Positions 1 through 64,000 of a stretch of DNA of 64,000 nucleotides are shown here, one piece after another. The translations under genes were made by a program, and so were the position numbers. The stretch is from Clytia hemisphaerica (Eukaryota; Cnidaria; Hydrozoa; Leptothecata; Clytiidae). The DNA lies in contig CACVBU010000292.1 in NCBI GenBank assembly GCA_902728285.1, positions 3,166,770 to 3,230,769 of the forward strand, read 5' to 3'. Numbering within the stretch: the first letter of the stretch is position 1; the number at the start of each line of letters is the position of its first letter. Under the pieces are notes generated by a model. That model saw only the letters and a program-made list of their open reading frames with translations. It made no database searches and was not told the DNA's origin.

Positions 1-865
1 AAAGGCACCTAAAAGAAAGAAGAGACTCTAAGCTATCAAACGAACTATAAACGAGCTCCTAACTTCTTCTAGATTCAGAGATATAAGCCTTTAAAGTTTG
101 AACTAGCGATTTTCTTTAAAAACCTTAGAAAAAAATGGCTGTGGCACTTTAAGGATTAACCAATAAAGGTTTGCTTGTGAAAGTTTCATGACAACCCATG
201 GTTGCAGTCTTTTGTACGACAAACATTTTCTTTTGTCTTTTTTATAGATTTCTTTTGTTTGTGTCTGATAAAACCTGATTTTGATCAGAAAAAAAATTCA
301 ACTACTTCCACTAAACTGCCCAAAGACCTATTGACTGTAGTACCCTCCATTTTCCTTTGTACCAATTTCTGATTTAAAAAAATCGGAAAACTGGGCTAAA
401 ATTGATTGGATTTCATTTGGAAGTTTTTATCTCACGCAAAATGGACATCTCAAGTTGGCAGGTCTGCAGGGTGCAGGACTGTAGTCGACCTTTAGAGACT
501 AAACCTTTCCAATTTCATGCTGAATGTCCCAGGAAAAATGGGAGATTGTACCAGTAGTCCGACACTTTCTAATCCGAGAGAAAAATGCCTGACGTTGGAT
601 TTGACGAATACGTCAGTATTCCGACAACAATTTTGTCCGCAGACAATGAGTAAAAAACGAACATGTAAAACGAAATATGAATTGCCGAAGAGGAGGCACA
701 TCTTTTAAGCAACCGCGTGCTTATAAAAATCAAAGTTCTGACTTTGAGGTTGGGCTCCTAAACCTGATTTTTCTTAAATTTTGGGAAGCTTATTAGGATT
801 AGCCTTTCAAGAGTCAAGAAATTGGATTTAGCTGTTTTTACGACCCTTCTTTTTTTGGGAAGGGG
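1..865. other. No gene recognised
   Basis: AT-rich sequence with no supported gene. Short overlapping open frames lie on both strands at about 443-708. One frame from 443 has a Cys/His-like spacing but stops after about 37 codons, and no splice sites support it. I see no domain and do not call it. Confidence 0.4.
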
Positions 866-1429
866 GCTGGAATTAAAGTTTGTGATTTACAATGATATTC
901 CAGGATTAGAAAAAGTTATACCTGTTATCTTTTTTCTTTAAAGAATCAACAAGCCATCAACATCGATAAATTACACAGATTTACTCAGAAACTTTTAAAA
1001 TTATCTGCCATTGAAGCTGTTCCGAAATGAACCAACCAGGTTATGTATCAGAATTCCTATGGAAGTGCTTTTCAGAAATTTGTAAAACAGCTAAATCGGC
1101 AAAAAAACTTTTCCCAGGGGTTTGAGGAAAAACAGAAACTGTTACCATTTGTTTTTTACTTAACCAGATATTTAAATTTGGGCTCAAAAATACTTAAATA
1201 AGTTAATAATATTCAATATACTATTTGCATCTCTCAGAAAATAAACACTTACAGAACGACATCGTTTATCATTTGGAACACCCCCGTATTTGGACCATTC
1301 TATCGGGGTGCAAAATAGGGAGGAAACTAAGTAGCACCCTCAGTGCAAGATTGCTGCCTCATCTTTATTCGCCCGCACGAGAATGCGAGCTAATCATTTT
1401 TTTCTCACGCGCTTTAGGGGAAAAGGAAA

Positions 1430-2049
1430 TAGACCAGCGGCCGAGGTAGTGAATTGTGTCACTTTGTAAATGATATGGTTTGTCAACTTTTGATGCCTAG
1501 ATCTCGAGATATTTTGGTTTAAATATTGAAAATTATCGATATTTTTTGCTGAGTCAGCAGTTTTTCAGCATCTTTACCCACCTTAAAAATGAAATATCTC
1601 ATGATCAGAACATTGAAAGTTAACAAACCATACCATTTTCGGATACTTCTAATTCAGGGCTATCCAGCTGTGGGAATGATTTTTTCTGAAAATGCTCCCA
1701 GAAAAATGCTGACGTCATCGGAAAACGCCAAAAACGTCAATTTTTTGCCTTAAAAATGCCATTTCTCGGCACCAGGTGGTCAAAACTTAACAAATAACCC
1801 CATTTTCTTTATCTACTATTCACACTGAATCCGCTGGTAGCCTCAGATATTTGATTTTCAGAGTTCGAAAAAACCGTTAGTAAAGTTCTATTGATTAACT
1901 AAAAATCAATTCACTCAAAAACTGCAGGAGATTCGAAGGGTAAATTTTTTTTATCAACTCTACACCCTATTATATTAGGAGAATAATATCAAAAATTTGC
2001 CCTGATCTATTTTTAAGGTAACCTTTTTTGAATCTTGAACGCTGGTCTA
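1430..2049. mobile_element. 620-bp TIR insertion with 3-bp TSD (AAA)
   Basis: Inverted ends TAGACCAGCG and CGCTGGTCTA bound a segment absent from the sister copy, which reads straight through as GGAAAGTGATC. Here GGAAA precedes the element and AAAGTGATC follows it, so AAA is duplicated (1427-1429 and 2050-2052). No reading frame was recognised inside. Confidence 0.75.
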
Positions 2050-2354
2050 AAAGTGATCGATATTCTTTGAAGGAAAAACGTCAGAAACAAACCCAAAAAC
2101 CAATAAAGATGTATTTTGCGTAATAACTAAAACGTGAAACGTCAGCTGTTGTATCATTCCTTGGTTCTCGTTGTCACAAACGCCGGTTTAGCAAAGCCCT
2201 TAGGATGATAAAGATGGTATTGTTGATGCTCTCAAACTTTATTTTTAAGGGGAATTCGAATAAGTTTTCATCAACCACGGGAGTACATATCATATCGTAA
2301 ATATCTTTTTATGCTTCAAATGGTATAAGAGATAGAATGGGACTTCTTCACCAG

Positions 2355-2412
2355 AAATAGTAAATAAATATAGTAAATAAATAGTAAATAAAAGCTTAGT
2401 AAATAATAAATC
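2355..2412. repeat. TAGTAAATA short tandem repeat
   Basis: Imperfect repeats of AGTAAATA(AA) inside the 9-bp-TSD element. Confidence 0.6.
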
Positions 2413-2926
2413 TTCAATTGTGAGAGTTTCTTCAGTAAGTTTGAAAGCGATTTCAATTTAATTTTAATCGAAACCGGGAACTTATTGACCTACGCAGTAA
2501 AACGTCAAATTGAGAGCGTCAATATATCATCAGTGTGTAAGAATGGAAAATATATAAAAAAAAAATGTTGCTTGCTGTATTTACGAATTTGAGGTCAACA
2601 TGACGCGCCTTAGAAGACCAAATAATAACTGCATTTTCGAAAAACAATAAGATTTCTTGTTTTAAACCTGCACGAAATCCCTCTTTCATACTCAAATCAA
2701 CCCTTTAGCAAAATTTGAGAAATTTTTCATAAACTCGCAGAGGAGTAGATAAGCTGAACGCATCATAAGCCCTTTTGATAGAAAAGGGGAAACTATAGAC
2801 TGAATTAATCCCAAAGAACGAAAAATTACCACTTAAAATGGATTAAAACTAAAGATATGACAGATTTTATGTTTTGTTACGTCATTTGGGCTCTAAATGA
2901 TGTCATCGAATGTGTAATCAGGTGTA

Positions 2927-4690
2927 ATAAGAATAATAAATAATAATAATGTAATAAATAATAATAATATATACAAGTTCAAGGCACACGAGGGCCTCTG
3001 AGAACCGGATCTTGATTACAACTGTCTTGTCTCAAATCTTTTCGGATGTTTTTTCCAAGCTTCGTTGAGTCTTTCTTTAAAGATTTTGACAGTCTTTGCC
3101 TCTACAACATATCTTGGTAATCTATTCCAGTTTGGTATACTCCTGTAAAAGAACGAGTTGGTTTGTGCGCCTCGGAATCCATCTTTACCAAAATTTGGTA
3201 TCAGCTCATCATTGTGTCTCCTGTTAGGACGTGTTCGAGTCGATAATTTAGTTGGAAGAGTATTTTTATCGTAGTAGTGGAGATGTTTGTATACTTGGAC
3301 CATATCACAAAAGAGTCTCCTGAATTCAAGTGTGGGGAGGTCAAGTATGCGCAAGCGTTCTTCATAAGACATATCTTTGCAGATAGGCACGAGCCTTGTG
3401 GCGCGTCTTTGTACACCCTCGATCAAATTAACATATTTTCGAAGTTTAAGTGACCATACCTACTGAGCATACTCCAAGTGCGGACGGACAAACGAAGTAT
3501 ATAGTACTAGGAAGATGGATGGATTCAGATGTTCAAAGCTCCTGTTAATCACTCCTAGTATTGAATTTGCCTTCTTTACCTGCTTTGCAATATGCTCCTC
3601 GAATGAAAGTTCTGAGTCGATCACAATCCCAAGATCTTTCTCTTCAAAAACATGTTCTAGCTGATTTCCATCCAAACAATATGGATAGGCATGTTTGATG
3701 TCAGAGAATTTGCCAATAGTTAGTACGTGACATTTGTCGGGATGAAAATTTAATAACCATTCTTTCAACCACTTGACTAGCGCGTCTATATCCTGTTGGA
3801 TGGAAATAGAGTCTTCGATAGTATTGACCTCTTGGAAGATTTTGGTGTCATCAGCAAAAAGGAGTATAAACGATGATATCACTCTTTCAGGAAGATCGTT
3901 GATGTAAAGAACGAACAATAACGGTCCAAGGACACTGCCCTGTGGGATACCACTAACCACGTGATCCATTGTCGAAAATGATTTATTTACTTTCACTGAT
4001 TGGGTTCGTCCATTTAAAAATGATTTTACCCAAGACATTATCGGACCATCTATGCCGTATGCTAATAGTTTCTTGCATAAACGACGATAAGGTACAGTGT
4101 CAAAGGCCTTTGCGAAATCAAAATAGATACTATCAATCACTTTTCCCTCCGATGTACTTTCACAACACGTATCCAAGTAATACAACAGTTGCGTAACGGT
4201 GGATCGATTTTTGATAAAACCATATTGCTTGTTCGATAAAAGACGTTGATCAAGAAGATGCTCCATAATATGCTTTCTCACTATTGACTCCATCAACTTG
4301 CATACTATTGATGTCAAACTTACAGGTCGATAATTTACTGCAAGATTTTGAGCACCTTTGTTCTTATATATGGGTATTACGTGAGCTTCTTTCCAATCCT
4401 TCGATAGAGACCCTTCCTTTAGTGATGTGTTCATTATTACTGCAAGAGGTTCAGAGATGTAGTCAGATAACGACAGTAGCATCTTAGGATGTATTCCATC
4501 AGGACCGAATGATTTATTTTGATTTAGATGTTTTATTTCGATCTGGATCATTTCTTTTGTTATGTATATGGATTTCATCGATTACGGACTCAGTTCTTTT
4601 CTCAAAGTCCGATAGCTCCCCAGGAGGCTCTCTTGTGAAAACACAGTAGAACTGACGTTGAAGTATATTCCCCTTTTCATGGTGTTAAAT
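2927..4690 (-). mobile_element. 5'-truncated non-LTR retrotransposon (LINE)
   Basis: The minus strand encodes a reverse transcriptase and the C-terminal region typical of Jockey/CR1-type LINEs. It ends in an AAT-rich microsatellite tail at 2927-2975. The copy starts inside the RT N-terminal region near 4690, so the endonuclease and any first ORF are missing. It lies wholly inside the TIR element 2119-5684, so it is younger than that element. Truncation plus internal lesions make it immobile. Confidence 0.9.
3016..4690 (-). pseudogene. LINE reverse transcriptase, disrupted
   Basis: Visible RT motifs are IPIYKNKG, NYRPVSLTS, the catalytic DFAKAFDTV, IPQGSVLGPLLF and LLFADDTKIF, the last being the catalytic ADD box. 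They are followed by LGIVID and the C-terminal signatures IEGVQRRATRLV and LPTLEFRR. Two lesions are visible. A frameshift near 4570-4590 separates the upstream frame (FTREPPGELSDFEKR) from the main frame. An in-frame TAG at about 3460 falls in the usually conserved LEYA-x-VWS stretch, and reading resumes directly after it. The family normally makes cDNA by target-primed reverse transcription; this copy cannot. Confidence 0.9.
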
Positions 4691-5049
4691 AGGTATTTAC
4701 CAACCTAGTGATTGCTGATCCTTGCTTGACCGGATGCAATATAAACCAATATAATAAGTCTTCCCAACAGAAGACTTGATGAACACAATCCAACTTGAAC
4801 CAACACAAGAATCAATATGAACGTTTACCATTTACAGATTACACATAAATCCCCACTGGCTATCATATATTATTGTTTATCACTTTGTATTATTCATCTA
4901 TAAGGTAGAGATTAACACATGGTCTTCATGTTTCAAAGAATTTTTGTCATTTGGTGCCTCAAGTTATGATGATATAAACCGTATAAAACCGTAATAAACT
5001 TTTCACTCTACTGTAACTATATCTTCATTGACCAAATATATGCTCGTGA

Positions 5050-5325
5050 TGATTTCCGATCCAATGAGGGGTCAATCATTCCTTAAATCCTTCTCAAACT
5101 CTAGATATTGTATTTTTCAGTTTTTGATGACGTCATCGGACTTAAGATGCCTCAATTTGAATATATTTAATTTCGAAAGTCTCTATATACCCACTCTTAC
5201 CCCTCCTAACTTATTTTCCATTAAAATTCTCGATCCAATGAGGGGTCAACAACCTCCCAACTCCTTTTCAAACTTGAGATATCGCATTTTGAAGTTTTTC
5301 CCAAACTTGTGTTGTGACGTCATTG
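5050..5325. repeat. Two diverged direct repeats (~180-bp spacing)
   Basis: The phrase GATCCAATGAGGGGTCAA occurs at about 5058 and 5231, followed by similar T-rich text and GACGTCAT motifs. This looks like an old local duplication within the TIR element. Confidence 0.5.
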
Positions 5326-5574
5326 CGTCCCGTTCTAATGTTGTCAACGGTCAATTCATAAATTTTGGAATTTTTGTGGTAACGGGTAGCTTATGCCCCA
5401 AAGGTCCCAAAAAAACAAAAAACGTCAATTATTTCCACTGGAATGTGGGTTTTTAAATTTGCGCAAGATTTGCACTGCAACGACTTTTTCATAGATTACC
5501 ATATCTGTATACTCTTACGGTTATGGGAAGCCTGTGATAGACGGAGATGTATCTTAATGCTGGGCTAGCGTTAC

Positions 5575-5670
5575 GTAAATTTCCGTATCGTTTCCACTGG
5601 TTTCCACCCGTTTCCATATCGTTTCTGTGTCGTTTCCACCCGTTTCTGTGTCGTTTCCACCCGTTTCACC
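5575..5670. repeat. GTTTCC minisatellite
   Basis: Tandem units of about 20 bp built on CGTTTCCACC and CGTTTCTGTGT. They sit immediately inside the right terminus of the 9-bp-TSD element, so they are probably subterminal repeats of it. Confidence 0.7.
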
Positions 5671-6349
5671 TTTTAGTTACTACGTGTATTTTGCTGTTGA
5701 GAATCGATCCTGTGAATATGAAAAATTTCCGCTTTGTGTTTTTTTCGGAACGCTGAAAAACTCTAATTTCGATCTTCCCTTATTAAGGTAAAAGGATTGC
5801 GAGATTTGGGTTAGCAAGGCAGTTTAAAAAGCTGGCAAAATTGTAATCCTCAAAAATCAAAGTTCCAGCCTCACTGAAAGGTGGTGCATTCTTTTTGTTA
5901 TAAGAAAAAAATCAGTAATAATAAAATTTTTGAACAAAGGAAACGTCATCGACATAAAAAGTCTGACAAATTTACCGACTCACAGACTCAATTCTACACA
6001 ATTTTCGAGTCGGTCGGGCGACGCGAAACAAAGAAATTTGTGTGCCGCCCAATATTATCTCAGTGAAAAACTCTTATTCAACATTCGACCCTCTAAAATC
6101 TTTCGTTTTCGGACTAAAGTGACGTCGGAAAAAGACTTCTAAATTGTTAATTTATTTTTTAGATTTGGACTATTTTACTGTACTGTTGGACTAGAAAGTG
6201 TCGGACTAGTGACATGCACCCGGAAAAATAACAGGATTCCAGAAAAGTATGGCAAGAATCTTAGTGTGGAAATGGGAATCTTATACAAAACAACGGTACA
6301 CCCCCCACTCAGGTCTGATCTAACATCTCAGACATCCTCTGCATCCTGC

Positions 6350-6589
6350 GTAGCCTGGGAATCAAGCGTCTCTTTTATAAAATCGAGAAACCCCGTTATT
6401 GCTACTAAGTTAATGCCATAGACTTTTGTTAAGCAAAGGAAAATATGAGGAATGATAAAATTTATTAAAAGTTATTTTATATTTCGTATATAACTGAAAC
6501 ATCGAATCTCACACACATGTGAGGAAAATTTTGGTAAGGGATTTTTTTGTTTTCTCACAAATAAAATATAAGCTTGGATTCCCAGGCTA
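6350..6589. mobile_element. 240-bp MITE, 8-bp TSD (hAT-like)
   Basis: The inverted ends TAGCCTGGGAATC...AAGC at about 6351 and GCTTGGATTCCCAGGCTA ending at 6589 are flanked by the direct duplication CATCCTGC (6342-6349 and 6590-6597). An 8-bp duplication suggests the hAT superfamily. No coding capacity is seen. Confidence 0.75.
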
Positions 6590-6724
6590 CATCCTGCCTG
6601 CCTTGGGAGCCGGCCAGGAATTTATAGCGGCAGTATAGAAAAAAACATATAATTACAAAAATATTAGTCTCTTTTTATGTTTTATCTTTATTTTGTTTAT
6701 ATTTTCAACACTCTCTTTCCTTGA

Positions 6725-7210
6725 CCAGACGATCTCAATCGAACGGAATCGACGATCGAACCAGTCGAACCAAATCGAACGCAATCTACCGATTGAAATT
6801 TGATTGTCGAACGCAATCGAATCTCAATCGAATATTACCGCAATTTTCAGATTCGGTTGATATTTGATTGCGTTTGATTGATGTTCGATTGCGTTCGATT
6901 AGGATTCGACTGCATTACAGAATTCTGCCTTACTGTGTCACAGATTTTACAGTTGAGTTCCGTAACATAACCCTTATCTTAGGGTAGTTGATCCCGACGG
7001 GAAATCAAAGGGCGTCAAACACTCTTATTTGATTTACGTTTTTATGCAATCGAACGATAATCGAATGCAGTCAAACAATAATCGAATGTAGTCGAACGAC
7101 AATCGAATATTACCCAGAATTTTGACGGGAATCGAATTTCAATCGGTCGATTGCGTTCGATTTGGTTCAACTGGTTCGATTGTCGATTCCGTTTGATTGA
7201 GATCGTCTGG
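6725..7210. mobile_element. Foldback-type element with ~80-bp TIRs, 6-bp TSD
   Basis: The ends CCAGACGATCTCAATC and their inverted copy extend as near-identical inverted repeats for about 80 bp. They are flanked by the direct duplication CCTTGA (6719-6724 and 7211-7216). The arms and interior are built of ATCGAACGCAATCGAAT-like words repeated in both orientations. No reading frame was recognised. Confidence 0.85.
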
Positions 7211-7216
7211 CCTTGA

Positions 7217-9006
7217 GGTGGGTTGGTCTAAAAAGCAGGGTAGCCAATTGGGGTAGCCAATTAGGCTAGGTTGTGGGGGTACCTAAATATTTTACAGACC
7301 AGAATAGAAATATCGAAAATGCATGCATCACAAGTTATTATTTAAGAAAGGGGTGTTATATCATATATAAATCATGTAAGTAAGTGATATTTTAAGTGAG
7401 AAGTTCATTAACAATTTTATTTTGAAGTTTGTTTTTAAAAACAAAACCCCCGTGCTCTATGATAATCTCATTTTCTTAACTTATGGACCCACTTGGAAGT
7501 CTTTGTAATACAGATCATCTGGCAGTGTAGTTGCAGCCTATACAAGAATTGGAATCTAAAGTCTGAAGTCGTAACTCCTTGCCAGTGAACCCGCAGAGAC
7601 ATTTATAGTTGGCAGACACTGACTTTAGGTTGGTTTGGAAATCGTTTTAGTTTGAAATGTAATCTTCACTTTAGATGAATACCTTTATTTATTTGGATTC
7701 ATGAAAGGTTCAAGGTTTGTTTACTTTTTATTTCAAATTATTTCATTGATTTATTGAGCTGCAATAGCTGATTGAAAAACAAAGATTTTTGATAGTTATC
7801 AGCGTGGGCTTGGCCGCCATTTTGAATTTCGATTTTTTTTCTCCTGTACTCGGCAATTTAGAGGTTGTTCATAATACGCGATTTGGCTTACGCGTAACAC
7901 TTGTGGCATAGAACCACATTTTACTGACCAGGGAGCATGAATCTGATTGATACTTAGATTGATCATGTATGATTCCAAAGATAAACAAAGATATAAATTA
8001 CCACGTGTTAATGCACGAGGAGTAAAGAAATAGACTTTCATTATAATAGAGCTATTTCAAAGGACCTTTTGTATCTATTATAAGCTGTCATATTTAAAAT
8101 TTTTGAAAGGAATTAATTGTTTGAAACATCTAAAAACATGATTTAAATTAAACAATAGATTCAATAACAAAGGATTGTTAAGATATGACAAGACTAGAGA
8201 TCATATGGCCCAAAGGCGATTCCAAAGCTATTATCATCGAATTACAGCTTCACGGAAATAACAATTAAAAACATAAATAAAATCTAAACCTAAAATATTA
8301 AAAACTGTTTTGTATATATACTTTTTATTCGGGTCTGTAAATTTTCAAACGAAGCCAAGAAGGAAGACAAAATGGCGCCAGGTCTCTTGAGAAGTAACAA
8401 AGTTCAGTACCTTTGGAAAAAAGGCTATTGTGGCTGAAGTTCGAAAGGAATCTTAAATTTTATTACATGGAATCATTAACAAGATGTTGTAATAGTTATT
8501 TCCACATGAAAACAGGTTTCAGTAGGCAAAAAGAGGTATTTCATAACCTAGCCCAATTGGCAATTTCAAAAATATTTCAGCAATGGGGGGAAATGAAAAA
8601 ATATCAAAACGAATCCTCTTTCGATGTTTTAGGGCTAGTTATATTGGACCATATGAATAACTTACAAACCTGCATAGTTGCTACATAGTTGCTACATAGT
8701 TGCTAACAGGACTGACAGGAGAAGCATAATCAGGGGAAGCGTTCGCGTGCAATAACTACCGCTCGAACAGGCACATGTCGATGTCTAGACTAGCTAAACG
8801 TAAACGTAAACTACAGACCATAATTTAAATTAAATATCTTATGAGAATTTGATTGTTCGTATGAATATTCTACAGTACCATATAAAAACATCAACAACTT
8901 GATAATAAATACTTTTCTTTCTATTGATTATTCATTGAATTTAAACATACAGTCATTTTGTAATCCGAACCGGAAGTCTTTATTTTCTTTAAATTTCATT
9001 TTAAAG
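7217..9006. other. No gene recognised
   Basis: AT-rich intergenic DNA. It contains a threefold CATAGTTGCTA tandem near 8676-8703 and short unsupported frames. The last part is the presumed promoter and 5' leader of the DUF885 gene. Confidence 0.4.
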
Positions 9007-9210
9007 ATGGCGACATATACTTTCACTTTCGTTTTCTTCGAAGAACGCAATAAAAAGCAAAGTTGGACACTGCACTGGACAGAGTGGCTGAAGTTTCTAA
9101 TAGTTTTTTCTTCGAACTGGATTTGTATTCAAACCATTTCCCGATCAAAATGGATCATGAAAGCATTCTTAAAGGTATTTTTGATCGTTTTTGGAGCTGG
9201 CGACTTTTGA
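9007..9210 (+). promoter_or_regulatory. Candidate upstream ORF overlapping the DUF885 start
   Basis: An ATG in good context (AAGATGGCG) opens a 67-codon frame that ends at 9210. It overlaps the main start at 9150 in another frame. If transcribed, it could reduce initiation at the main start. The encoded peptide resembles nothing I recognise. Transcription start is unknown. Confidence 0.3.
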
Positions 9211-10892
9211 ATGCTTCTGAGTTTGCCACTTCAATTGGTAAACATCTGTACAGTGACAGACTGGATGAAATGAGTTTAAGCTCTTACAAACGCCGTGAAG
9301 ATGAAGCTAGAAGTTTCCTAGATGAAATTAAACTTGTCAGGGCCGATTCTTCAGTAAAATCTTTATCTGAAATCAGTTCATTTAATGCAGAACTTCTTCA
9401 GGCAGACTTGGAACAGTTTGTCCACGGCTTGCAGTTCCAAACTTGTTTGTTTCCGCTGAACATGTTAGAAGGCCCTCACCTTGATTTCCCTAGGCTTCTT
9501 GATTGGATGGAGAAAAAGACACCAAAAAACTTTGAGGATATTATCACACGTTTACGTTTGTTTCCTCAGAGAGTTGATGAATTGCTAAAACTCTTGAACG
9601 AAGGGATCTACAAAGGGATAACAATGCATAAAGTTTCTGTCACAGTTCTTCCGAAAACTTTGACTGACATGAGCTGCCTTACCCCAGAAGAAGCACCGCA
9701 TTTCAAGCCATTTTTGGAGAAGCCAGAAAGCTTTGATACAAACGAGTGGGAAAGTGTTGTTCAAAAAGCAAAAGATGTAATTGAGAAGGTTGTTTTGCCA
9801 CAATACAAACGACTTTCTGACTTCATTGAAACCACTTACATTCATCACAGTAGACCAGAAATTGCAGCTACATCTCTCCCAAATGGAAAAGCTTTCTATG
9901 AAGCATGTTTAAAGTTCCATACAACAACCAACATGTCAGCTCAAGAAATCTTTGACAAAGGGAAAGAAGAAGTTGCAAGAATTACAGCCAAAATGGAAGA
10001 AGTTAAACACTCTGTTGGCTTTGAAGGGAGCCTAAAGGAGTTTCGTAAATACTTGAGAAGTGATCCCAAATTCAAATTCAAGTCAAAACAAGATATTTTG
10101 GATCATTACAATAAAGTTTATGCTGATATTCTTTTAGTCTTGCCAAAATTGTTTGCTAGATTGCCAGAAGCAAAATGCGAAATTGTTCCAGTTCCTGATG
10201 AAGTTGCACCAACCTTTCCAGGTGCTTATTATCTTGCCCCTCCGGAGGATGGCAGTCGTCCAGGAACTTTCTTTATCAACACCCACAATCCAACTAATCG
10301 TAATAAGTACGAAGCTGTCTCTTTAGCTTTACACGAAGCACAACCAGGTCATCATTTACAAGGTTCTTTGACAATGGAATCAGGTGAAATGCTTGCTTTC
10401 CGACGTTTTATGGAAGATCGAAATTATTATGAGCCTCCTGGTCGTTTTGCCATGAATTCCGCCTACGTTGAAGGATGGGGATTGTATTGTGAATATCTTG
10501 GTGAAGAATTAAAGCTTTACGAAGATCCATACAATTTGTTTGGTCGGCTGTCACATGAAATGTTACGTGCTTGTCGTTTGGTAGTAGATCCTGGGATGCA
10601 TGCATTAGGATGGAGTCGACAACAAGCTATCGATTATCTACTTGAAAACACAGCTAGCAGCGAGGAAGATATTACTTCTGAAATCGATCGCTATATAACA
10701 TGGCCAGGTCAAGCGTGTGGCTACAAAATTGGAGAAATCAAAATTAAAGAGCTTAGAGCTCACGCTGAAAAATCACTTGGTGATAAGTTTGATATTGGTA
10801 AATTCCATGATTTGATTGCTTCTATGGGAGGTGTTCCCCTTGATATTCTAGAAGAGCAAATAAATAAGTTTATTGCTGAGTATAAACGATAG
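9150..10892 (+). CDS. DUF885-family predicted metallopeptidase, intronless
   Basis: Single-exon gene of 580 residues. The frame opens further upstream with no ATG. The first ATG (ATCAAAATGG, A at -3 and G at +4) is at 9150 and is chosen as start. The family signature HEAQPGHHLQ (about residue 395) and the downstream YVEGWGLYCE (about 439) supply the expected His, His and Glu zinc ligands of this gluzincin-like family. The length fits the family. DUF885 proteins are abundant in bacteria and patchy in animals; their substrates are mostly unknown, so I infer only a probable Zn-dependent hydrolase. I see no signal peptide or membrane segment, suggesting a cytosolic protein. The absence of introns, unlike neighbouring ERO1, could reflect retroposition or old acquisition from bacteria. 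Confidence 0.92.
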   Translation: MDHESILKGIFDRFWSWRLLNASEFATSIGKHLYSDRLDEMSLSSYKRREDEARSFLDEIKLVRADSSVKSLSEISSFNAELLQADLEQFVHGLQFQTCLFPLNMLEGPHLDFPRLLDWMEKKTPKNFEDIITRLRLFPQRVDELLKLLNEGIYKGITMHKVSVTVLPKTLTDMSCLTPEEAPHFKPFLEKPESFDTNEWESVVQKAKDVIEKVVLPQYKRLSDFIETTYIHHSRPEIAATSLPNGKAFYEACLKFHTTTNMSAQEIFDKGKEEVARITAKMEEVKHSVGFEGSLKEFRKYLRSDPKFKFKSKQDILDHYNKVYADILLVLPKLFARLPEAKCEIVPVPDEVAPTFPGAYYLAPPEDGSRPGTFFINTHNPTNRNKYEAVSLALHEAQPGHHLQGSLTMESGEMLAFRRFMEDRNYYEPPGRFAMNSAYVEGWGLYCEYLGEELKLYEDPYNLFGRLSHEMLRACRLVVDPGMHALGWSRQQAIDYLLENTASSEEDITSEIDRYITWPGQACGYKIGEIKIKELRAHAEKSLGDKFDIGKFHDLIASMGGVPLDILEEQINKFIAEYKR

Positions 10893-11219
10893 ATTATATT
10901 CTTTAGAAAACTGACAAAACGATCTCCGCTTTTCGAGAGCTAACGATCCTATGACGTATTGTATTGAGCTTTAGAAAACATTAAATAGTTAATTTTTTTC
11001 GTAATTTTAATTACGCCAAATTTTCTACAAAGCTATGTTATAAGTAATTATTAATTAATTATTCAATTGATAAGCAGCAGCTGTTATTATGTTAGAAGCC
11101 AATTTTGTGACTATTTTTTTTTCAATTTCGAATCAAATATTATCGAATATTTTGTGGTTTTGTTTAAAAAAATTTGATTTAAATGATACTTTTTGGAAAT
11201 ATTCTAATTGCAAATTCTC
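10893..11219 (+). other. 3' flank of the DUF885 gene
   Basis: AT-rich with no further gene. An ATTAAA near 10980 is a possible weak polyadenylation signal. Confidence 0.35.
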
Positions 11220-11222
11220 TTA

Positions 11223-12179
11223 AGCTAAGGCTACACTGATGATTTTTTCAGGCGGCTGCAATGCAATTAGCGTTGCATTGCAAGCGCGCGAGAAATTGCA
11301 AAATGTAGCACGTCAATTTTTTCTGCAATTGCTCTGCAACGCAATAAAAATATTGCAGAACAAATTGCAAGTGTCTGCAACAAAATCAGTTTGAACTGAT
11401 TTTGTTGCAGAAGAATCTGCAATTTTTTGACGATGTATCTGACATTCCAATCTTATTACGTCATTCGAACGTCGGACCTTCGAAAATCGAATGTTTTGTA
11501 ATTCGAATGTTTTATTTTTGAATGTTTTTTTGAAAAAGTTGTAAAATGATTGTGAGTTGTTTTTTAGCAGATAGTGACAAGATGGCTGGAAAAAAACTTT
11601 CAGATCAAGAAAAAAAGACTTTGATCATATTTTTCGAAGAAAACCCTGCATTATGGGATGGGGCCCATCCCCATAACAAATGCAAGAGAACAAAGGAGGA
11701 ATTAAGGAAGAATCTTGTTGGATTATTTGACGAACTATACAGTATTGAAACTCTTGAAAAAAGTTTTCATTCGTTAAGAACTTCTTTCGTTAGGGAATGG
11801 AAGAAGAAAGTCACACACGCAGAATCTGAGGAAAAGGATATCCCGCTTAAGAAGTGGAAATTCATGGATGAAACTTCTCCAAGAGAAGCAAAGCTAAGGC
11901 AGCAGCAGCAGCAGATTTTCTTCGAGCATCCGCCATTTTTCACTTTTTCGCGCTCGGATAAAAAATGTCCCTTTAAATAACTTTCGAATGTTTTTGATAA
12001 ATTCGAATGTTTTGTAGTTCGAATGTTTTGTAATTCGAATGTTTTGTAATTCGAATGTTTTTTTTGACGTTTTTCGTGGTTCCTTTTTTTAGATGGCTAG
12101 ACAGCAACAATTTTCAGGCGGCTGCAATGCAACAATTGCATTGCAGCCGCCTGAAAAAACTATCAGTGTAGCCTTAGCT
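11223..12179. mobile_element. PIF/Harbinger-like element, TSD TTA
   Basis: The ends AGCTAAGGCTACACTGAT and their inverted copy are flanked by direct TTA (11220-11222 and 12180-12182), the trinucleotide target of PIF/Harbinger transposons. Subterminal regions repeat GGCGGCTGCAATGCAA, including a near-perfect hairpin at 12112-12162 and another palindrome at 11371-11408. TTCGAATGTTTTGT words flank the gene inside. The element is only 957 bp. It lacks the DDE transposase but keeps a MADF-domain gene, so it must be mobilised in trans. Confidence 0.85.
11582..11980 (+). CDS. MADF-domain protein of the Harbinger-like element
   Basis: An ORF of 132 codons from ATG 11582; an in-frame ATG lies upstream at 11546. 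The N-terminal 85 residues have the MADF layout: a helix ending LIIFFEENPALWD, then NLVGLFDELYS, then LRTSFVREWKK. A polyglutamine run (QQQQQ) and a short tail follow. In PIF/Harbinger transposons, a Myb/SANT- or MADF-like accessory protein works with the transposase for nuclear import and TIR binding. This frame, inside the TIRs, is inferred to be that protein. It looks intact, though it may be C-terminally truncated. Confidence 0.8.
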   Translation: MAGKKLSDQEKKTLIIFFEENPALWDGAHPHNKCKRTKEELRKNLVGLFDELYSIETLEKSFHSLRTSFVREWKKKVTHAESEEKDIPLKKWKFMDETSPREAKLRQQQQQIFFEHPPFFTFSRSDKKCPFK

Positions 12180-12182
12180 TTA

Positions 12183-13160
12183 GGTTTTTTATCAAATGAT
12201 AAATGAAAATAGAAATCATCGAAAGAAATTTCGCGATTCATTTATTGTAAGGTTAAAACCCTGAATCTGTCGTTACTAAAGTTCATTCACTTTGAGTGTG
12301 TGCGATTTCTTATTTTGTCTGCTATTTCTCAGCCAATGCATTTCATCTTTCCTTTTGTGTAGTATATGCATGGCCCTTAGGGAAGCATCGGTTAAAGTAC
12401 TTTTAAGGGAACTAAATTAGTTCTCACCAGAATCAAATCATTCGCTCCCTCACCAAAATTAGTTCTCGCCGAATATACCATTGCTGCCTCGCCGGAATCA
12501 ACTATTTTTGTAAATTCGAAATTAACTATTTTTGCATTTTTGCTAAAAAAATATCACAACTTACATCTGAAAATGGACTTGGTCTAATGTATGGATTTTG
12601 AAAGCTGCCACCGTTTTTTATCAAAATATTGAGTTTTAGAATATACTACAGTAAGTCGGAAAAAAGTAGCTGGGAGGTTTATCTCTAGTTTAGACGGCTG
12701 AATTTATGCCCTGCCTATTATAATTGTTTGAGTAGGTGAAAAGTGGGCACAGTTTGCAGTTAAAATCTTTGCTTGGAAGTTAAAATCTTTGCTTGGAAAA
12801 GACTGAAAGAAGACATTGCATTGACGTCAAAAGATTTTTCTACAGCTAATCTTTTTTTCTTGAAGATTGAGTTTGACAACTCGATTCAAGATTGAGTTTC
12901 TACTACACCGCGGTTTCTGCCGTTATCCGGTCGCAGAAAATCCCTGAGAATATGGGTGTAATATGTGATGTTTTTTAAGAATAGGCTGCACCATTAAAAA
13001 TTCATACAGGGGATGAAGGAATCTTTTCAAAAAGAAATTCTTGGAAATTTAAATAGTCCCTTGAAAATGACAAAATCTGCAAAGAAACCCTTGGAAAAAA
13101 TTCACCTCAGATTACCACTTGGAAATGTTCGTCATACCCCCTTGTATGGATATGCAATGG
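12183..13160. other. No gene recognised
   Basis: AT-rich sequence with a short direct repeat (AGTTAAAATCTTTGCTTGGAA, two adjacent copies near 12758-12798). There is a 63-codon frame at 13013-13204 without recognisable features. I see nothing else. Confidence 0.35.
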
Positions 13161-13164
13161 AATG

Positions 13165-13400
13165 GCCATTTACCTTAAGGGAAGAAATTTTCGCCGGAAT
13201 TTAATTTCGCGGTTGGTCAAATTATTTTTTTTCGCGGGAATTTAATTTCGTGGTTCATCAATTTTCGAAAAATTCGCGGGAATTTAATTTCGCGGTTGCA
13301 AGATACGAATTTGGGGGAATGCGTGAATTAAATTAAATTTCGCGGGAATTTAATTTTGCGGATTGACGATTTTGTAAAATTGCGCGGTTTTAGACCTTAA
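13165..13400. repeat. TTCGCGGGAATTTAATTTCG repeat cluster
   Basis: Four to five imperfect copies of TTCGCGGGAATTTAATTTCG, bounded by ACCTTAAGG at both sides. Related GG(A/G)ATTTAATTTGGCG text occurs at 42120-42238 and 51705-51955, so this is probably a MITE family with internal repetition. Confidence 0.55.
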
Positions 13401-13921
13401 GGTAATCGAAAGTTAGTGATACAGGGGTGGAATCTAAAGATACAACGACGACACTGTAAAAGGTGAAAGTTTTCTTATAATTAAGCCATCAAACATATGT
13501 ACACATAGTAGTAGTAAAAATAATTTCGATTTCACTCTCATCAAGGGTCATCTATTAAATCCAATTACCATAACTCAACCGCAAAACATTGAAAGTGTTG
13601 AAGTGTTTCAAGTTGTTTATACGAATTCCATCAAATATAACATCAAAACAACCTCACATCACAAACGTTTTGTTGAACTTCTACCATGACCTTACTATAT
13701 AAAGGTGAAATCATTCTTGAAACCTTCTGATTGCAATCGATTTCAATTTAAGAAATGCCGTTACTGTGAACGCAATAGAAGTTAAAACCTTTAACAGGCT
13801 TCAAAGAATGCCATAATGTCGACTATGTCACTTTTCAAAATATCGTTTTATCAGTTCGGAAAATTCTATCATCATTTTTAAGAAAATTCGACGGCCCATT
13901 TTATCTACAGTAAATTAAAAT

Positions 13922-14124
13922 CCGGGGGGGGGGTGTATTTAGGCAAATGGAGGGTACGGTATGTGCTGCCCTTAAGGGTACCTTTTTTGGACTTCCAAAG
14001 TCCCGCTAAGGGTCGGGAAAATAGGAAAATTTCAACTTGTTACCCCCTGAAAGATCAAAATTTGGTCAAATTTGTCTCGCTAAGGGTCGTAAAATTCCCG
14101 CAACCCTAGTATCCCCCCTCCCGG
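13922..14124. mobile_element. G-tract MITE (CTAAGGGTC family), copy 1
   Basis: The ends CCGGGGGGGG...TTTAGG and CCTAGTATCCCCCC..CCGG are inverted. Inside is repeated CGCTAAGGGTCG. The family also occurs at 16747-16925 and, with a clear target duplication, at 44821-45244. Confidence 0.65.
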
Positions 14125-14389
14125 GAAAAAAAATACTCTGTATATGTGTTGATGGAGATTGAAATAAAGTATAAAAGTCACTACTGGGTGATCCATGACG
14201 CATTAAAAATTTAATTTTATACAATTCGCATAAATCATGAGGCTTTTACTTTCATAAATATTTGTCCGCTTTATTTTTTGGAGCACACCTGTATAACAAA
14301 GGCCCTTCCCAAGGAGAAACCATAACTACTGGGTGATCATCTCAATGGCTACTGGATAAATAATTTTTTTCAAAATCGAATGATGTGGT

Positions 14390-14919
14390 TCAACTTAAAG
14401 TTGTTTTTCTTTTCCGTTGTTTCTTTTCCGTTACTTGTCGATTACCGGACGAGTCTTCCTGAATTGTGGGTGGATTTCCGGACATTGATATACTCCGCCC
14501 CTTTCGTTTTGAAGGTTCTTTGATCTTATTTACACAGGTTATTTTTCGTTTCGCATTTTCCTTTTTATTAACAAGATCTGGGAAAACGACTTTCTTGTTT
14601 TTCCTGTTTTGTTGATTTTCGGTATTCTTTTTGCTTTTGAGATTCGAGGGAACTTTTTTCTTGACGATTGCTTGTTTACGGAAAGATGGAGAAAGCTCCT
14701 GCGACGCTAGCTTGAAGAAACAATGTAGCGCGTATAATGATGTCGTTTTGTTTGGGTTCGTGCTGGCGTTGCATCTGTTGTCCTGGCGAATGTTTCTGTT
14801 GTATGAGTTGTTGTTGTTTGTTTTATTCGTTATAAGGTAGCATGATGCTGTCGGGATCTGTGGAAGATGGAACGTGTCCCTCATCTTGATTTCTTCTTCT
14901 GCCCTTTTTTCGTCTATTG
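14390..14919 (-). CDS. Candidate terminal exon, basic low-complexity protein
   Basis: The minus strand has an acceptor-like TTTCACTTTCAG immediately before 14919, then about 176 open codons to a stop at 14390. The encoded segment starts AIDEKRAEEEIKMRDTF. It becomes Asn-rich, then strongly basic (KKKVPSNLKSKK, KRKGRS, KKQRKRK), like a nuclear-localised tail. No domain is recognised. It does not splice in frame directly to the candidate exon at 15783-16013 (phases differ), so an unseen exon would be needed if they belong together. It could also be a chance frame in AT-rich DNA. Confidence 0.35.
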
Positions 14920-15336
14920 CTGAAAGTGAAAGGTACCGAATTTTAGAATATAACATAAAGGTCTAAGAAGTCCATTCATATTCAGAGGTTTACTGGTCCT
15001 TTCAAAAACGCAAATTCTTGTACGACCCTACTTTTGTTCGTTGAAGTGCCACTTCCAAAAGCTTTTATAAATGAAAATCGTAAATCTTAACTGTTTGCCT
15101 TTCTTATTCGACTAAATCTTCTTTCAATCTTAGTAACAAAACAAAAACAAAATATCAATTTTCATGTAGACTATAATCGACCATGTAATCTCACCGATTC
15201 TTATTCGAAAAATATAAGAAGATTGAAATTCATTTCAAAGAAATAACTTGTAAATGAAAAAGATGAATTATTTGCATGAAGTTGTTAAATAGATGTTGAG
15301 CTTCTAATTTTTGTATGTGTGTTTGAAGAGCTGAAA

Positions 15337-15503
15337 TAGATCTTATCGGAGTTTTTGATTTTTTCTGCATTGTGGGATTGTTTCGGGAGTATTATAATAG
15401 AATTCCCTCGAAGAATTCCAAAGAGATTTCTATTGTAATACTCCCGAAACAATCCCACAACGCATCGCTTTTTTAGAAAAATCAAAAACTCCGATAAGGT
15501 CTA
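15337..15503. mobile_element. Palindromic MITE, copy 1
   Basis: An almost perfect hairpin: arms run from AGATCTTATCGGAGTTTTTG through GCATTGTGGGATTGTTTCGG to a short loop and back. Near-identical copies lie at 22603-22744 and 29239-29395. Confidence 0.85.
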
Positions 15504-15782
15504 TTGAAAAGAATCATGAGAATTACGCCATTTTCAAACTCTAGTCAATGCAATATTAGCTACATACAAACGAGAAAAACTTCCACAGAATATTTATAAT
15601 CAAACTAATAGCTTCCCATAGAATATTTTCCATCTCGTCCCTAAAACTAGCAAAAAATGCACTCAGAGACATTGTCATTGCACTGTACGCACTTTAACAC
15701 TGAGAGAATCGATACCGATTTAAAAAGACATTTTTGACAATTTGAACAAGCTCAAATGTTATGAATATAAACAAGATTTCAC

Positions 15783-16013
15783 CTCTCTGTTGTGGTTGAA
15801 AAGCGCATTATTTTGATTGGCATGTTCAAAAGAGCCTGGAGACCAAGACTGAATCATTAAAAGATTTTTTTCTAAAAATAAAGTGTCTCTTGCGTAGGCA
15901 AAGAAAATACGTTGGTTAGAATGCTCAACTTTAAAAACAAGTTTTCTAATTTCTTTTACCCAAACTGCAGTTGGCAATGATGGCTGGTACCCAGGCTTCA
16001 AAAAATCAGTCAT
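15783..16013 (-). CDS. Candidate first coding exon, unknown protein
   Basis: The minus strand encodes 77 codons from ATG 16013 to a possible donor GAG|GTGAAA at 15783. It starts MTDFLKPGYQPSLPTAVW and contains KLVFKVEHSNQRIFFAYARD and LLMIQSWSPGS. The balanced, non-low-complexity composition looks like a folded domain, but I do not recognise it. The region lies just downstream of the ERO1 stop on the same strand. Partner exons were not found with matching phase. Confidence 0.4.
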
Positions 16014-16262
16014 TCTTTCAGCATACTTAATTTAAGCCTAACTTCAAAGAGCAAAAAAATTCCCTAGTAATAAAATGTGCCAAGAAATGAAAAGACGAAT
16101 AATTTCCATAAAATTGTAAAAAATATTTCATTAAGATAAAATGGAATTTTCCACCAACAATTCGAAATAAATAACAACAAAAAGAAATTTTAAATTATTC
16201 GCATAAAAAATTCTCAATTTTCAGTCAACGCAGCAAATAATAACAATATAAATATGAGTATT

Positions 16263-16457
16263 AATACACCTTTTCGACCGTAGCCGCCAATTGCCGCGCG
16301 GGCATTTTTTTTGTCCGCTTTATCCCACTAAAACCGTCCTAGTCCTTTTTTGACACATTTTTCTATTGTTTATAGGTGCGAAAAAAGGACTGGGACAGTT
16401 TTAGTGGGATAAAAATGGCCGCGCGGCAATTGGCGCCTAAGGTCGAAAAGGTGTATT
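16263..16457. mobile_element. 195-bp foldback MITE
   Basis: Inverted arms of about 85 bp begin AATACACCTTTTCGACC and include CCAATTGCCGCGCGG and TTTATCCCACTAAAAC. The centre is a short AT-rich loop. It lies just beyond the ERO1 stop. Confidence 0.85.
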
Positions 16458-16500
16458 TCAGGGGTTAAAAATTCTTAAAAGTCTTTGAAATAATAATATG

Positions 16501-19500
16501 CTATAAACCAACACGATTTCCCTGTTGCTCATCCATCTTCTTGAACTCCTTGACTAACGTCAAACTTTGCGATAACCTGAAAACCGGATAAAATTATTGA
16601 GTGATATTATTTAAAAAAGAAGATCTGTCTGGAGGTATTTAAATTATGGTGGTACTTCGTAGATTTTGAAGTACCTGTTCACCCCTCCTAAAAGAAGCTT
16701 CCAGCACTCATGTGAAAAAATTGAAAAGAAGCTTCCAGCACTCAATCCCGAGGGGGGGGGTTACTACCCTTAGAGAGACTTTTTTACAATTTTCTGACTT
16801 AAAATCAAAAAAATTTCATAAAATCGTGATTTTTCCGACCCTTAGAGAGACTTTGAAGGGTGAAAAAACCGACCCTTACCGTCCACACATACCCAGCACC
16901 CATTTTTGCCTAAGTGCCCGGGGGCACTAAATAATTAGAGGTCCATTTTTTGTGTTCGATTTGGGTACTAACAAAATATAATATACTAGCCGTCCCGGCG
17001 TCGTCCGAAACGACTTCTTACTCCTTTTAATACGCTCGCTTCGCTCGCTTTTCTATTTTTCAGAAACTTGTAGGGATTTGTATACAAATGTACTTATTTT
17101 GCGAGAAGAAATGTTCTTAAATTTAGGCCTTTTTCGTAAAAATTGATGTTTAAAATTTTTAAGGGGACACTAAAATTAATGCACATTAAAAAATATGGTG
17201 AAAGTATTTTTAGTTGAATTTTGATTTTTCTTCTCCTTATTAATTGATAAATTTGTCAGAATTTCTTTTTGTTGAAAACCTTCAAACAATAATGTGCTTG
17301 ACTCGCTAAAAATAATGTCATGCAAATATGGTGAAAATTGAGTTAAAAATTTCTCGCGAGAGAAATCGGTCATACTTTAAACGTGCTTTTTTTTGGGTTT
17401 TTGGGAGAGGAAAGACTATTATTTTCCTCACGCAAGGATGAAGATAAAAAAACAAATAGAAATTCAAATTCAGTATTAGAGGTACTTGGCAACACCGATC
17501 ACTCCAAAGACAAAGTGCTTTACGGTGGAATATAAAAGTGCCTTTTTTCAATACCGTTAACAGAGTCAACAATTATTTAACAATTAAACTCAATGCTTAA
17601 GTAAAAGCGTTTTCATTTTGCTATCTCAATAGAACAAAAAATAGCAAACATTGATTAAAAAATTTCACAATTGAATTGGGAAAAGTAATCAACTTTTCTC
17701 ATATTGTCAAGTCCATTAAATTGAAATGTTTTTATCAGAGTATCATAGAAGGGAAATGTCATCGGAGCTTTATTAATCTCAAGGGTAATCATAAATATGA
17801 TGTCTTTTTGAAAACTCAAATTTTATCTTCGACGTATTCCCATGTGAATCAAAATTATTTCATAACCGACATAAACTTTTTTTATAAAAACTATAAATTA
17901 TGCTGATAGTGCTATTGCACAGTCAGTTGTGTTTCTCCATCAAGGAGAAATGTGCTCTCTTGAATGGAAGTGCACTTGGCGAATAGAATTGAATATACAA
18001 TCAAAAAGGCGCGAAAAAAATTGCCGTGTATTTAAAAATCGCTAGCGAAAAAGTTAGTAAACATGAGCATAAAGTCAAAATGACCAAAATAATCACATTG
18101 CACTCCTAATTCATAAATTTGACCTTGCAGGACTTTTTGTATTACAATCAACTCCTATTCTGTGAATTTTCTAGTCCCGAATGACATTTGCATCGAAGTT
18201 ATTAAGGTTTTTGTAAAATTTGGGATTTTTGAATTTGAAATTTTGATACAGTCAAAAAAAACATGTCCTTAAAACGAGTTGACTTTTTTTAATATTCTTC
18301 TTATAGAGGTCTAGCCACAAAACCAAAAATACTCGCAATAAAGCAAGTGGAGAACATACCACAGTTAATAATCTTCAACTAAAAACTAAACCCACTTACT
18401 TGTTAAGCGCATTAAACAGTGAAACAATTTCTGTGCGAGAAAGTGAGAATTTTTCGCCATTCACAATCGGTATTTCGTCCCAATCATTGGAGGAAAATAA
18501 AATCTTTAGTGCAGTTCCAATGCCAGTTGTCTAAAAGACAGAATGGAAATAACAGATCTTGAATCATACAACCCACCGCAAATTAATTTTTGGAAAACTT
18601 TACAACCAAGATATGAAACCATACACGTTTTTATATAAGCACCTTAAGTTCTTTAAGCATTCAGACGTTCTTAACTTTTTGAGTTAAATTGTACCATACA
18701 ATAGTAATTTTTTATATGATTTCCTACTTCCATCTTTTAATTACACTAAACACCTGAGAGCCAGAAACAAATAAATTGTACCTGTAGTTTTCCCCAGACA
18801 CGACAACGCGTGCATCCAACGCAGTCCATGATCCTGGTGATATTCTTGTAATGTAATCGGAACTCCTCCTGGTCATGGAGAAAAGGGTGCGAAAGATATT
18901 GAGAATTTCATACTCTCGGGTACCTAATAGCCGTCCCCCCGGTAATTAATTTTTCGAAAATTTTCGACCAAGGACATTCTTATTCCAACCCCCCCCCCCC
19001 CCGCTTGATTATTTTTGGGAAAATGTTTTTGAAAGTTCGATTTTTTGTCCCAATTCTGCTGTATTAGCCTCCTTTTCAAAAAATTTCCACCCAGGACATT
19101 TTTATTCCAACCCTATCCCCGCTTATTAAGTTTTAAAGATTTTTTCCAGCCCCCCCCCCCGCTTATTCCAATCCCCCCGGCTATTCGTACCCGAGAGTGG
19201 ATAAAAATTCTTTGAAAAAGCTTTATATAAAAACCTGTATTAAGCTCGCAAGATTTGGTTTAGAACAAAGGGGAGAAGATAGTATAACCTCTCAAATGCT
19301 AGAAAATTCAATCAAACCATGTAATTAAGAGGTGCTTCTTCCTTTTTGTCAGTTTCAAGCCGCACAATCAATGATTACAAAAGAAGACTTCAATTTGGTA
19401 AAGATTTTACCTTTAAGACACGAGCTTTTTCAGTATCGCCCAAAAACATCTGCGATTCGTCGAAGGTACTCGGGCATGATCTAAAAGGCAGAAATATTAC

Positions 19501-22500
19501 ATTGAAAACTGCTTGAAAAGGGATTACTATAAGTTAGAATTACTCATAGTTTTTACTTAAATTCCATAGTGTGCAGAGGGGTCTGAACCCCCCCATTTTT
19601 ATTTTACCCCCCTACATTGTGTATCCCCTTATTTGAAAAACTTTTGAATCCGCGCTATTTTCAGCAGCAGTCTATCAGTCATTCAAAACCAAAAACATTG
19701 AAATTTGTATTAAAAATTATAAGAAAAAAGAGTTTAAAATGGCGCCACAGTCGAAAATTTACTTGTTTTTTAGTTGTCCCACACCTAATATCTAAATCAA
19801 TATGAAATATGATAGATATTTTGACCAAAAGTTGTTAGCCCCCTATTTTACCTGACCCCCCCCCTAAAATCTCAAACCCCCATTTCATTTGGAAAATCTC
19901 CTACCCCCCCCCCCCCCCCTATAAAGCACCTCTGGAAAAGTTGGATCCCCTCCTTATAAAAAAGGTTCACACTTTGAATTCTAAATATACAATTTTATCT
20001 TAGGAACAAATGTTGAAAAAAATTCCAACTAAAGTCGGTCAGAAATGAGCGGAGACAAAAAAGCTTTAGAATTCGAAATAGCGATTTTGTGCTTGTTGAA
20101 AAGATATTCAGGAATGAAAAATTATGAAAATGAAAAAAAGTATGCGATAAAAAACGACATACTGTGCAGTATTGACAAGCTCCATCACAATCTTTTTGAC
20201 TTCGATATCTTCTTTAAGGTCTCCTGTATAAAACTCCACTTCTTTCCAATATGGCGCAGCTTTGATAACGGCACGCAATGCCAACAAATATGTGAAAAAT
20301 AGATTTTTCAACCAGTGAGGACCTAAAAAAAAGGGAAGATAAAATGTTTATGAAATCTGGCTCCGACTCTTTTCTACTATACTGTTGGCGAGAGAGCCAG
20401 GTCACACCTACACACCCCTTCTCTCTCCTACACGTTATGAAGTGACATGATCATTTTTAAGAGAATTGAGAGCTTAACGTAAGAACATATATAGTGAAGT
20501 TGTATGCACTAAAGAAAATGCAAACTAGGACCAACCATGACAATCAGTAACAAAAACCCAATATACATTGTGGAAGAAAGATAACAAATAAAAAATAACA
20601 CTAGTACAAAGAATAAATGACAAAAGGAATGCACAGGACACGAAAGGAAGCGATAAGCTGAAGACCGCAGTCTGAGATCAGGTGCGATACATACCATTTC
20701 CTTTCGTTGTCTCGGCATCAAAACGTCGTTTGAATTCGTCTAAATTTGGTCCAAATCTCGGTTTAGTTGAAAACGAACCAGGAAGTATATGTTTATATGT
20801 CAAATGTATACTAATACTAGCGTGTAAGCCGGACAATGTCCGATAAAAAGCACGCTTTTCTAAACAAGTTTTTGATAGAAAGTTCAACTCAAAATCAGCG
20901 TAATTGATACGACTTTTCTTGCTCGGTAGAAAGCAGTTTTCTTCGTAGATACTACTCCATATACGGTAAGCACCGCGACCTCGGTACCCGGTGTATTGTT
21001 CCGGATTCAATAATAAATCCACCCACTCTGCTTCATCGCCGTTTTCTAGAAAGAAGAATCAAGAGAGAATGTAGAGTGAACGCTTAAAGGGACATAAAAG
21101 TACTGACGAAATTTGTAAACGAACCGTATGCAGCGGGATACAAAATCAAAACAGATGTCACATGTCAAAATAAAAAATAAAAACAAGTATGGCTGACTTT
21201 GATTGTTTCAATTGTTTTACAAGTTTGTTTTGGACACGTGATTTTAATTGTTCTCTTTAATGACGCGTGGTTCGCACAATGTTTACATTTTACTACTTTA
21301 ATGCCCTTTTAAACATTGAAGACCTATCCCAACGTTTTCATTGAGCCTGTAACAATCAATAATGAACATACCATCCAAGTCAACGCAAAAACTGCTGTCG
21401 TCATCATAAGTTGACCACACCTTGAATGATTCTTTTTGTTCGTCACTATGCAAAAAATAAAACAATTGGAACCAATGTCACTTGACTTCTTCGATGAGCA
21501 AAGGATCTTTTTCATTTAAAAGGATCTGTTCAGAGAGAGATAATCGGAGTATACTTCTAACATTTTAGCTATCCATGACAGAACACTTTCCAACAGGTAA
21601 ATAATTCAAAAGAATTCATCCCCCAAATGACAGACTCTCCTATCTCCGCATCTTCAAAAGATAATTTGAAGAGCCTTGATGGATAATTCAAAAGGACTCC
21701 TTAAAGAACAAAGGATGGAAGTTTGGGTTACCTGATAGTGGTGTCGACGTCACCCAGTGATTCTTCATCTCCTGATGAACACTGAGAAAAAGAAGATGAA
21801 AAAGGGTCTCAGAATCAAGTTCTTCTAAGGTCAGCACGGGAGGATTTGGGACAGGGCATTGATGACGACGCCGAAGCTTCAGCCAAAGTAAGAAAATACA
21901 ATTTTTCAATTGTCGGTTAAAATATATAACTTTCACATCCATCATCCATCTGCTTCATTTGTACAAAAGTTTCTCTCCCATGATGGTTATTACTTAGAGT
22001 CTCAAATACATAGATCCCTATATTGATTTTTAAGACCGGGAGGGAATGTGAGGGTATGATAAATATTATTGACTCACAGATTTGCTTTTAGTATTGGCTT
22101 CTTTGCTGTATTTGTTTTCTTGATGAGAACCAGGCTAAAAGAGAAAGGAGAAAAGAATTTAAGCAGCTGTAAAGTGTGACTATATATATTGCAGAAGTTG
22201 GTATATAATTCCGTTAATGAGACGCAGCCGATTTCAGTAACAAGAATTTTAACCAGTTTTGACGAACAAAGTTCTAACCACAATGCTTTATATTGGATTT
22301 TCCCAGAACAAACCCACACTCCTGATGCGGTTGTTAATTCATCGGCGATTCATAGATTTTTTAAATAAGAATCTTGTTTAGTGTATATGATAAAACTGAT
22401 TGATTTGTATTCAAACTTTGGACATGGATACCTTAGCTCCTTGAAGTCCGGCCGGTAATTCATCCTATAATCGAAACGTAAATGAAAGATTTAATGAAGC

Positions 22501-25500
22501 TATTACAAAAAATGATGCTCAAGTTCAAAAGACATGATATGAATGCAATTGAACGTACTTCTAGAAAGAGCTTTTTTTGAGCATTTAGTACAAATTTTTC
22601 TAAAACAGCGATGCATTGTGGGATTGTTTCGGGGGTATTATAATAGAATTCCATGAATTCCTAAGATATTTCTATTGTTATACTCCCGAAGCAATCCCAC
22701 AATGCAACGGTTTTTTAGAAAAATCGAAAACTCCGATAAGATCTACTGTACCAATTATTTGCGTTTTACATATATTTTAGAGGTTATTGAAAACTTCTTC
22801 AGGAACAATGAATTCAACAAAAATACACACCAAAACGTACCTCAGAACAAGTATCGATTGCACAATTTTTGACAGCACACTGGTCGGAGTCCGTCCAAAA
22901 AGGACATTCTCGTTTCAAATTTAACTAGTAGAAGAAGAGATGAGAAACAGTTGTTTATTATGCCGGGTAAAAGAAATTGTCAAAAGGAAGTAGTGGGCCA
23001 TCCCTGGCGGGACGCAAACGTATGCGATTGGTTCTAAAGTAGATATGAGAAGAGTCCAGAATCAGGCCCGAGGATGTTTCAAATAAAAATTCAACGAAAA
23101 TGATTGTTATCATCGGATGGAATTTCCAAGCAAATAAGTATACTACAACAAGTCTTGTACTCAAACACAAAAAAGATATGGCCATTTAAAGTCAGTTCCT
23201 GCGAAATCTGTTACGTTTTAAGACTGAAATTGTACACTCTGACTGACAGAATTTTGAGCTCCAAAAGCTTTTGTTTCTTTATATGTTCGAGAACAAGACT
23301 TGCTGTAGTAAGCTTAATTCGCAGGCCCCTTTCATAAAAAAGTCTAAAAATTCTATCTACACAGAAGATCCTTTGGTTTGAATAAGCAAAGCAAGAGAAG
23401 AGATATTATCACTAACAAGTTAAAGGTATTATTTTTAGAGTTCCCGTTTCATATCAGACACATGTTTCATATCAGGACAGTGTCCACCTATTGTTATATT
23501 ATGCTGATCCTTCTGACCAATCTTGCTCCACATCCGTGTCAATCCAATGTGAAAAAGTTTGTGAATTAAAAGTGATGAGTAAGCAAACGATATCAAAACA
23601 AAACCTTTAAAAATCATTAAAATACTCAAACATGATAAGAACTTACTTTAAAATATCGGAAATAGTTTCTAGTGACGAGGTTCTTGAGTCTTGGATTGAT
23701 ATGGATAGTATTCAGTTTGTCTACATCTTCTATCGAGCAACAACAATCGTCCACTTGGCCAGACAACTAAAAAAAAAAGAAAAAAAAGAAATTAAAACAT
23801 TTAAAAAAAAATTTCTCTTTAAAAAACAAGAGGAATTGTAAGGAGTACGTACTTGACACGCTTTTTTATAAGAATATATTTTATAACAATATTTATGATG
23901 AAGTTGGCCAAAAAATTAAGAATATGGTAAGAATACTACCATCGTGGAATTGGCACCTGAACCTAAGAATGCCATTATTAGAGTATTTTATCATTCATTT
24001 GCCAATTATTCCTTAGCAATGCTAAAAGGATCCACACGAATATTACATACTAGATTTTGTCTGGGTTTAGATCCAAACCTAATAATACTGTAAGAATTTT
24101 TCAGGATGATTTTTCGCAAAAGGTTAAGAATATTCATAATAAATTGGAAAAATACCGGGTGTCTCTGAAAAAACTTCCCCCTGTTTGATTCAATATTGCG
24201 AAAAAGTGAAAAAATATATTAGCTTGATTTTTTCTAAATCGTTTAGAGGAGGGTTTAACTTAAATTTTGGTATATCAAACTTTAAAATTGCTTCATTAGA
24301 TCAAAAGTTATCACAAAAAGAGTAAAAAAATAGATTTCAAAAAGAGCGCAAAAAGACGAAAAAACAGGGTATCAAATTAGACAAGAAAACACTGTACTTT
24401 ATTGACAGTAAAGTTTTACTTTTGATGTTCTGTGCATCTTTTTTGTTTTATTATTCGTTTTTAATGATTTTTATTGCCAATTTAGAGCTCCTTTTGGATT
24501 CATTAATGAGCATGAAGTTTAAACAAGCAACAAACTTTTATCAAAGTTTTTCCAAAAGTTTCCAAAGCTTAGCGAGTCTACTTGAGTGGAGAAGAGAAAG
24601 TTTGAGTGTCTTTTTTCTAACAAAAGATTTGATACCCTGTTTTTTCGTCTTTTTTCGCTCTTTTTGAAAAAAGATTTTTTACTCTTTTTGTCATAACTTT
24701 TGGTCTAATGAAGCAATTTTAAAGTTTAATATACCAAAATTTAAGTTAAACCCTCCATTAAATGATTTCGAAAAAATCAAGCTAATATATTTTTTCACTT
24801 TTTCGTAATTTTGAATCAAACAGGGGGAAGTTTTTTCAGAGACACCCGGTACAATTCTTATAATAACACTCCCAATCCAAATTTGGTAAAAAACGTCCAA
24901 CAAAAGCCAAAATTTATGCGATTTTAATGATCATTAAAACCAAAAGACGCAAAACACATAACCACATACAAATGAAAATAGAGTAGCCTCCAACAAGATC
25001 CAATGACAACACAGAATAACAAGACAAAACCAAATTATATCGTAGCCTCCACGAGACGTGCTCAACAACATATCATTGGAGGTCGTCTTTTGTTGGTGAG
25101 TTGGCTTCAAGAGTAAGCAAGCTGCCAATACAACATGAGTTTTGAATGACCTCGCCAGTGTTGCAAACGGTTTATTGGAGTCTTTGAAGTAGTTCAATTT
25201 GATTCATTAGTTACTATCATTTTATCCAACAACACTTTAGATCTTGATTCATCAAGTAAAAATAATTTTTAAAAGCCCTAAGCAATCATTTAAACGTTTT
25301 TTGCCAAAGAAAATCTTGAAAACAAATAATGTAAAAAGTCATAGAGGTTTTCTTCCCTTTCTTGTAATTCCAAAGTGAGAGAAAAAATAATTTGAAAATA
25401 GTAATGAAAAATTAAAAAAATATCAAAGAAATTCACATCCTAAATGCAATGTTAAATTTGTAATATCTTTTTTTTTTCATTCATAATTTATTTCCTAAGG

Positions 25501-26118
25501 ATTCACCCTTGCATTTAGAAATCATTTTTATCTTGCACTTTTTCGAATCTTCATTACTTTAAAAACACTTTTGAAATTTGAAATGACGAAAGACGTAAAA
25601 AAAATAAAACTTGAAACAGTAAACAAAGACAGCTATGTAAATTTAATAGCTTTAGTTCGAAACAAAATTCACCAATAATGCTTGTCAACAAAACGCAAAC
25701 CTATTCTACTTTTAAGAGCTGACGTGTCTAAAATCGATGATAGAAAACCCAGAAGATGATCTCCTCTGGAAATCGCGTTTATTAAGTACCTTGAGGCACA
25801 TTTCGTTTACATCAATATTGTACTTTTAATAAGATGAGACAGTCTACTAATATTTAGATTACTCCTGGTTACAGAGCAAACTGAATTTGGCGAAAGAACG
25901 ACGATAAGATGAGCACTGCACTTCTGATTTTATTAAAGTCCAATTCCAATTAGAAATCAACCCTTTAAAATTGTTGCATAATAAAAAGGTTATGTTCCTC
26001 ATACCTGACAAAAACAGCTATCATTTCCAGTGGCAGGTTTCCTAGCATTGTGAAAGAACGTTGTCACCAAACCAACACAACAACCAAACAACGCTGCTTT
26101 CCATAAACAACTCGTCAT
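16501..26118 (-). CDS. ERO1: ERO1, endoplasmic reticulum oxidoreductin (complete, 13 exons)
   Basis: FAD-linked thiol oxidase of the ER lumen that re-oxidises protein disulfide isomerase. Exons, 5' to 3': 26118-26005, 23766-23647, 22924-22841, 22464-22432, 22134-22078, 21781-21732, 21445-21372, 21045-20695, 20322-20163, 19480-19411, 18868-18782, 18530-18400, 16576-16501. All have AG/GT borders and the phases join to 468 residues. Residues 1-25 are a hydrophobic N-terminal signal or anchor, followed by CFCQ. The shuttle and regulatory cysteines C85, C94, C99 and C104 keep the human spacing ([11 protein letters not shown]4-C-x4-C). FAD-site landmarks include [16 protein letters not shown]. The active-site cluster is CVGCTRC (C387, C390, C393), followed by GTALKILFS. 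Nothing is missing. Introns 2, 3, 10 and 12, and intron 1 (2.2 kb), carry MITEs or other repeats. The ATG lies 446 bp downstream of the DSCC1 stop. Confidence 0.97.
16747..16925. mobile_element. G-tract MITE (CTAAGGGTC family), copy 2
   Basis: Starts CCCGAGGGGGGGGGG and ends TAAGTGCCCGGGGG. It contains CCCTTAGAGAGACTTT, the complement of the family's TCTCTCTAAGGG motif. It lies in ERO1 intron 12. Confidence 0.6.
18912..19198. mobile_element. MITE with ACTCTCGGGTAC ends
   Basis: The inverted ends ACTCTCGGGTACCTAATAGCCG and CGGCTATTCGTACCCGAGAGT bound poly-C-rich text with repeated ACATT(C/T)TTATTCCAACCC. It lies in ERO1 intron 10. A lone terminus of the same family occurs at 58121-58146. Confidence 0.7.
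19567..19935. mobile_element. CATAGTGTGCA-type repeat with C tracts
   Basis: Starts CATAGTGTGCAGAGGGG and ends CCCTATAAAGCACCTCTGG, with long C tracts inside. The start resembles the ends of the element at 62375-63217. It sits just upstream (minus sense) of ERO1 exon 10. Boundaries are approximate. Confidence 0.45.
22603..22744. mobile_element. Palindromic MITE, copy 2
   Basis: Same family as 15337-15503, with a slightly shorter centre. It lies in ERO1 intron 3, between exons at 22464 and 22841. Confidence 0.8.
23425..23575. repeat. Dispersed repeat (GTTCCCGTTTCATATCAG family), + orientation
   Basis: About 150 bp here, including CCCGTTTCATATCAGACAC and CCTATTGTTATATT, recurs inverted at 52185-52335. 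It lies in ERO1 intron 2, ending about 70 bp before exon 2. Confidence 0.7.
24155..24849. mobile_element. 695-bp element with ~230-bp TIRs, TSD TA
   Basis: The ends CCGGGTGTCTCTGAAAAAAC and their inverted copy continue as inverted repeats for about 230 bp, flanked by TA on both sides (24153-24154 and 24850-24851). TA targets suggest a Tc1/mariner-type family. No transposase is present. It sits in ERO1 intron 1 and would fold into a very long hairpin in the pre-mRNA. Confidence 0.85.
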
Positions 26119-26563
26119 CTTCACCCTTTTCACGTTGACTTTGCTTCAATGCATGGAGATTCGATGTAATATTTTCTGTTTTTTTTACCTTTTCTTATTT
26201 TTTCCTGTAATAAACAAAGTTAAATCTGGTTATTTCATCAGATAAGGATTTATGGTAAAAAAACAAGAAGTCGTCAAAACTCGCACATTGCAGTGTTTAC
26301 AGAAAGGTAAAGGGATTCATAATTAGCATCTACTAATTTGAGTAAAAACGTAGAAAGCTTAATATAACACATCACTTGCGGCAAAGGGTCCAAGGGAAAG
26401 GGTTGTTAAATAAAGATAACGAAAGACTCCTAACTATGCCATGGTAGACCATCTTCTTTGCACTTTAAATATGATAATGATTATATATGTCTGTTGTATT
26501 TTAAAAAGTCTTAAGAAATAAATAACAAAATAAAAAAATAACAAGAAAATCTCACAAAATAAA

Positions 26564-27700
26564 TCATCTGCAGCTGTATACTTTATCTCCATTTTCGTCT
26601 TTTGAGCTGCGGGCATACTTTAGAAACAGGGAGCTCAATTTTTGGTTAGGCCCCAAAACATTGACCAAATAAGGCGTTATATCCTCCTCCTTCCATCTCG
26701 GGCGTGTTTTGAAGAGCATGGTGAACCTCTCAGCTGGACTGTCCGGTAGATCATGCTCGGAAAAATGCCAAATAACCGGTGGGTGGTTCTTCATATCAAC
26801 TAGAGCCACACCTTTGAGATGCCCAAGGGAGGTAGTCATGCCGTCAGGAACACTTTCTTTCCACGCAGTCATAAACTCGTGAAAATTGAATTTCCCAAGA
26901 GCAGGTCTTAGAATGTATTCTGCATAATAAGTACATACTTGATCCTCGCTTAAACTAAAAACACGTTTCTCTGTATCTGTTTCCACTCCATAAGTTTTCA
27001 AACAATGCTCAAGAACGAATTCAGGGTAGAGCTCATTTAACATCTCGACAGTCTCTGGTAAAGGAATTTCTTTCCAGCTCCAACACTTCTCTTCCATAAG
27101 AGCTAAAATCTGACTGAAGGCTTTCTCCTGGTAATTGATCTCCAATAGTAACCATTGATTATCGACGTAAATAGCACCTAATTGCTTCAATCCTTCCATA
27201 AGTTCTTCCTTACTGGCTTGCACAGCGTCTAACAAATCATCTGTAGTCAGTTTTTGTGACCCCTCTAGAGACTCGCCAGAAAAACAATGCTCTTTGAGGA
27301 TAAACTTCAATCTCCCAAGACGTGCACGAGATAGTTTGACCTCGAAATATGAATTAAAACTACTATAGACTGGAAGGTCCACCAAATGTTTATCACATTG
27401 AAAATTGTGCGTTTTGGGTGTTTGAATGTGAGGTAACAGAAGCAAGGCGTTGGAGGTGTCGGCAGCTTTGAGATCAAATGTTTTGTTTTGTGTGCATAAG
27501 ACAGCTTCATCTTCACCTTCGCCACGAATGGTGAGAATGTTACCTTCTTTCACCAGATTTGCCAATTCATCTGTAAGCTCCAACAGTTTGTATTCTTCTT
27601 TCATCCACGTATCAGAGTAATGTAAACATTGGATTGGTCCTTTAGATTGTTGCACACCTGCTACTGTAGCTAGCTCGTTTATCTTCTCCATTCTCTGCAT
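26564..27700 (-). CDS. DSCC1: DSCC1, sister chromatid cohesion protein DCC1
   Basis: A single-exon ORF of 378 residues, close to the vertebrate length of about 390. DCC1 joins CTF8 and CTF18 in an alternative RFC clamp loader. That complex loads PCNA during replication, links to DNA polymerase epsilon and supports sister-chromatid cohesion. Recognisable stretches include the N-terminal LLELTDELANLVKEG, SNALLLLP, and the helical segment TTDDLLDAVQASKEELMEGL preceding the C-terminal winged-helix region. The C-terminus contains the conserved-looking LKGVALVD and RPRWKEEDI. The first Met (27700) or the fourth residue could be the start. It is intronless, unlike ERO1, and lies 872 bp downstream of BLOC1S5 on the same strand. 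No lesion is seen. Confidence 0.93.
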   Translation of the reverse strand: MQRMEKINELATVAGVQQSKGPIQCLHYSDTWMKEEYKLLELTDELANLVKEGNILTIRGEGEDEAVLCTQNKTFDLKAADTSNALLLLPHIQTPKTHNFQCDKHLVDLPVYSSFNSYFEVKLSRARLGRLKFILKEHCFSGESLEGSQKLTTDDLLDAVQASKEELMEGLKQLGAIYVDNQWLLLEINYQEKAFSQILALMEEKCWSWKEIPLPETVEMLNELYPEFVLEHCLKTYGVETDTEKRVFSLSEDQVCTYYAEYILRPALGKFNFHEFMTAWKESVPDGMTTSLGHLKGVALVDMKNHPPVIWHFSEHDLPDSPAERFTMLFKTRPRWKEEDITPYLVNVLGPNQKLSSLFLKYARSSKDENGDKVYSCR

Positions 27701-28572
27701 GGTTGTTCGTTAAATTTAATTTTGTTATTTTTTAAACGTAAGTTAGATGCTGAAAAAGGTGAAAGTGAATTATTAGTCTCATAAAATACACCTACGGCCT
27801 CTTCTAATACAGTTAGATGATTACGTAATGCGCCTAAGATGAAAAAGCGAGAGAGAGAGTAAAGAAAGAAGTCTACCTGCTTATCAAATGTTACTTTAGG
27901 TATAAACTTAATTCTTTTTTTTAAATCATAAAAAAAGAAATAAGTTTATACCTAAACTAATCAAAATGTGGAGGTTTGAGATGTTTTTAATTTTAGATAA
28001 AACCCTGGTAAGCTTGAATCCAATTCACCTCCTTGTATGTCTAAACGTTACATACAATAATTCATAGGAGCATAAGACAATGATTCGTGTTTTATAATAA
28101 ACACTCTCAGAACAGATTGTAAAAGCTGAACCATAGTGTAATCAAAATTGGATCATATAGTTATAAAAAAAATACCAAATTTAACTTCATAATTCTATTT
28201 CACAGTATCTAAGTAATATAAAGATCTAAATAGTATAAAAATCGTCTGAAAGAACTAAAAGTTCTTTGAAATTTTCTGAAAGAAATTAGACTCAAAGTAA
28301 TTGATTGAAACAACATTGTTCTGCTTAGCAGAGATAGGGAAAAAAGTCTTTTTTCAATTAGCAATTCTGACTTTCCAATTATTGAATGTTGAAAAAAATA
28401 ATTGAAAACAATTAGCTTTATAGACCGGTTAGAAAAGTTAAAAAGCCAAAACTATCTATCATCTTGATGTATCATTTCCCTCTCAATAAAAATGAGAGAG
28501 ACAATTCACCTCAATTTTCCTCTTTCCTACACAAAATTAACATCACTGACCCCAAATATAATCAAAAGTAGG
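27701..28572. other. Intergenic DSCC1-BLOC1S5; one palindrome
   Basis: AT-rich. A 60-bp inverted repeat (TTAGGTATAAACTTA ... TAAGTTTATACCTAA) spans 27896-27957. Otherwise nothing was recognised; it should contain the DSCC1 promoter. Confidence 0.5.
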
Positions 28573-29016
28573 TTAGCTTTTGACTTCTAATTGAGAATGC
28601 AACTGAGCCATTTGTTGTTCATGTTTTTGTAAAACATCTGATTGTGCTTTACTCATCTCGACCATAAATTGTTCCCATTGTTGTTCCCTCTGTGCTTTAT
28701 GTTCAAGACGAACTTTCTCTAAATCAGGGCTTCGGTCATCAAGAATATCAAGCCCAGAAGAAGCTGCTTTTACAACTTCACCGTGAATTATCTGAGTCTT
28801 TTCATTTAGTAATTGAACACATTCGGGTACTAAGCCTTTGACCTTTTCTATAGATTGGTTTATCTCCCAAAACACTTTTGATGAATCGCGACTTTTCTTT
28901 GTTTCCAGCTCTTTGACCAGAAATTTTGATTCTGCGTTGAGGACAGCTCTGTGGTTCAACAACCGTGAACATACATTAAACATATCTTTACATATCATGT
29001 CAACTTCATCTGCCAT
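28573..29016 (-). CDS. BLOC1S5: BLOC1S5 (Muted), BLOC-1 subunit 5
   Basis: A single-exon ORF of 147 residues; human BLOC1S5 has 187, the difference mainly at the termini. The N-terminal block CSRLLNHRAVLNAESKFLVK matches the family's SRLLDHRPV...ETRYFVKEFE region. A predicted coiled coil follows, then QREQQWEQFMVEM, corresponding to the family's QWDNFM block, and a helical C-terminus. BLOC-1 is a cytosolic complex for biogenesis of lysosome-related organelles and endosomal sorting. The start at 29016 is the only ATG before the conserved block with a sensible length. No stop or frameshift is seen. Confidence 0.88.
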   Translation of the reverse strand: MADEVDMICKDMFNVCSRLLNHRAVLNAESKFLVKELETKKSRDSSKVFWEINQSIEKVKGLVPECVQLLNEKTQIIHGEVVKAASSGLDILDDRSPDLEKVRLEHKAQREQQWEQFMVEMSKAQSDVLQKHEQQMAQLHSQLEVKS

Positions 29017-29238
29017 TTTGAACTTTTAATTTTGTAATTATCTTATATTATCTAAGTTCTTGGTAGCTAAAAGATAAAAAGAGAATATAATTGATTTCAA
29101 TTATATAAGGGAGTTAAATTTTGACAGCTTTTTTGAAGAGAAGTGCTAGAATTGAAGCAACAATTGAAATAACTTTTGAATGTTGACTGTTGAGGTGGTC
29201 AGTAATTCCTAAGTTCCTGAATCAACGCTTTTTTTCAA

Positions 29239-29395
29239 ATAGACCTTAAATCAGCGATGCATTGTGGGATTGTTTCGGGGGTATCACAATAGAATTCCCT
29301 CGAGGAATTTCTAAGAGATTTCTATTGTAATACCCCCGAAACAATCCCACAATGCATCGCTATTTTAGAAAAATCAAAAACTCCAATAAGATCTA
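29239..29395. mobile_element. Palindromic MITE, copy 3
   Basis: Same hairpin family as 15337-15503. It lies about 220 bp upstream of the BLOC1S5 start codon, so it is within or next to that promoter. Confidence 0.85.
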
Positions 29396-30635
29396 TCGTT
29401 TCCAAATTTTCAAAGTTGTTGGTTCAACCTCCTCAACTAAGAAATTCAGATGAATTAGTGCCCATTTTCCTAAGATGTAAGGCTGGAGTTATGGCTGTTA
29501 GGTTGAGATTGGTCATAGTGTGGAAAACTGAGATTCTTAAAATGAACCAGGGTAAAGGTAAACAATAATCAAAATCAAATATCAAAATCAATACAATTAA
29601 GCTGCAGGCATCGAAATAAGGGATAGAAAGTGCATAGCAATTTTTTGATAAGCATGATTTGGCATCCTAAAATGGATCAATTTTCAATTTTTAGCTTGTA
29701 AGTAATCCAAAAACGCATCGCGAATTGCGAAATGCGATACGCTAATTCGATCCCTGAGCTGTTCGAAAGGCAATTATGATTCGCACCTTCAACAAATACA
29801 AAGCGAAAGCGACTGGAAACACACATCATAAAACTTTATATCGTAAACAAAGAAATCTTGTTGTAAGATTTGAATAGGAAAGCAAAAAGAAAGTACTTTC
29901 GTGATTTAGAGACATCACAAAGCTTTTGGGAATCAGCGAAGTTGGAACCAAATTAAAGAAAAGATTTTTCAAATCCTCGCTGAAAGAATTAAACCTTAAA
30001 AATATTTGTCTTTGTAAAATATGTATGTAAAATCTTTTATTTTATATGATTTTTATTATAGTATTGTATTCTCTGCCAGTTGGTATTAATTAGCATTTTA
30101 TTATAACTATAAAAGACCAACATTTAATAAATCAGAAAATAAAAAAATAAAAAAAAATAAATAAATAATCAATTTCTATAATGAGGGGACTCTTTAATAA
30201 AGCAATTTGAAATACACAGTTTTGGAGAACACAGTTGTGTAGGTACTCTGTACCAGGAGTGTATCTCATGTTTTTCACCACAGCAATGAATTTTGAAATA
30301 AGCCGTAGATATCGGGTTCGTTTACAGAAAATTTGGAAGTAGCTGTGACGTTGGTACTGTTTCTAATTATTCTTAGATATATCTACAGGGCTAGAAATCA
30401 AATTCTTAGATTTAATTAAAAGAAAGTTTTTGAACTATGTATAAATAATTGATAGCCACCTGTTGCCTAAAAAATTTTTAAGATAAAAGACCTCATTTGA
30501 AGTTCTACTGATTTTCATTTTTATTTAATTAATAGTACTTAAGCTATGGAAACATTCTTTAAAAAATAATTCATTCGAGCAGTTATCTTACAAGGGGAGC
30601 TATTTTATTTGGAAAATACCTGGAAACTCATAACC
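29396..30635. other. No gene recognised
   Basis: AT-rich spacer between the divergent BLOC1S5 and GPCR genes. No exon-like segment or RNA gene was identified. Confidence 0.4.
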
Positions 30636-32980
30636 ATGGGCTTTAGGCCAAAGAAGGAGACATACACTGTTTTAATAATTGCTCTTCTAACTATCACTGT
30701 TGAATTGAGAGGACAATTTGTGTTTCAAAATATTGGCATTTACTCAGAATGTGTCAACAAAACTGAAAACAGAACTGATCTGAATAGGGTTGCTGGTTTT
30801 TTACGGAAATTCTACAGAGAAAAATGGAAGTCAATGGCAAAAGAATATCCTCCAAGATACAACAGTAACTTCACTACACAACACTTTGACTTTGATGTTT
30901 GCGAGGACGAACAAAAATTATTGCAAATTATAGAAAATCTAAGTTTGAGTGAAAAATACTTTTTTCGTGATAAAAATGACACTTTCATGACTTCAACAGT
31001 TGGTGCAATTTTTACATATCTGCCAAAAGAGATGACAGTCCTATTGAAAACGTCCCTACATGGGCTCCCTATTTTAGACACATATTACAAAGACGTCTTA
31101 GAATACGAGTATGGTTTATCCACCAAATTCCTAAAGAATTTTGTAAATTCTTTTGAGTGGAGAAATATACTTCTTGTATCAATACAAAAAGAAGGGACAG
31201 AGGAATCGTTTTATAATAAATATTACGAGAAAGCAAAACAAACATTTATCAGTGAAAGATTTTGCTTACATTATACAAGAGTTTTTGATACACAGAACCT
31301 TCATAACACAACAATTTTCACAAAAAGCTGGTTTTCGGAAAAGAACCCTATACTTATCCTGTTTGGAACAGAGGGAGAACAAGTAAAGTTTCTCAAAAAT
31401 AATTTGAATCTCAAAAAACTAAACACAAAAATAATCGGGCAAGATATTAATTTATATGACAGAATAATATATAATAGCTTGATGACTTTTCATAACCTGA
31501 TAATTTTAATTGATCGTCACCGAGCACTACTTGGATATGAAAACCTGGTACCAAAACAATATGCTAATTGGTCTGTGGAACTAAAAACTGGTGTCTTTAA
31601 CAAAGTTATGTATCTTTATTCATCATACTTTTCAAACGTCAATTATGTGTATAAAGAGTCAATAAAATATGGAAACTATGAAAAATTTTACCAATATCGC
31701 AAAGAGGCAGCTAAATCAACATTTTCATTTTATGAAAGGAAGCTTATGACCATTCACAAGGAACAAGTATCGTTCTCATGGGGTGTACTAATGAGTGCAG
31801 ATAACTACAACATATACAACCAGTTTTTGATACATTATTTACCAAGGTTAAAAATATTCCTCAAAAGTCAACCTACATATTGCCCTAACTTGAGTTGCAA
31901 ACCAGGTTTCTTTAAAACCTTTGGAAATGTGACGGAAGGCTTTTCATGGAAATGTCAACTATGTCCTTTAAATCACGTAAAAGTAAATCATGGGAACAAT
32001 GAAACCTGTTCTCCTTGCACTGGTGAACTAAATATTGACAATGGCAAAAGAACTGAATGTATTGATCCATATACATATACCAACTTGGATGTTTTCAAAT
32101 CTGAGAGGATTTTCACCCTGGCTTTGTGTATCATTGGAATCATTCTGACCTGTACAACACTGATTCTCTTTATTGTAAAGAGAAATACTCCGTTGTGAAA
32201 ACTTCAGATTTCTTACTTTCCATGATACACATGATTTTAATTTGTCTTATATTTGCTGTAATGTGCATCTTTCTACTAGCACAACAAAATACAAAAGCCT
32301 ACTGTACTTCTAGACTTTTTGTTAATACAATCCTATACACTACCAGTGTGGGAATTATTCTCATTAAGATGCAAAAACTGCTGCATGCTTTTCAAAGCAA
32401 AGTGCGTTTGACAGCATCACAAAGAAGTCGAATGGTATGGGTGCAAGCCTTCACTGTTTTATTGTTGCTGATCTCAATTAGTGGAATTTTACTGATCACC
32501 ATACATCAAATCCCTGTAAATTTGATAGATGTTAAAAATTCTTTGAAAATGACACGTAAAACTGTTTGTAATACACATTTTCATATGAATATTATTATGG
32601 CATCATTTCTAGTGATACAACTGCTATGCTCTGTTCAAGCATTTCGAGGACGAAACCTCCCAAGTGTTATGAATGATGGTATTTTGTCGACATACATGAC
32701 GTTCATTTTAACAGTTGTTTTCAGTGTAACATTTCCCATTGTCAACTTCCAGCAAGATGTAGACAAAGAGACCTTCCAGCATGCTGCTTTAACTTTGAAT
32801 AGTTTAATAATCACTTTGTTGATGTATGGCCAAAAAGGAATGAGAACTTTGCTATATCCTGAGAGAAACACTAAAGTGTATTTCCAAGCCCAACGACTAC
32901 ATGAAATGCAAATAAGAGCAAAAGACAAGATAAGAGTGGACACAAGAAAATACACATGTAACAAATCTATTGACAAGTAA
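30636..32980 (+). pseudogene. Class C (glutamate-type) GPCR, single exon, one frameshift
   Basis: Two overlapping frames encode one receptor of about 780 residues. An upstream frame opens without ATG, so the start is taken at ATG 30636 (ACCATGGGC). It is followed by a signal peptide (TVLIIALLTITVELRG) and a ligand-binding-type ectodomain with many N-glycosylation sites. A cysteine-rich NCD3G-like stretch lies at about residues 412-475 (CPNLSCKPGFF, CQLCPLNHVK, CSPCTGELN), then TM1 at about 492. The frame stops at 32198 (RNTPL stop), exactly where the next frame continues the family pattern VVKTS, with TM2-TM7 to 32980. One missing base near 32190-32195 explains this. All seven helices are otherwise open. 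The ligand is unknown. It could be a recent pseudogene, a polymorphism or an assembly error. Confidence 0.85.
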
Positions 32981-33559
32981 TTTTTAATTAACATTATATT
33001 ATCTAGAATTATTTAATCCAAGTAATGTGAACTTCTCTGAGTACCCAACTGTCAGTCCATTGTTTCTATTGAAAACTTCAGTTTAATAAGATTATTATTA
33101 TTACAGAGATTTACAAGTTAGGCTCACAGTGTTTAATAAGGTTGTTAGAAAAAATTCAAGAGAATTAAATACAAAATTAATAATCTTACCTTACTTATTG
33201 AAAATAAATTATAAATCTGTATTTCTCATTGTTAAAAAACTCTAATTTCTGACAAATAACTGGCACTATATGGTTTTATAAAGAATATTATACTTAACTC
33301 ATTATCATCCTCTTATTCTCTTTTCTTCCAATTTGGTTTGTCCAGTTTCAGTTTGTCATTTTGTGATCCCAAAATTAAAATATTATTTCCTTTCTAAGCT
33401 CCTAAGAGAATTGAAAGTGAACAATTTATTCAAAGATTTTCATGGTTATTGGCAAGATGAAAATAGGCCTAAGCTGTTAATATCATCATATTTTCCAACT
33501 TAGGGACTGTATAGTGGAGAGAGAAACATTGAAAATAGATAATGGTATTTCTTGAATAT
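32981..33559. other. No gene recognised
   Basis: 3' flank of the receptor gene; AT-rich with no recognisable feature. Confidence 0.4.
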
Positions 33560-34260
33560 CAATGATTCTTTATCTTTTAATCCTGAAGAACTTTCTGAAG
33601 CTTTTAACAACTTTTTCTTTACTATTGCAGGTAAGATATGCTCTGAAATTCCTTACGCTTCATCATTTCTCAGAATGGCTGAAGAATGACAATCGAAACT
33701 TCAATCACTTTCTTCCTTTTCCAACTTCCTCCAAAGTTATTTCATCTCTCAGTGAACATAAAGCTTCAGGTCCGAACAGCATTTCTTTTCGAATTATCTC
33801 CTCAAATCTGAAAAGTCTTTCTTCAATCTTTGCAGATATCATAAATCTTTCATTCTTTACTGGTATCTTTCCTAGTCAACTCAAAGAAGCGAAAGACATC
33901 CCCGTCTTAAAAAATAAGGGCTCACTCCATTTGATGCTAAAAACTACAGGCACATTTCTCTTTTTTCAACCATCAACGAAATTTTCCAAAAACTTATGCA
34001 CAAGCAGCGAATAAATTTTCTTGATCATTCTAACTCTATCTACCCTTTACAGTTTGGTTTTCGTACGTTCCAATTATTCAACTGAGACAGATCTTTATCG
34101 ATTTGAAAAAATCCTTTGATACCGTCGAACATTCAATTCTACTGTCAAAGCTCGATTTTTATGGCATTCGTGGCAAAGCTCTTGACTGGTTTCGTTCTTT
34201 TCTTTCTGGTAAATTACAATTCATGTCAGTATCTGGTAAAAACTCTTATATATATTGTTT
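33560..34260 (+). pseudogene. LINE reverse transcriptase relic
   Basis: RT motifs occur in changing frames: NNFFFTIAGKICSEIPYAS, ISSLSEHKASGPNSI, IINLSFFTGIFPSQLKEAK, then LKKSFDTVEHSILLSKLDFYG, the degraded catalytic A block. At least three frameshifts or stops separate them, and the ADD box is absent. It is older than, and different from, the LINE at 3.0-4.7 kb. Confidence 0.85.
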
Positions 34261-35332
34261 TCATTTTATTAGGTATTTTTTTAAACTACTTTTATTTTCA
34301 ATATATCATGATAACGTTAGTGAATTATGTGGGGTCCATTTGTTTCTGAGGCCCGGAATCTTCGAGTTAGAAAACTTTGAGTTAGCGATTTTCGAGTTAG
34401 CTAAACTATGACGTCATAAAAGTGCAAATTATGACGTCACTCGACTCTAAACTCTATATTTTTTTTTCCAAAAATATTTTTCGAGTTAAAATTAACTCAA
34501 ATTTTATTTTTCAAAAAAAAATTTCGACCAAGTTTTTGAGTTAGCTAACTCGGAATTTTTTAGAAAGAGTTAAAGTAGGTAAAGCAAATCCAAAAAAATT
34601 TGAATGGTTTTATCCAAAATTTGAATGTTTTTATTCATAATTCGAATATCTTTATTCAGAATTCGAATGTTTTTATTCACAATTCCAATGTGTTTTTTCA
34701 GAATTCGAATTTTTTTTTCAAAATTTGAGTGTTAGTTTGGAAATTCAAATCCTTAGCTCTACCACGATCGAAGCTCCAAAATACGCATATGAACAAAAGG
34801 AAAGAAAACAAAAAAACACTCCAATCTCTTCTATAGAATGGAAGCTAAGTACCTGGAAAAGATAAACACAAAGGCCACATAGTATCGAATGAATGAATGC
34901 CAGTGAATGCCAAGCAAAGCTGAAGAAAAGTTATTGGTTTGTCTTAACATCTTACAAAGGAACAACAAATGGAAACTGTGTTAAGGTACACCTTTTTTCC
35001 GATTTTTTGTCAAAAAATTGTTTTTCAGTCAAAGTGGAAGAAAAGTTACTGGATTTCATTTTGGTAAAATCGCGATCTTAAAATCTTTTTTTGATCCAGA
35101 GTTATAACCATTTAAATTTCAAAACAAAGTTCGTCTTATGATGGATTATTTACTCAAATAATTGTCTCTTTCGGAAACAACAAAGACAAAAGAGAGAATT
35201 CAGCTGATGTTTATTCTCACCTCTATTGAATAGTAATATTTTTGACACATTTCACTGATTACTCAAATAAACAGCAATCATCTTGTTAAAAATTTCAAAT
35301 TGATGTAGAAAAAAACGAAATTTTACCACACC
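34261..35332. other. No gene recognised; TTCGAATGTTTTTATTC tandem
   Basis: AT-rich. Near 34340-34400 TTCGAGTTAG words repeat. At 34598-34735 there are about six imperfect units of AATTCGAATGTTTTTATTCA. The same TTCGAATGTTTT word occurs in the Harbinger-like element. No gene is seen. Confidence 0.5.
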
Positions 35333-35677
35333 ATACTACTTTTAACGAAGTTAAAGTCACCCATAGCATTTAGATATCGACTTCATTCTTTTTTTATGAG
35401 ATTCCCAAATGATCAAACTTAAAAAAGTGTCTTCTTAGGATTTTATTTCTAATTTCTAACCGAGTTGTTTTTCCTCAATTTACAGATAACTGAAAAAATC
35501 ACATTTAAATTTACTTTTTTATCGACATTTTTACAGAATTTAGGATTTAAAGAGTTAAAGTAAATTCCAAAAAAAATTCCAAGACACTTTTTTAGTTCGA
35601 TCTATTGGGAACATAGTATCGAAATTATTTTTTCAAAATTCAAAAGCTATGGGTGACTTTAACTTCTTTATAGTAGG
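35333..35677. mobile_element. MITE with GTTAAAGTCACCCATAGC arms
   Basis: The inverted arms AACGAAGTTAAAGTCACCC and GGGTGACTTTAACTTCTTTA bound an AT-rich interior of about 270 bp without coding capacity. Boundaries are good to a few bases. Confidence 0.75.
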
Positions 35678-37379
35678 TAAGGTTAAAATTCTTAAGATTT
35701 TAATTATATCCTGCCCAGTTTTTTAAATACAGCTGAAACTTTTACCATTAGAAAGAGAATATTATTGGCTTTCAGAAAATATATACTTTTGATATATAAA
35801 AATTTATTGTTCTAAAGATATGATCAATTTAAGAGAATGTGTCAAGAAAGGTGAACACATACCTTAAAAATGCAAAAGTCTACCATCTTGAGAACTCTTA
35901 GGTACGTCAATAATAGCCGCATAAATTATGTTGGAAATGTAAACAAACAAACAAGAAAACGAAAGTGAAACGCATCCTGATTATGCATTCGATTATTGCT
36001 GCCATTTACAATAACATTCTTCCACCGTTGACCCAGAATGTAGAAACAAATGCGAATTTCTTTTTGATTGGAAAAGCTTGGCAAACTTCCACTTTTGACA
36101 TAAAGAACACAAATGATCAATGTAAATTGAAGTGGTAAAAATGTAAGTATTTTTTAACACTTTCCAACACATTTCGATGAAACAAATGGAAAAAAGGTGG
36201 CATAAGTGACATAAATGGTGCTGAAACAAATGGATCCGTGATTAACTAATAGAACTAGAATTAGAAAATTCGTGAAGGTTTTAGCAAACTTTAAAGCTTT
36301 AAAAACTCATACTCCAATTTTCCAAAATCTTGATGCAATAAGCACAGAAATATAAAGGAAACCTTTTTTTTTTTTAGGTTGACAAAATTAAAAAACAAAT
36401 CACAGCCTGGGTGAGTGCTAATAGAGTAAATTGAAAACAAAATCTTGCAAAATTGGTCAATAGCCCTGTTAACCTACTTTGGAAGCGCACTAGAATAATA
36501 TATATAGTGAAGATATGTAATATCTGTCATTTTAGAAAAAGAAAAGTATTGATATATAAATAACTCAAACTGATAAAAACGAAAAAAGTTAAGAATATTT
36601 TTGTTAATTGTGTGTATTTACGATTTTTTTGGTATTTTTTATTTTTTAATCATTCCGAAACAGAGGGTAATTTAGCAAAAAGTTAAAGGGAATTTAAATA
36701 GTGGTATGTGAAAGAAAAACCTAATCCAAATAAAGATAGAAGAAAAGTAATAGTGGAGAAACAATGAATTGCAAAAAACTTTTTTGATAAACACACTTCC
36801 GTAAGTTCATCAAAATACATACAAAATGGGGACAAATACAAAAGCAAACACATCAAATAAATAAAAAAAAAGAAAAGAAAAGAGATACACAAACAAAACA
36901 AAACCCGAAGTCCCAGACTTGTGACTGGCATAGTGACTTTCCACGTGTTTAAGGGCCCACACTCAGTCGCCTTCGGAAAACATAGCAGAAAAAGGAACTG
37001 ACCAGCAGCTTCCAAATAAATAACAGACAACAAACAGACACTACAACAAAATACAGTACAAAAGGGCAGAAAGACACACCGTACCAACTATCCCACGTAC
37101 ACTACAGGTGAAACAAACATTTGTAACAAACACAATCTTACATAAAAATAGAAAAAATCACACAAAAACTGAAAAGAATAGAATCGTAAGTTGGCCGAGA
37201 ACTCGGTTCGGCGTGCCGCGACGGGAGGACTGCACAGGGCAAAGAAAAGTAGGAAATGAATACCTCCGATGCTAATGCTAATTCTTTAGACAGAAAAAAA
37301 AAACAAAACAAAAAAAAAAACAAACAAACAAACACACATACAATACACAAGAAACAATTTCACAATTTGAAAATATGTA
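35678..37379. other. No gene recognised
   Basis: AT-rich with A-rich tracts (36840-36905, 37290-37330). The stretch at about 36905-36960 (GTCCCAGACTTGTGACTGGC) resembles 39345-39385 in the same orientation on the other side of the Penelope-like relic. It may be a terminal repeat of that element. Confidence 0.4.
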
Positions 37380-39430
37380 AAAATTCTTCGACGGTTTTCC
37401 CATACTTCATAAAACAGTCAGGAAACCTGGAAAAACATTTGACAACTTGCTTCTTCAAGAAAGCGTTTGAAGCACCCGGTTTCGCATTCGAATGAAAAGC
37501 TCAGTGACTCTAGGAGTCAGATCTTCAAACATGAGTGTGCTACGTGCTATCCGTAAAATTTCTGAAAAGACGGATCCATAAAAAATGCACGATGGGATGT
37601 TACTGTCGGCATGTGGCATCCTTACAATGAAGAAGGAAAGGCATCTCTCTTATCAAAAAGTTTATATCTAAAAATATTGTTTTCAACGGTGATATCTAAA
37701 TCTAAAAACGATGCATGGTTTCCATGGTGCTTCAACTTTGAGATCTAATTCTTTAGGGTAAATCTGTTTGGTAGCAATTATGAAACTCAACTCTGTCATT
37801 TAAGGCACACAAAATCATCAATAAATCTACCTACAGAGTGGGAAGTTATAGGCACTAGGCGAACTAGCAGAAAATGAGACCTTTGACATACTCAGATTCA
37901 AAATGGTACAAAAACAGATTTGCCCAAAAAGGAGCAGGATCTATTCCCATGGGAATTCCAATGCACTGTTTAAGGATAGAATTGCCAACTTTGAAAAAGC
38001 AATTTTTTATCAGAAAGGACACACACTCAGACAGTGAAGTACTAGTAAAGAACCTATCATCCTTCCCTTTTGTAGTCCAGTATGCTGAAGTATTTGAAAA
38101 ACCAAGTTTATTTCTACAACCTAAATCAAACACAAAGTTAATAATTTTGGTTAAAATTTCAATGAGAAGATCGTGTGGAAGGGTTGTGTACAGTGTTGCA
38201 AAATCGAATGTCGAAATTCGTTTTGCTTTTTTCTTGGCATTGATTCTGTTAAGATGTCCAATAACAGGCGAAGAATTTTGTACAACCCAGAACTTATTGA
38301 AACTAGAAAAGAAACGAGATTTATGATGGAATTGCTCAACATGTTTGTATAGAACTTTGAAGACCATGGATACAGCACGAGACAGCGGTTTGGTACTACA
38401 TGATTTGGAAGCAATGATGAAGCGGCAACCAATAGGATTCTTATGCATTTTAGGAATCCAATACATAATGGGGAGAGTTTTCATTTTGTCAGATAATGAT
38501 AATCCAAATGTTTTACACAAGTTTTCGCTATTTTCTAAAATGGAGTTCAAATCAAGATTAGAAGCTGATAGGTGTTATTTCCAGAGATTTTTCTCTAAGT
38601 AATCTTAGAAACATAAAACTTTTTACAAATCAAAGCAAAGTTCTTAGATGCTTTGTCGATTGTGACAATGACAAATCTTTTCTGTAAGGTTTCCAGATAT
38701 GCCAGCACTTCTGGATTCTTTAGAATAGGTTTAGTGTCATGTATTTTCGTTTTCTTTTTGAGTTTTCTAATCTTTAATTCAACTTTCGAAATAATTGTGT
38801 CCCTCCAAAATTTAAATGCCCTAGCTTTGAATTTAGTTTTTTGCTCTAAAGTATCAATGCATTCATCTAAACTAGTAATGATATTTTCTAAAGCTCTTTT
38901 AAAATTTACACGTTTTGGTTCACGGTAGTTGGGGCCTTTTGTTAAAAGTTTACGTAATTTAGAGTTTTCTACAATTCTCAAATCACCAGTTATAATGTGT
39001 TGGTGGAAAGGATCACAAAATTCTGAATTCGAAATAATTGTGTCCCTCCAAAATTTAAATGCCCTATATATTGTGAAGATCAGAGAGCAAAGTGTTGAAA
39101 ATACTAAATAAAATAAAGATGAAACATAAAAAAGGACTAACATTTTTATAACTATACGTTTTTTTCTATTTTTTTGAATTTTTCTAAGTATATAAATCAA
39201 ACCAATCAAACATTCTGTCAAGAAATGAGAATTTTATGCGAAAAAGAACCAACAACCCAATAGACATAAAGTTTAAAACGGCAAGCAGAAACACAAACAC
39301 CAAAAACCACTCAAAAACCCAACAAAAATGTAATGCAATCTGGAGTCCCCGACTTGCGACAGGCTACTTTTAAATGAGTCAGGGTTACTTAAAAATTTAG
39401 CCGTTGAGGCAATCAGAGTAATTTTAAGGT
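37380..39430 (-). mobile_element. Penelope-like retroelement relic
   Basis: Minus-strand frames show Penelope-type RT text. The N-terminal part has HIITGDLRIVENSKLRKLL and KGPNYREPKRVNF (39221-38595). RT motifs follow: MYWIPKMHKNPIGCRFI, STFDFATLYTTLPH and CIGIPMGIDPAPFWANLFL (38550-37864). Further down, in other frames, come FIDDFVCL, ASFLDLDITVENNIF and KLFDKRDAFPF, the equivalent of the catalytic DD and downstream blocks, and SVFSEILRIARST. Several frameshifts and a stop after GLIFC make it non-functional. I did not identify a GIY-YIG endonuclease. Penelope elements are separate from LINEs and LTR elements and are common in non-bilaterian animals. Confidence 0.88.
38783..39066. repeat. 38-bp direct duplication inside the Penelope relic
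   Basis: CGAAATAATTGTGTCCCTCC and the next 18 bases occur at about 38785-38822 and 39030-39066. They place RAFKFWRDTIIS twice in the same frame. This indicates a post-insertion duplication or template slippage. Confidence 0.75.
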
Positions 39431-39847
39431 TGCACCACAGAGTTTCTTAATATCAATACTTGCTACGGAAAACATCAGATGTTTTGATTTCCAACCCCTA
39501 CCACAAATAACGTAGACCGTTGCAATCAAACTTGATTTCAAAATATTCAACCCTTCTCCCATCGCTCGCTCTAAATATTCCATTGTTGTTTCGTCAGCTT
39601 TTTTCATTTTTGCTACGGCTCGCATTTACATTTAAAAAATATCAGAGATAATTTCTAAACTTTTTGACCAATAATCCTGGAATTTTTATCTCCATAATAT
39701 AAAGCGACAGAATAAAACCCGCCGTCTGCAAAAATATGTGGGCTGCGCAAGCAACGGTTGTTTCAATATGAAATAACAAATCTGCAATGTTTCGGTGCTA
39801 AGAAAACAATAATAATGAGGTTTCCTTAATCTCATGGGTGTTTAAAG
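39431..39847. other. No gene recognised
   Basis: AT-rich spacer with one 70-codon minus frame (39413-39625) that lacks recognisable features. Confidence 0.35.
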
Positions 39848-40180
39848 TTAACGTAGTCCTCTAAGAAAACAGCTATTTTTTTTTAGAATCTTCCTTACAA
39901 TCTAGTTTTTCTATTTATAAAAAGTAGATTGCTGACGTGTGGAAAGGAATTTCGGCTTGACTGATCCTTTTGTTTCGATAATAACATCAAAGCGGGAATT
40001 AATTTTCTTCTCGTTTCTTTCTTTCCTTTTTCTTTCTTATCAGTTCACGCTTTCCCTTGTCACTCTCAAATCGTGGTTAGCTCAAGCGGTTAAATCGTCG
40101 TCTCATATGCATGGGGCTCCGAGTTCGATTCCGATGGGTGTCCAATTTTTCAATTCTTCAATTTTCTTTTTTTATTTCTT
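39848..40180 (+). repeat. Repeat with tRNA-like module, copy 1
   Basis: The tRNA-like part (about 40072-40142) has an A-box-like TTAGCTCAAGCGG and a B-box-like GAGTTCGATTCC at tRNA spacing. About 220 bp upstream of it is shared with copies 2 and 3, including ATTGCTGACGTGTGGAAAGG and AAGCGGGAATTAATTTTCTT. A T-rich tail follows. This suggests a Pol III-transcribed tRNA-derived SINE or a composite with one. I do not call a functional tRNA. Confidence 0.7.
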
Positions 40181-40809
40181 TTTCTTTTATAATTAAGGTC
40201 AATCAAACAAGTAACTAGCATATATTACCTCCGCTCTCTGTCTAAGGTTTAGATAAGCTATGATAGCATTACTTAATAACTTTTTTAAGTTTTTTTTTCT
40301 TCAATCTTTTTTTTGCCACAAGCGATTATTCAAGGCTGAGATATAGAAGAACGGGTATAGGCATTTGGGCCTGCGTTTGCTGACTGACAGTTTCAGTTTC
40401 ACTATCACTACTTTCACTTTCACTTTCAGCCAGCGAGTGAGCGAGCGAGCGATTCTTTGTAAGAGAATCTTCAAATAACTTCTTTCAAAATCATTGAACT
40501 TCTCGTTTTATACTTTAAAGGCAGAATAATAATTGATTTCCGGGTCAAAATGTTTGACAATTGATCCAATCGTTTGCTTATCTTTCTTGCGTGGTCGTTA
40601 TTTGAATTTCAGTAATCAATGCTTATAAAATACGGTTGTTATAAGAGTATTAAACTCCTCACTAGGAGGGAACAGATCATAGATTCGAATTTAACGCGTA
40701 ATTACTAATAGCAATTAACATTACATAACGCGTCGATATCTCTTCACTCTAATGAAAATGTGATACAAAATTAAAGTGATGAGAGAATCACAAAAAAAAT
40801 CAAGAATTG
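40181..40809. other. No gene recognised
   Basis: Spacer between inverted copies 1 and 2. It contains a GCGAGCGAGCGA run near 40435-40452 and TTTCACTTTCA repeats at 40391-40427. Confidence 0.35.
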
Positions 40810-41115
40810 AAAAAATTGGACATCCATTGGAATCGAACTCGGAGCCCCATGCATATGAGACAGACAATCTAACCGCTTGAGCTAACCATGCTTTGAAAGT
40901 AGTGAGAGAAAGCGTGAACTGATAAGAAAGAAAAAGGAAAGAAAGAATCGAGAAGAAAATTAATTCCCGCTTTTATGTTATTATCGAAACAAAAGGATCA
41001 GTCATGCCGAAATTCCTTTCCACACGTCAGCAATCTACATTTTATGAATAGAAAAACTAGATTGTAAGGAAGATTCTAAAAAAAAATAGCTGTTTTTTCA
41101 GACAACTACGTTAGT
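40810..41115 (-). repeat. Repeat with tRNA-like module, copy 2
   Basis: Inverted relative to copy 1, with the tRNA-like part at 40817-40893. Together the two copies form a long inverted repeat separated by about 0.65 kb. Confidence 0.7.
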
Positions 41116-41724
41116 TGCACTTTATAAGCAGTTGTGTGATCTCTGTAATCTGTAGTCTGCTAATTATTTAAGGATAAAGGAAATATTTTTTCTCTAATCC
41201 ACTGTAAATGGACTCCCTAAACACATTTGAAGATTAGTTTTCTTGGATTTTCAGAACAAAGGAAGGGGGTTTTGGTATAAGTCATTTATTCAGCTATTTT
41301 ATTCAGAATTTATTCAGCTTTCTTTTGCAAAAGAAATTATAATGTCTTTTCGTTCTTTCAAAAGTTGAAAATGAATACTCCCAGGTGCGCTTTTTCAAAC
41401 TTCTTGTTCACGGCACAGGAAATTTTTTTACCGGGCGTTACTAAAATCAAAAGCGCTAGCCACCCAAGACAGCTATCGACCTGAATTTCTTTTGCATTTT
41501 CCCTGCAATAGTTTGGTTTTCGAAACATACCACGTTAAATTGCAGTGTCGTGAAGAGGTTACAAGATGGCAGGAGGTTTTTGCACAGAAGTCTTCAAAAA
41601 ATGGAACTTCAAAAATGGAATCTGGAAAACTACTAAAGGTTGAAAGATGAGTGACCACTCATTTTTTTTCTGAGGATAAGGGCTTTTCATTAAACTTGGT
41701 TTGACATTTTGCAAATGAAAAATT
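41116..41724. other. No gene recognised
   Basis: AT-rich spacer; nothing supported. Confidence 0.35.
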
Positions 41725-42020
41725 TGACACCCATCGGGATCGAACTCGGAAACTCATGCTTACGAGACAGACTCTCTAACCGCTTGAGCTAACCATGCTT
41801 GGAGAGTGTGAGGGAAAGCCTGAACTTATAAGAAAGAAAATGGAAAGAAAGAAACGAGAAGAAAATTAGTTCCCGCTTTGATGTTATTATCGAAACAAAA
41901 GGATCAGTCACGCCAACATTCCTTTCCACACGTCAGCAATCTAGTTTTTATAAATATAAAAACTAGATTGTAAAGAGGATTCTAAAAAAGAAAAGCAGTT
42001 TTCTTAGACCACTACGTTTA
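41725..42020 (-). repeat. Repeat with tRNA-like module, copy 3
   Basis: Same orientation as copy 2, with the tRNA-like part at 41731-41804. The far end contains the palindrome CTAGTTTTTATA...TATAAAAACTAG, which is more degenerate in copy 1. Confidence 0.7.
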
Positions 42021-42119
42021 TTTCTCTCTCTGGAATGTTCCGGAGCTCTTCCGGTGCTTCAGGAACAAGTGATTTTTAACACGTTTTTAAAAAACCATTT
42101 AAACATGGTTACAAAAAAT

Positions 42120-42238
42120 TAGAGCTAGCCTGATATGAAGGAAGAAATTTTGGCGGGAACTTAATTTGGCAGATTTTGGCCAAATCCACCAAATTTTTTT
42201 TCCGCCAAAATTTCATCCTTCATATCAGGCTAGCTCTA
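42120..42238. mobile_element. 119-bp palindromic MITE (GGCGGGAA family)
   Basis: TAGAGCTAGCCTGATATGAAG and its inverted copy close a hairpin. The arms contain GAAATTTTGGCGG, linking it to the repeats at 13165-13400 and 51705-51955. Confidence 0.8.
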
Positions 42239-42328
42239 AAGCTCTAAAACAGCATCTAATAACATGAAACCAGAAAATGATTCTTTGATGGGAATCAAAA
42301 CTATAAACAGATAAAGTGCACTTACAAA

Positions 42329-43151
42329 CAGTGAGGCTGGAACATCGATTTTTGAGGATTACGATTTTACCAGCTTTTTAGCGATTTTTGCCTCGCTAAC
42401 CCAAATCTCGCAACCTCTTTATCTTAAAGGATGATCGAAATTAGAGTTTTTCAGCGTTCCGAAAAAAATGCAAAGCAGAAATTTTTTCATCTTCACAGGA
42501 TCGATTGTCAACAACAAAATACATCTTTTGGTCTTTGGGTTTGTTTCTGACGTTTTTTCTTCGAAGAATATCGATCACTTTCCTTTTCCCCTTGAGCGCG
42601 CAGGAAAAAAATGATTAGCTCGCATTCTCGCGCGGGCGAATAAAGATGAGGCGGCAATCTTGCACTGAGGGTGCTACTTAGTTTCCGCCCTATTTTGCGC
42701 CCACCATAGAATGGTCCAAATACGGGGGTATTCCAAATGATAAACGATGTCGTTCTGTAAGTGTTTTATTTTCTGATAGATACAAATAGTATATTGAATA
42801 CTATTAACTTATTTATTTAAATATTTTTGAGCCCAAATTTAAATATCTGGTTAAATAAAAAACAAATGACAGCAGTTCTGTTTTTCCCTCAAACCCCCGG
42901 GAAAAGTTTTTTTGCCGACTTAGCTATTTTACAAATTTCGGAAAAGAACTCCCATAGGAATTCCGATTCATAACCCGATTGGTTCATTTCAGAACGGCTT
43001 CAAGAAAGTCATAATGGCAGATAATTTTAAAAGTTTCTCTGAGTAAATGTGTGTAATTTATTGATGTTGATGGCTTGTTGATTCTTTAAAGAAAAAAGAT
43101 AACAGGTATAGCTTTTTCTAATCCTGGAATATCGAGGTTCCAGCTACACTG
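42329..43151. mobile_element. TIR DNA transposon, uninterrupted copy
   Basis: The ends CAGTGAGGCTGGAAC and GTTCCAGCTACACTG are inverted, with a candidate 5-bp duplication ACAAA (42324-42328 and 43152-43156). The whole unit aligns, inverted, with three blocks of 866-5879 and supplies the empty-site sequence for two insertions there. A Transib-like assignment would fit a CAC(T)G end with a 5-bp duplication, but no transposase is present and I leave it open. Confidence 0.8.
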
Positions 43152-43199
43152 ACAAACATCAATATGTCAGATCTAACAAAATTAATAACGGCACTGTCA

Positions 43200-43337
43200 T
43201 CATTGACAATTAAACAAAGGATTTTCTGTAAAGAGTCTTGTAACATTCCAACAACTTCCATCGAAATGATCTGTCACAGCTGAGTCTACCATTTTTAACA
43301 CGGTCAAAGGATTGAGCCGAGAATGCTCACAGAATGC
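43200..43337 (-). CDS. Orphan exon-like segment
   Basis: A strong acceptor (TTTTTCACCTGCGCAG) precedes 45 codons starting AFCEHSRLNPLTVLKMVD and ending LFNCQ, stop. Composition is protein-like with several Cys and aromatic residues. No partner exon or family was recognised. It may be the last exon of a gene fragment moved by a transposon, or chance. Confidence 0.25.
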   Translation of the reverse strand, partial: AFCEHSRLNPLTVLKMVDSAVTDHFDGSCWNVTRLFTENPLFNCQ

Positions 43338-43399
43338 CTGCGCAGGTGAAAAATTTAATCTGTCAATCAACTTCTGAAGCAAAGAGTACGCAAAGCAAT

Positions 43400-44635
43400 T
43401 CTAGCTTTACGATAGTGCTGCGGATCATCAGTGGATATTATTCAATTATCAATATCCCTCTATTTTCATTCCTAGAACTTTTGCAAAAAAAAGAAAAAAT
43501 AGGCGCTGTGGTATAGTGGTCATTGACCTTGGTTGCTGCACAGGCGACTGAGCCAGTGCCATTTTGAGCACTAGAACAACACCAAACCAATTTTGAACGA
43601 GGCCAAGTAAAAAAATCACGAAATTCGGGATTTTTGTAAATATGGCTGATCGCGAGAGAAAATGTTTTTATAAGAAAATTTGCTTGAAAAAGAAAACAAA
43701 AAAATGGACGACAAGAAAATATTTACAAAAATAAACAGGTTAGTAAAACGCTGAAGTTCTTATAAAAAAGACGCTATTTTGGTGAAAAAGCGCGTGGTTT
43801 TGAAAAGTTCAAATACCCCTGTATCATCTCGGAAGAGAGTTACAGTATTACCTGCAAGCGGAACTCTAATTTTTTCTTTCAAAAGATCGTTCGCGCACTG
43901 GTTCCGAATAGCGATCGCTTTAACGACTTATTATTCCAAGAAGAAGCCTTCAAATAAAGTGAAAACAAACTGAAAGAAGAACTTCAAGCTTGTTTACGAG
44001 ATGGTGAAAAAGGATTTATGTAAAAACCAAAAGTAAGTCAGAAAAGAGAAAAATAAGTTTGCCGTTCGTGCACTGGGTACCCCCTCTCTCTATGTAGCGT
44101 TTTTTTGCAAACTTCAAAAAACTGATTTTTGTCTCGCCTTTGCGGGACTTTGGCTTAAGTGCTTGTGTGCAGCATAGGGTAAAAAGTCCAAATATGCGTT
44201 TCCTGTAGTTTTTGTATCAAGAGTTAGGTCTATTGTATATTGTCCCACAAAACAAAAAGGATCCCCCTCAAAAAACAAAACAGGGATTGAGCATTATCAA
44301 ATAACTTACACCTAAGCTGTGAAGGCAGAAACCACAAAGAGGTAAGTACATACTAACGAGCAAAGATAACAAAACAAGACCTGGTGAAACCAATAAGTTG
44401 CATGATAAAGTTGTTGGATAAACACTGCTGAACTGCTCACTGCTTTTGCCTTTTTTTGCTTTCCTGATCCTGATCGTTCGACTCCAGTTGTGTATAGTCG
44501 GGTTCAACTTGCTGGTAGACGCGTAGTATAATACGCGGTTTTTTTCTAAGTAAATACAGATTTGACCCGACTGGTTTGACGATAAAATGCTGACAAAGCG
44601 ATTTTTAGTACAGAATGACCAATGATATGGAGCCA
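43400..44635. other. No gene recognised; tRNA-like A box fragment
   Basis: At 43503-43535, GTGGTATAGTGGTCATTGACC looks like a tRNA 5' half (A box), but no B box follows, so it is probably a degraded tRNA-derived repeat. Short frames at 43779-43973 and 44268-44645 show nothing protein-like. Confidence 0.4.
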
Positions 44636-44713
44636 TAGGCTGCACGCATCCCCTCTGATATGATTTGATATATTTTGTATAACAAATTAAATTCTGGGGA
44701 TGCGCGCAGCCTA
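44636..44713. repeat. 78-bp palindrome, TAGGCTGC(A/G)CGCATCCCC arms
   Basis: 18-bp inverted arms with one mismatch surround an AT-rich loop. It is a miniature hairpin element or a solo pair of termini. Confidence 0.75.
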
Positions 44714-44820
44714 ATGGAGCCCCGAAGTGCTATTTAGGTATGCGTGTCCTTCGGTCCTTCGTGTCTATGCATGGTGAATAGAAGTAGGCACAGCTTTAAT
44801 TTACCTTAAGGGGGTAGTCA

Positions 44821-45244
44821 CCCGGGGGGGGTACTTAGGCAAAAATGGGTGCTGGGTATGTGCGTGCCTTAAGGGTAGGGTTTTTCACCCTCCCAAAGTC
44901 TCTCTAAGGGTTACCAAAACAACAAAAGTCAAAATCAGTCTCTCTAAGGGTCGGTTTTTTTCACAAACTCGGGTCAAAGAAAAGTGAAAAGTCAAAAAAG
45001 TGAGAACATTTTTAAAAAAAGTGAGAAAATTTTTCGAAAATTGGAGAAATTCTTTTAAAAATCGAATTTCTTTGGCCCATTATAGAAATTTTTTGTGAAA
45101 AAGTCTCTCTAAGGGTTGGGTTTTTCTACACTGAGTCTCTCTAAGGGTCACCTTTTCACCAAAATTCAGTCTCTCTAAGGGTAAGGGTCCAGAGGTCTGG
45201 CACGCACATACCCGACACCCATCAATCCTAGTACCCCCCCCGGG
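44821..45244. mobile_element. G-tract MITE, copy 3, with 8-bp TSD
   Basis: The inverted ends CCCGGGGGGGGTACTTAGG and CCTAGTACCCCCCCCGGG are flanked by direct GGTAGTCA (44813-44820 and 45245-45252). This 8-bp duplication points to hAT. The interior repeats GTCTCTCTAAGGGT about six times. It inserted into the left terminus of the TTAA-flanked element. Confidence 0.88.
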
Positions 45245-45686
45245 GGTAGTCATATGAGATTTTGAAAATTGGTGAAAAATTTATCAATTTCGGGATTTAA
45301 GGCTTTTTAGTATCCTTTATCCTTCCTGAACATACCCTGAAAATTTCAAGGCCGTAGCATAAATATCTGCCGATATATAGGGTTTCTTATGAGCCCTGGT
45401 ATACAATTTTCTCCTTAGCAACGGTAAATCGCATCCGTTGCTAGGGCCTCATTTCCGTATGGCTGCTCTAAACCAATGTCAATTGAATACTATAGCCGAC
45501 TTCCTGACCATGTATATTTCTAGTGACTATGTCTAAACATAGCATCATGACATACCAAATGAAAGCTCTTTTTACGCCCTTTTTGGGCGTCTAAGTCAAT
45601 ACCGCCTTTTTTCCCCGGGATTTCTAAATATGACGTAATTAAAGATGGTAACCGAAGAAGTGGTATTTTCAAAAACATTCACATTT

Positions 45687-46154
45687 GAGGATTGTGCAAG
45701 GGCCCGAAGGGCCCGCAGTGCAATCCCGATTTTATGAATAAAATCGAAGCCAACGATCTAATACTGGATTACGCCCTTTTCACGCTGAAAGTCTGAAATG
45801 TCATTGCGAAATTATGTAAAAATTAACAAGTCAAAGACTTTTATTTTTAAGATTAGCCAATTCGGGGTGAGAAATAAATTTGACACAATTTTGATTATTT
45901 TTGGTTCAGATACATATATTTCTGAGTAAAACTAATGAAGAAAAACACCAAGACATGGCAACTAATTGCCACGACCTCGTCCACGTCCGCGGAAATTGCC
46001 ACGACCTGAAATTGAGAACAAATAAAATAATATACTGTTATATTAGGCTGATGAAGGGGAATAAGGTGGGCGGGCAGTATTAGATCGTTGGCTTCGATTT
46101 TATTCATAAAATCGGGATTGCACTGCGGGCCCTTCGGGCCCTTGCACAATCCTC
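45687..46154. mobile_element. Small DIRS-like ITR element with captured exon
   Basis: 80-bp inverted arms (45687-45766 and 46075-46154) contain GCAAGGGCCCGAAGGGCCCGC and ATGAATAAAATCG. Sequence after the left arm (ATACTGGATTACGCCCTTTT) matches the ITR of the adjacent DIRS element, so the two are related. The right arm abuts or overlaps the DIRS terminus by four bases. The interior carries an intron-end-plus-terminal-exon structure rather than retroelement genes. Confidence 0.65.
45962..46005 (-). pseudogene. RG-rich terminal exon fragment
   Basis: On the minus strand, a pyrimidine-rich acceptor (TTGTTCTCAATTTCAG) is followed by 44 nt encoding RGNFRGRGRGRGN and a stop. Such RG tails end Sm-like proteins (SmD1, SmD3, LSM4) and some RNA-binding proteins. 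I cannot tell which. No upstream exon lies inside the element, so it looks like a captured gene fragment. Confidence 0.45.
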
Positions 46155-46255
46155 AATTTCATTTCATAAAATCTCCGCCCGATCCAATACTGGATTACGC
46201 CCTTTTCTCGCCTTCAGTCTGCAAGTCATTGCTCAAAGCCTCTGTTTAAAGCGTA

Positions 46256-47632
46256 CTATTTATTAGAGAAAAGTGCTGATGTAAAATCATTTTCCTCAAC
46301 TAAATCTTTTTTGTATCGCTTTTCAAAAGTGGTTGAAGTTGACCAGTGTGCTCTTTTTAGAATTTCTTTCATTGGAACACCTTGAGCATAAGCTTTTGAA
46401 GTTGAAGCCGACCTAGTAGAATGTCCCTTAAAGGTTGAAGTATCTATCCCTGCCAAAAATAAGGTTTTTAACACCCATCCAGAGACGGTAGAAGAAACTA
46501 CTGGTTTATGGGGGTTCACATAGCTCAATAACAATTGACCTTTCCCCTCTCTCCAAGTTTTTGTTCTTTCTAAATACAAATCAATGTTTTTACAAACACA
46601 CAGATTTTCATCGTCCTTAAAAGGAAAATATTCAATTGGAGGTCTGACTTTTCCTGGTCTGTCAACCTTAGTTGGTTTGCCAAATGAAAAAATATATTTT
46701 GAGTGATGCTTGACCAAAAATGCTGTGTCAAGGAAAGTTATTTCATGCGCTCTGGCTGTTGAAGTTAACGAAAGGAGCATTGTTAATTTGAAGGTTAATA
46801 ATTTGTCACTGGCTGTTTTTGAATCAATAGAGGTTAAATATCTAACTACTACATCTACATCCCAAATAAAATTGTATTTCGGTTGAGGAAACCTTTCATT
46901 ATGAACACCCTTGAGAAGAGAAGAAACCAAGGGATGTTTTCCAACCGGTAAACCATCAATAGGTTGATGGTAAGCAGATATTGCGGACCTGTAACCAGCA
47001 ATTGTACTATGTTCAAGGCCACTCTGAAAAGAATCAGTTAAGAACTCTATGATGAAATTTAGAGGGCATCGAAAGGGATCAACTTGTTTTGTACCACACC
47101 AGCTATCCCACTTACCCCAGGCCGATTTGTAATGAGATCGTGTCCCTGGTCTTCTTGAGGCAGTGATGAGCTCTGCAGCTTTCTCCGATAATCCCTCTGC
47201 TTGGATTCTCTCCCTGAAACTGTCCAAGCCACCAGTTGGAGGCTTTGGTTCTGTATTAGAGGGTGTATTATGTTTTGAGGGTTCATCAAAAGGTCCCATT
47301 GGTTTGGGATAAGAATAGGATTTTGAATGGACAATTGAAGAAGTTGTGGATACCAGCTTTGAGTCTGCCAGGCTGGTGTTATTAACAAGATTGTTGCCTT
47401 TTCGGCTGACACCTTCCAAAGAACCTTCCCTATTAGACAAAATGGTGGGAACGCATACCCCCTTATGTGAGTCCACTGAGTCTGAAATGCATCCTGTCCC
47501 TTGCTGTAGGGATCTATTTTCCAAGAATAATAAAGAGGTACTTGGTGGGTTAGTCTTGAGGCAAAAAGGTCTGTACACGGTGTCCCCCTTGCTTTGCAAA
47601 GTTCTCGAAATATCTGAGTTTTTAGTTTCCAT
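46256..47632 (-). CDS. DIRS tyrosine recombinase
   Basis: An ORF of 458 codons. The first 135 or so overlap the RNase H frame and may not be translated as shown. The recombinase proper starts around LDSFRERIQAEGLSEKAAEL. A core-binding region (RSHYKSAWGKWDSWC, FLTDSFQSG, TIAGYRSAISAYH) precedes the catalytic domain. Active-site residues are visible: Arg in TARAHEITFLD, His-x-x-Arg in KGHSTRSAST, the HW pair in RAHWSTSTTF, and the nucleophile Tyr in EKRYKKD. The fold is that of phage and DIRS integrases. It is intact in this copy. Confidence 0.92.
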   Translation of the reverse strand: METKNSDISRTLQSKGDTVYRPFCLKTNPPSTSLLFLENRSLQQGTGCISDSVDSHKGVCVPTILSNREGSLEGVSRKGNNLVNNTSLADSKLVSTTSSIVHSKSYSYPKPMGPFDEPSKHNTPSNTEPKPPTGGLDSFRERIQAEGLSEKAAELITASRRPGTRSHYKSAWGKWDSWCGTKQVDPFRCPLNFIIEFLTDSFQSGLEHSTIAGYRSAISAYHQPIDGLPVGKHPLVSSLLKGVHNERFPQPKYNFIWDVDVVVRYLTSIDSKTASDKLLTFKLTMLLSLTSTARAHEITFLDTAFLVKHHSKYIFSFGKPTKVDRPGKVRPPIEYFPFKDDENLCVCKNIDLYLERTKTWREGKGQLLLSYVNPHKPVVSSTVSGWVLKTLFLAGIDTSTFKGHSTRSASTSKAYAQGVPMKEILKRAHWSTSTTFEKRYKKDLVEENDFTSALFSNK

Positions 47633-49331
47633 TCGCTTGAGTCTTTCACTGATCGTGATTGGCGGTCTGCTTCCACATTCAGGCGCCCTGGAAGATACTC
47701 TACAGTAATCGTGATCTGATGCTCTAAAAGGTATTTCCAGATCTCCTTGCTTAGGTCTGTTAACAGTTTGCTGTGGGTTCCTCCCATTTTCTTCAAATAT
47801 GTAAGGGCTGCTATATTGTCCATCTGAATGTGAATGGACAATGTTTGTGGAAAAAGCCTGTGGAATGCTAGTATTGCTATTGTTTTGCAGCTTTCAACTC
47901 TAGTACATTGATATGAAGATCCTGTTCTGGTGCTGACCATTGACCCCCTGTTTCCTTCCCCTTGCAGTATGCACCCCATCCTTCCTTGGATGCATCTGAA
48001 GATATCAAAAGTTGAGGAGGAGGTAAAACTAGAGAACGTCCGTTTGTCAATTGAAGGTTTTGACACCACCAGTTCAGTTCTTCCTTCACCTCTTCTGATA
48101 AGGAAATCATTGAGTCGAAATTTTTGTGTCTCGACAGCTCTTTTATCTGTTGGCTTTGAATAGCCCTGTACTGAAGAGGTGCAGGGAGAACTGCTACTGC
48201 TGCTGAGGACAAGAGGCCAAGAAGTTTTGTGAGATCCCTTATCGATACCTGAGAAGATTCCAGCATATTCTGACACTGGGAAATTATCTTTTCCATTCTC
48301 TCTGGTGGCAGGCTCAATTTTAAATTCAACGAGTCCACTTCCACCCCCAAAAATTGAATCTGATGAACTGGTTCTAGAACTGACTTCTTCATGTTGATTC
48401 TGAATCCCAGATGTTGAAGTAAAAACATCAAAGTGTCCCGGGCCATTCTTATCTCTTGAAGGGAAGACGCCAGGATTAAAATGTCGTCCAAGTAAACTAT
48501 TAGGCGGACATTCAACCTTCTCAATAGGGCTATAGGAACTTTCATCACTTTTGTAAAGACTCTGGGTGCTGGAGCAAGGCCGAAGCACAGGCAAAGAAAT
48601 TGGTAAATTTTTTGTTTCCACTTGAATCTCACATACTTCCTGGATTCTTGACTTATCGGGATTGAGAAATAGGCGTCCGAAAGGTCTATCTTGACCATGA
48701 AGTCCCCCTTTTTTAGAAGTTCTTTGAGTAAGGACAAGCTTTCCATCTTGAAATGAAGGTAAGGAATGTGTTTGTTTAGGGACTTCAGATTTATCACTGG
48801 TCTGTTCCCTCCATCCTTTTTGGAAACCAGGAACAGAGAACTTAGAAATTGATTTTGGTTTTGAAAATGAATTGTTTCTATAGCATTCTTTTCCAACATT
48901 TGCTCTATCTCCTGATCCACTAGTGATATCTCCTCTTTTGACATGTTTGGAGATTTGGGAATTTGATTTTGCCTTGGAGTTGAAACAAAGGGTATTTGAT
49001 ATCCTTGAACTGTTCTCAGTATCTCTGGATCTTGTGTTAGTTTTTCCCAATTTTTCAAATAAAACTTCGTTCGACCTGCCTTTGGCAGGTTTTTGACTAG
49101 TTTCTGAGGAAACAGTGATTTTACTAGAGGGTGCACACAAGAAAGGTCTTGTTCTTCCTGGACCTGTCTTAGTGGAGGAATGGGACTCGGTTTTGGAGGT
49201 ACAAAACAAGTTGATATTTTTTGGTTTAAGATAGGAAATTTTCTTACCTCTGAATGAGAAGCCTGGTCTTGAATGCCCTCTTCCACGGCTTGCTGGAAAA
49301 GAGCCTCCTGGAAAGGGCCTTTTTGAACCAA
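47059..49331 (-). CDS. DIRS reverse transcriptase-RNase H (one frame break)
   Basis: RT occupies the frame 49331-47877. Motifs include LFLVSKKDGGNRPVINL, MVKIDLSDAYFSIPI, CFGLAPAPRVFTK and the catalytic IVYLDDILIL. RNase H begins ISSDASKEGWGAYCKG and VLELKAAK, then hits a stop. It continues one frame over with AILAFHRLFP, IQMDNIAALTYLKKMGG, the DIRS-typical PGRLNVEADRQSR and TDLFASRLTHQVPLYYSW, to about 47059. Loss of one A in the run GCAAAACA near 47880 explains the shift. It is otherwise complete; a programmed shift is possible but less likely. Confidence 0.9.
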
Positions 49332-50094
49332 TTGCAGGGAATCTGGGTCTAGTTGACGTAGATGATGATGCTTTCACTCCAGTAAATACAGATTCTGACT
49401 TTTTGATAGCTTTGGTGTCTTTAATCAATTTGGTTTCGAATTCTTCTCCAAATAAATGCTTGTTATCAGCCTTGTTAAGCTCTTGACTTTGGTTCTTTAA
49501 GATATCTTTTACTCTTGATGAGGAGTCAATCAGTGTTGACAAAATATTCTCTCTTCTGTGATAGTTGCATGAGTTTTGGATCTGAGACAGCAAAAGTATT
49601 GTTTGGTCAAGAAGATGCGAGAGGTGGACGGTTGATTCATCCTCAGGATTTCGGCTTTTTTCCTGGTCAACTGCATCCCAAATTTTCAAAAGTGGTCCAA
49701 AGACCAAAAACATTTTATCTTGAATTGTCTTTAATGTCTTTTCTGATTTAAGAGTTATTGATTTGTTATTATTTGACAGTATCGTGCGGATGTAGCTGTC
49801 AAGATCAGGTACCTGTTTTAGATTTGTTGGTACAGGATTTTCCCAAACAATGCTGTCTTTGATATCTTTATCAGCTACATGCAGTTTGATATATTTGTGG
49901 ATGTATTCTAAAAGATTGTTTGGGAGTTCCCATTTCTCTTCAGCCGCCTCTGGATCGAGTTCAAATCTGTCAGTAGGGGCTGGAGGTTGTTCGTTGATGG
50001 GCTGGACCTCATCAGCATGTTCTTCTACAGGTTCCTGAGGAGCTGCAGGGACATTATCTCCATTACCATTTCTAGGAAAGAGATTTTGAAACAT
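49050..50094 (-). CDS. DIRS Gag-like protein
   Basis: The frame opens at a GTG at 50115; the first ATG (MFQNLFPRNG) is at 50094. An acidic Pro/Glu-rich N-terminus is followed by a helical region (LLEYIHKYIKLHVADKDIK, TILLLSQIQNSC). A basic Arg/Gly segment (ASRGRGHSRPGFSFRGKK) near residue 290 is presumably the nucleic-acid-binding part. The C-terminal limit is inferred: the same frame stays open without a stop across the RT gene to 47059, giving a 1018-codon frame whose middle part is not a plausible protein. Confidence 0.75.
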
Positions 50095-50430
50095 TATTTT
50101 ACCCTTTATAATCACTGAATGAAATAAAGGATTTTTGATTTTTTTTTTTTTTAAACTTTATCGAGTAAAATAATGCCTTCAATATGTTGGGGCAACACTA
50201 CCCTTCATAGTCACTGAATGTAATGAAGGTAGTTAATCTGCTAAGCTTAGATGATTTTGGATTCATAAAGGAATGTATGGAATTTTAAGTATTCTACTTA
50301 CTCTGCGTCCATCTTTATCAGCGCGAATTGGCGAAAGAGGCTTTGAGCAATGACTTGCAGACTGAAGGCGAGAAAAGGGCGTAATCCAGTATTGGATCGG
50401 GCGGAGATTTTATGAAATGAAATTTGGAGG

Positions 50431-51700
50431 CAGTCAGCTGTGTGGTTTTTGACATGGAAACTGAGCTTATGTATTGTTTTGGATTGAATTATGATATTAT
50501 TGAATGTTTCATTTCATTTCTCACATCTGGGAAAGCTTTGGAAGCCTATAATTTGAGTGAAAGCAACAATTTGATTCTGCGAACTGATGTTTTCGAGCAG
50601 TAAAACTTGTACACCGAAAAAACTTTTCAAAGTGATGGACTATAGACTATGAACCATGGTATGAATAAAGTTTGAAACAAGGAACTAAACACATTCAATG
50701 ATGTATCCATTATGAGTCTTAAATCCAGTGGAAATCCAGTCTTTGATGAATCGTGGCACTCATGGCGCCAGGAGGCAATCCTGGAAAATTGAGTAAAACT
50801 ATGCATGATTGACGTTCAACCTGAAGACACGTTTCCCTAAGAGATCAACACTGAAATTCAACTGTAAATGATATAAACAGATTTGAGAGAGCACAAGGAT
50901 GATATATTTTGTTGGCAATATGTTTTTTGACGAGAAAATGCACTTTTATTGACTTAAAGCCATGTTTACGCGTTGTACGCAGAGTTGACGCAAAATACTT
51001 GGAGATTCCCGGAGCACGTGGAAGGCCATTTTTTTCAAAAAACTTGGACTATTTTAGTATTTCCAGTACCTTTTCAACATTAAAAGTAATGTGTCAATCC
51101 ATTTTGGTCAACCACAGCAAAAATTTTGTAAAACGGTCTATGTATCGCAGAAAAATTGAGAAAAACCTCTATTTTTAACTTTCTGCGCCGTTTTTTTCTC
51201 AAAACACGTTTTAGGGGGTTTTCCCGCACCTTGTCAGCCTTTTCTCAGGATTGAGAAAAGCTATTGACTTGAAATTTTCAGGGTAGTTTTCCATTATGGT
51301 AAGCCTCAGGATGAATGAAGCAGTTTTTCAAAAAAAATCATTTTTTGACTTTTAAACTGAAAAAGTACAAATTTTAGGTTCCAGACCCCCTGGCTTGAAA
51401 TTTTGAAAAATTTTTCCACTCATTCTGGAGACTTTCATAATACTAACCTTCACCAAAAAACAATTTTTGAATAGCTTTCTTAGCTTTTCTTAAAAGGTTG
51501 ACACAATATTTTTATAGCTTTTACCCCCTGGACGATATTACCCCCGTCTTTGCTATTTTTAGAATTTTTTTTTACTTTTTCATATCCTTTATAGTTGTGC
51601 TACAATTGTGGAAAGTTTCATTGAAAAATATTTACTACTTCACAAGATATAACAAAAAGTTTAAAAAATGACATTTCAAATTTCTCATATGACTACCCCC
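50431..51700. other. Right part of the TTAA-flanked element; no gene
   Basis: AT-rich with a few open frames up to 89 codons and no recognisable motif. It ends in the inverted terminus TCTCATATGACTACCCCC. Confidence 0.4.
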
Positions 51701-51704
51701 TTAA

Positions 51705-51955
51705 CTGGATAAATTTTGGCGGGGATTAAATTTGGCGAATTTGGTGAATTTAGCCAAAATTCGCCAAATTAAATCCTCGCCAAAATTTCCAAATTTGGCA
51801 ATTCACCAAATTAAATCCCCGCCAAATTTAACAAACATAGAATTATGTGAAAAATCACAATTTTTTATTATAATTTTGAGTAATTTTTACTATTTCAGTG
51901 TGACAAAATTTCCAATTCGCCAAATTAAATCTCGTCAAATTTTATCCACTATCCA
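51705..51955. repeat. ATTTGGCGGGGATTAAATTTGG repeat element
   Basis: GGATAAATTTTGGCGGGGAT at the left and AAATTTTATCC at the right are inverted. Between them GCCAAATTAAATC(C)CCGCC recurs in both orientations at least four times. It directly follows the TTAA site and is related to repeats at 13165-13400 and 42120-42238. Confidence 0.65.
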
Positions 51956-52184
51956 CTAAGGTAATTAGGAGTGATGGGAAGAATTTATTTATAATTCTTC
52001 AATTCTTCATGAAAAACGGTAAAACTCTCTTGATTTCAGCCGCGTAACTTTTAAAAGGTATTCAATTACACCGCTCCTGGAGTTTTTCTATTGTAGAATG
52101 ATACCCACCCACCAGCTAGCAGCACCATTGAGTTTAAAGCCCGAAGGGCTTAGAGTAGAGAGTTTAATTACTCATCAATCTTAA

Positions 52185-52335
52185 TTTGCAAGCTTTTTCA
52201 CATTGAATTGACACGAATGTGGAGCAAAATTGGTCAGAAAGAAAAATATTCGGCACAATATAACAATAGGGAGACACTGTCCTGATATGAGACACGTGTC
52301 TGATATGAAACGGGAACACACTAAAACCTTTAAAT
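52185..52335. repeat. Dispersed repeat (GTTCCCGTTTCATATCAG family), - orientation
   Basis: Inverted counterpart of 23425-23575, with CCTGATATGAGACACGTGTC and TATAACAATAGG. Confidence 0.7.
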
Positions 52336-53090
52336 GATATTTGTGTTTCATCATCAATTACTGTACAGTTTGTCCGTAAAAAAAGTGGGAGCGGAATATA
52401 TATTAATTAAAAAGAATGAGTGGCAAAGATGCTACATAAACTCTTGCATGGAGAATATTGTTTTTACTCAAAAAGATGTAAACCAAGCTTCATCTATAGA
52501 TATTCAAACCAAGTATTATATGGGTATTATATGGGTATAGTATGGGTTTTGAGGAGTTCTATTAAAAGATCCTGTTCCACGCTCATTTCCAGACATTCTG
52601 TATATACTTTCATAAAATAACAAAAAAAAAACATAACTAACATATAATATATGTGAATTAACAACAGTAAAATATTAGAAAAGATACAGGTAAAAAAATA
52701 TTCCAGTCGCCAAGAATGATGAGGGTTCAAACGGTGAACAAGGTAAAAACATTCTTTGCTGAATCATTTGCAGATATCTGAAAACTTTTCTCCTCGATCT
52801 CGATAACATAAGATAATTCATCGTTTAGTCTATTTGGAGACTTTATACTTTTGAAAGAAGTGCAGTCAAAATGCTTTATATTGGAAGGAGTTTGAAGGCT
52901 TAATTTTGAAATTTAAATATTACAGAAAATTTGACATTTGCTACTTCCAAATAATGCCCTATGAGTACCTTTTTGTGAAGATGAGCAGGTGTTGCAATTT
53001 TTCTTATAGTCATTTGAATGGAAATTAGTTTAGCCGTTACTGTCAATCATCCATCAAACAACACCGTAGTGGATCCAGAACGTTCATGAA
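52336..53090. other. No gene recognised
   Basis: AT-rich 3' flank of the BUBR1-type gene. A triple TATGGGTAT near 52518-52540 is the only pattern seen. Confidence 0.35.
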
Positions 53091-53094
53091 TTTG

Positions 53095-53100
53095 TTTATT
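53095..53100 (-). terminator. AATAAA polyadenylation signal of the BUBR1-type gene
   Basis: TTTATT on the plus strand lies 92 nt beyond the stop codon (minus sense), a normal 3'UTR spacing. No closer AATAAA exists. Confidence 0.6.
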
Positions 53101-53191
53101 CCTTCTCATACGTATAAAGAGGAGAATGGGCAATTGTCTCCGTTGCAACATGTAACTTCATTCTACAAAACTAAAACCCAATGATTCACCA

Positions 53192-56100
53192 CTAGTCGTC
53201 TTCCATAAGCAAGTCTTCTTTCCGCAGAATAGCCGCATCTAATTGCTCCAAGAATGAAGGTTCGGATAATATCTGTTGTAAGTGATTGATTAATAAGTTT
53301 ATTTGTTCCGCACCGTTGATCAAAATTAAGAATATTTGCATCCAGAGTTGTTCGTCCCAGTCCCTAAAATTTGAATGGAACATAAATAATGTCGATATTT
53401 TCAATAAAAACATCTGTAAAGACCAGGTAAATTGTTTTACACTTTTATGAGAGGCTGGGCCGGCTAGGCGGATCAACTTAATGTTTTGTATTAAATCTGT
53501 CTATTGACCAATTTGCTAAATTAGATTGCATAAATCAAATATTCCTCTGCCTCCAACCCAATCTTGAACACCCCTACCTCAATAATCTCGCAGTCCCTTT
53601 CAAAATAATTAATAGCAATGGGGAACTTTTGGTCACTTTCTCCCAGAAAGAAAAGGATCCCCCAAGAAACCCTCAATTACAAATAAAAGAGTGGTTTAAA
53701 TTAAGTCTGATTAAAAATAAAATGTTCATGGTTTTTTTTTGGATTGCCCCAGAGAAAATCTAGAAAGCGAACCTTGGTGGGATGTTGCACATTTTGGTGA
53801 TTTGTTTTTGATTATCATAATAAGTATTGAGAGGATTTTGAAAAATCAGTTCGTGGATGATACCAGCTGCTGCATAGTAATCGACCTGCAAAATGAAAAT
53901 AGAAGTTGCTTCCAAGTGTGAATTAGAGAGAGATTTGAACAGTTGGAAGTATTTTTAGAGGGTCCCCCCTGGGACCGAGAATTAGTTCAAATTATAGAAA
54001 GATTCGAATAAAAGAAGCTCGAATAAGCCAGGGTTCACTGTAATATCGTGCATAATCAAGGCAGGAAGTGAAAAGTTTCACCCTCCAAAAGGCTGTAACA
54101 AACAATTGCCAATCTTATTTTGGCATGGCCAGGAGAGAGATTCCTGAATCCCTATTTCCCGAGTTGGTGTGCAATCTTTGGAGGTTTGAACCATTCAGGA
54201 AGCATTGCATCCACATCTTACCTCGGGACCCCAGTATTCTCCATTCTTCATGGAAGGACATTCATAGGAATCTTTATGACTTCTTCCGTACAAATGACTA
54301 TCAGATGGCAAAAGTGCCAAGTCGACGCTATTCTTGAAACTAGTCATCGTTAAACAATGCGTTGATAGCGCACCATCTTTCAAATTCTCCCTAAAAAGTA
54401 ACATGTAAAGTTTGAAAATCTGCTCGTTTGAAAAAGAAGAAAACGTACTCTTAGGTACATAGCAAAAACAGAAGGGGAGGAGAGGATGCGAATCCAGCTT
54501 TTAATAAACGGAGAGGGGCAAAAATGCCGGGAGATGCAAGTTGTGCTCCTTAATACCCCCAAAATATGGTTCGGGGGTTGAAAGGATCGAAAATTTGACA
54601 GACAAGGGTCGGCGTATTAGGCACCTGAGAGTACTTTAATACAATGCGAAAACTAAGAAAGCACACTGAGATAAAATGTCTTTAACGATACTTTACTACC
54701 TTGAACCTTCCACAACAATCTTTTCATGAGATCCGCAAAGAAGGCATTCGAAAAAGGTTTAAATGAAATTTATCGTCTCACCTGTCACCAAGGAGGAATT
54801 TAGTTGGTCGTAAATCACAATGTACAATCTTTAGTTGATGTAGCGTCTGAATGGTTTTTAGGATTTCGTAGACATAAAGTAACGCAAGTGGTTCATCAAT
54901 TTGTTGTGAGTGTCGTTTGTAAAGTTTGATCAGATCCTGGGAAATAGAAGAAACGCAAAGGGTCAGGATTGGTTAAACACTCACCTTTCATCAAAGAAAA
55001 TGGAAAAGACATCGGCAAAACAACAACCTCATGTTAACCTCATCACTGCAATGTGATTGAATTTGTAATAAAGTTTACTGACAATCGTGAGCTAGTGATT
55101 ACCCCTCCTATTTCAAATCTGACTACCCCTCCCCCTCCCCCTGCAAAGGAAACCACAAGTCTTTATGATTCCTTCCCAGCCTGGCTGAAAAGCGAAGCCA
55201 TCCTCGGTATCGCTTCTCGGCCTAATGGCTAAGATCAAGTGTAGTATCTGTTCTTATCAGTTTAATATCTGATACGCCTTCCATAGTGTTGGCTCATATA
55301 TTAATCTGATTTTTGTCTTCGGGTCAAGGGAGCGAGGTTTACCTCACCATGACCACGGGTTGCCTCGGCGGTGCACTACAGTAGAGCGCAGCCCATACTT
55401 TCTTTGATAAAAAATTGAATTCACTACTTAAAGCTTCTGGCTTCCAGAAAATGTTCATGAAACAATGTTCATGATAACATAGGTTTGGAGGATATTTTCA
55501 GGAGTCGAACCGGACTCGATAATTATACCCCTCCCCTCTCACCGGTTGAACCCCCATGACAAAACTGTAGATTTACCCACCGGACACCTGCTACTCCTGG
55601 TCCCCTCTAATCCCATGTAATTTCTTTGGAAGAGCCCAAAAGAACAAGAAATACATACCATGAGCGTCCCAGTGTTATAGAAATCGGATTCGTAGCATGC
55701 AGCGTTCGAATACATGTTCACGTGATTGATACGAACAAAGTTTTGATGCTACAAAAAAGAAGAAAAAATTTTCCTCATTATTTCCATGTTAGAAATTTTA
55801 TCTATCATCAGAAATAGCAAGACTCCTATTTATAATACACAAAGAACTGTTTCGAAGTTAACAGAGTTGTGTATCTTATCATTAATATGATTTCAGTATA
55901 ATAATATAAATAAATCTTGATCAGGTTGGAAATCCAAGATCTCATGTTCGAGGAGAATTACTCCAAAATGTTTCCTTAAGACATCTTTCATAGGAATATA
56001 AGAAGATTTCGATGGTTAATTAGTAATCAAAACGTTACAGTACCGTGTTACAGTACTGTATTTCAGTTTTTTTGTCCGAGGTTTTGCACTCGTTTCAAAA

Positions 56101-59100
56101 TTTGAAATATCTTTAATATTTTGATAGCGTTAATTTCTTAGATACAATTTCGATAGATAAAAAGTCTATCTACAATCAGTGCCATAACATATTGGCACTT
56201 TTCGCTAATTTACCATTTTTCGAAAATTGAAGTTCGAGCGAGAATGTCAATTTCGGGCCCTCAACTTGATTTCAACGATTATTTCGATCTGGGAGGGATT
56301 TATTGGTTTCTAGGCTATATTTCAAGTCCTACTGGACCATTTTTGAACTTTTGAATCCTCACATCCTAAGGTCCTAAGTCTTAAGTCTAGCGTTAAAACT
56401 CAGAGTTAAAACTCTACCCTTCGAACCTACTTTAGAGCACTTGCAAATCGATTGTGGTTTCAAAACACCCCGGTGGGTTTCCTTTTTGTGCCAAGTTTTT
56501 CGTCACTGATTGTAGACATCAAGTTAATTTTTATAAGCCTTTTACGATTATAATATACGCCTTTTTGTGATTTTCCAGTTTTTATCTTAGATGTGAATAT
56601 TGTTACTGAGGGTTAATGGGATTTTGTTATATTCAGTTACCTCCACAAGGGCAGCATTCGCCATTCCCAATCGCTTGTGTATGGTTGAAGTAATGTAAAA
56701 GTCCCATAGATGTGCGTTACTATGCGCAACTGATTGATCAACCACCTGAAAGAAAAAAGTTGAATGTCCTTCTTAAAATCCCCTGATCGCAATGCTAACA
56801 ATAGTGTGGCGAACAATGCTGAAACCCCTCCCCCTAAAAAAAGCCGAAGAAAAGAATACTTTCAAGTAGATTGATGTCCATTACCATAGACCTTTGGCAA
56901 CATTATGCCACAGCAATGCCTATTCGTGTCACAATAGTCCTAAAAATAGTATCAAAACTTTAGAAATCACTGATAGCGAACAATGTAAGAGCCATTCACA
57001 TACCTTTAAGACAAGAGACTTGTTATTTTCGGTGTATCTTGCTTTATAGATACTCATGCCACTCACTCCACGTTTGAGATGTTTGTTGATTTGTATGTGT
57101 CGAGGCCCTACAAAAACAAGTTCAAATCAAATATTAAAAGCAAGTTATTCAAAGCTAAAACTATATAGAGTTGCCTCTATCTAATTAGATTATCAAGGGA
57201 CTTTTAGAAATTTGAAACATTTTGAACAGTTTCGAATTTTAAAGAGTAATACACTACTCCCTAGCGAGGATCAATGTTTTAGCTCAAATTACAGAAATTA
57301 TCGAATTAAAGGCTCGAATTAGAGAGACTTGGATGAAATAAAAACAACTCGCCTGAGGTCTTCTTACAAACAAGTATTGTAAAATAATTCTAAAAGCATG
57401 GAAAAACGACTTACCTAAACAGATATCGGTGCGCCCATTCAAGTGCGATAGAGGTCCATTAATATGAAGAAAACTATTGTTTGTTGTGATTTCATGGGAG
57501 ATACTTTCCACGAAATTGTTCCTTGTTTGTTGGTTGAAAGGGTCACATGCTAACGATCTGTTCTCTGATTGGTCAGCAACTTTGTCTGAATCTTTTCGCG
57601 ATCTGAAAATATAAGATGTAGGTTAGAATTTAATATATAATATTGTCGAACGTGCTAACCGCACTTGCTCAACTTCAGTATCTTTTAAATTACTCGTAGG
57701 CCCAATTGTAAACATCAACAGAAAATTTTTGACATGAAATAACTTATTTCTAAATAGACCCTAAAATGGAAATTTATTCACCAAAGGAGCAAATGTGCAA
57801 AATTTCGATCAGATCAGACCATTTTCAAAGTGTCCAGCCTACCCAAAGTTTTTAGCCTCGTTTTGGCGAAAAACTCGTGACCATGCCCCTAAAAATCTTA
57901 ATTTTAAAAGAATGAAAAAACACTCCAAGATATTCACCCAAGGAACAAGTGTGCAAAATTTCAGCTGAATCCGACCATTTTTGAATTCTCCAGCCTAACC
58001 CAAAGTTTGAGGTGAAAGACAGAAGGGCATTTACAGATTCTAGCTCAACTGAAGTTGAGAATATGGTAAAGTTCGAACTAGCAATTGTTCGCCCAAAAAC
58101 AACAGCCACATAAAATAAAAACTACTCTCGGGTATCTAATAGCCGGTAAAGGAATAGATAGCCATGCCTGTGCCAGACCCAACGACTATTGGCATTTGCC
58201 GTATAAAGCAAACGAAGAGAGGGTATACCAAGTTAACATATATGTAAGATACATTGTAGCATATACGCGAGTAACGAGTAACTAAATATTCCATCTTTTT
58301 TAGGTAATCGCTAGGTACAATGATTGCCTATTAAATGCTTATTGAATATACCTATTATCAAGGCTCGTCGGCAGTATGGTCAAGGCTGCTAGGGCCTGAA
58401 ACCAGGTGTTTAAGATTCAAATTCCCCTGCTCTTTCTAATTTGAGTCTGCTAAATGACGTGCCCTACGTTCCCACGTGCCCTCATCAATTTCCTGTTAAT
58501 ATTTCAGTTCATAGATAGCCAAGGCAGCTGGTCGTGGATCCCATAAAAACAATTGAAAGACTGTCTATGGCCTAGATTACTGGGCTATCGATGAGTTTCA
58601 AGCCGAAGGAAGCAAGAAAAAGCCAAGTTTTAAAACTTGCACCACATTTCGGATGTCAAATTAAATCTAGCACTTTCTTGGTAGGGGGCAAACCTTTAGA
58701 ATCTGTAGCTTCTTTTGTAGTCAGTTTTTAAGCCATAAAAACTTTAACCACTGGCCTCCTCTTAAAAAGTATTTAAATCCTATCTACTTTCGAACCAAAA
58801 TACAAACAGATCCTAAAGGTTGGTCCCTACTATAAATGTTACTTCCGATGGTTTGTATAAACACTACGGGGTCAGCCCAACTTCATGTAGGAATTAAGTG
58901 GCTTCAAATTATACACAGGAGACTCAACTCTAGCCTTTAGCTATAAATTATATCTATCAGACACTCTCACCTTTCACTTTCACCACTGCACTCTTGAATA
59001 GTACTCAAATTGACTGATTCTTGTTGTCGCGTCGTCGTCTCGTTGAAAGCGCTGATGTTCGCACCGAATGTTACGTGACCGATAAACGTACGGGCGGAAG

Positions 59101-62100
59101 GCGTTGAAACAGGGCGGCTTAGGTGAGAAGAGATTGGAGCTTGCTTGTGAGACATATCCAGCCCAAAATCTGTAGCATCAGCTTAAATAAACAAGAGGAT
59201 TTAAAGTTTAACAAGCTGTTAAAGAAGAGATAAAACTTTTGATCCTGTTGCATGACGTTTTCAATTTTGATAATTTTGATTCTATTGTTTCTTATTAGCA
59301 GTCCCAAAATGAGAAATAATGTGTGCCAAACCTTTAGTTTGTGAACCAATCTTGGTTTCGCTGAACATGTCGACTCCTAGAAGAAAAAAGAAAGAAATAA
59401 AATTAAAGTTACTGGTTAAGTTTAAGAACTACATTTTATAAAAGTATTTTTCTCGAAAATCCAGAAAAACATTTTTCCAAGATCACCACTAGGAATAACT
59501 TAGAAATCTAAGCTAGATTGATTTAGTCTGATGTTTAGTTGTGGCAGTATTCCAAGGTAAACTTCAAAAACTGTAAATATAGAAATATCTTTACTGTACC
59601 GAAAACGCCGTATTACCATAAGCCGTGTGTTTGTAGTTTTGTGAAAACGGGCTTAGTTAACTAGGCTAAACTGAGAATATAGGTTGGATACCAACACTCG
59701 CACTTACTTTCTTTTTGTGCTGGTTTGGAAGCATTGTAAATTGTAAACCCTGAAAAAAAAACAATAGCAAAAATCTCAAAATCAGCCGATTTAACGTGAT
59801 CAGTTCAGAAAATCAGCTAAGTGATAATTGCGCCCTCCGAAAATTTATGAAGGATAAATTATCATGTATTTTCTATATTCTTCCTTGTAGTGTAGTGCTG
59901 GAAGATTGATAATAAGTCCAAAAAAGGATCCAAATTAATTACCTGAGTTTTGTTGTGATTTAGAGATTATTTCCTCGTCTTGAAAGATTTGAAAAGCTAG
60001 AAAAGTTGATATGCATACAATCAGTACCGTACGATACCCTATATTTAAGGACCCTATATTTTTTAGAACTGTCCTTGGACGTCCTTATATTCAAGGACCT
60101 GATTTTCATTTAATCCAATAGATTGGAAAATCGAACAACACCGCGACCTAGTGAGAAGAGATATCTGTCCCTATTTATAGGGACGTCCTTAAATATAGGG
60201 ATTCGCGCCGTACTGACAATGAGATATATTGAAAACTACCAAACTTTATTTATAAGCAAACTACACTACATTGAAAAAAAGTTTTTATTACCTGAAGGAG
60301 GTTTTTCGTCAGCTTTGTCTTCAAATATCGGAAAACCTAGATGACGAGGAAAAATAAAACAAAATGTTTGTCGAAAAGTTACTTGTATGCATTTTCATTC
60401 ATTCCTTTCTAAAGAAGTTTCAAACATAATGGACAAGTCCACAGTCAACTGAAGTAAGTGAGAAAACGTTATCGTACAAATGTGGTAGATCGATAAAGGT
60501 ATCAAAGGAAGTTGAAATTACCAGAGTTCTTCGAAATAACATTAGTTTCATCCTTGAATATTTCGAAACCTAGGGGAAAATACAATGCAATATATGTGCA
60601 ATATCTTTATGATAAGGAACAAAGTAGATGAACAAAGCTAGGTTTCTACTACATCAGAGTCAAAATGTTTACAGAACATATTGTGCACAAAAATTCCCAA
60701 TTGTAGATTAGCAAGGTCCAATCGTATTTGGCTATTTTTGGGTCCCAAATCGCCCAAATTACGTTATCAAAAGTCTCGGTTGATTTTTTCATTAAAGTTT
60801 GAAAAGGAAGGGTTTACCTTCTTTTTGGTTAAAGTCTTTCAAGGATTGCGCTGGGTTGTTAAACATATCTGAAAATATGAAGAAATAATAATTTGAAGAA
60901 ACTTAGTCACTTTCTTTGTAAATGATAACAGACAAATAAGTAGCAAGCATTGTCTTCATCAAAGATGGACATAAATAGTCTGAAATATTAGCTTTCACAC
61001 AACTGGAAATCCAGCACTGTGAGAAAAAACTCCGAAAATAGCTACATATACATAATGTTACACTGACCGTCATTCATCGATTCGTTTTGGTTGTTTTGAT
61101 CATCGTTGAAGATTCCAAATCCATGGGATGATTTTTGTGATAGTTTTTGAGATGGCTCGTCTTGAAACACCGAAAACCCTGCGCAAAAAGAAACAGAACA
61201 AAGATAAAAAGTCATTAAAGATGTAGGTACTCGATAAAATTACTGATGTGACACAAAAATGTCTATTACTTTAAAGGGGAAAACTTAGTCGGGTAAAACT
61301 TTTCGTCAGGTAAAATTGAAGTCGAGAAAAACTTCATCACTTTGTAAAAATATTTGTTACAACTCCCTTGAAGTCGACAAGAAGGGTTTTTTGCTTGACA
61401 CTTGCGTAAAGATTTCGCCACTTTTCCCCAACCAATTTTTCCCAACTAAAAAACAGCGTTCATGGCTTGGCCGTACAAAACCAAGCAAAAACAAAACATA
61501 GAAATGAACTGTTTGTAACGGAGGAGAGCTTGACTATTTCAAACAAAATACCTTGCGCTGGTTTTGTAGAAATCTTTTGACTTGGCTCATCTTCAAAGAT
61601 TGAAAATCCTGAAAAAATAATAACAGATGCCGTAAAAATTATAAAGCTGTACTAGAAAAGAGGAGAGAGCCTAAAAGCACAAAACATTTGCTTTAATGCA
61701 TTTTCTCCGGGTGACGTAAATTATCAAGTCCTTTGTTATATACCTTGCAAAGTTTTAGCTGAAAATTTTCCAGTCGGTTCTTGGAAGATGGAAAAGCCAT
61801 CTGAGATTCAAACATCTTGGTATATTTTCGTAAATCGTACAATTGAGAATTAAAACTCAAACTATTTTGACACTTTAGAAAGCCCAACTGCAAGGGAAAA
61901 TAAAATTTGACACCTTTGAAACACACCGCCCGGCCTCATTCGATCCTTGCCTCCCTTAATCTGGTAATAGAGGGGCGAGGAAAGAAATTGCTAAAGGAAA
62001 AAGTCAAACAAACGTTCAAATAATGTAAAGTTTGTCTGTACCTTGGGAAGAATGAATCTTTTGGCTCGGTTCGTCTTGAAAAATTGGGAAGGCTGCAATG

Positions 62101-64000
62101 AAAATCAAAACTGATCAAAATGAAAAGAAAGAAAATTCCTCAAATTGAATTAACTGGTTTCAAGATGCAACTAGAGGGCTGATGCATTTTTTATCAAGAT
62201 AGCATATGTAACTAATTATGATTGATTGATACTTGATCTCTCGCAACGGCAGATTCAAGACAATAGAGCAAGTACATCAGAAACTTGCGAATGCAACGCT
62301 CGTTAAAAGACAATAATTACAATTACAAGTCTCTTCCTTTGACAAGTTTGACATAGTCTAAAACCGCTGTCTACCCATAGTGTGCAAGGGGGTTCCAGGT
62401 CCCACCTGAAAATTCAGGTCCCACCTTATCCTAAAATTCCCACCTTCAGCCCAGACTCCCAGATCCCAGCTAAAAACAAAAAAAATATACTAATTTGAGG
62501 AACAAAACAAAACTTCTTTACCATAATATGAAGATGCAATATATTACATATGTTTAACTTTCCATTTGCCTATGACCTACATTAGGGGTAGAACTGGGTA
62601 GAAACCAATCAAGTAGTCAGACGGCTTAGAAGTAAGTGTGAGTCGTTAGATATAAGTTTGGCATGAAATTATGGCTAATCCTCAAATAAGAAGTTTTGGG
62701 GAAAATTTGTCCCGATAACTACAATATTAGTATAAATAAGTGAGGATTCGCCTACAACCATAACTGCAGGGAGGGAGGGAGGTAAAATATCTCATCCTGT
62801 CAGCTTTCAGTTAGAGTGTCGACTTGAACAGGGAGATGTGATGGCCATTTTGAACATGACGTCACATGGCTATTAGCAAAGTAGACTCAGTTGGCGGAGG
62901 GCACTTTTCAAACAAAAGTTAAACCGCAATTTAACCTATGTTAAATCCAAAATATATTAATATGTCTATTATATACATTTATGAAATATATAAAAAAAAT
63001 ATATCATAAGTCATAAAATCTGAAAATAAGAAACTTTACTTTAACTTTTTCCAAAACACCCAAAGTCCCACCTAAAGAAATTAACTCCCACCTTAACTTG
63101 TTTCTCCCACCTAAAACCTGGAAAACCCCAAATCCCACCTGAAAATTTTCGACCCAAATCAGCAAAACCCCCCCCCCACTATTCTGGGGGGGGGGGGGTG
63201 TGCACACTATGCTACCCGAAGGTAGGGGGTGCCACTCCTTTCCCTGATTTTCTCTACTTACCCTTAATCCGTCTCTTCAATTGCTGAGCATCAAGCAGAG
63301 AGGCATCAAGTACTATTTTGAGAATCTTTGGTATGACCCGGCTGGGGATCGAACCCACAACCCATAAAAATATCAAGGACTTAAATCCTATTTGATAGAA
63401 ATGTACCTTGTGATGGTTTGTCAGTTGGTTCGTCTTGGAATATTGGAAAAGCTATAAGTAAATTATAATAAAAATACAATATAAAGATAAGGAGATAAAA
63501 TATTGGAATATAAGGTCAAAGATCTCAATATGGGTTGCGTACATTTACAATTATATCTTGGACGAAGACTTCAACTTCAGAGTTTCAGCATTAAGGAAGA
63601 TTTCACTATATCAAAGAAAGGAAACTAATAAAAGAAGCTTAATAAAGAAGCTTAAAGAAGAAATTCTGAAAACATAGATCCAAAAATTTTCTGGCGTGTA
63701 AGAAGAAACCCAAGAGTATCGCTTCAATTGTAAATAAATAAAGAATATTCTCTTAATTGTTAGGGCTTGAAAACACAAGAAGTTTTTTTCACGTTGGTGC
63801 AATACAACATGCTCTATCCCACCAACACATGAAAAAAAGAAAAGAGAAATGGGGTGGGGACAAGAGAAAGCCGTACCTTGCGAGGGTTTTTCAGTTGGTT
63901 CGTCTTGGAATATTGGAAAACCTAGAAGGAAATGACAATGAAAATCGGTAAATCAGGGTAAATAAGAGAAGAGTGAGCAAAATATTAGAATTTTTCAAGG
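53192..64000 (-). CDS. BUB1B: BUBR1/MadBub-type spindle checkpoint pseudokinase with ABBA array (5' end outside)
   Basis: Exons, 5' to 3': 63921-63877, 63451-63407, 62092-62042, 61800-61744, 61608-61552, 61178-61068, 60868-60818, 60569-60522, 60336-60292, 59996-59943, 59749-59708, 59376-59332, 59169-58971, 57602-57415, 57107-57004, 56745-56641, 55748-55659, 54936-54782, 54390-54222, 53885-53773, 53363-53192. All borders are AG/GT and phases agree, giving 647 residues. The first twelve form the ABBA repeat array. The kinase fold follows: Gly loop KRGVSGMSIYKA, Lys in LVLK, WDFYI, catalytic loop HCDLRPTKF (Asp kept, Asn replaced by Lys), DFG position TSFKNS (Asp and Gly lost), VDYYAAAGIIHEL, DWDEQLWMQIF. 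The layout matches BUB1/BUBR1; the lost residues make it BUBR1-like. BUBR1 with MAD2 and BUB3 inhibits Cdc20-APC/C at kinetochores. The TPR and KEN parts must lie beyond 64000. Confidence 0.93.
55209..55395 (+). ncRNA. U2: U2 spliceosomal snRNA
   Basis: The 5' half is almost identical to U2 of other animals: ATCGCTTCTCGGCC (stem I), the branch-point pairing GTGTAGTATCTG, stem IIa TTATCAGTTTAATATCTGAT, and an Sm site GATTTTTG. Stem III is GAGGTTTACCTC. The 3' stem-loop closes with GGGTTGC/GCAGCCC around a GTGCACTAC loop, giving a length of about 187 nt, normal for U2. It lies antisense in the BUBR1 intron between exons at 54936 and 55659. I did not identify a PSE promoter. The intact stems argue for a functional copy rather than a pseudogene, though the 3' half is divergent. 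Confidence 0.92.
55840..56630. other. BUBR1 intron, repeat-like, no gene
   Basis: AT-rich intron text. CTACAATCAGTG near 56170 and CACTGATTGTAG near 56503 are inverted, hinting at a MITE of about 350 bp with poorly defined ends. Confidence 0.4.
57776..58012. repeat. Two diverged direct repeats in a BUBR1 intron
   Basis: The text around GTGCAAAATTTC...GACCATTTT...CCAGCCTA.CCCAAAGTTT occurs at about 57790-57855 and 57950-58008, a local duplication with about 160-bp period. Confidence 0.6.
58121..58146. repeat. Lone MITE terminus (ACTCTCGGGTA)
   Basis: ACTCTCGGGTATCTAATAGCCGG matches the terminus of the MITE at 18912-19198. No partner terminus was found nearby. Confidence 0.5.
58147..58970. 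other. BUBR1 intron, no feature
   Basis: Nothing recognised; no exon in phase and no RNA gene seen. Confidence 0.4.
60022..60218. mobile_element. Palindromic MITE (CCCTATATTTAAGGAC arms)
   Basis: CAGTACCGTACGATACCC and the inverted GGGATTCGCGCCGTACTG bound arms that contain CCTATATTTAAGGACG. It lies in the intron between ABBA exons 59996 and 60292. Confidence 0.75.
62375..63217. mobile_element. CATAGTGTGCA element with TCCCACCT repeats
   Basis: Left CATAGTGTGCAAGGGGG and right GGGGTGTGCACACTATG are inverted. Near both ends the octamer TCCCACCT recurs (about 62400-62455 and 63065-63140). It occupies the 1.3-kb intron between ABBA exons 62092 and 63407. I see no coding sequence. Confidence 0.65.
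63255..63365 (-). repeat. Truncated tRNA-derived SINE fragment
   Basis: On the minus strand, GGGTTCGATCCCCAGC is a good Pol III B box. It is followed by GGGTCATACCAAAGATTC and a body with CTTGATGCTCAGCA, a layout familiar from invertebrate tRNA-derived SINEs. No A box lies at the right distance, so it is 5'-truncated. Confidence 0.55.

Follow-up and report, generated by a model that had tools for sequence, protein, structure and literature searches.

How a hydrozoan checkpoint gene came to encode, in a run of very small exons, many copies of a motif that occurs once at the corresponding place of human BUBR1, and what these copies may do, is the question raised by this locus of Clytia hemisphaerica. 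The window (the whole stretch of 64,000 nucleotides that was analysed, found at C207:3166770-3230769 of its own assembly of 417 Mb in 951 contigs) holds only part of the gene, and 40 kb of upstream sequence were added from the same assembly, with positions past base 64000 given as window-extended; statements cited by PMC number refer to the accessible part of each paper. In human BUBR1 the ABBA peptides are ITVFDE (residue 272), FTPYVE (residue 340) and FSIFDE (residue 528), the last of which binds Cdc20 more strongly than the other two, is required for the recruitment of Cdc20 to kinetochores by BUBR1 and is nearly dispensable for the checkpoint (PMC5179498). The answer that we regard as very probable is that, in a BUBR1-like MadBub gene, the exon of the third ABBA motif (ABBA3) gave rise by duplication to 14 consecutive exons, the units of which would form a flexible tether with many sites for Cdc20, acting through rebinding.

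The initial annotation of the window placed eleven short exons on the minus strand between 59708 and 63921, and all of them were recovered at the same positions, with AG/GT borders and phase 1-1. They are part of a run of 14 consecutive small exons on that strand, 12 in the window and two just past base 64000, with AG/GT borders and frame intact in 14/14. The exons are as follows, each supported by AG/GT borders, phase and the unit profile, except where another basis is given:

window-extended 64316-64266, minus strand: canonical array unit upstream of the window (from the window's own assembly)
window-extended 64100-64044, minus strand: canonical array unit upstream of the window (from the window's own assembly)
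63877..63921, minus strand: array exon, unit GFPIFQDEPTEKPSQ, phase 1-1
63407..63451, minus strand: array exon, unit AFPIFQDEPTDKPSQ, phase 1-1
62042..62092, minus strand: array exon, unit AFPIFQDEPSQKIHSSQ, phase 1-1
61744..61800, minus strand: array exon, unit DGFSIFQEPTGKFSAKTLQ, phase 1-1
61552..61608, minus strand: array exon, unit GFSIFEDEPSQKISTKPAQ, phase 1-1
61068..61178, minus strand: array exon, two units FSVFQDE and FGIFNDD, phase 1-1
60818..60868, minus strand: array exon, decayed unit DDMFNN, phase 1-1 (borders and phase; missed by the unit profile)
60522..60569, minus strand: array exon, unit GFEIFKDETNVISKNS, phase 1-1
60292..60336, minus strand: array exon, unit GFPIFEDKADEKPPS, phase 1-1
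59943..59996, minus strand: array exon, unit AFQIFQDEEIISKSQQNS, phase 1-1
59708..59749, minus strand: array exon, decayed unit GFTIYNASKPAQKE (FTIYNA) without the acidic residue, phase 1-1 (borders and phase)
59332..59376, minus strand: twelfth 1-1 exon, degenerate unit VDMFSE, absent from the initial annotation (borders and phase)

The array thus comprises 15 ABBA-type units in 14 exons, of which 12 match the consensus Fx[ILV][FHY]x[DE] and three are decayed, the whole protein having 14 such matches. The ten cores counted at first all match the consensus, but they are not distributed one per exon, since they lie in nine exons and that at 61178-61068 holds two; likewise, the linkers, described as being of about 8-13 residues, measure 9-13 (15-19 residues from core to core), with the exception of one step of 35 residues across a decayed unit. 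Extension of the locus beyond 64000, for which the initial annotation had asked, brought the two further canonical units. A raw consensus match at 60884 (FFIFSD) is not a unit, as it spans an intron/exon border.

A strict exon-like pattern (an AG, a phase-1 frame, a core near the start and a stretch open to a phase-1 GT) occurs nine times in the 4350 bp array segment, while of 2000 dinucleotide shuffles 1871 contained none, 123 one and six two. On the minus strand of the whole window it occurs ten times (the tenth, at 23348, being unrelated) against at most four in 60 shuffles, and on the plus strand once. A profile of the ten units, run against the six frames of the window, returned those ten at 23.8-33.4 bits and the next best match at 9.9 bits. 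Assignment of the units to the ABBA class, proposed from the outset, is supported by the consensus and also by Pfam, where the 217-residue in-window array, searched alone, exceeds the cut-off of one family only, Cyclin_N2, the APC/C-binding region of cyclin A (26.5 bits, cut-off 24, E 1.1e-5); DUF1764 matches the same stretch under its own cut-off. No match to any family was obtained with eight controls (seven shuffles and one reversal of the array). The match is, nevertheless, to be taken as supporting and not decisive, because it falls below the cut-off when the array is presented inside longer proteins (15.1 and 20.1 bits) and for two sub-stretches of the array (15.4 and 19.9 bits). Searched alone, the array gave a single unrelated match in the PDB (E 0.16) and one in NCBIfam, far under its cut-off (E 0.84).

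The motif residues, which had been supposed to be constrained, are held between units while synonymous sites are saturated. Across the 12 canonical units, motif positions 1, 3, 4 and 6 have pS 1.27 and pN 0.04 (uncorrected differences per site), while the free positions 2 and 5 have pS 0.56 and pN 0.43; restricted to the ten in-window units, the values are 1.14 and 0.05 at motif positions and 0.56 and 0.43 at free positions. Such a test is partly circular, because the units were picked by motif, and a motif-independent check is provided by an alignment of the 12 in-window 1-1 exons that uses nothing but their starts: variability is then lowest in the columns of F, F, D, I and E (1.21 bits for both Phe, 1.42 for Asp, 1.58 each for Ile and the following Glu), against 2.45-2.58 bits at the free positions.

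Growth of the array through exon duplication, as originally envisaged, is borne out by the intron phases, which are 1-1 in 14/14 array exons and, outside the array, in only one of 17 internal exons (P about 6e-8). The first two in-window exons resemble each other closely (88% over 73 bases), and no flanking intron sequence is shared between units in a comparison of all flanks except that upstream of exon 1; because the exons are similar while no intron flanks are shared, the duplications would be old, or the exon copies would since have been evened out. An apparent similarity between the flanks of in-window exons 4 and 5 was discarded, as these exons are 135 bases apart and the same stretch had been counted twice. 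The expectation that units can be skipped without a frameshift also holds, in that no junction stop codon arises in any of the 78 ordered joins that in-window exons 1-13 allow, and the donor sites of the array vary, with three to six of six matches to GTAAGT.

The gene in which the array is embedded extends beyond the window. With exon borders set by hand from AG/GT, phase, sequence and homology, it consists of 33 exons, which would be spliced into one mRNA, and encodes 1478 residues in one open frame, which begins at an ATG (window-extended 70477) and has its only stop at the end, at 53192. The order of its parts, from the N-terminus, is: KEN1 box WELSKENVQPLKSGR at residue 14, aligning with human BUBR1; TPR; D-box-like RKVL (204); ABBA1, FQIYGDE (251); REN (281); ABBA2, FEIFKEE (307), the two ABBA motifs being present with their spacer; and the Bub3-binding region YCRDVINMGTREMSFEEIKAQ, which aligns with human BUBR1 up to residue 429 and is presumably the GLEBS region. 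Next come a 986-base repeat exon and one in which SLVGNETLGAT occurs twice; the 14 array exons follow, and after them LSTIQE (1102) and, last, the kinase domain. REN occupies the position of KEN2, in a segment (window-extended 67850-67648) that has no Trp. The placement of the array around KEN2, as given in the initial annotation, has to be corrected, as the array sits at the position of ABBA3 (residue 528), upstream of which the KEN2 cassette forms a separate element. The 986-base exon (window-extended 66029-65044, minus strand) carries six LDxTxxFG-type repeats, 3/6 with a full FG or F ending; this in-exon repeat, like TxQLxELDxTxxFGR six times over between the Bub3-binding region and the array, matches no recognised motif. 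Downstream of the array the exons are:

58971..59181, minus strand: exon with LSTIQE, a match to LxxIxE (which we take to be the B56-binding form) at a KARD-like position (motif match)
57415..57602, minus strand: exon, CDII-like extension before the kinase domain (aligned with BUB1)
57004..57107, minus strand: kinase exon, N-lobe, conserved Lys (LVLK) (BUB1 alignments)
56641..56745, minus strand: kinase exon (BUB1 alignments)
55659..55748, minus strand: kinase exon (BUB1 alignments)
54782..54936, minus strand: kinase exon, HCDLRPTKF catalytic loop (BUB1 alignments)
54222..54390, minus strand: kinase exon, SFK replacing DFG/DLG (BUB1 alignments)
53773..53885, minus strand: kinase exon (BUB1 alignments)
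53192..53363, minus strand: last exon with stop codon (complete frame)

A U2 snRNA gene (55209-55401, plus strand, 153.9 bits) lies in an intron of this checkpoint gene, on the opposite strand.

Judged by its sequence, the gene is BUBR1-like (MadBub), in agreement with the type first assigned to it, and its complete frame leads from KEN1 to a BUB1-family kinase domain. Residues 1-790 match Mad3_BUB1_I (PF08311; 5.3e-31, 107.5 bits, cut-off 31.4), and residues 1-409 find human BUBR1 as best PDB match (6.1e-35) among 11 sequences, the first five of which are BUB1 beta, followed by Mad3 and BUB1. The C-terminal half matches Pkinase (5.7e-13), and the best eight of the 60 PDB sequences listed (829 matched) are BUB1 or BUB1 beta. 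In the kinase domain the Lys of LVLK is retained, while the catalytic-loop Lys and Asn and the DFG/DLG Asp of active BUB1 are missing; a pseudokinase is predicted because the loop reads HCDLRPTKF in place of HxDxKPDNF (HADIKPDNF/HGDIKPDNF) and SFK stands for DFG/DLG.

Genome-wide, PF08311 exceeds its cut-off at this locus only, and a candidate second MadBub gene on contig C93 was rejected, having 20 bits (sub-cut-off), one stop and a tblastn match of just 13 residues. No separate BUB1-type kinase was found with the kinase region or with the BUB1 kinase 6jkk in exon-wise genome searches, which are weak: the 6jkk search listed 26 places, the three examined being other kinases by eye, and the exons of the MadBub gene itself went unlisted. 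BUB1-type kinase activity may, then, be missing or be carried by an undetected gene. Of two protein searches for orthologues one returned only unrelated kinases and the other nothing, among proteins of about 359-1141 residues as against the 1478 residues of the product. In independent MadBub duplications one copy loses KEN and the other the kinase (Tromer 2016, PMC5204127); here, unlike in such split copies, KEN1 and a degenerate kinase share one gene. A rearranged partial copy of the locus, 91-98% identical, is found at C99:4041-10378, with exons 5-8 present twice and a break inside exon 9, joined to the last exon, and without the array and most of the kinase; it may be a haplotype, a deletion allele or an assembly fault.

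Elsewhere in the window, a single-exon DSCC1 gene (26564-27709, minus strand) has a frame identical to EukProt protein TCONS_00022755 over all 378 residues, save a 52-residue insertion in the record, TCONS numbers being those given to Clytia transcripts (PMC9525680); its next relatives are from Hydra and other cnidarians at lower identity. There are also a Muted/BLOC1S5-like reading frame (28573-29025, minus strand), a DUF885 reading frame (9054-10892, plus strand), DUF885 being described as bacterial in Pfam, and a retroelement (46256-50157, minus strand) in which reverse transcriptase is accompanied by a weak match of the integrase type, presumably of the kind using a tyrosine recombinase.

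Cdc20 and Cdh1 had both been named as partners, and the proteins encoded in the same genome speak for the former and not for the latter. Cdc20 (C735; human CDC20 3.5e-110) keeps R262, Y279 and I280 of human CDC20. A second Cdc20-like gene (C294:937089-939885; 1.7e-84) has R, H and I in the pocket, His replacing Tyr279, and Cdh1 (C67; pieces also on C340, FZR1 6.8e-100) has, by eye, A, D and L, the human FZR1 positions being S, E and Q (by eye, from printed alignments); the exons of Cdc20 and Cdh1 were joined by eye, and the C67 piece is incomplete. These positions are those of the pocket mutants R262S and the printed pair Y179E/I280Q (PMC5179498), the Tyr adjoining I280 in the CDC20 sequence being 279 as against the printed 179. 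Because the pocket residues are kept in Cdc20 and not in Cdh1, and because human Cdh1 does not recognise the ABBA motif according to the accessible text of PMC5717348, the expected partner would be Cdc20 and not Cdh1.

In the mechanism that we propose, duplication of the exon that encodes ABBA3 (residue 528 in human BUBR1, the motif with the kinetochore-recruiting role) would have yielded the 14 phase 1-1 exons, and the 15 units (12 canonical) would constitute a flexible tether offering many binding sites to the WD40 pocket of Cdc20. The high local concentration of motifs would allow rebinding and, in this way, a longer residence of Cdc20, whether at kinetochores or close to the mitotic checkpoint complex; at the place of ABBA3, the array would most simply raise Cdc20 capture. 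The contour length per unit of 15-19 residues is about 5-7 nm, close to the width of a WD40 propeller; because spacing and width are so similar, neighbouring sites would probably not all be filled, and rebinding would be the likelier gain. That the array tunes checkpoint strength, as suggested at first, is offered as a hypothesis, because human ABBA528 matters little for the checkpoint itself (PMC5179498).

What the captured Cdc20 would be used for admits a different reading, to be entertained with some reserve, in which the array serves silencing or anaphase, either by holding Cdc20 at kinetochores for dephosphorylation or by competing with ABBA1 and ABBA2 inside the checkpoint complex. Loss of human ABBA3 left the checkpoint unweakened, and the motif may act in silencing (Tromer 2016, PMC5204127); in C. 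elegans, the ABBA motif of Bub1 recruits Cdc20 for dephosphorylation by PP1 (PMC5717348); and the LxxIxE phosphatase site follows directly after the array of Clytia. Nothing in these data, however, separates silencing from checkpoint activation. With the cyclin A APC/C-binding region as the Pfam family closest to it, the array would also agree with degron-like sites, which, like the ABBA segment of cyclin A, would time the destruction of the protein itself via APC/C-Cdc20, but this is improbable for an array that occupies the recruiter position in a known inhibitor, one with KEN1, ABBA1 and ABBA2 besides.

Passive accumulation of units, most of them weakly functional or skipped and with one or two that matter, would account for the three decayed units and for the varied donors; it is rather unlikely in the light of motif positions held against saturated synonymous sites and of exon borders and frame intact throughout the array. 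Finally, as the consensus is short and Cdc20 binding is a prediction, the repeat might be a different short linear motif, with another partner, that fits the loose ABBA consensus by chance. We regard this as very improbable, given the gene family, the position, the independent profile match, the retained Cdc20 pocket and the likeness to human FSIFDE, which lies at 521-540 of the full-length PDB sequence of BUBR1 and is the closest human peptide to the array units.

The preferred reading of a duplicated ABBA3 exon forming a Cdc20-binding tether can be set against known systems. Human BUBR1 has the order A1, KEN2, A2, GLEBS, A3, D-box 2, KARD and kinase (PMC8066494), and shares with the Clytia protein the KEN1 text WELSKENVQPL, TPR, ABBA1 and ABBA2, the Bub3-binding region, ABBA3 between that region and the B56 site, and a kinase fold with degenerate catalysis; it differs in having a single ABBA3 motif as against 15 units, whereas Clytia has REN without a nearby Trp for the second KEN and an extra LDxTxxFG[RK]-type repeat. 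The cyclin A N-terminal APC/C-binding region is similar in its ABBA-type segment and Cyclin_N2 match, but belongs to a substrate with a single region, and not to an array in a checkpoint inhibitor. KNL1/Spc105 MELT arrays are alike in presenting a short kinetochore docking motif in many copies, strong and decayed, and differ in motif and partner (Bub3-Bub1); MELT copy number sets checkpoint strength and responsiveness, an effect shown there and only supposed here (PMC7292645). The initial annotation knew of no described case of this architecture, which is too strong and partly wrong, as arrays of repeated ABBA motifs are encoded by genes of this family in Physcomitrella, basidiomycetes and stramenopiles, although these arrays are non-animal and in MAD paralogues (PMC5204127). 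No ABBA array in an animal, nor one made from duplicated micro-exons, was found in the literature searched, mostly non-subscription and exclusive of the supplement of Tromer 2016.

In conclusion, the feature is real and motif-conserved, and the initial reading of it, an ABBA array carried by a BUBR1-type gene, is correct; it is, as far as the literature searched shows, the first ABBA array in an animal and the first from phase-matched duplicated micro-exons. Speculatively, the array might be a copy-number dial on the Cdc20-catching side, a counterpart to MELT/KNL1, which would help an egg of very large size, in which kinetochores are few for the volume, to achieve a strong checkpoint. Such a dial could be adjusted by the skipping of exons in different cells and may make up for the standard KEN2 that the protein has lost. 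In Clytia embryos mitosis is lengthened 3.5-fold in nocodazole (from 12 to 44 min) and shortened again by an Mps1 inhibitor, a strong delay that comes, as the authors remark, despite a low kinetochore-to-volume ratio (PMC7290841). A link between this delay and the array is put forward as a hypothesis. Sea urchins and mussels also arrest. Gene knockdown works in Clytia (PMC9525680), and, for checkpoint strength in large embryos, the copy number of a BUBR1 motif becomes a testable cause.
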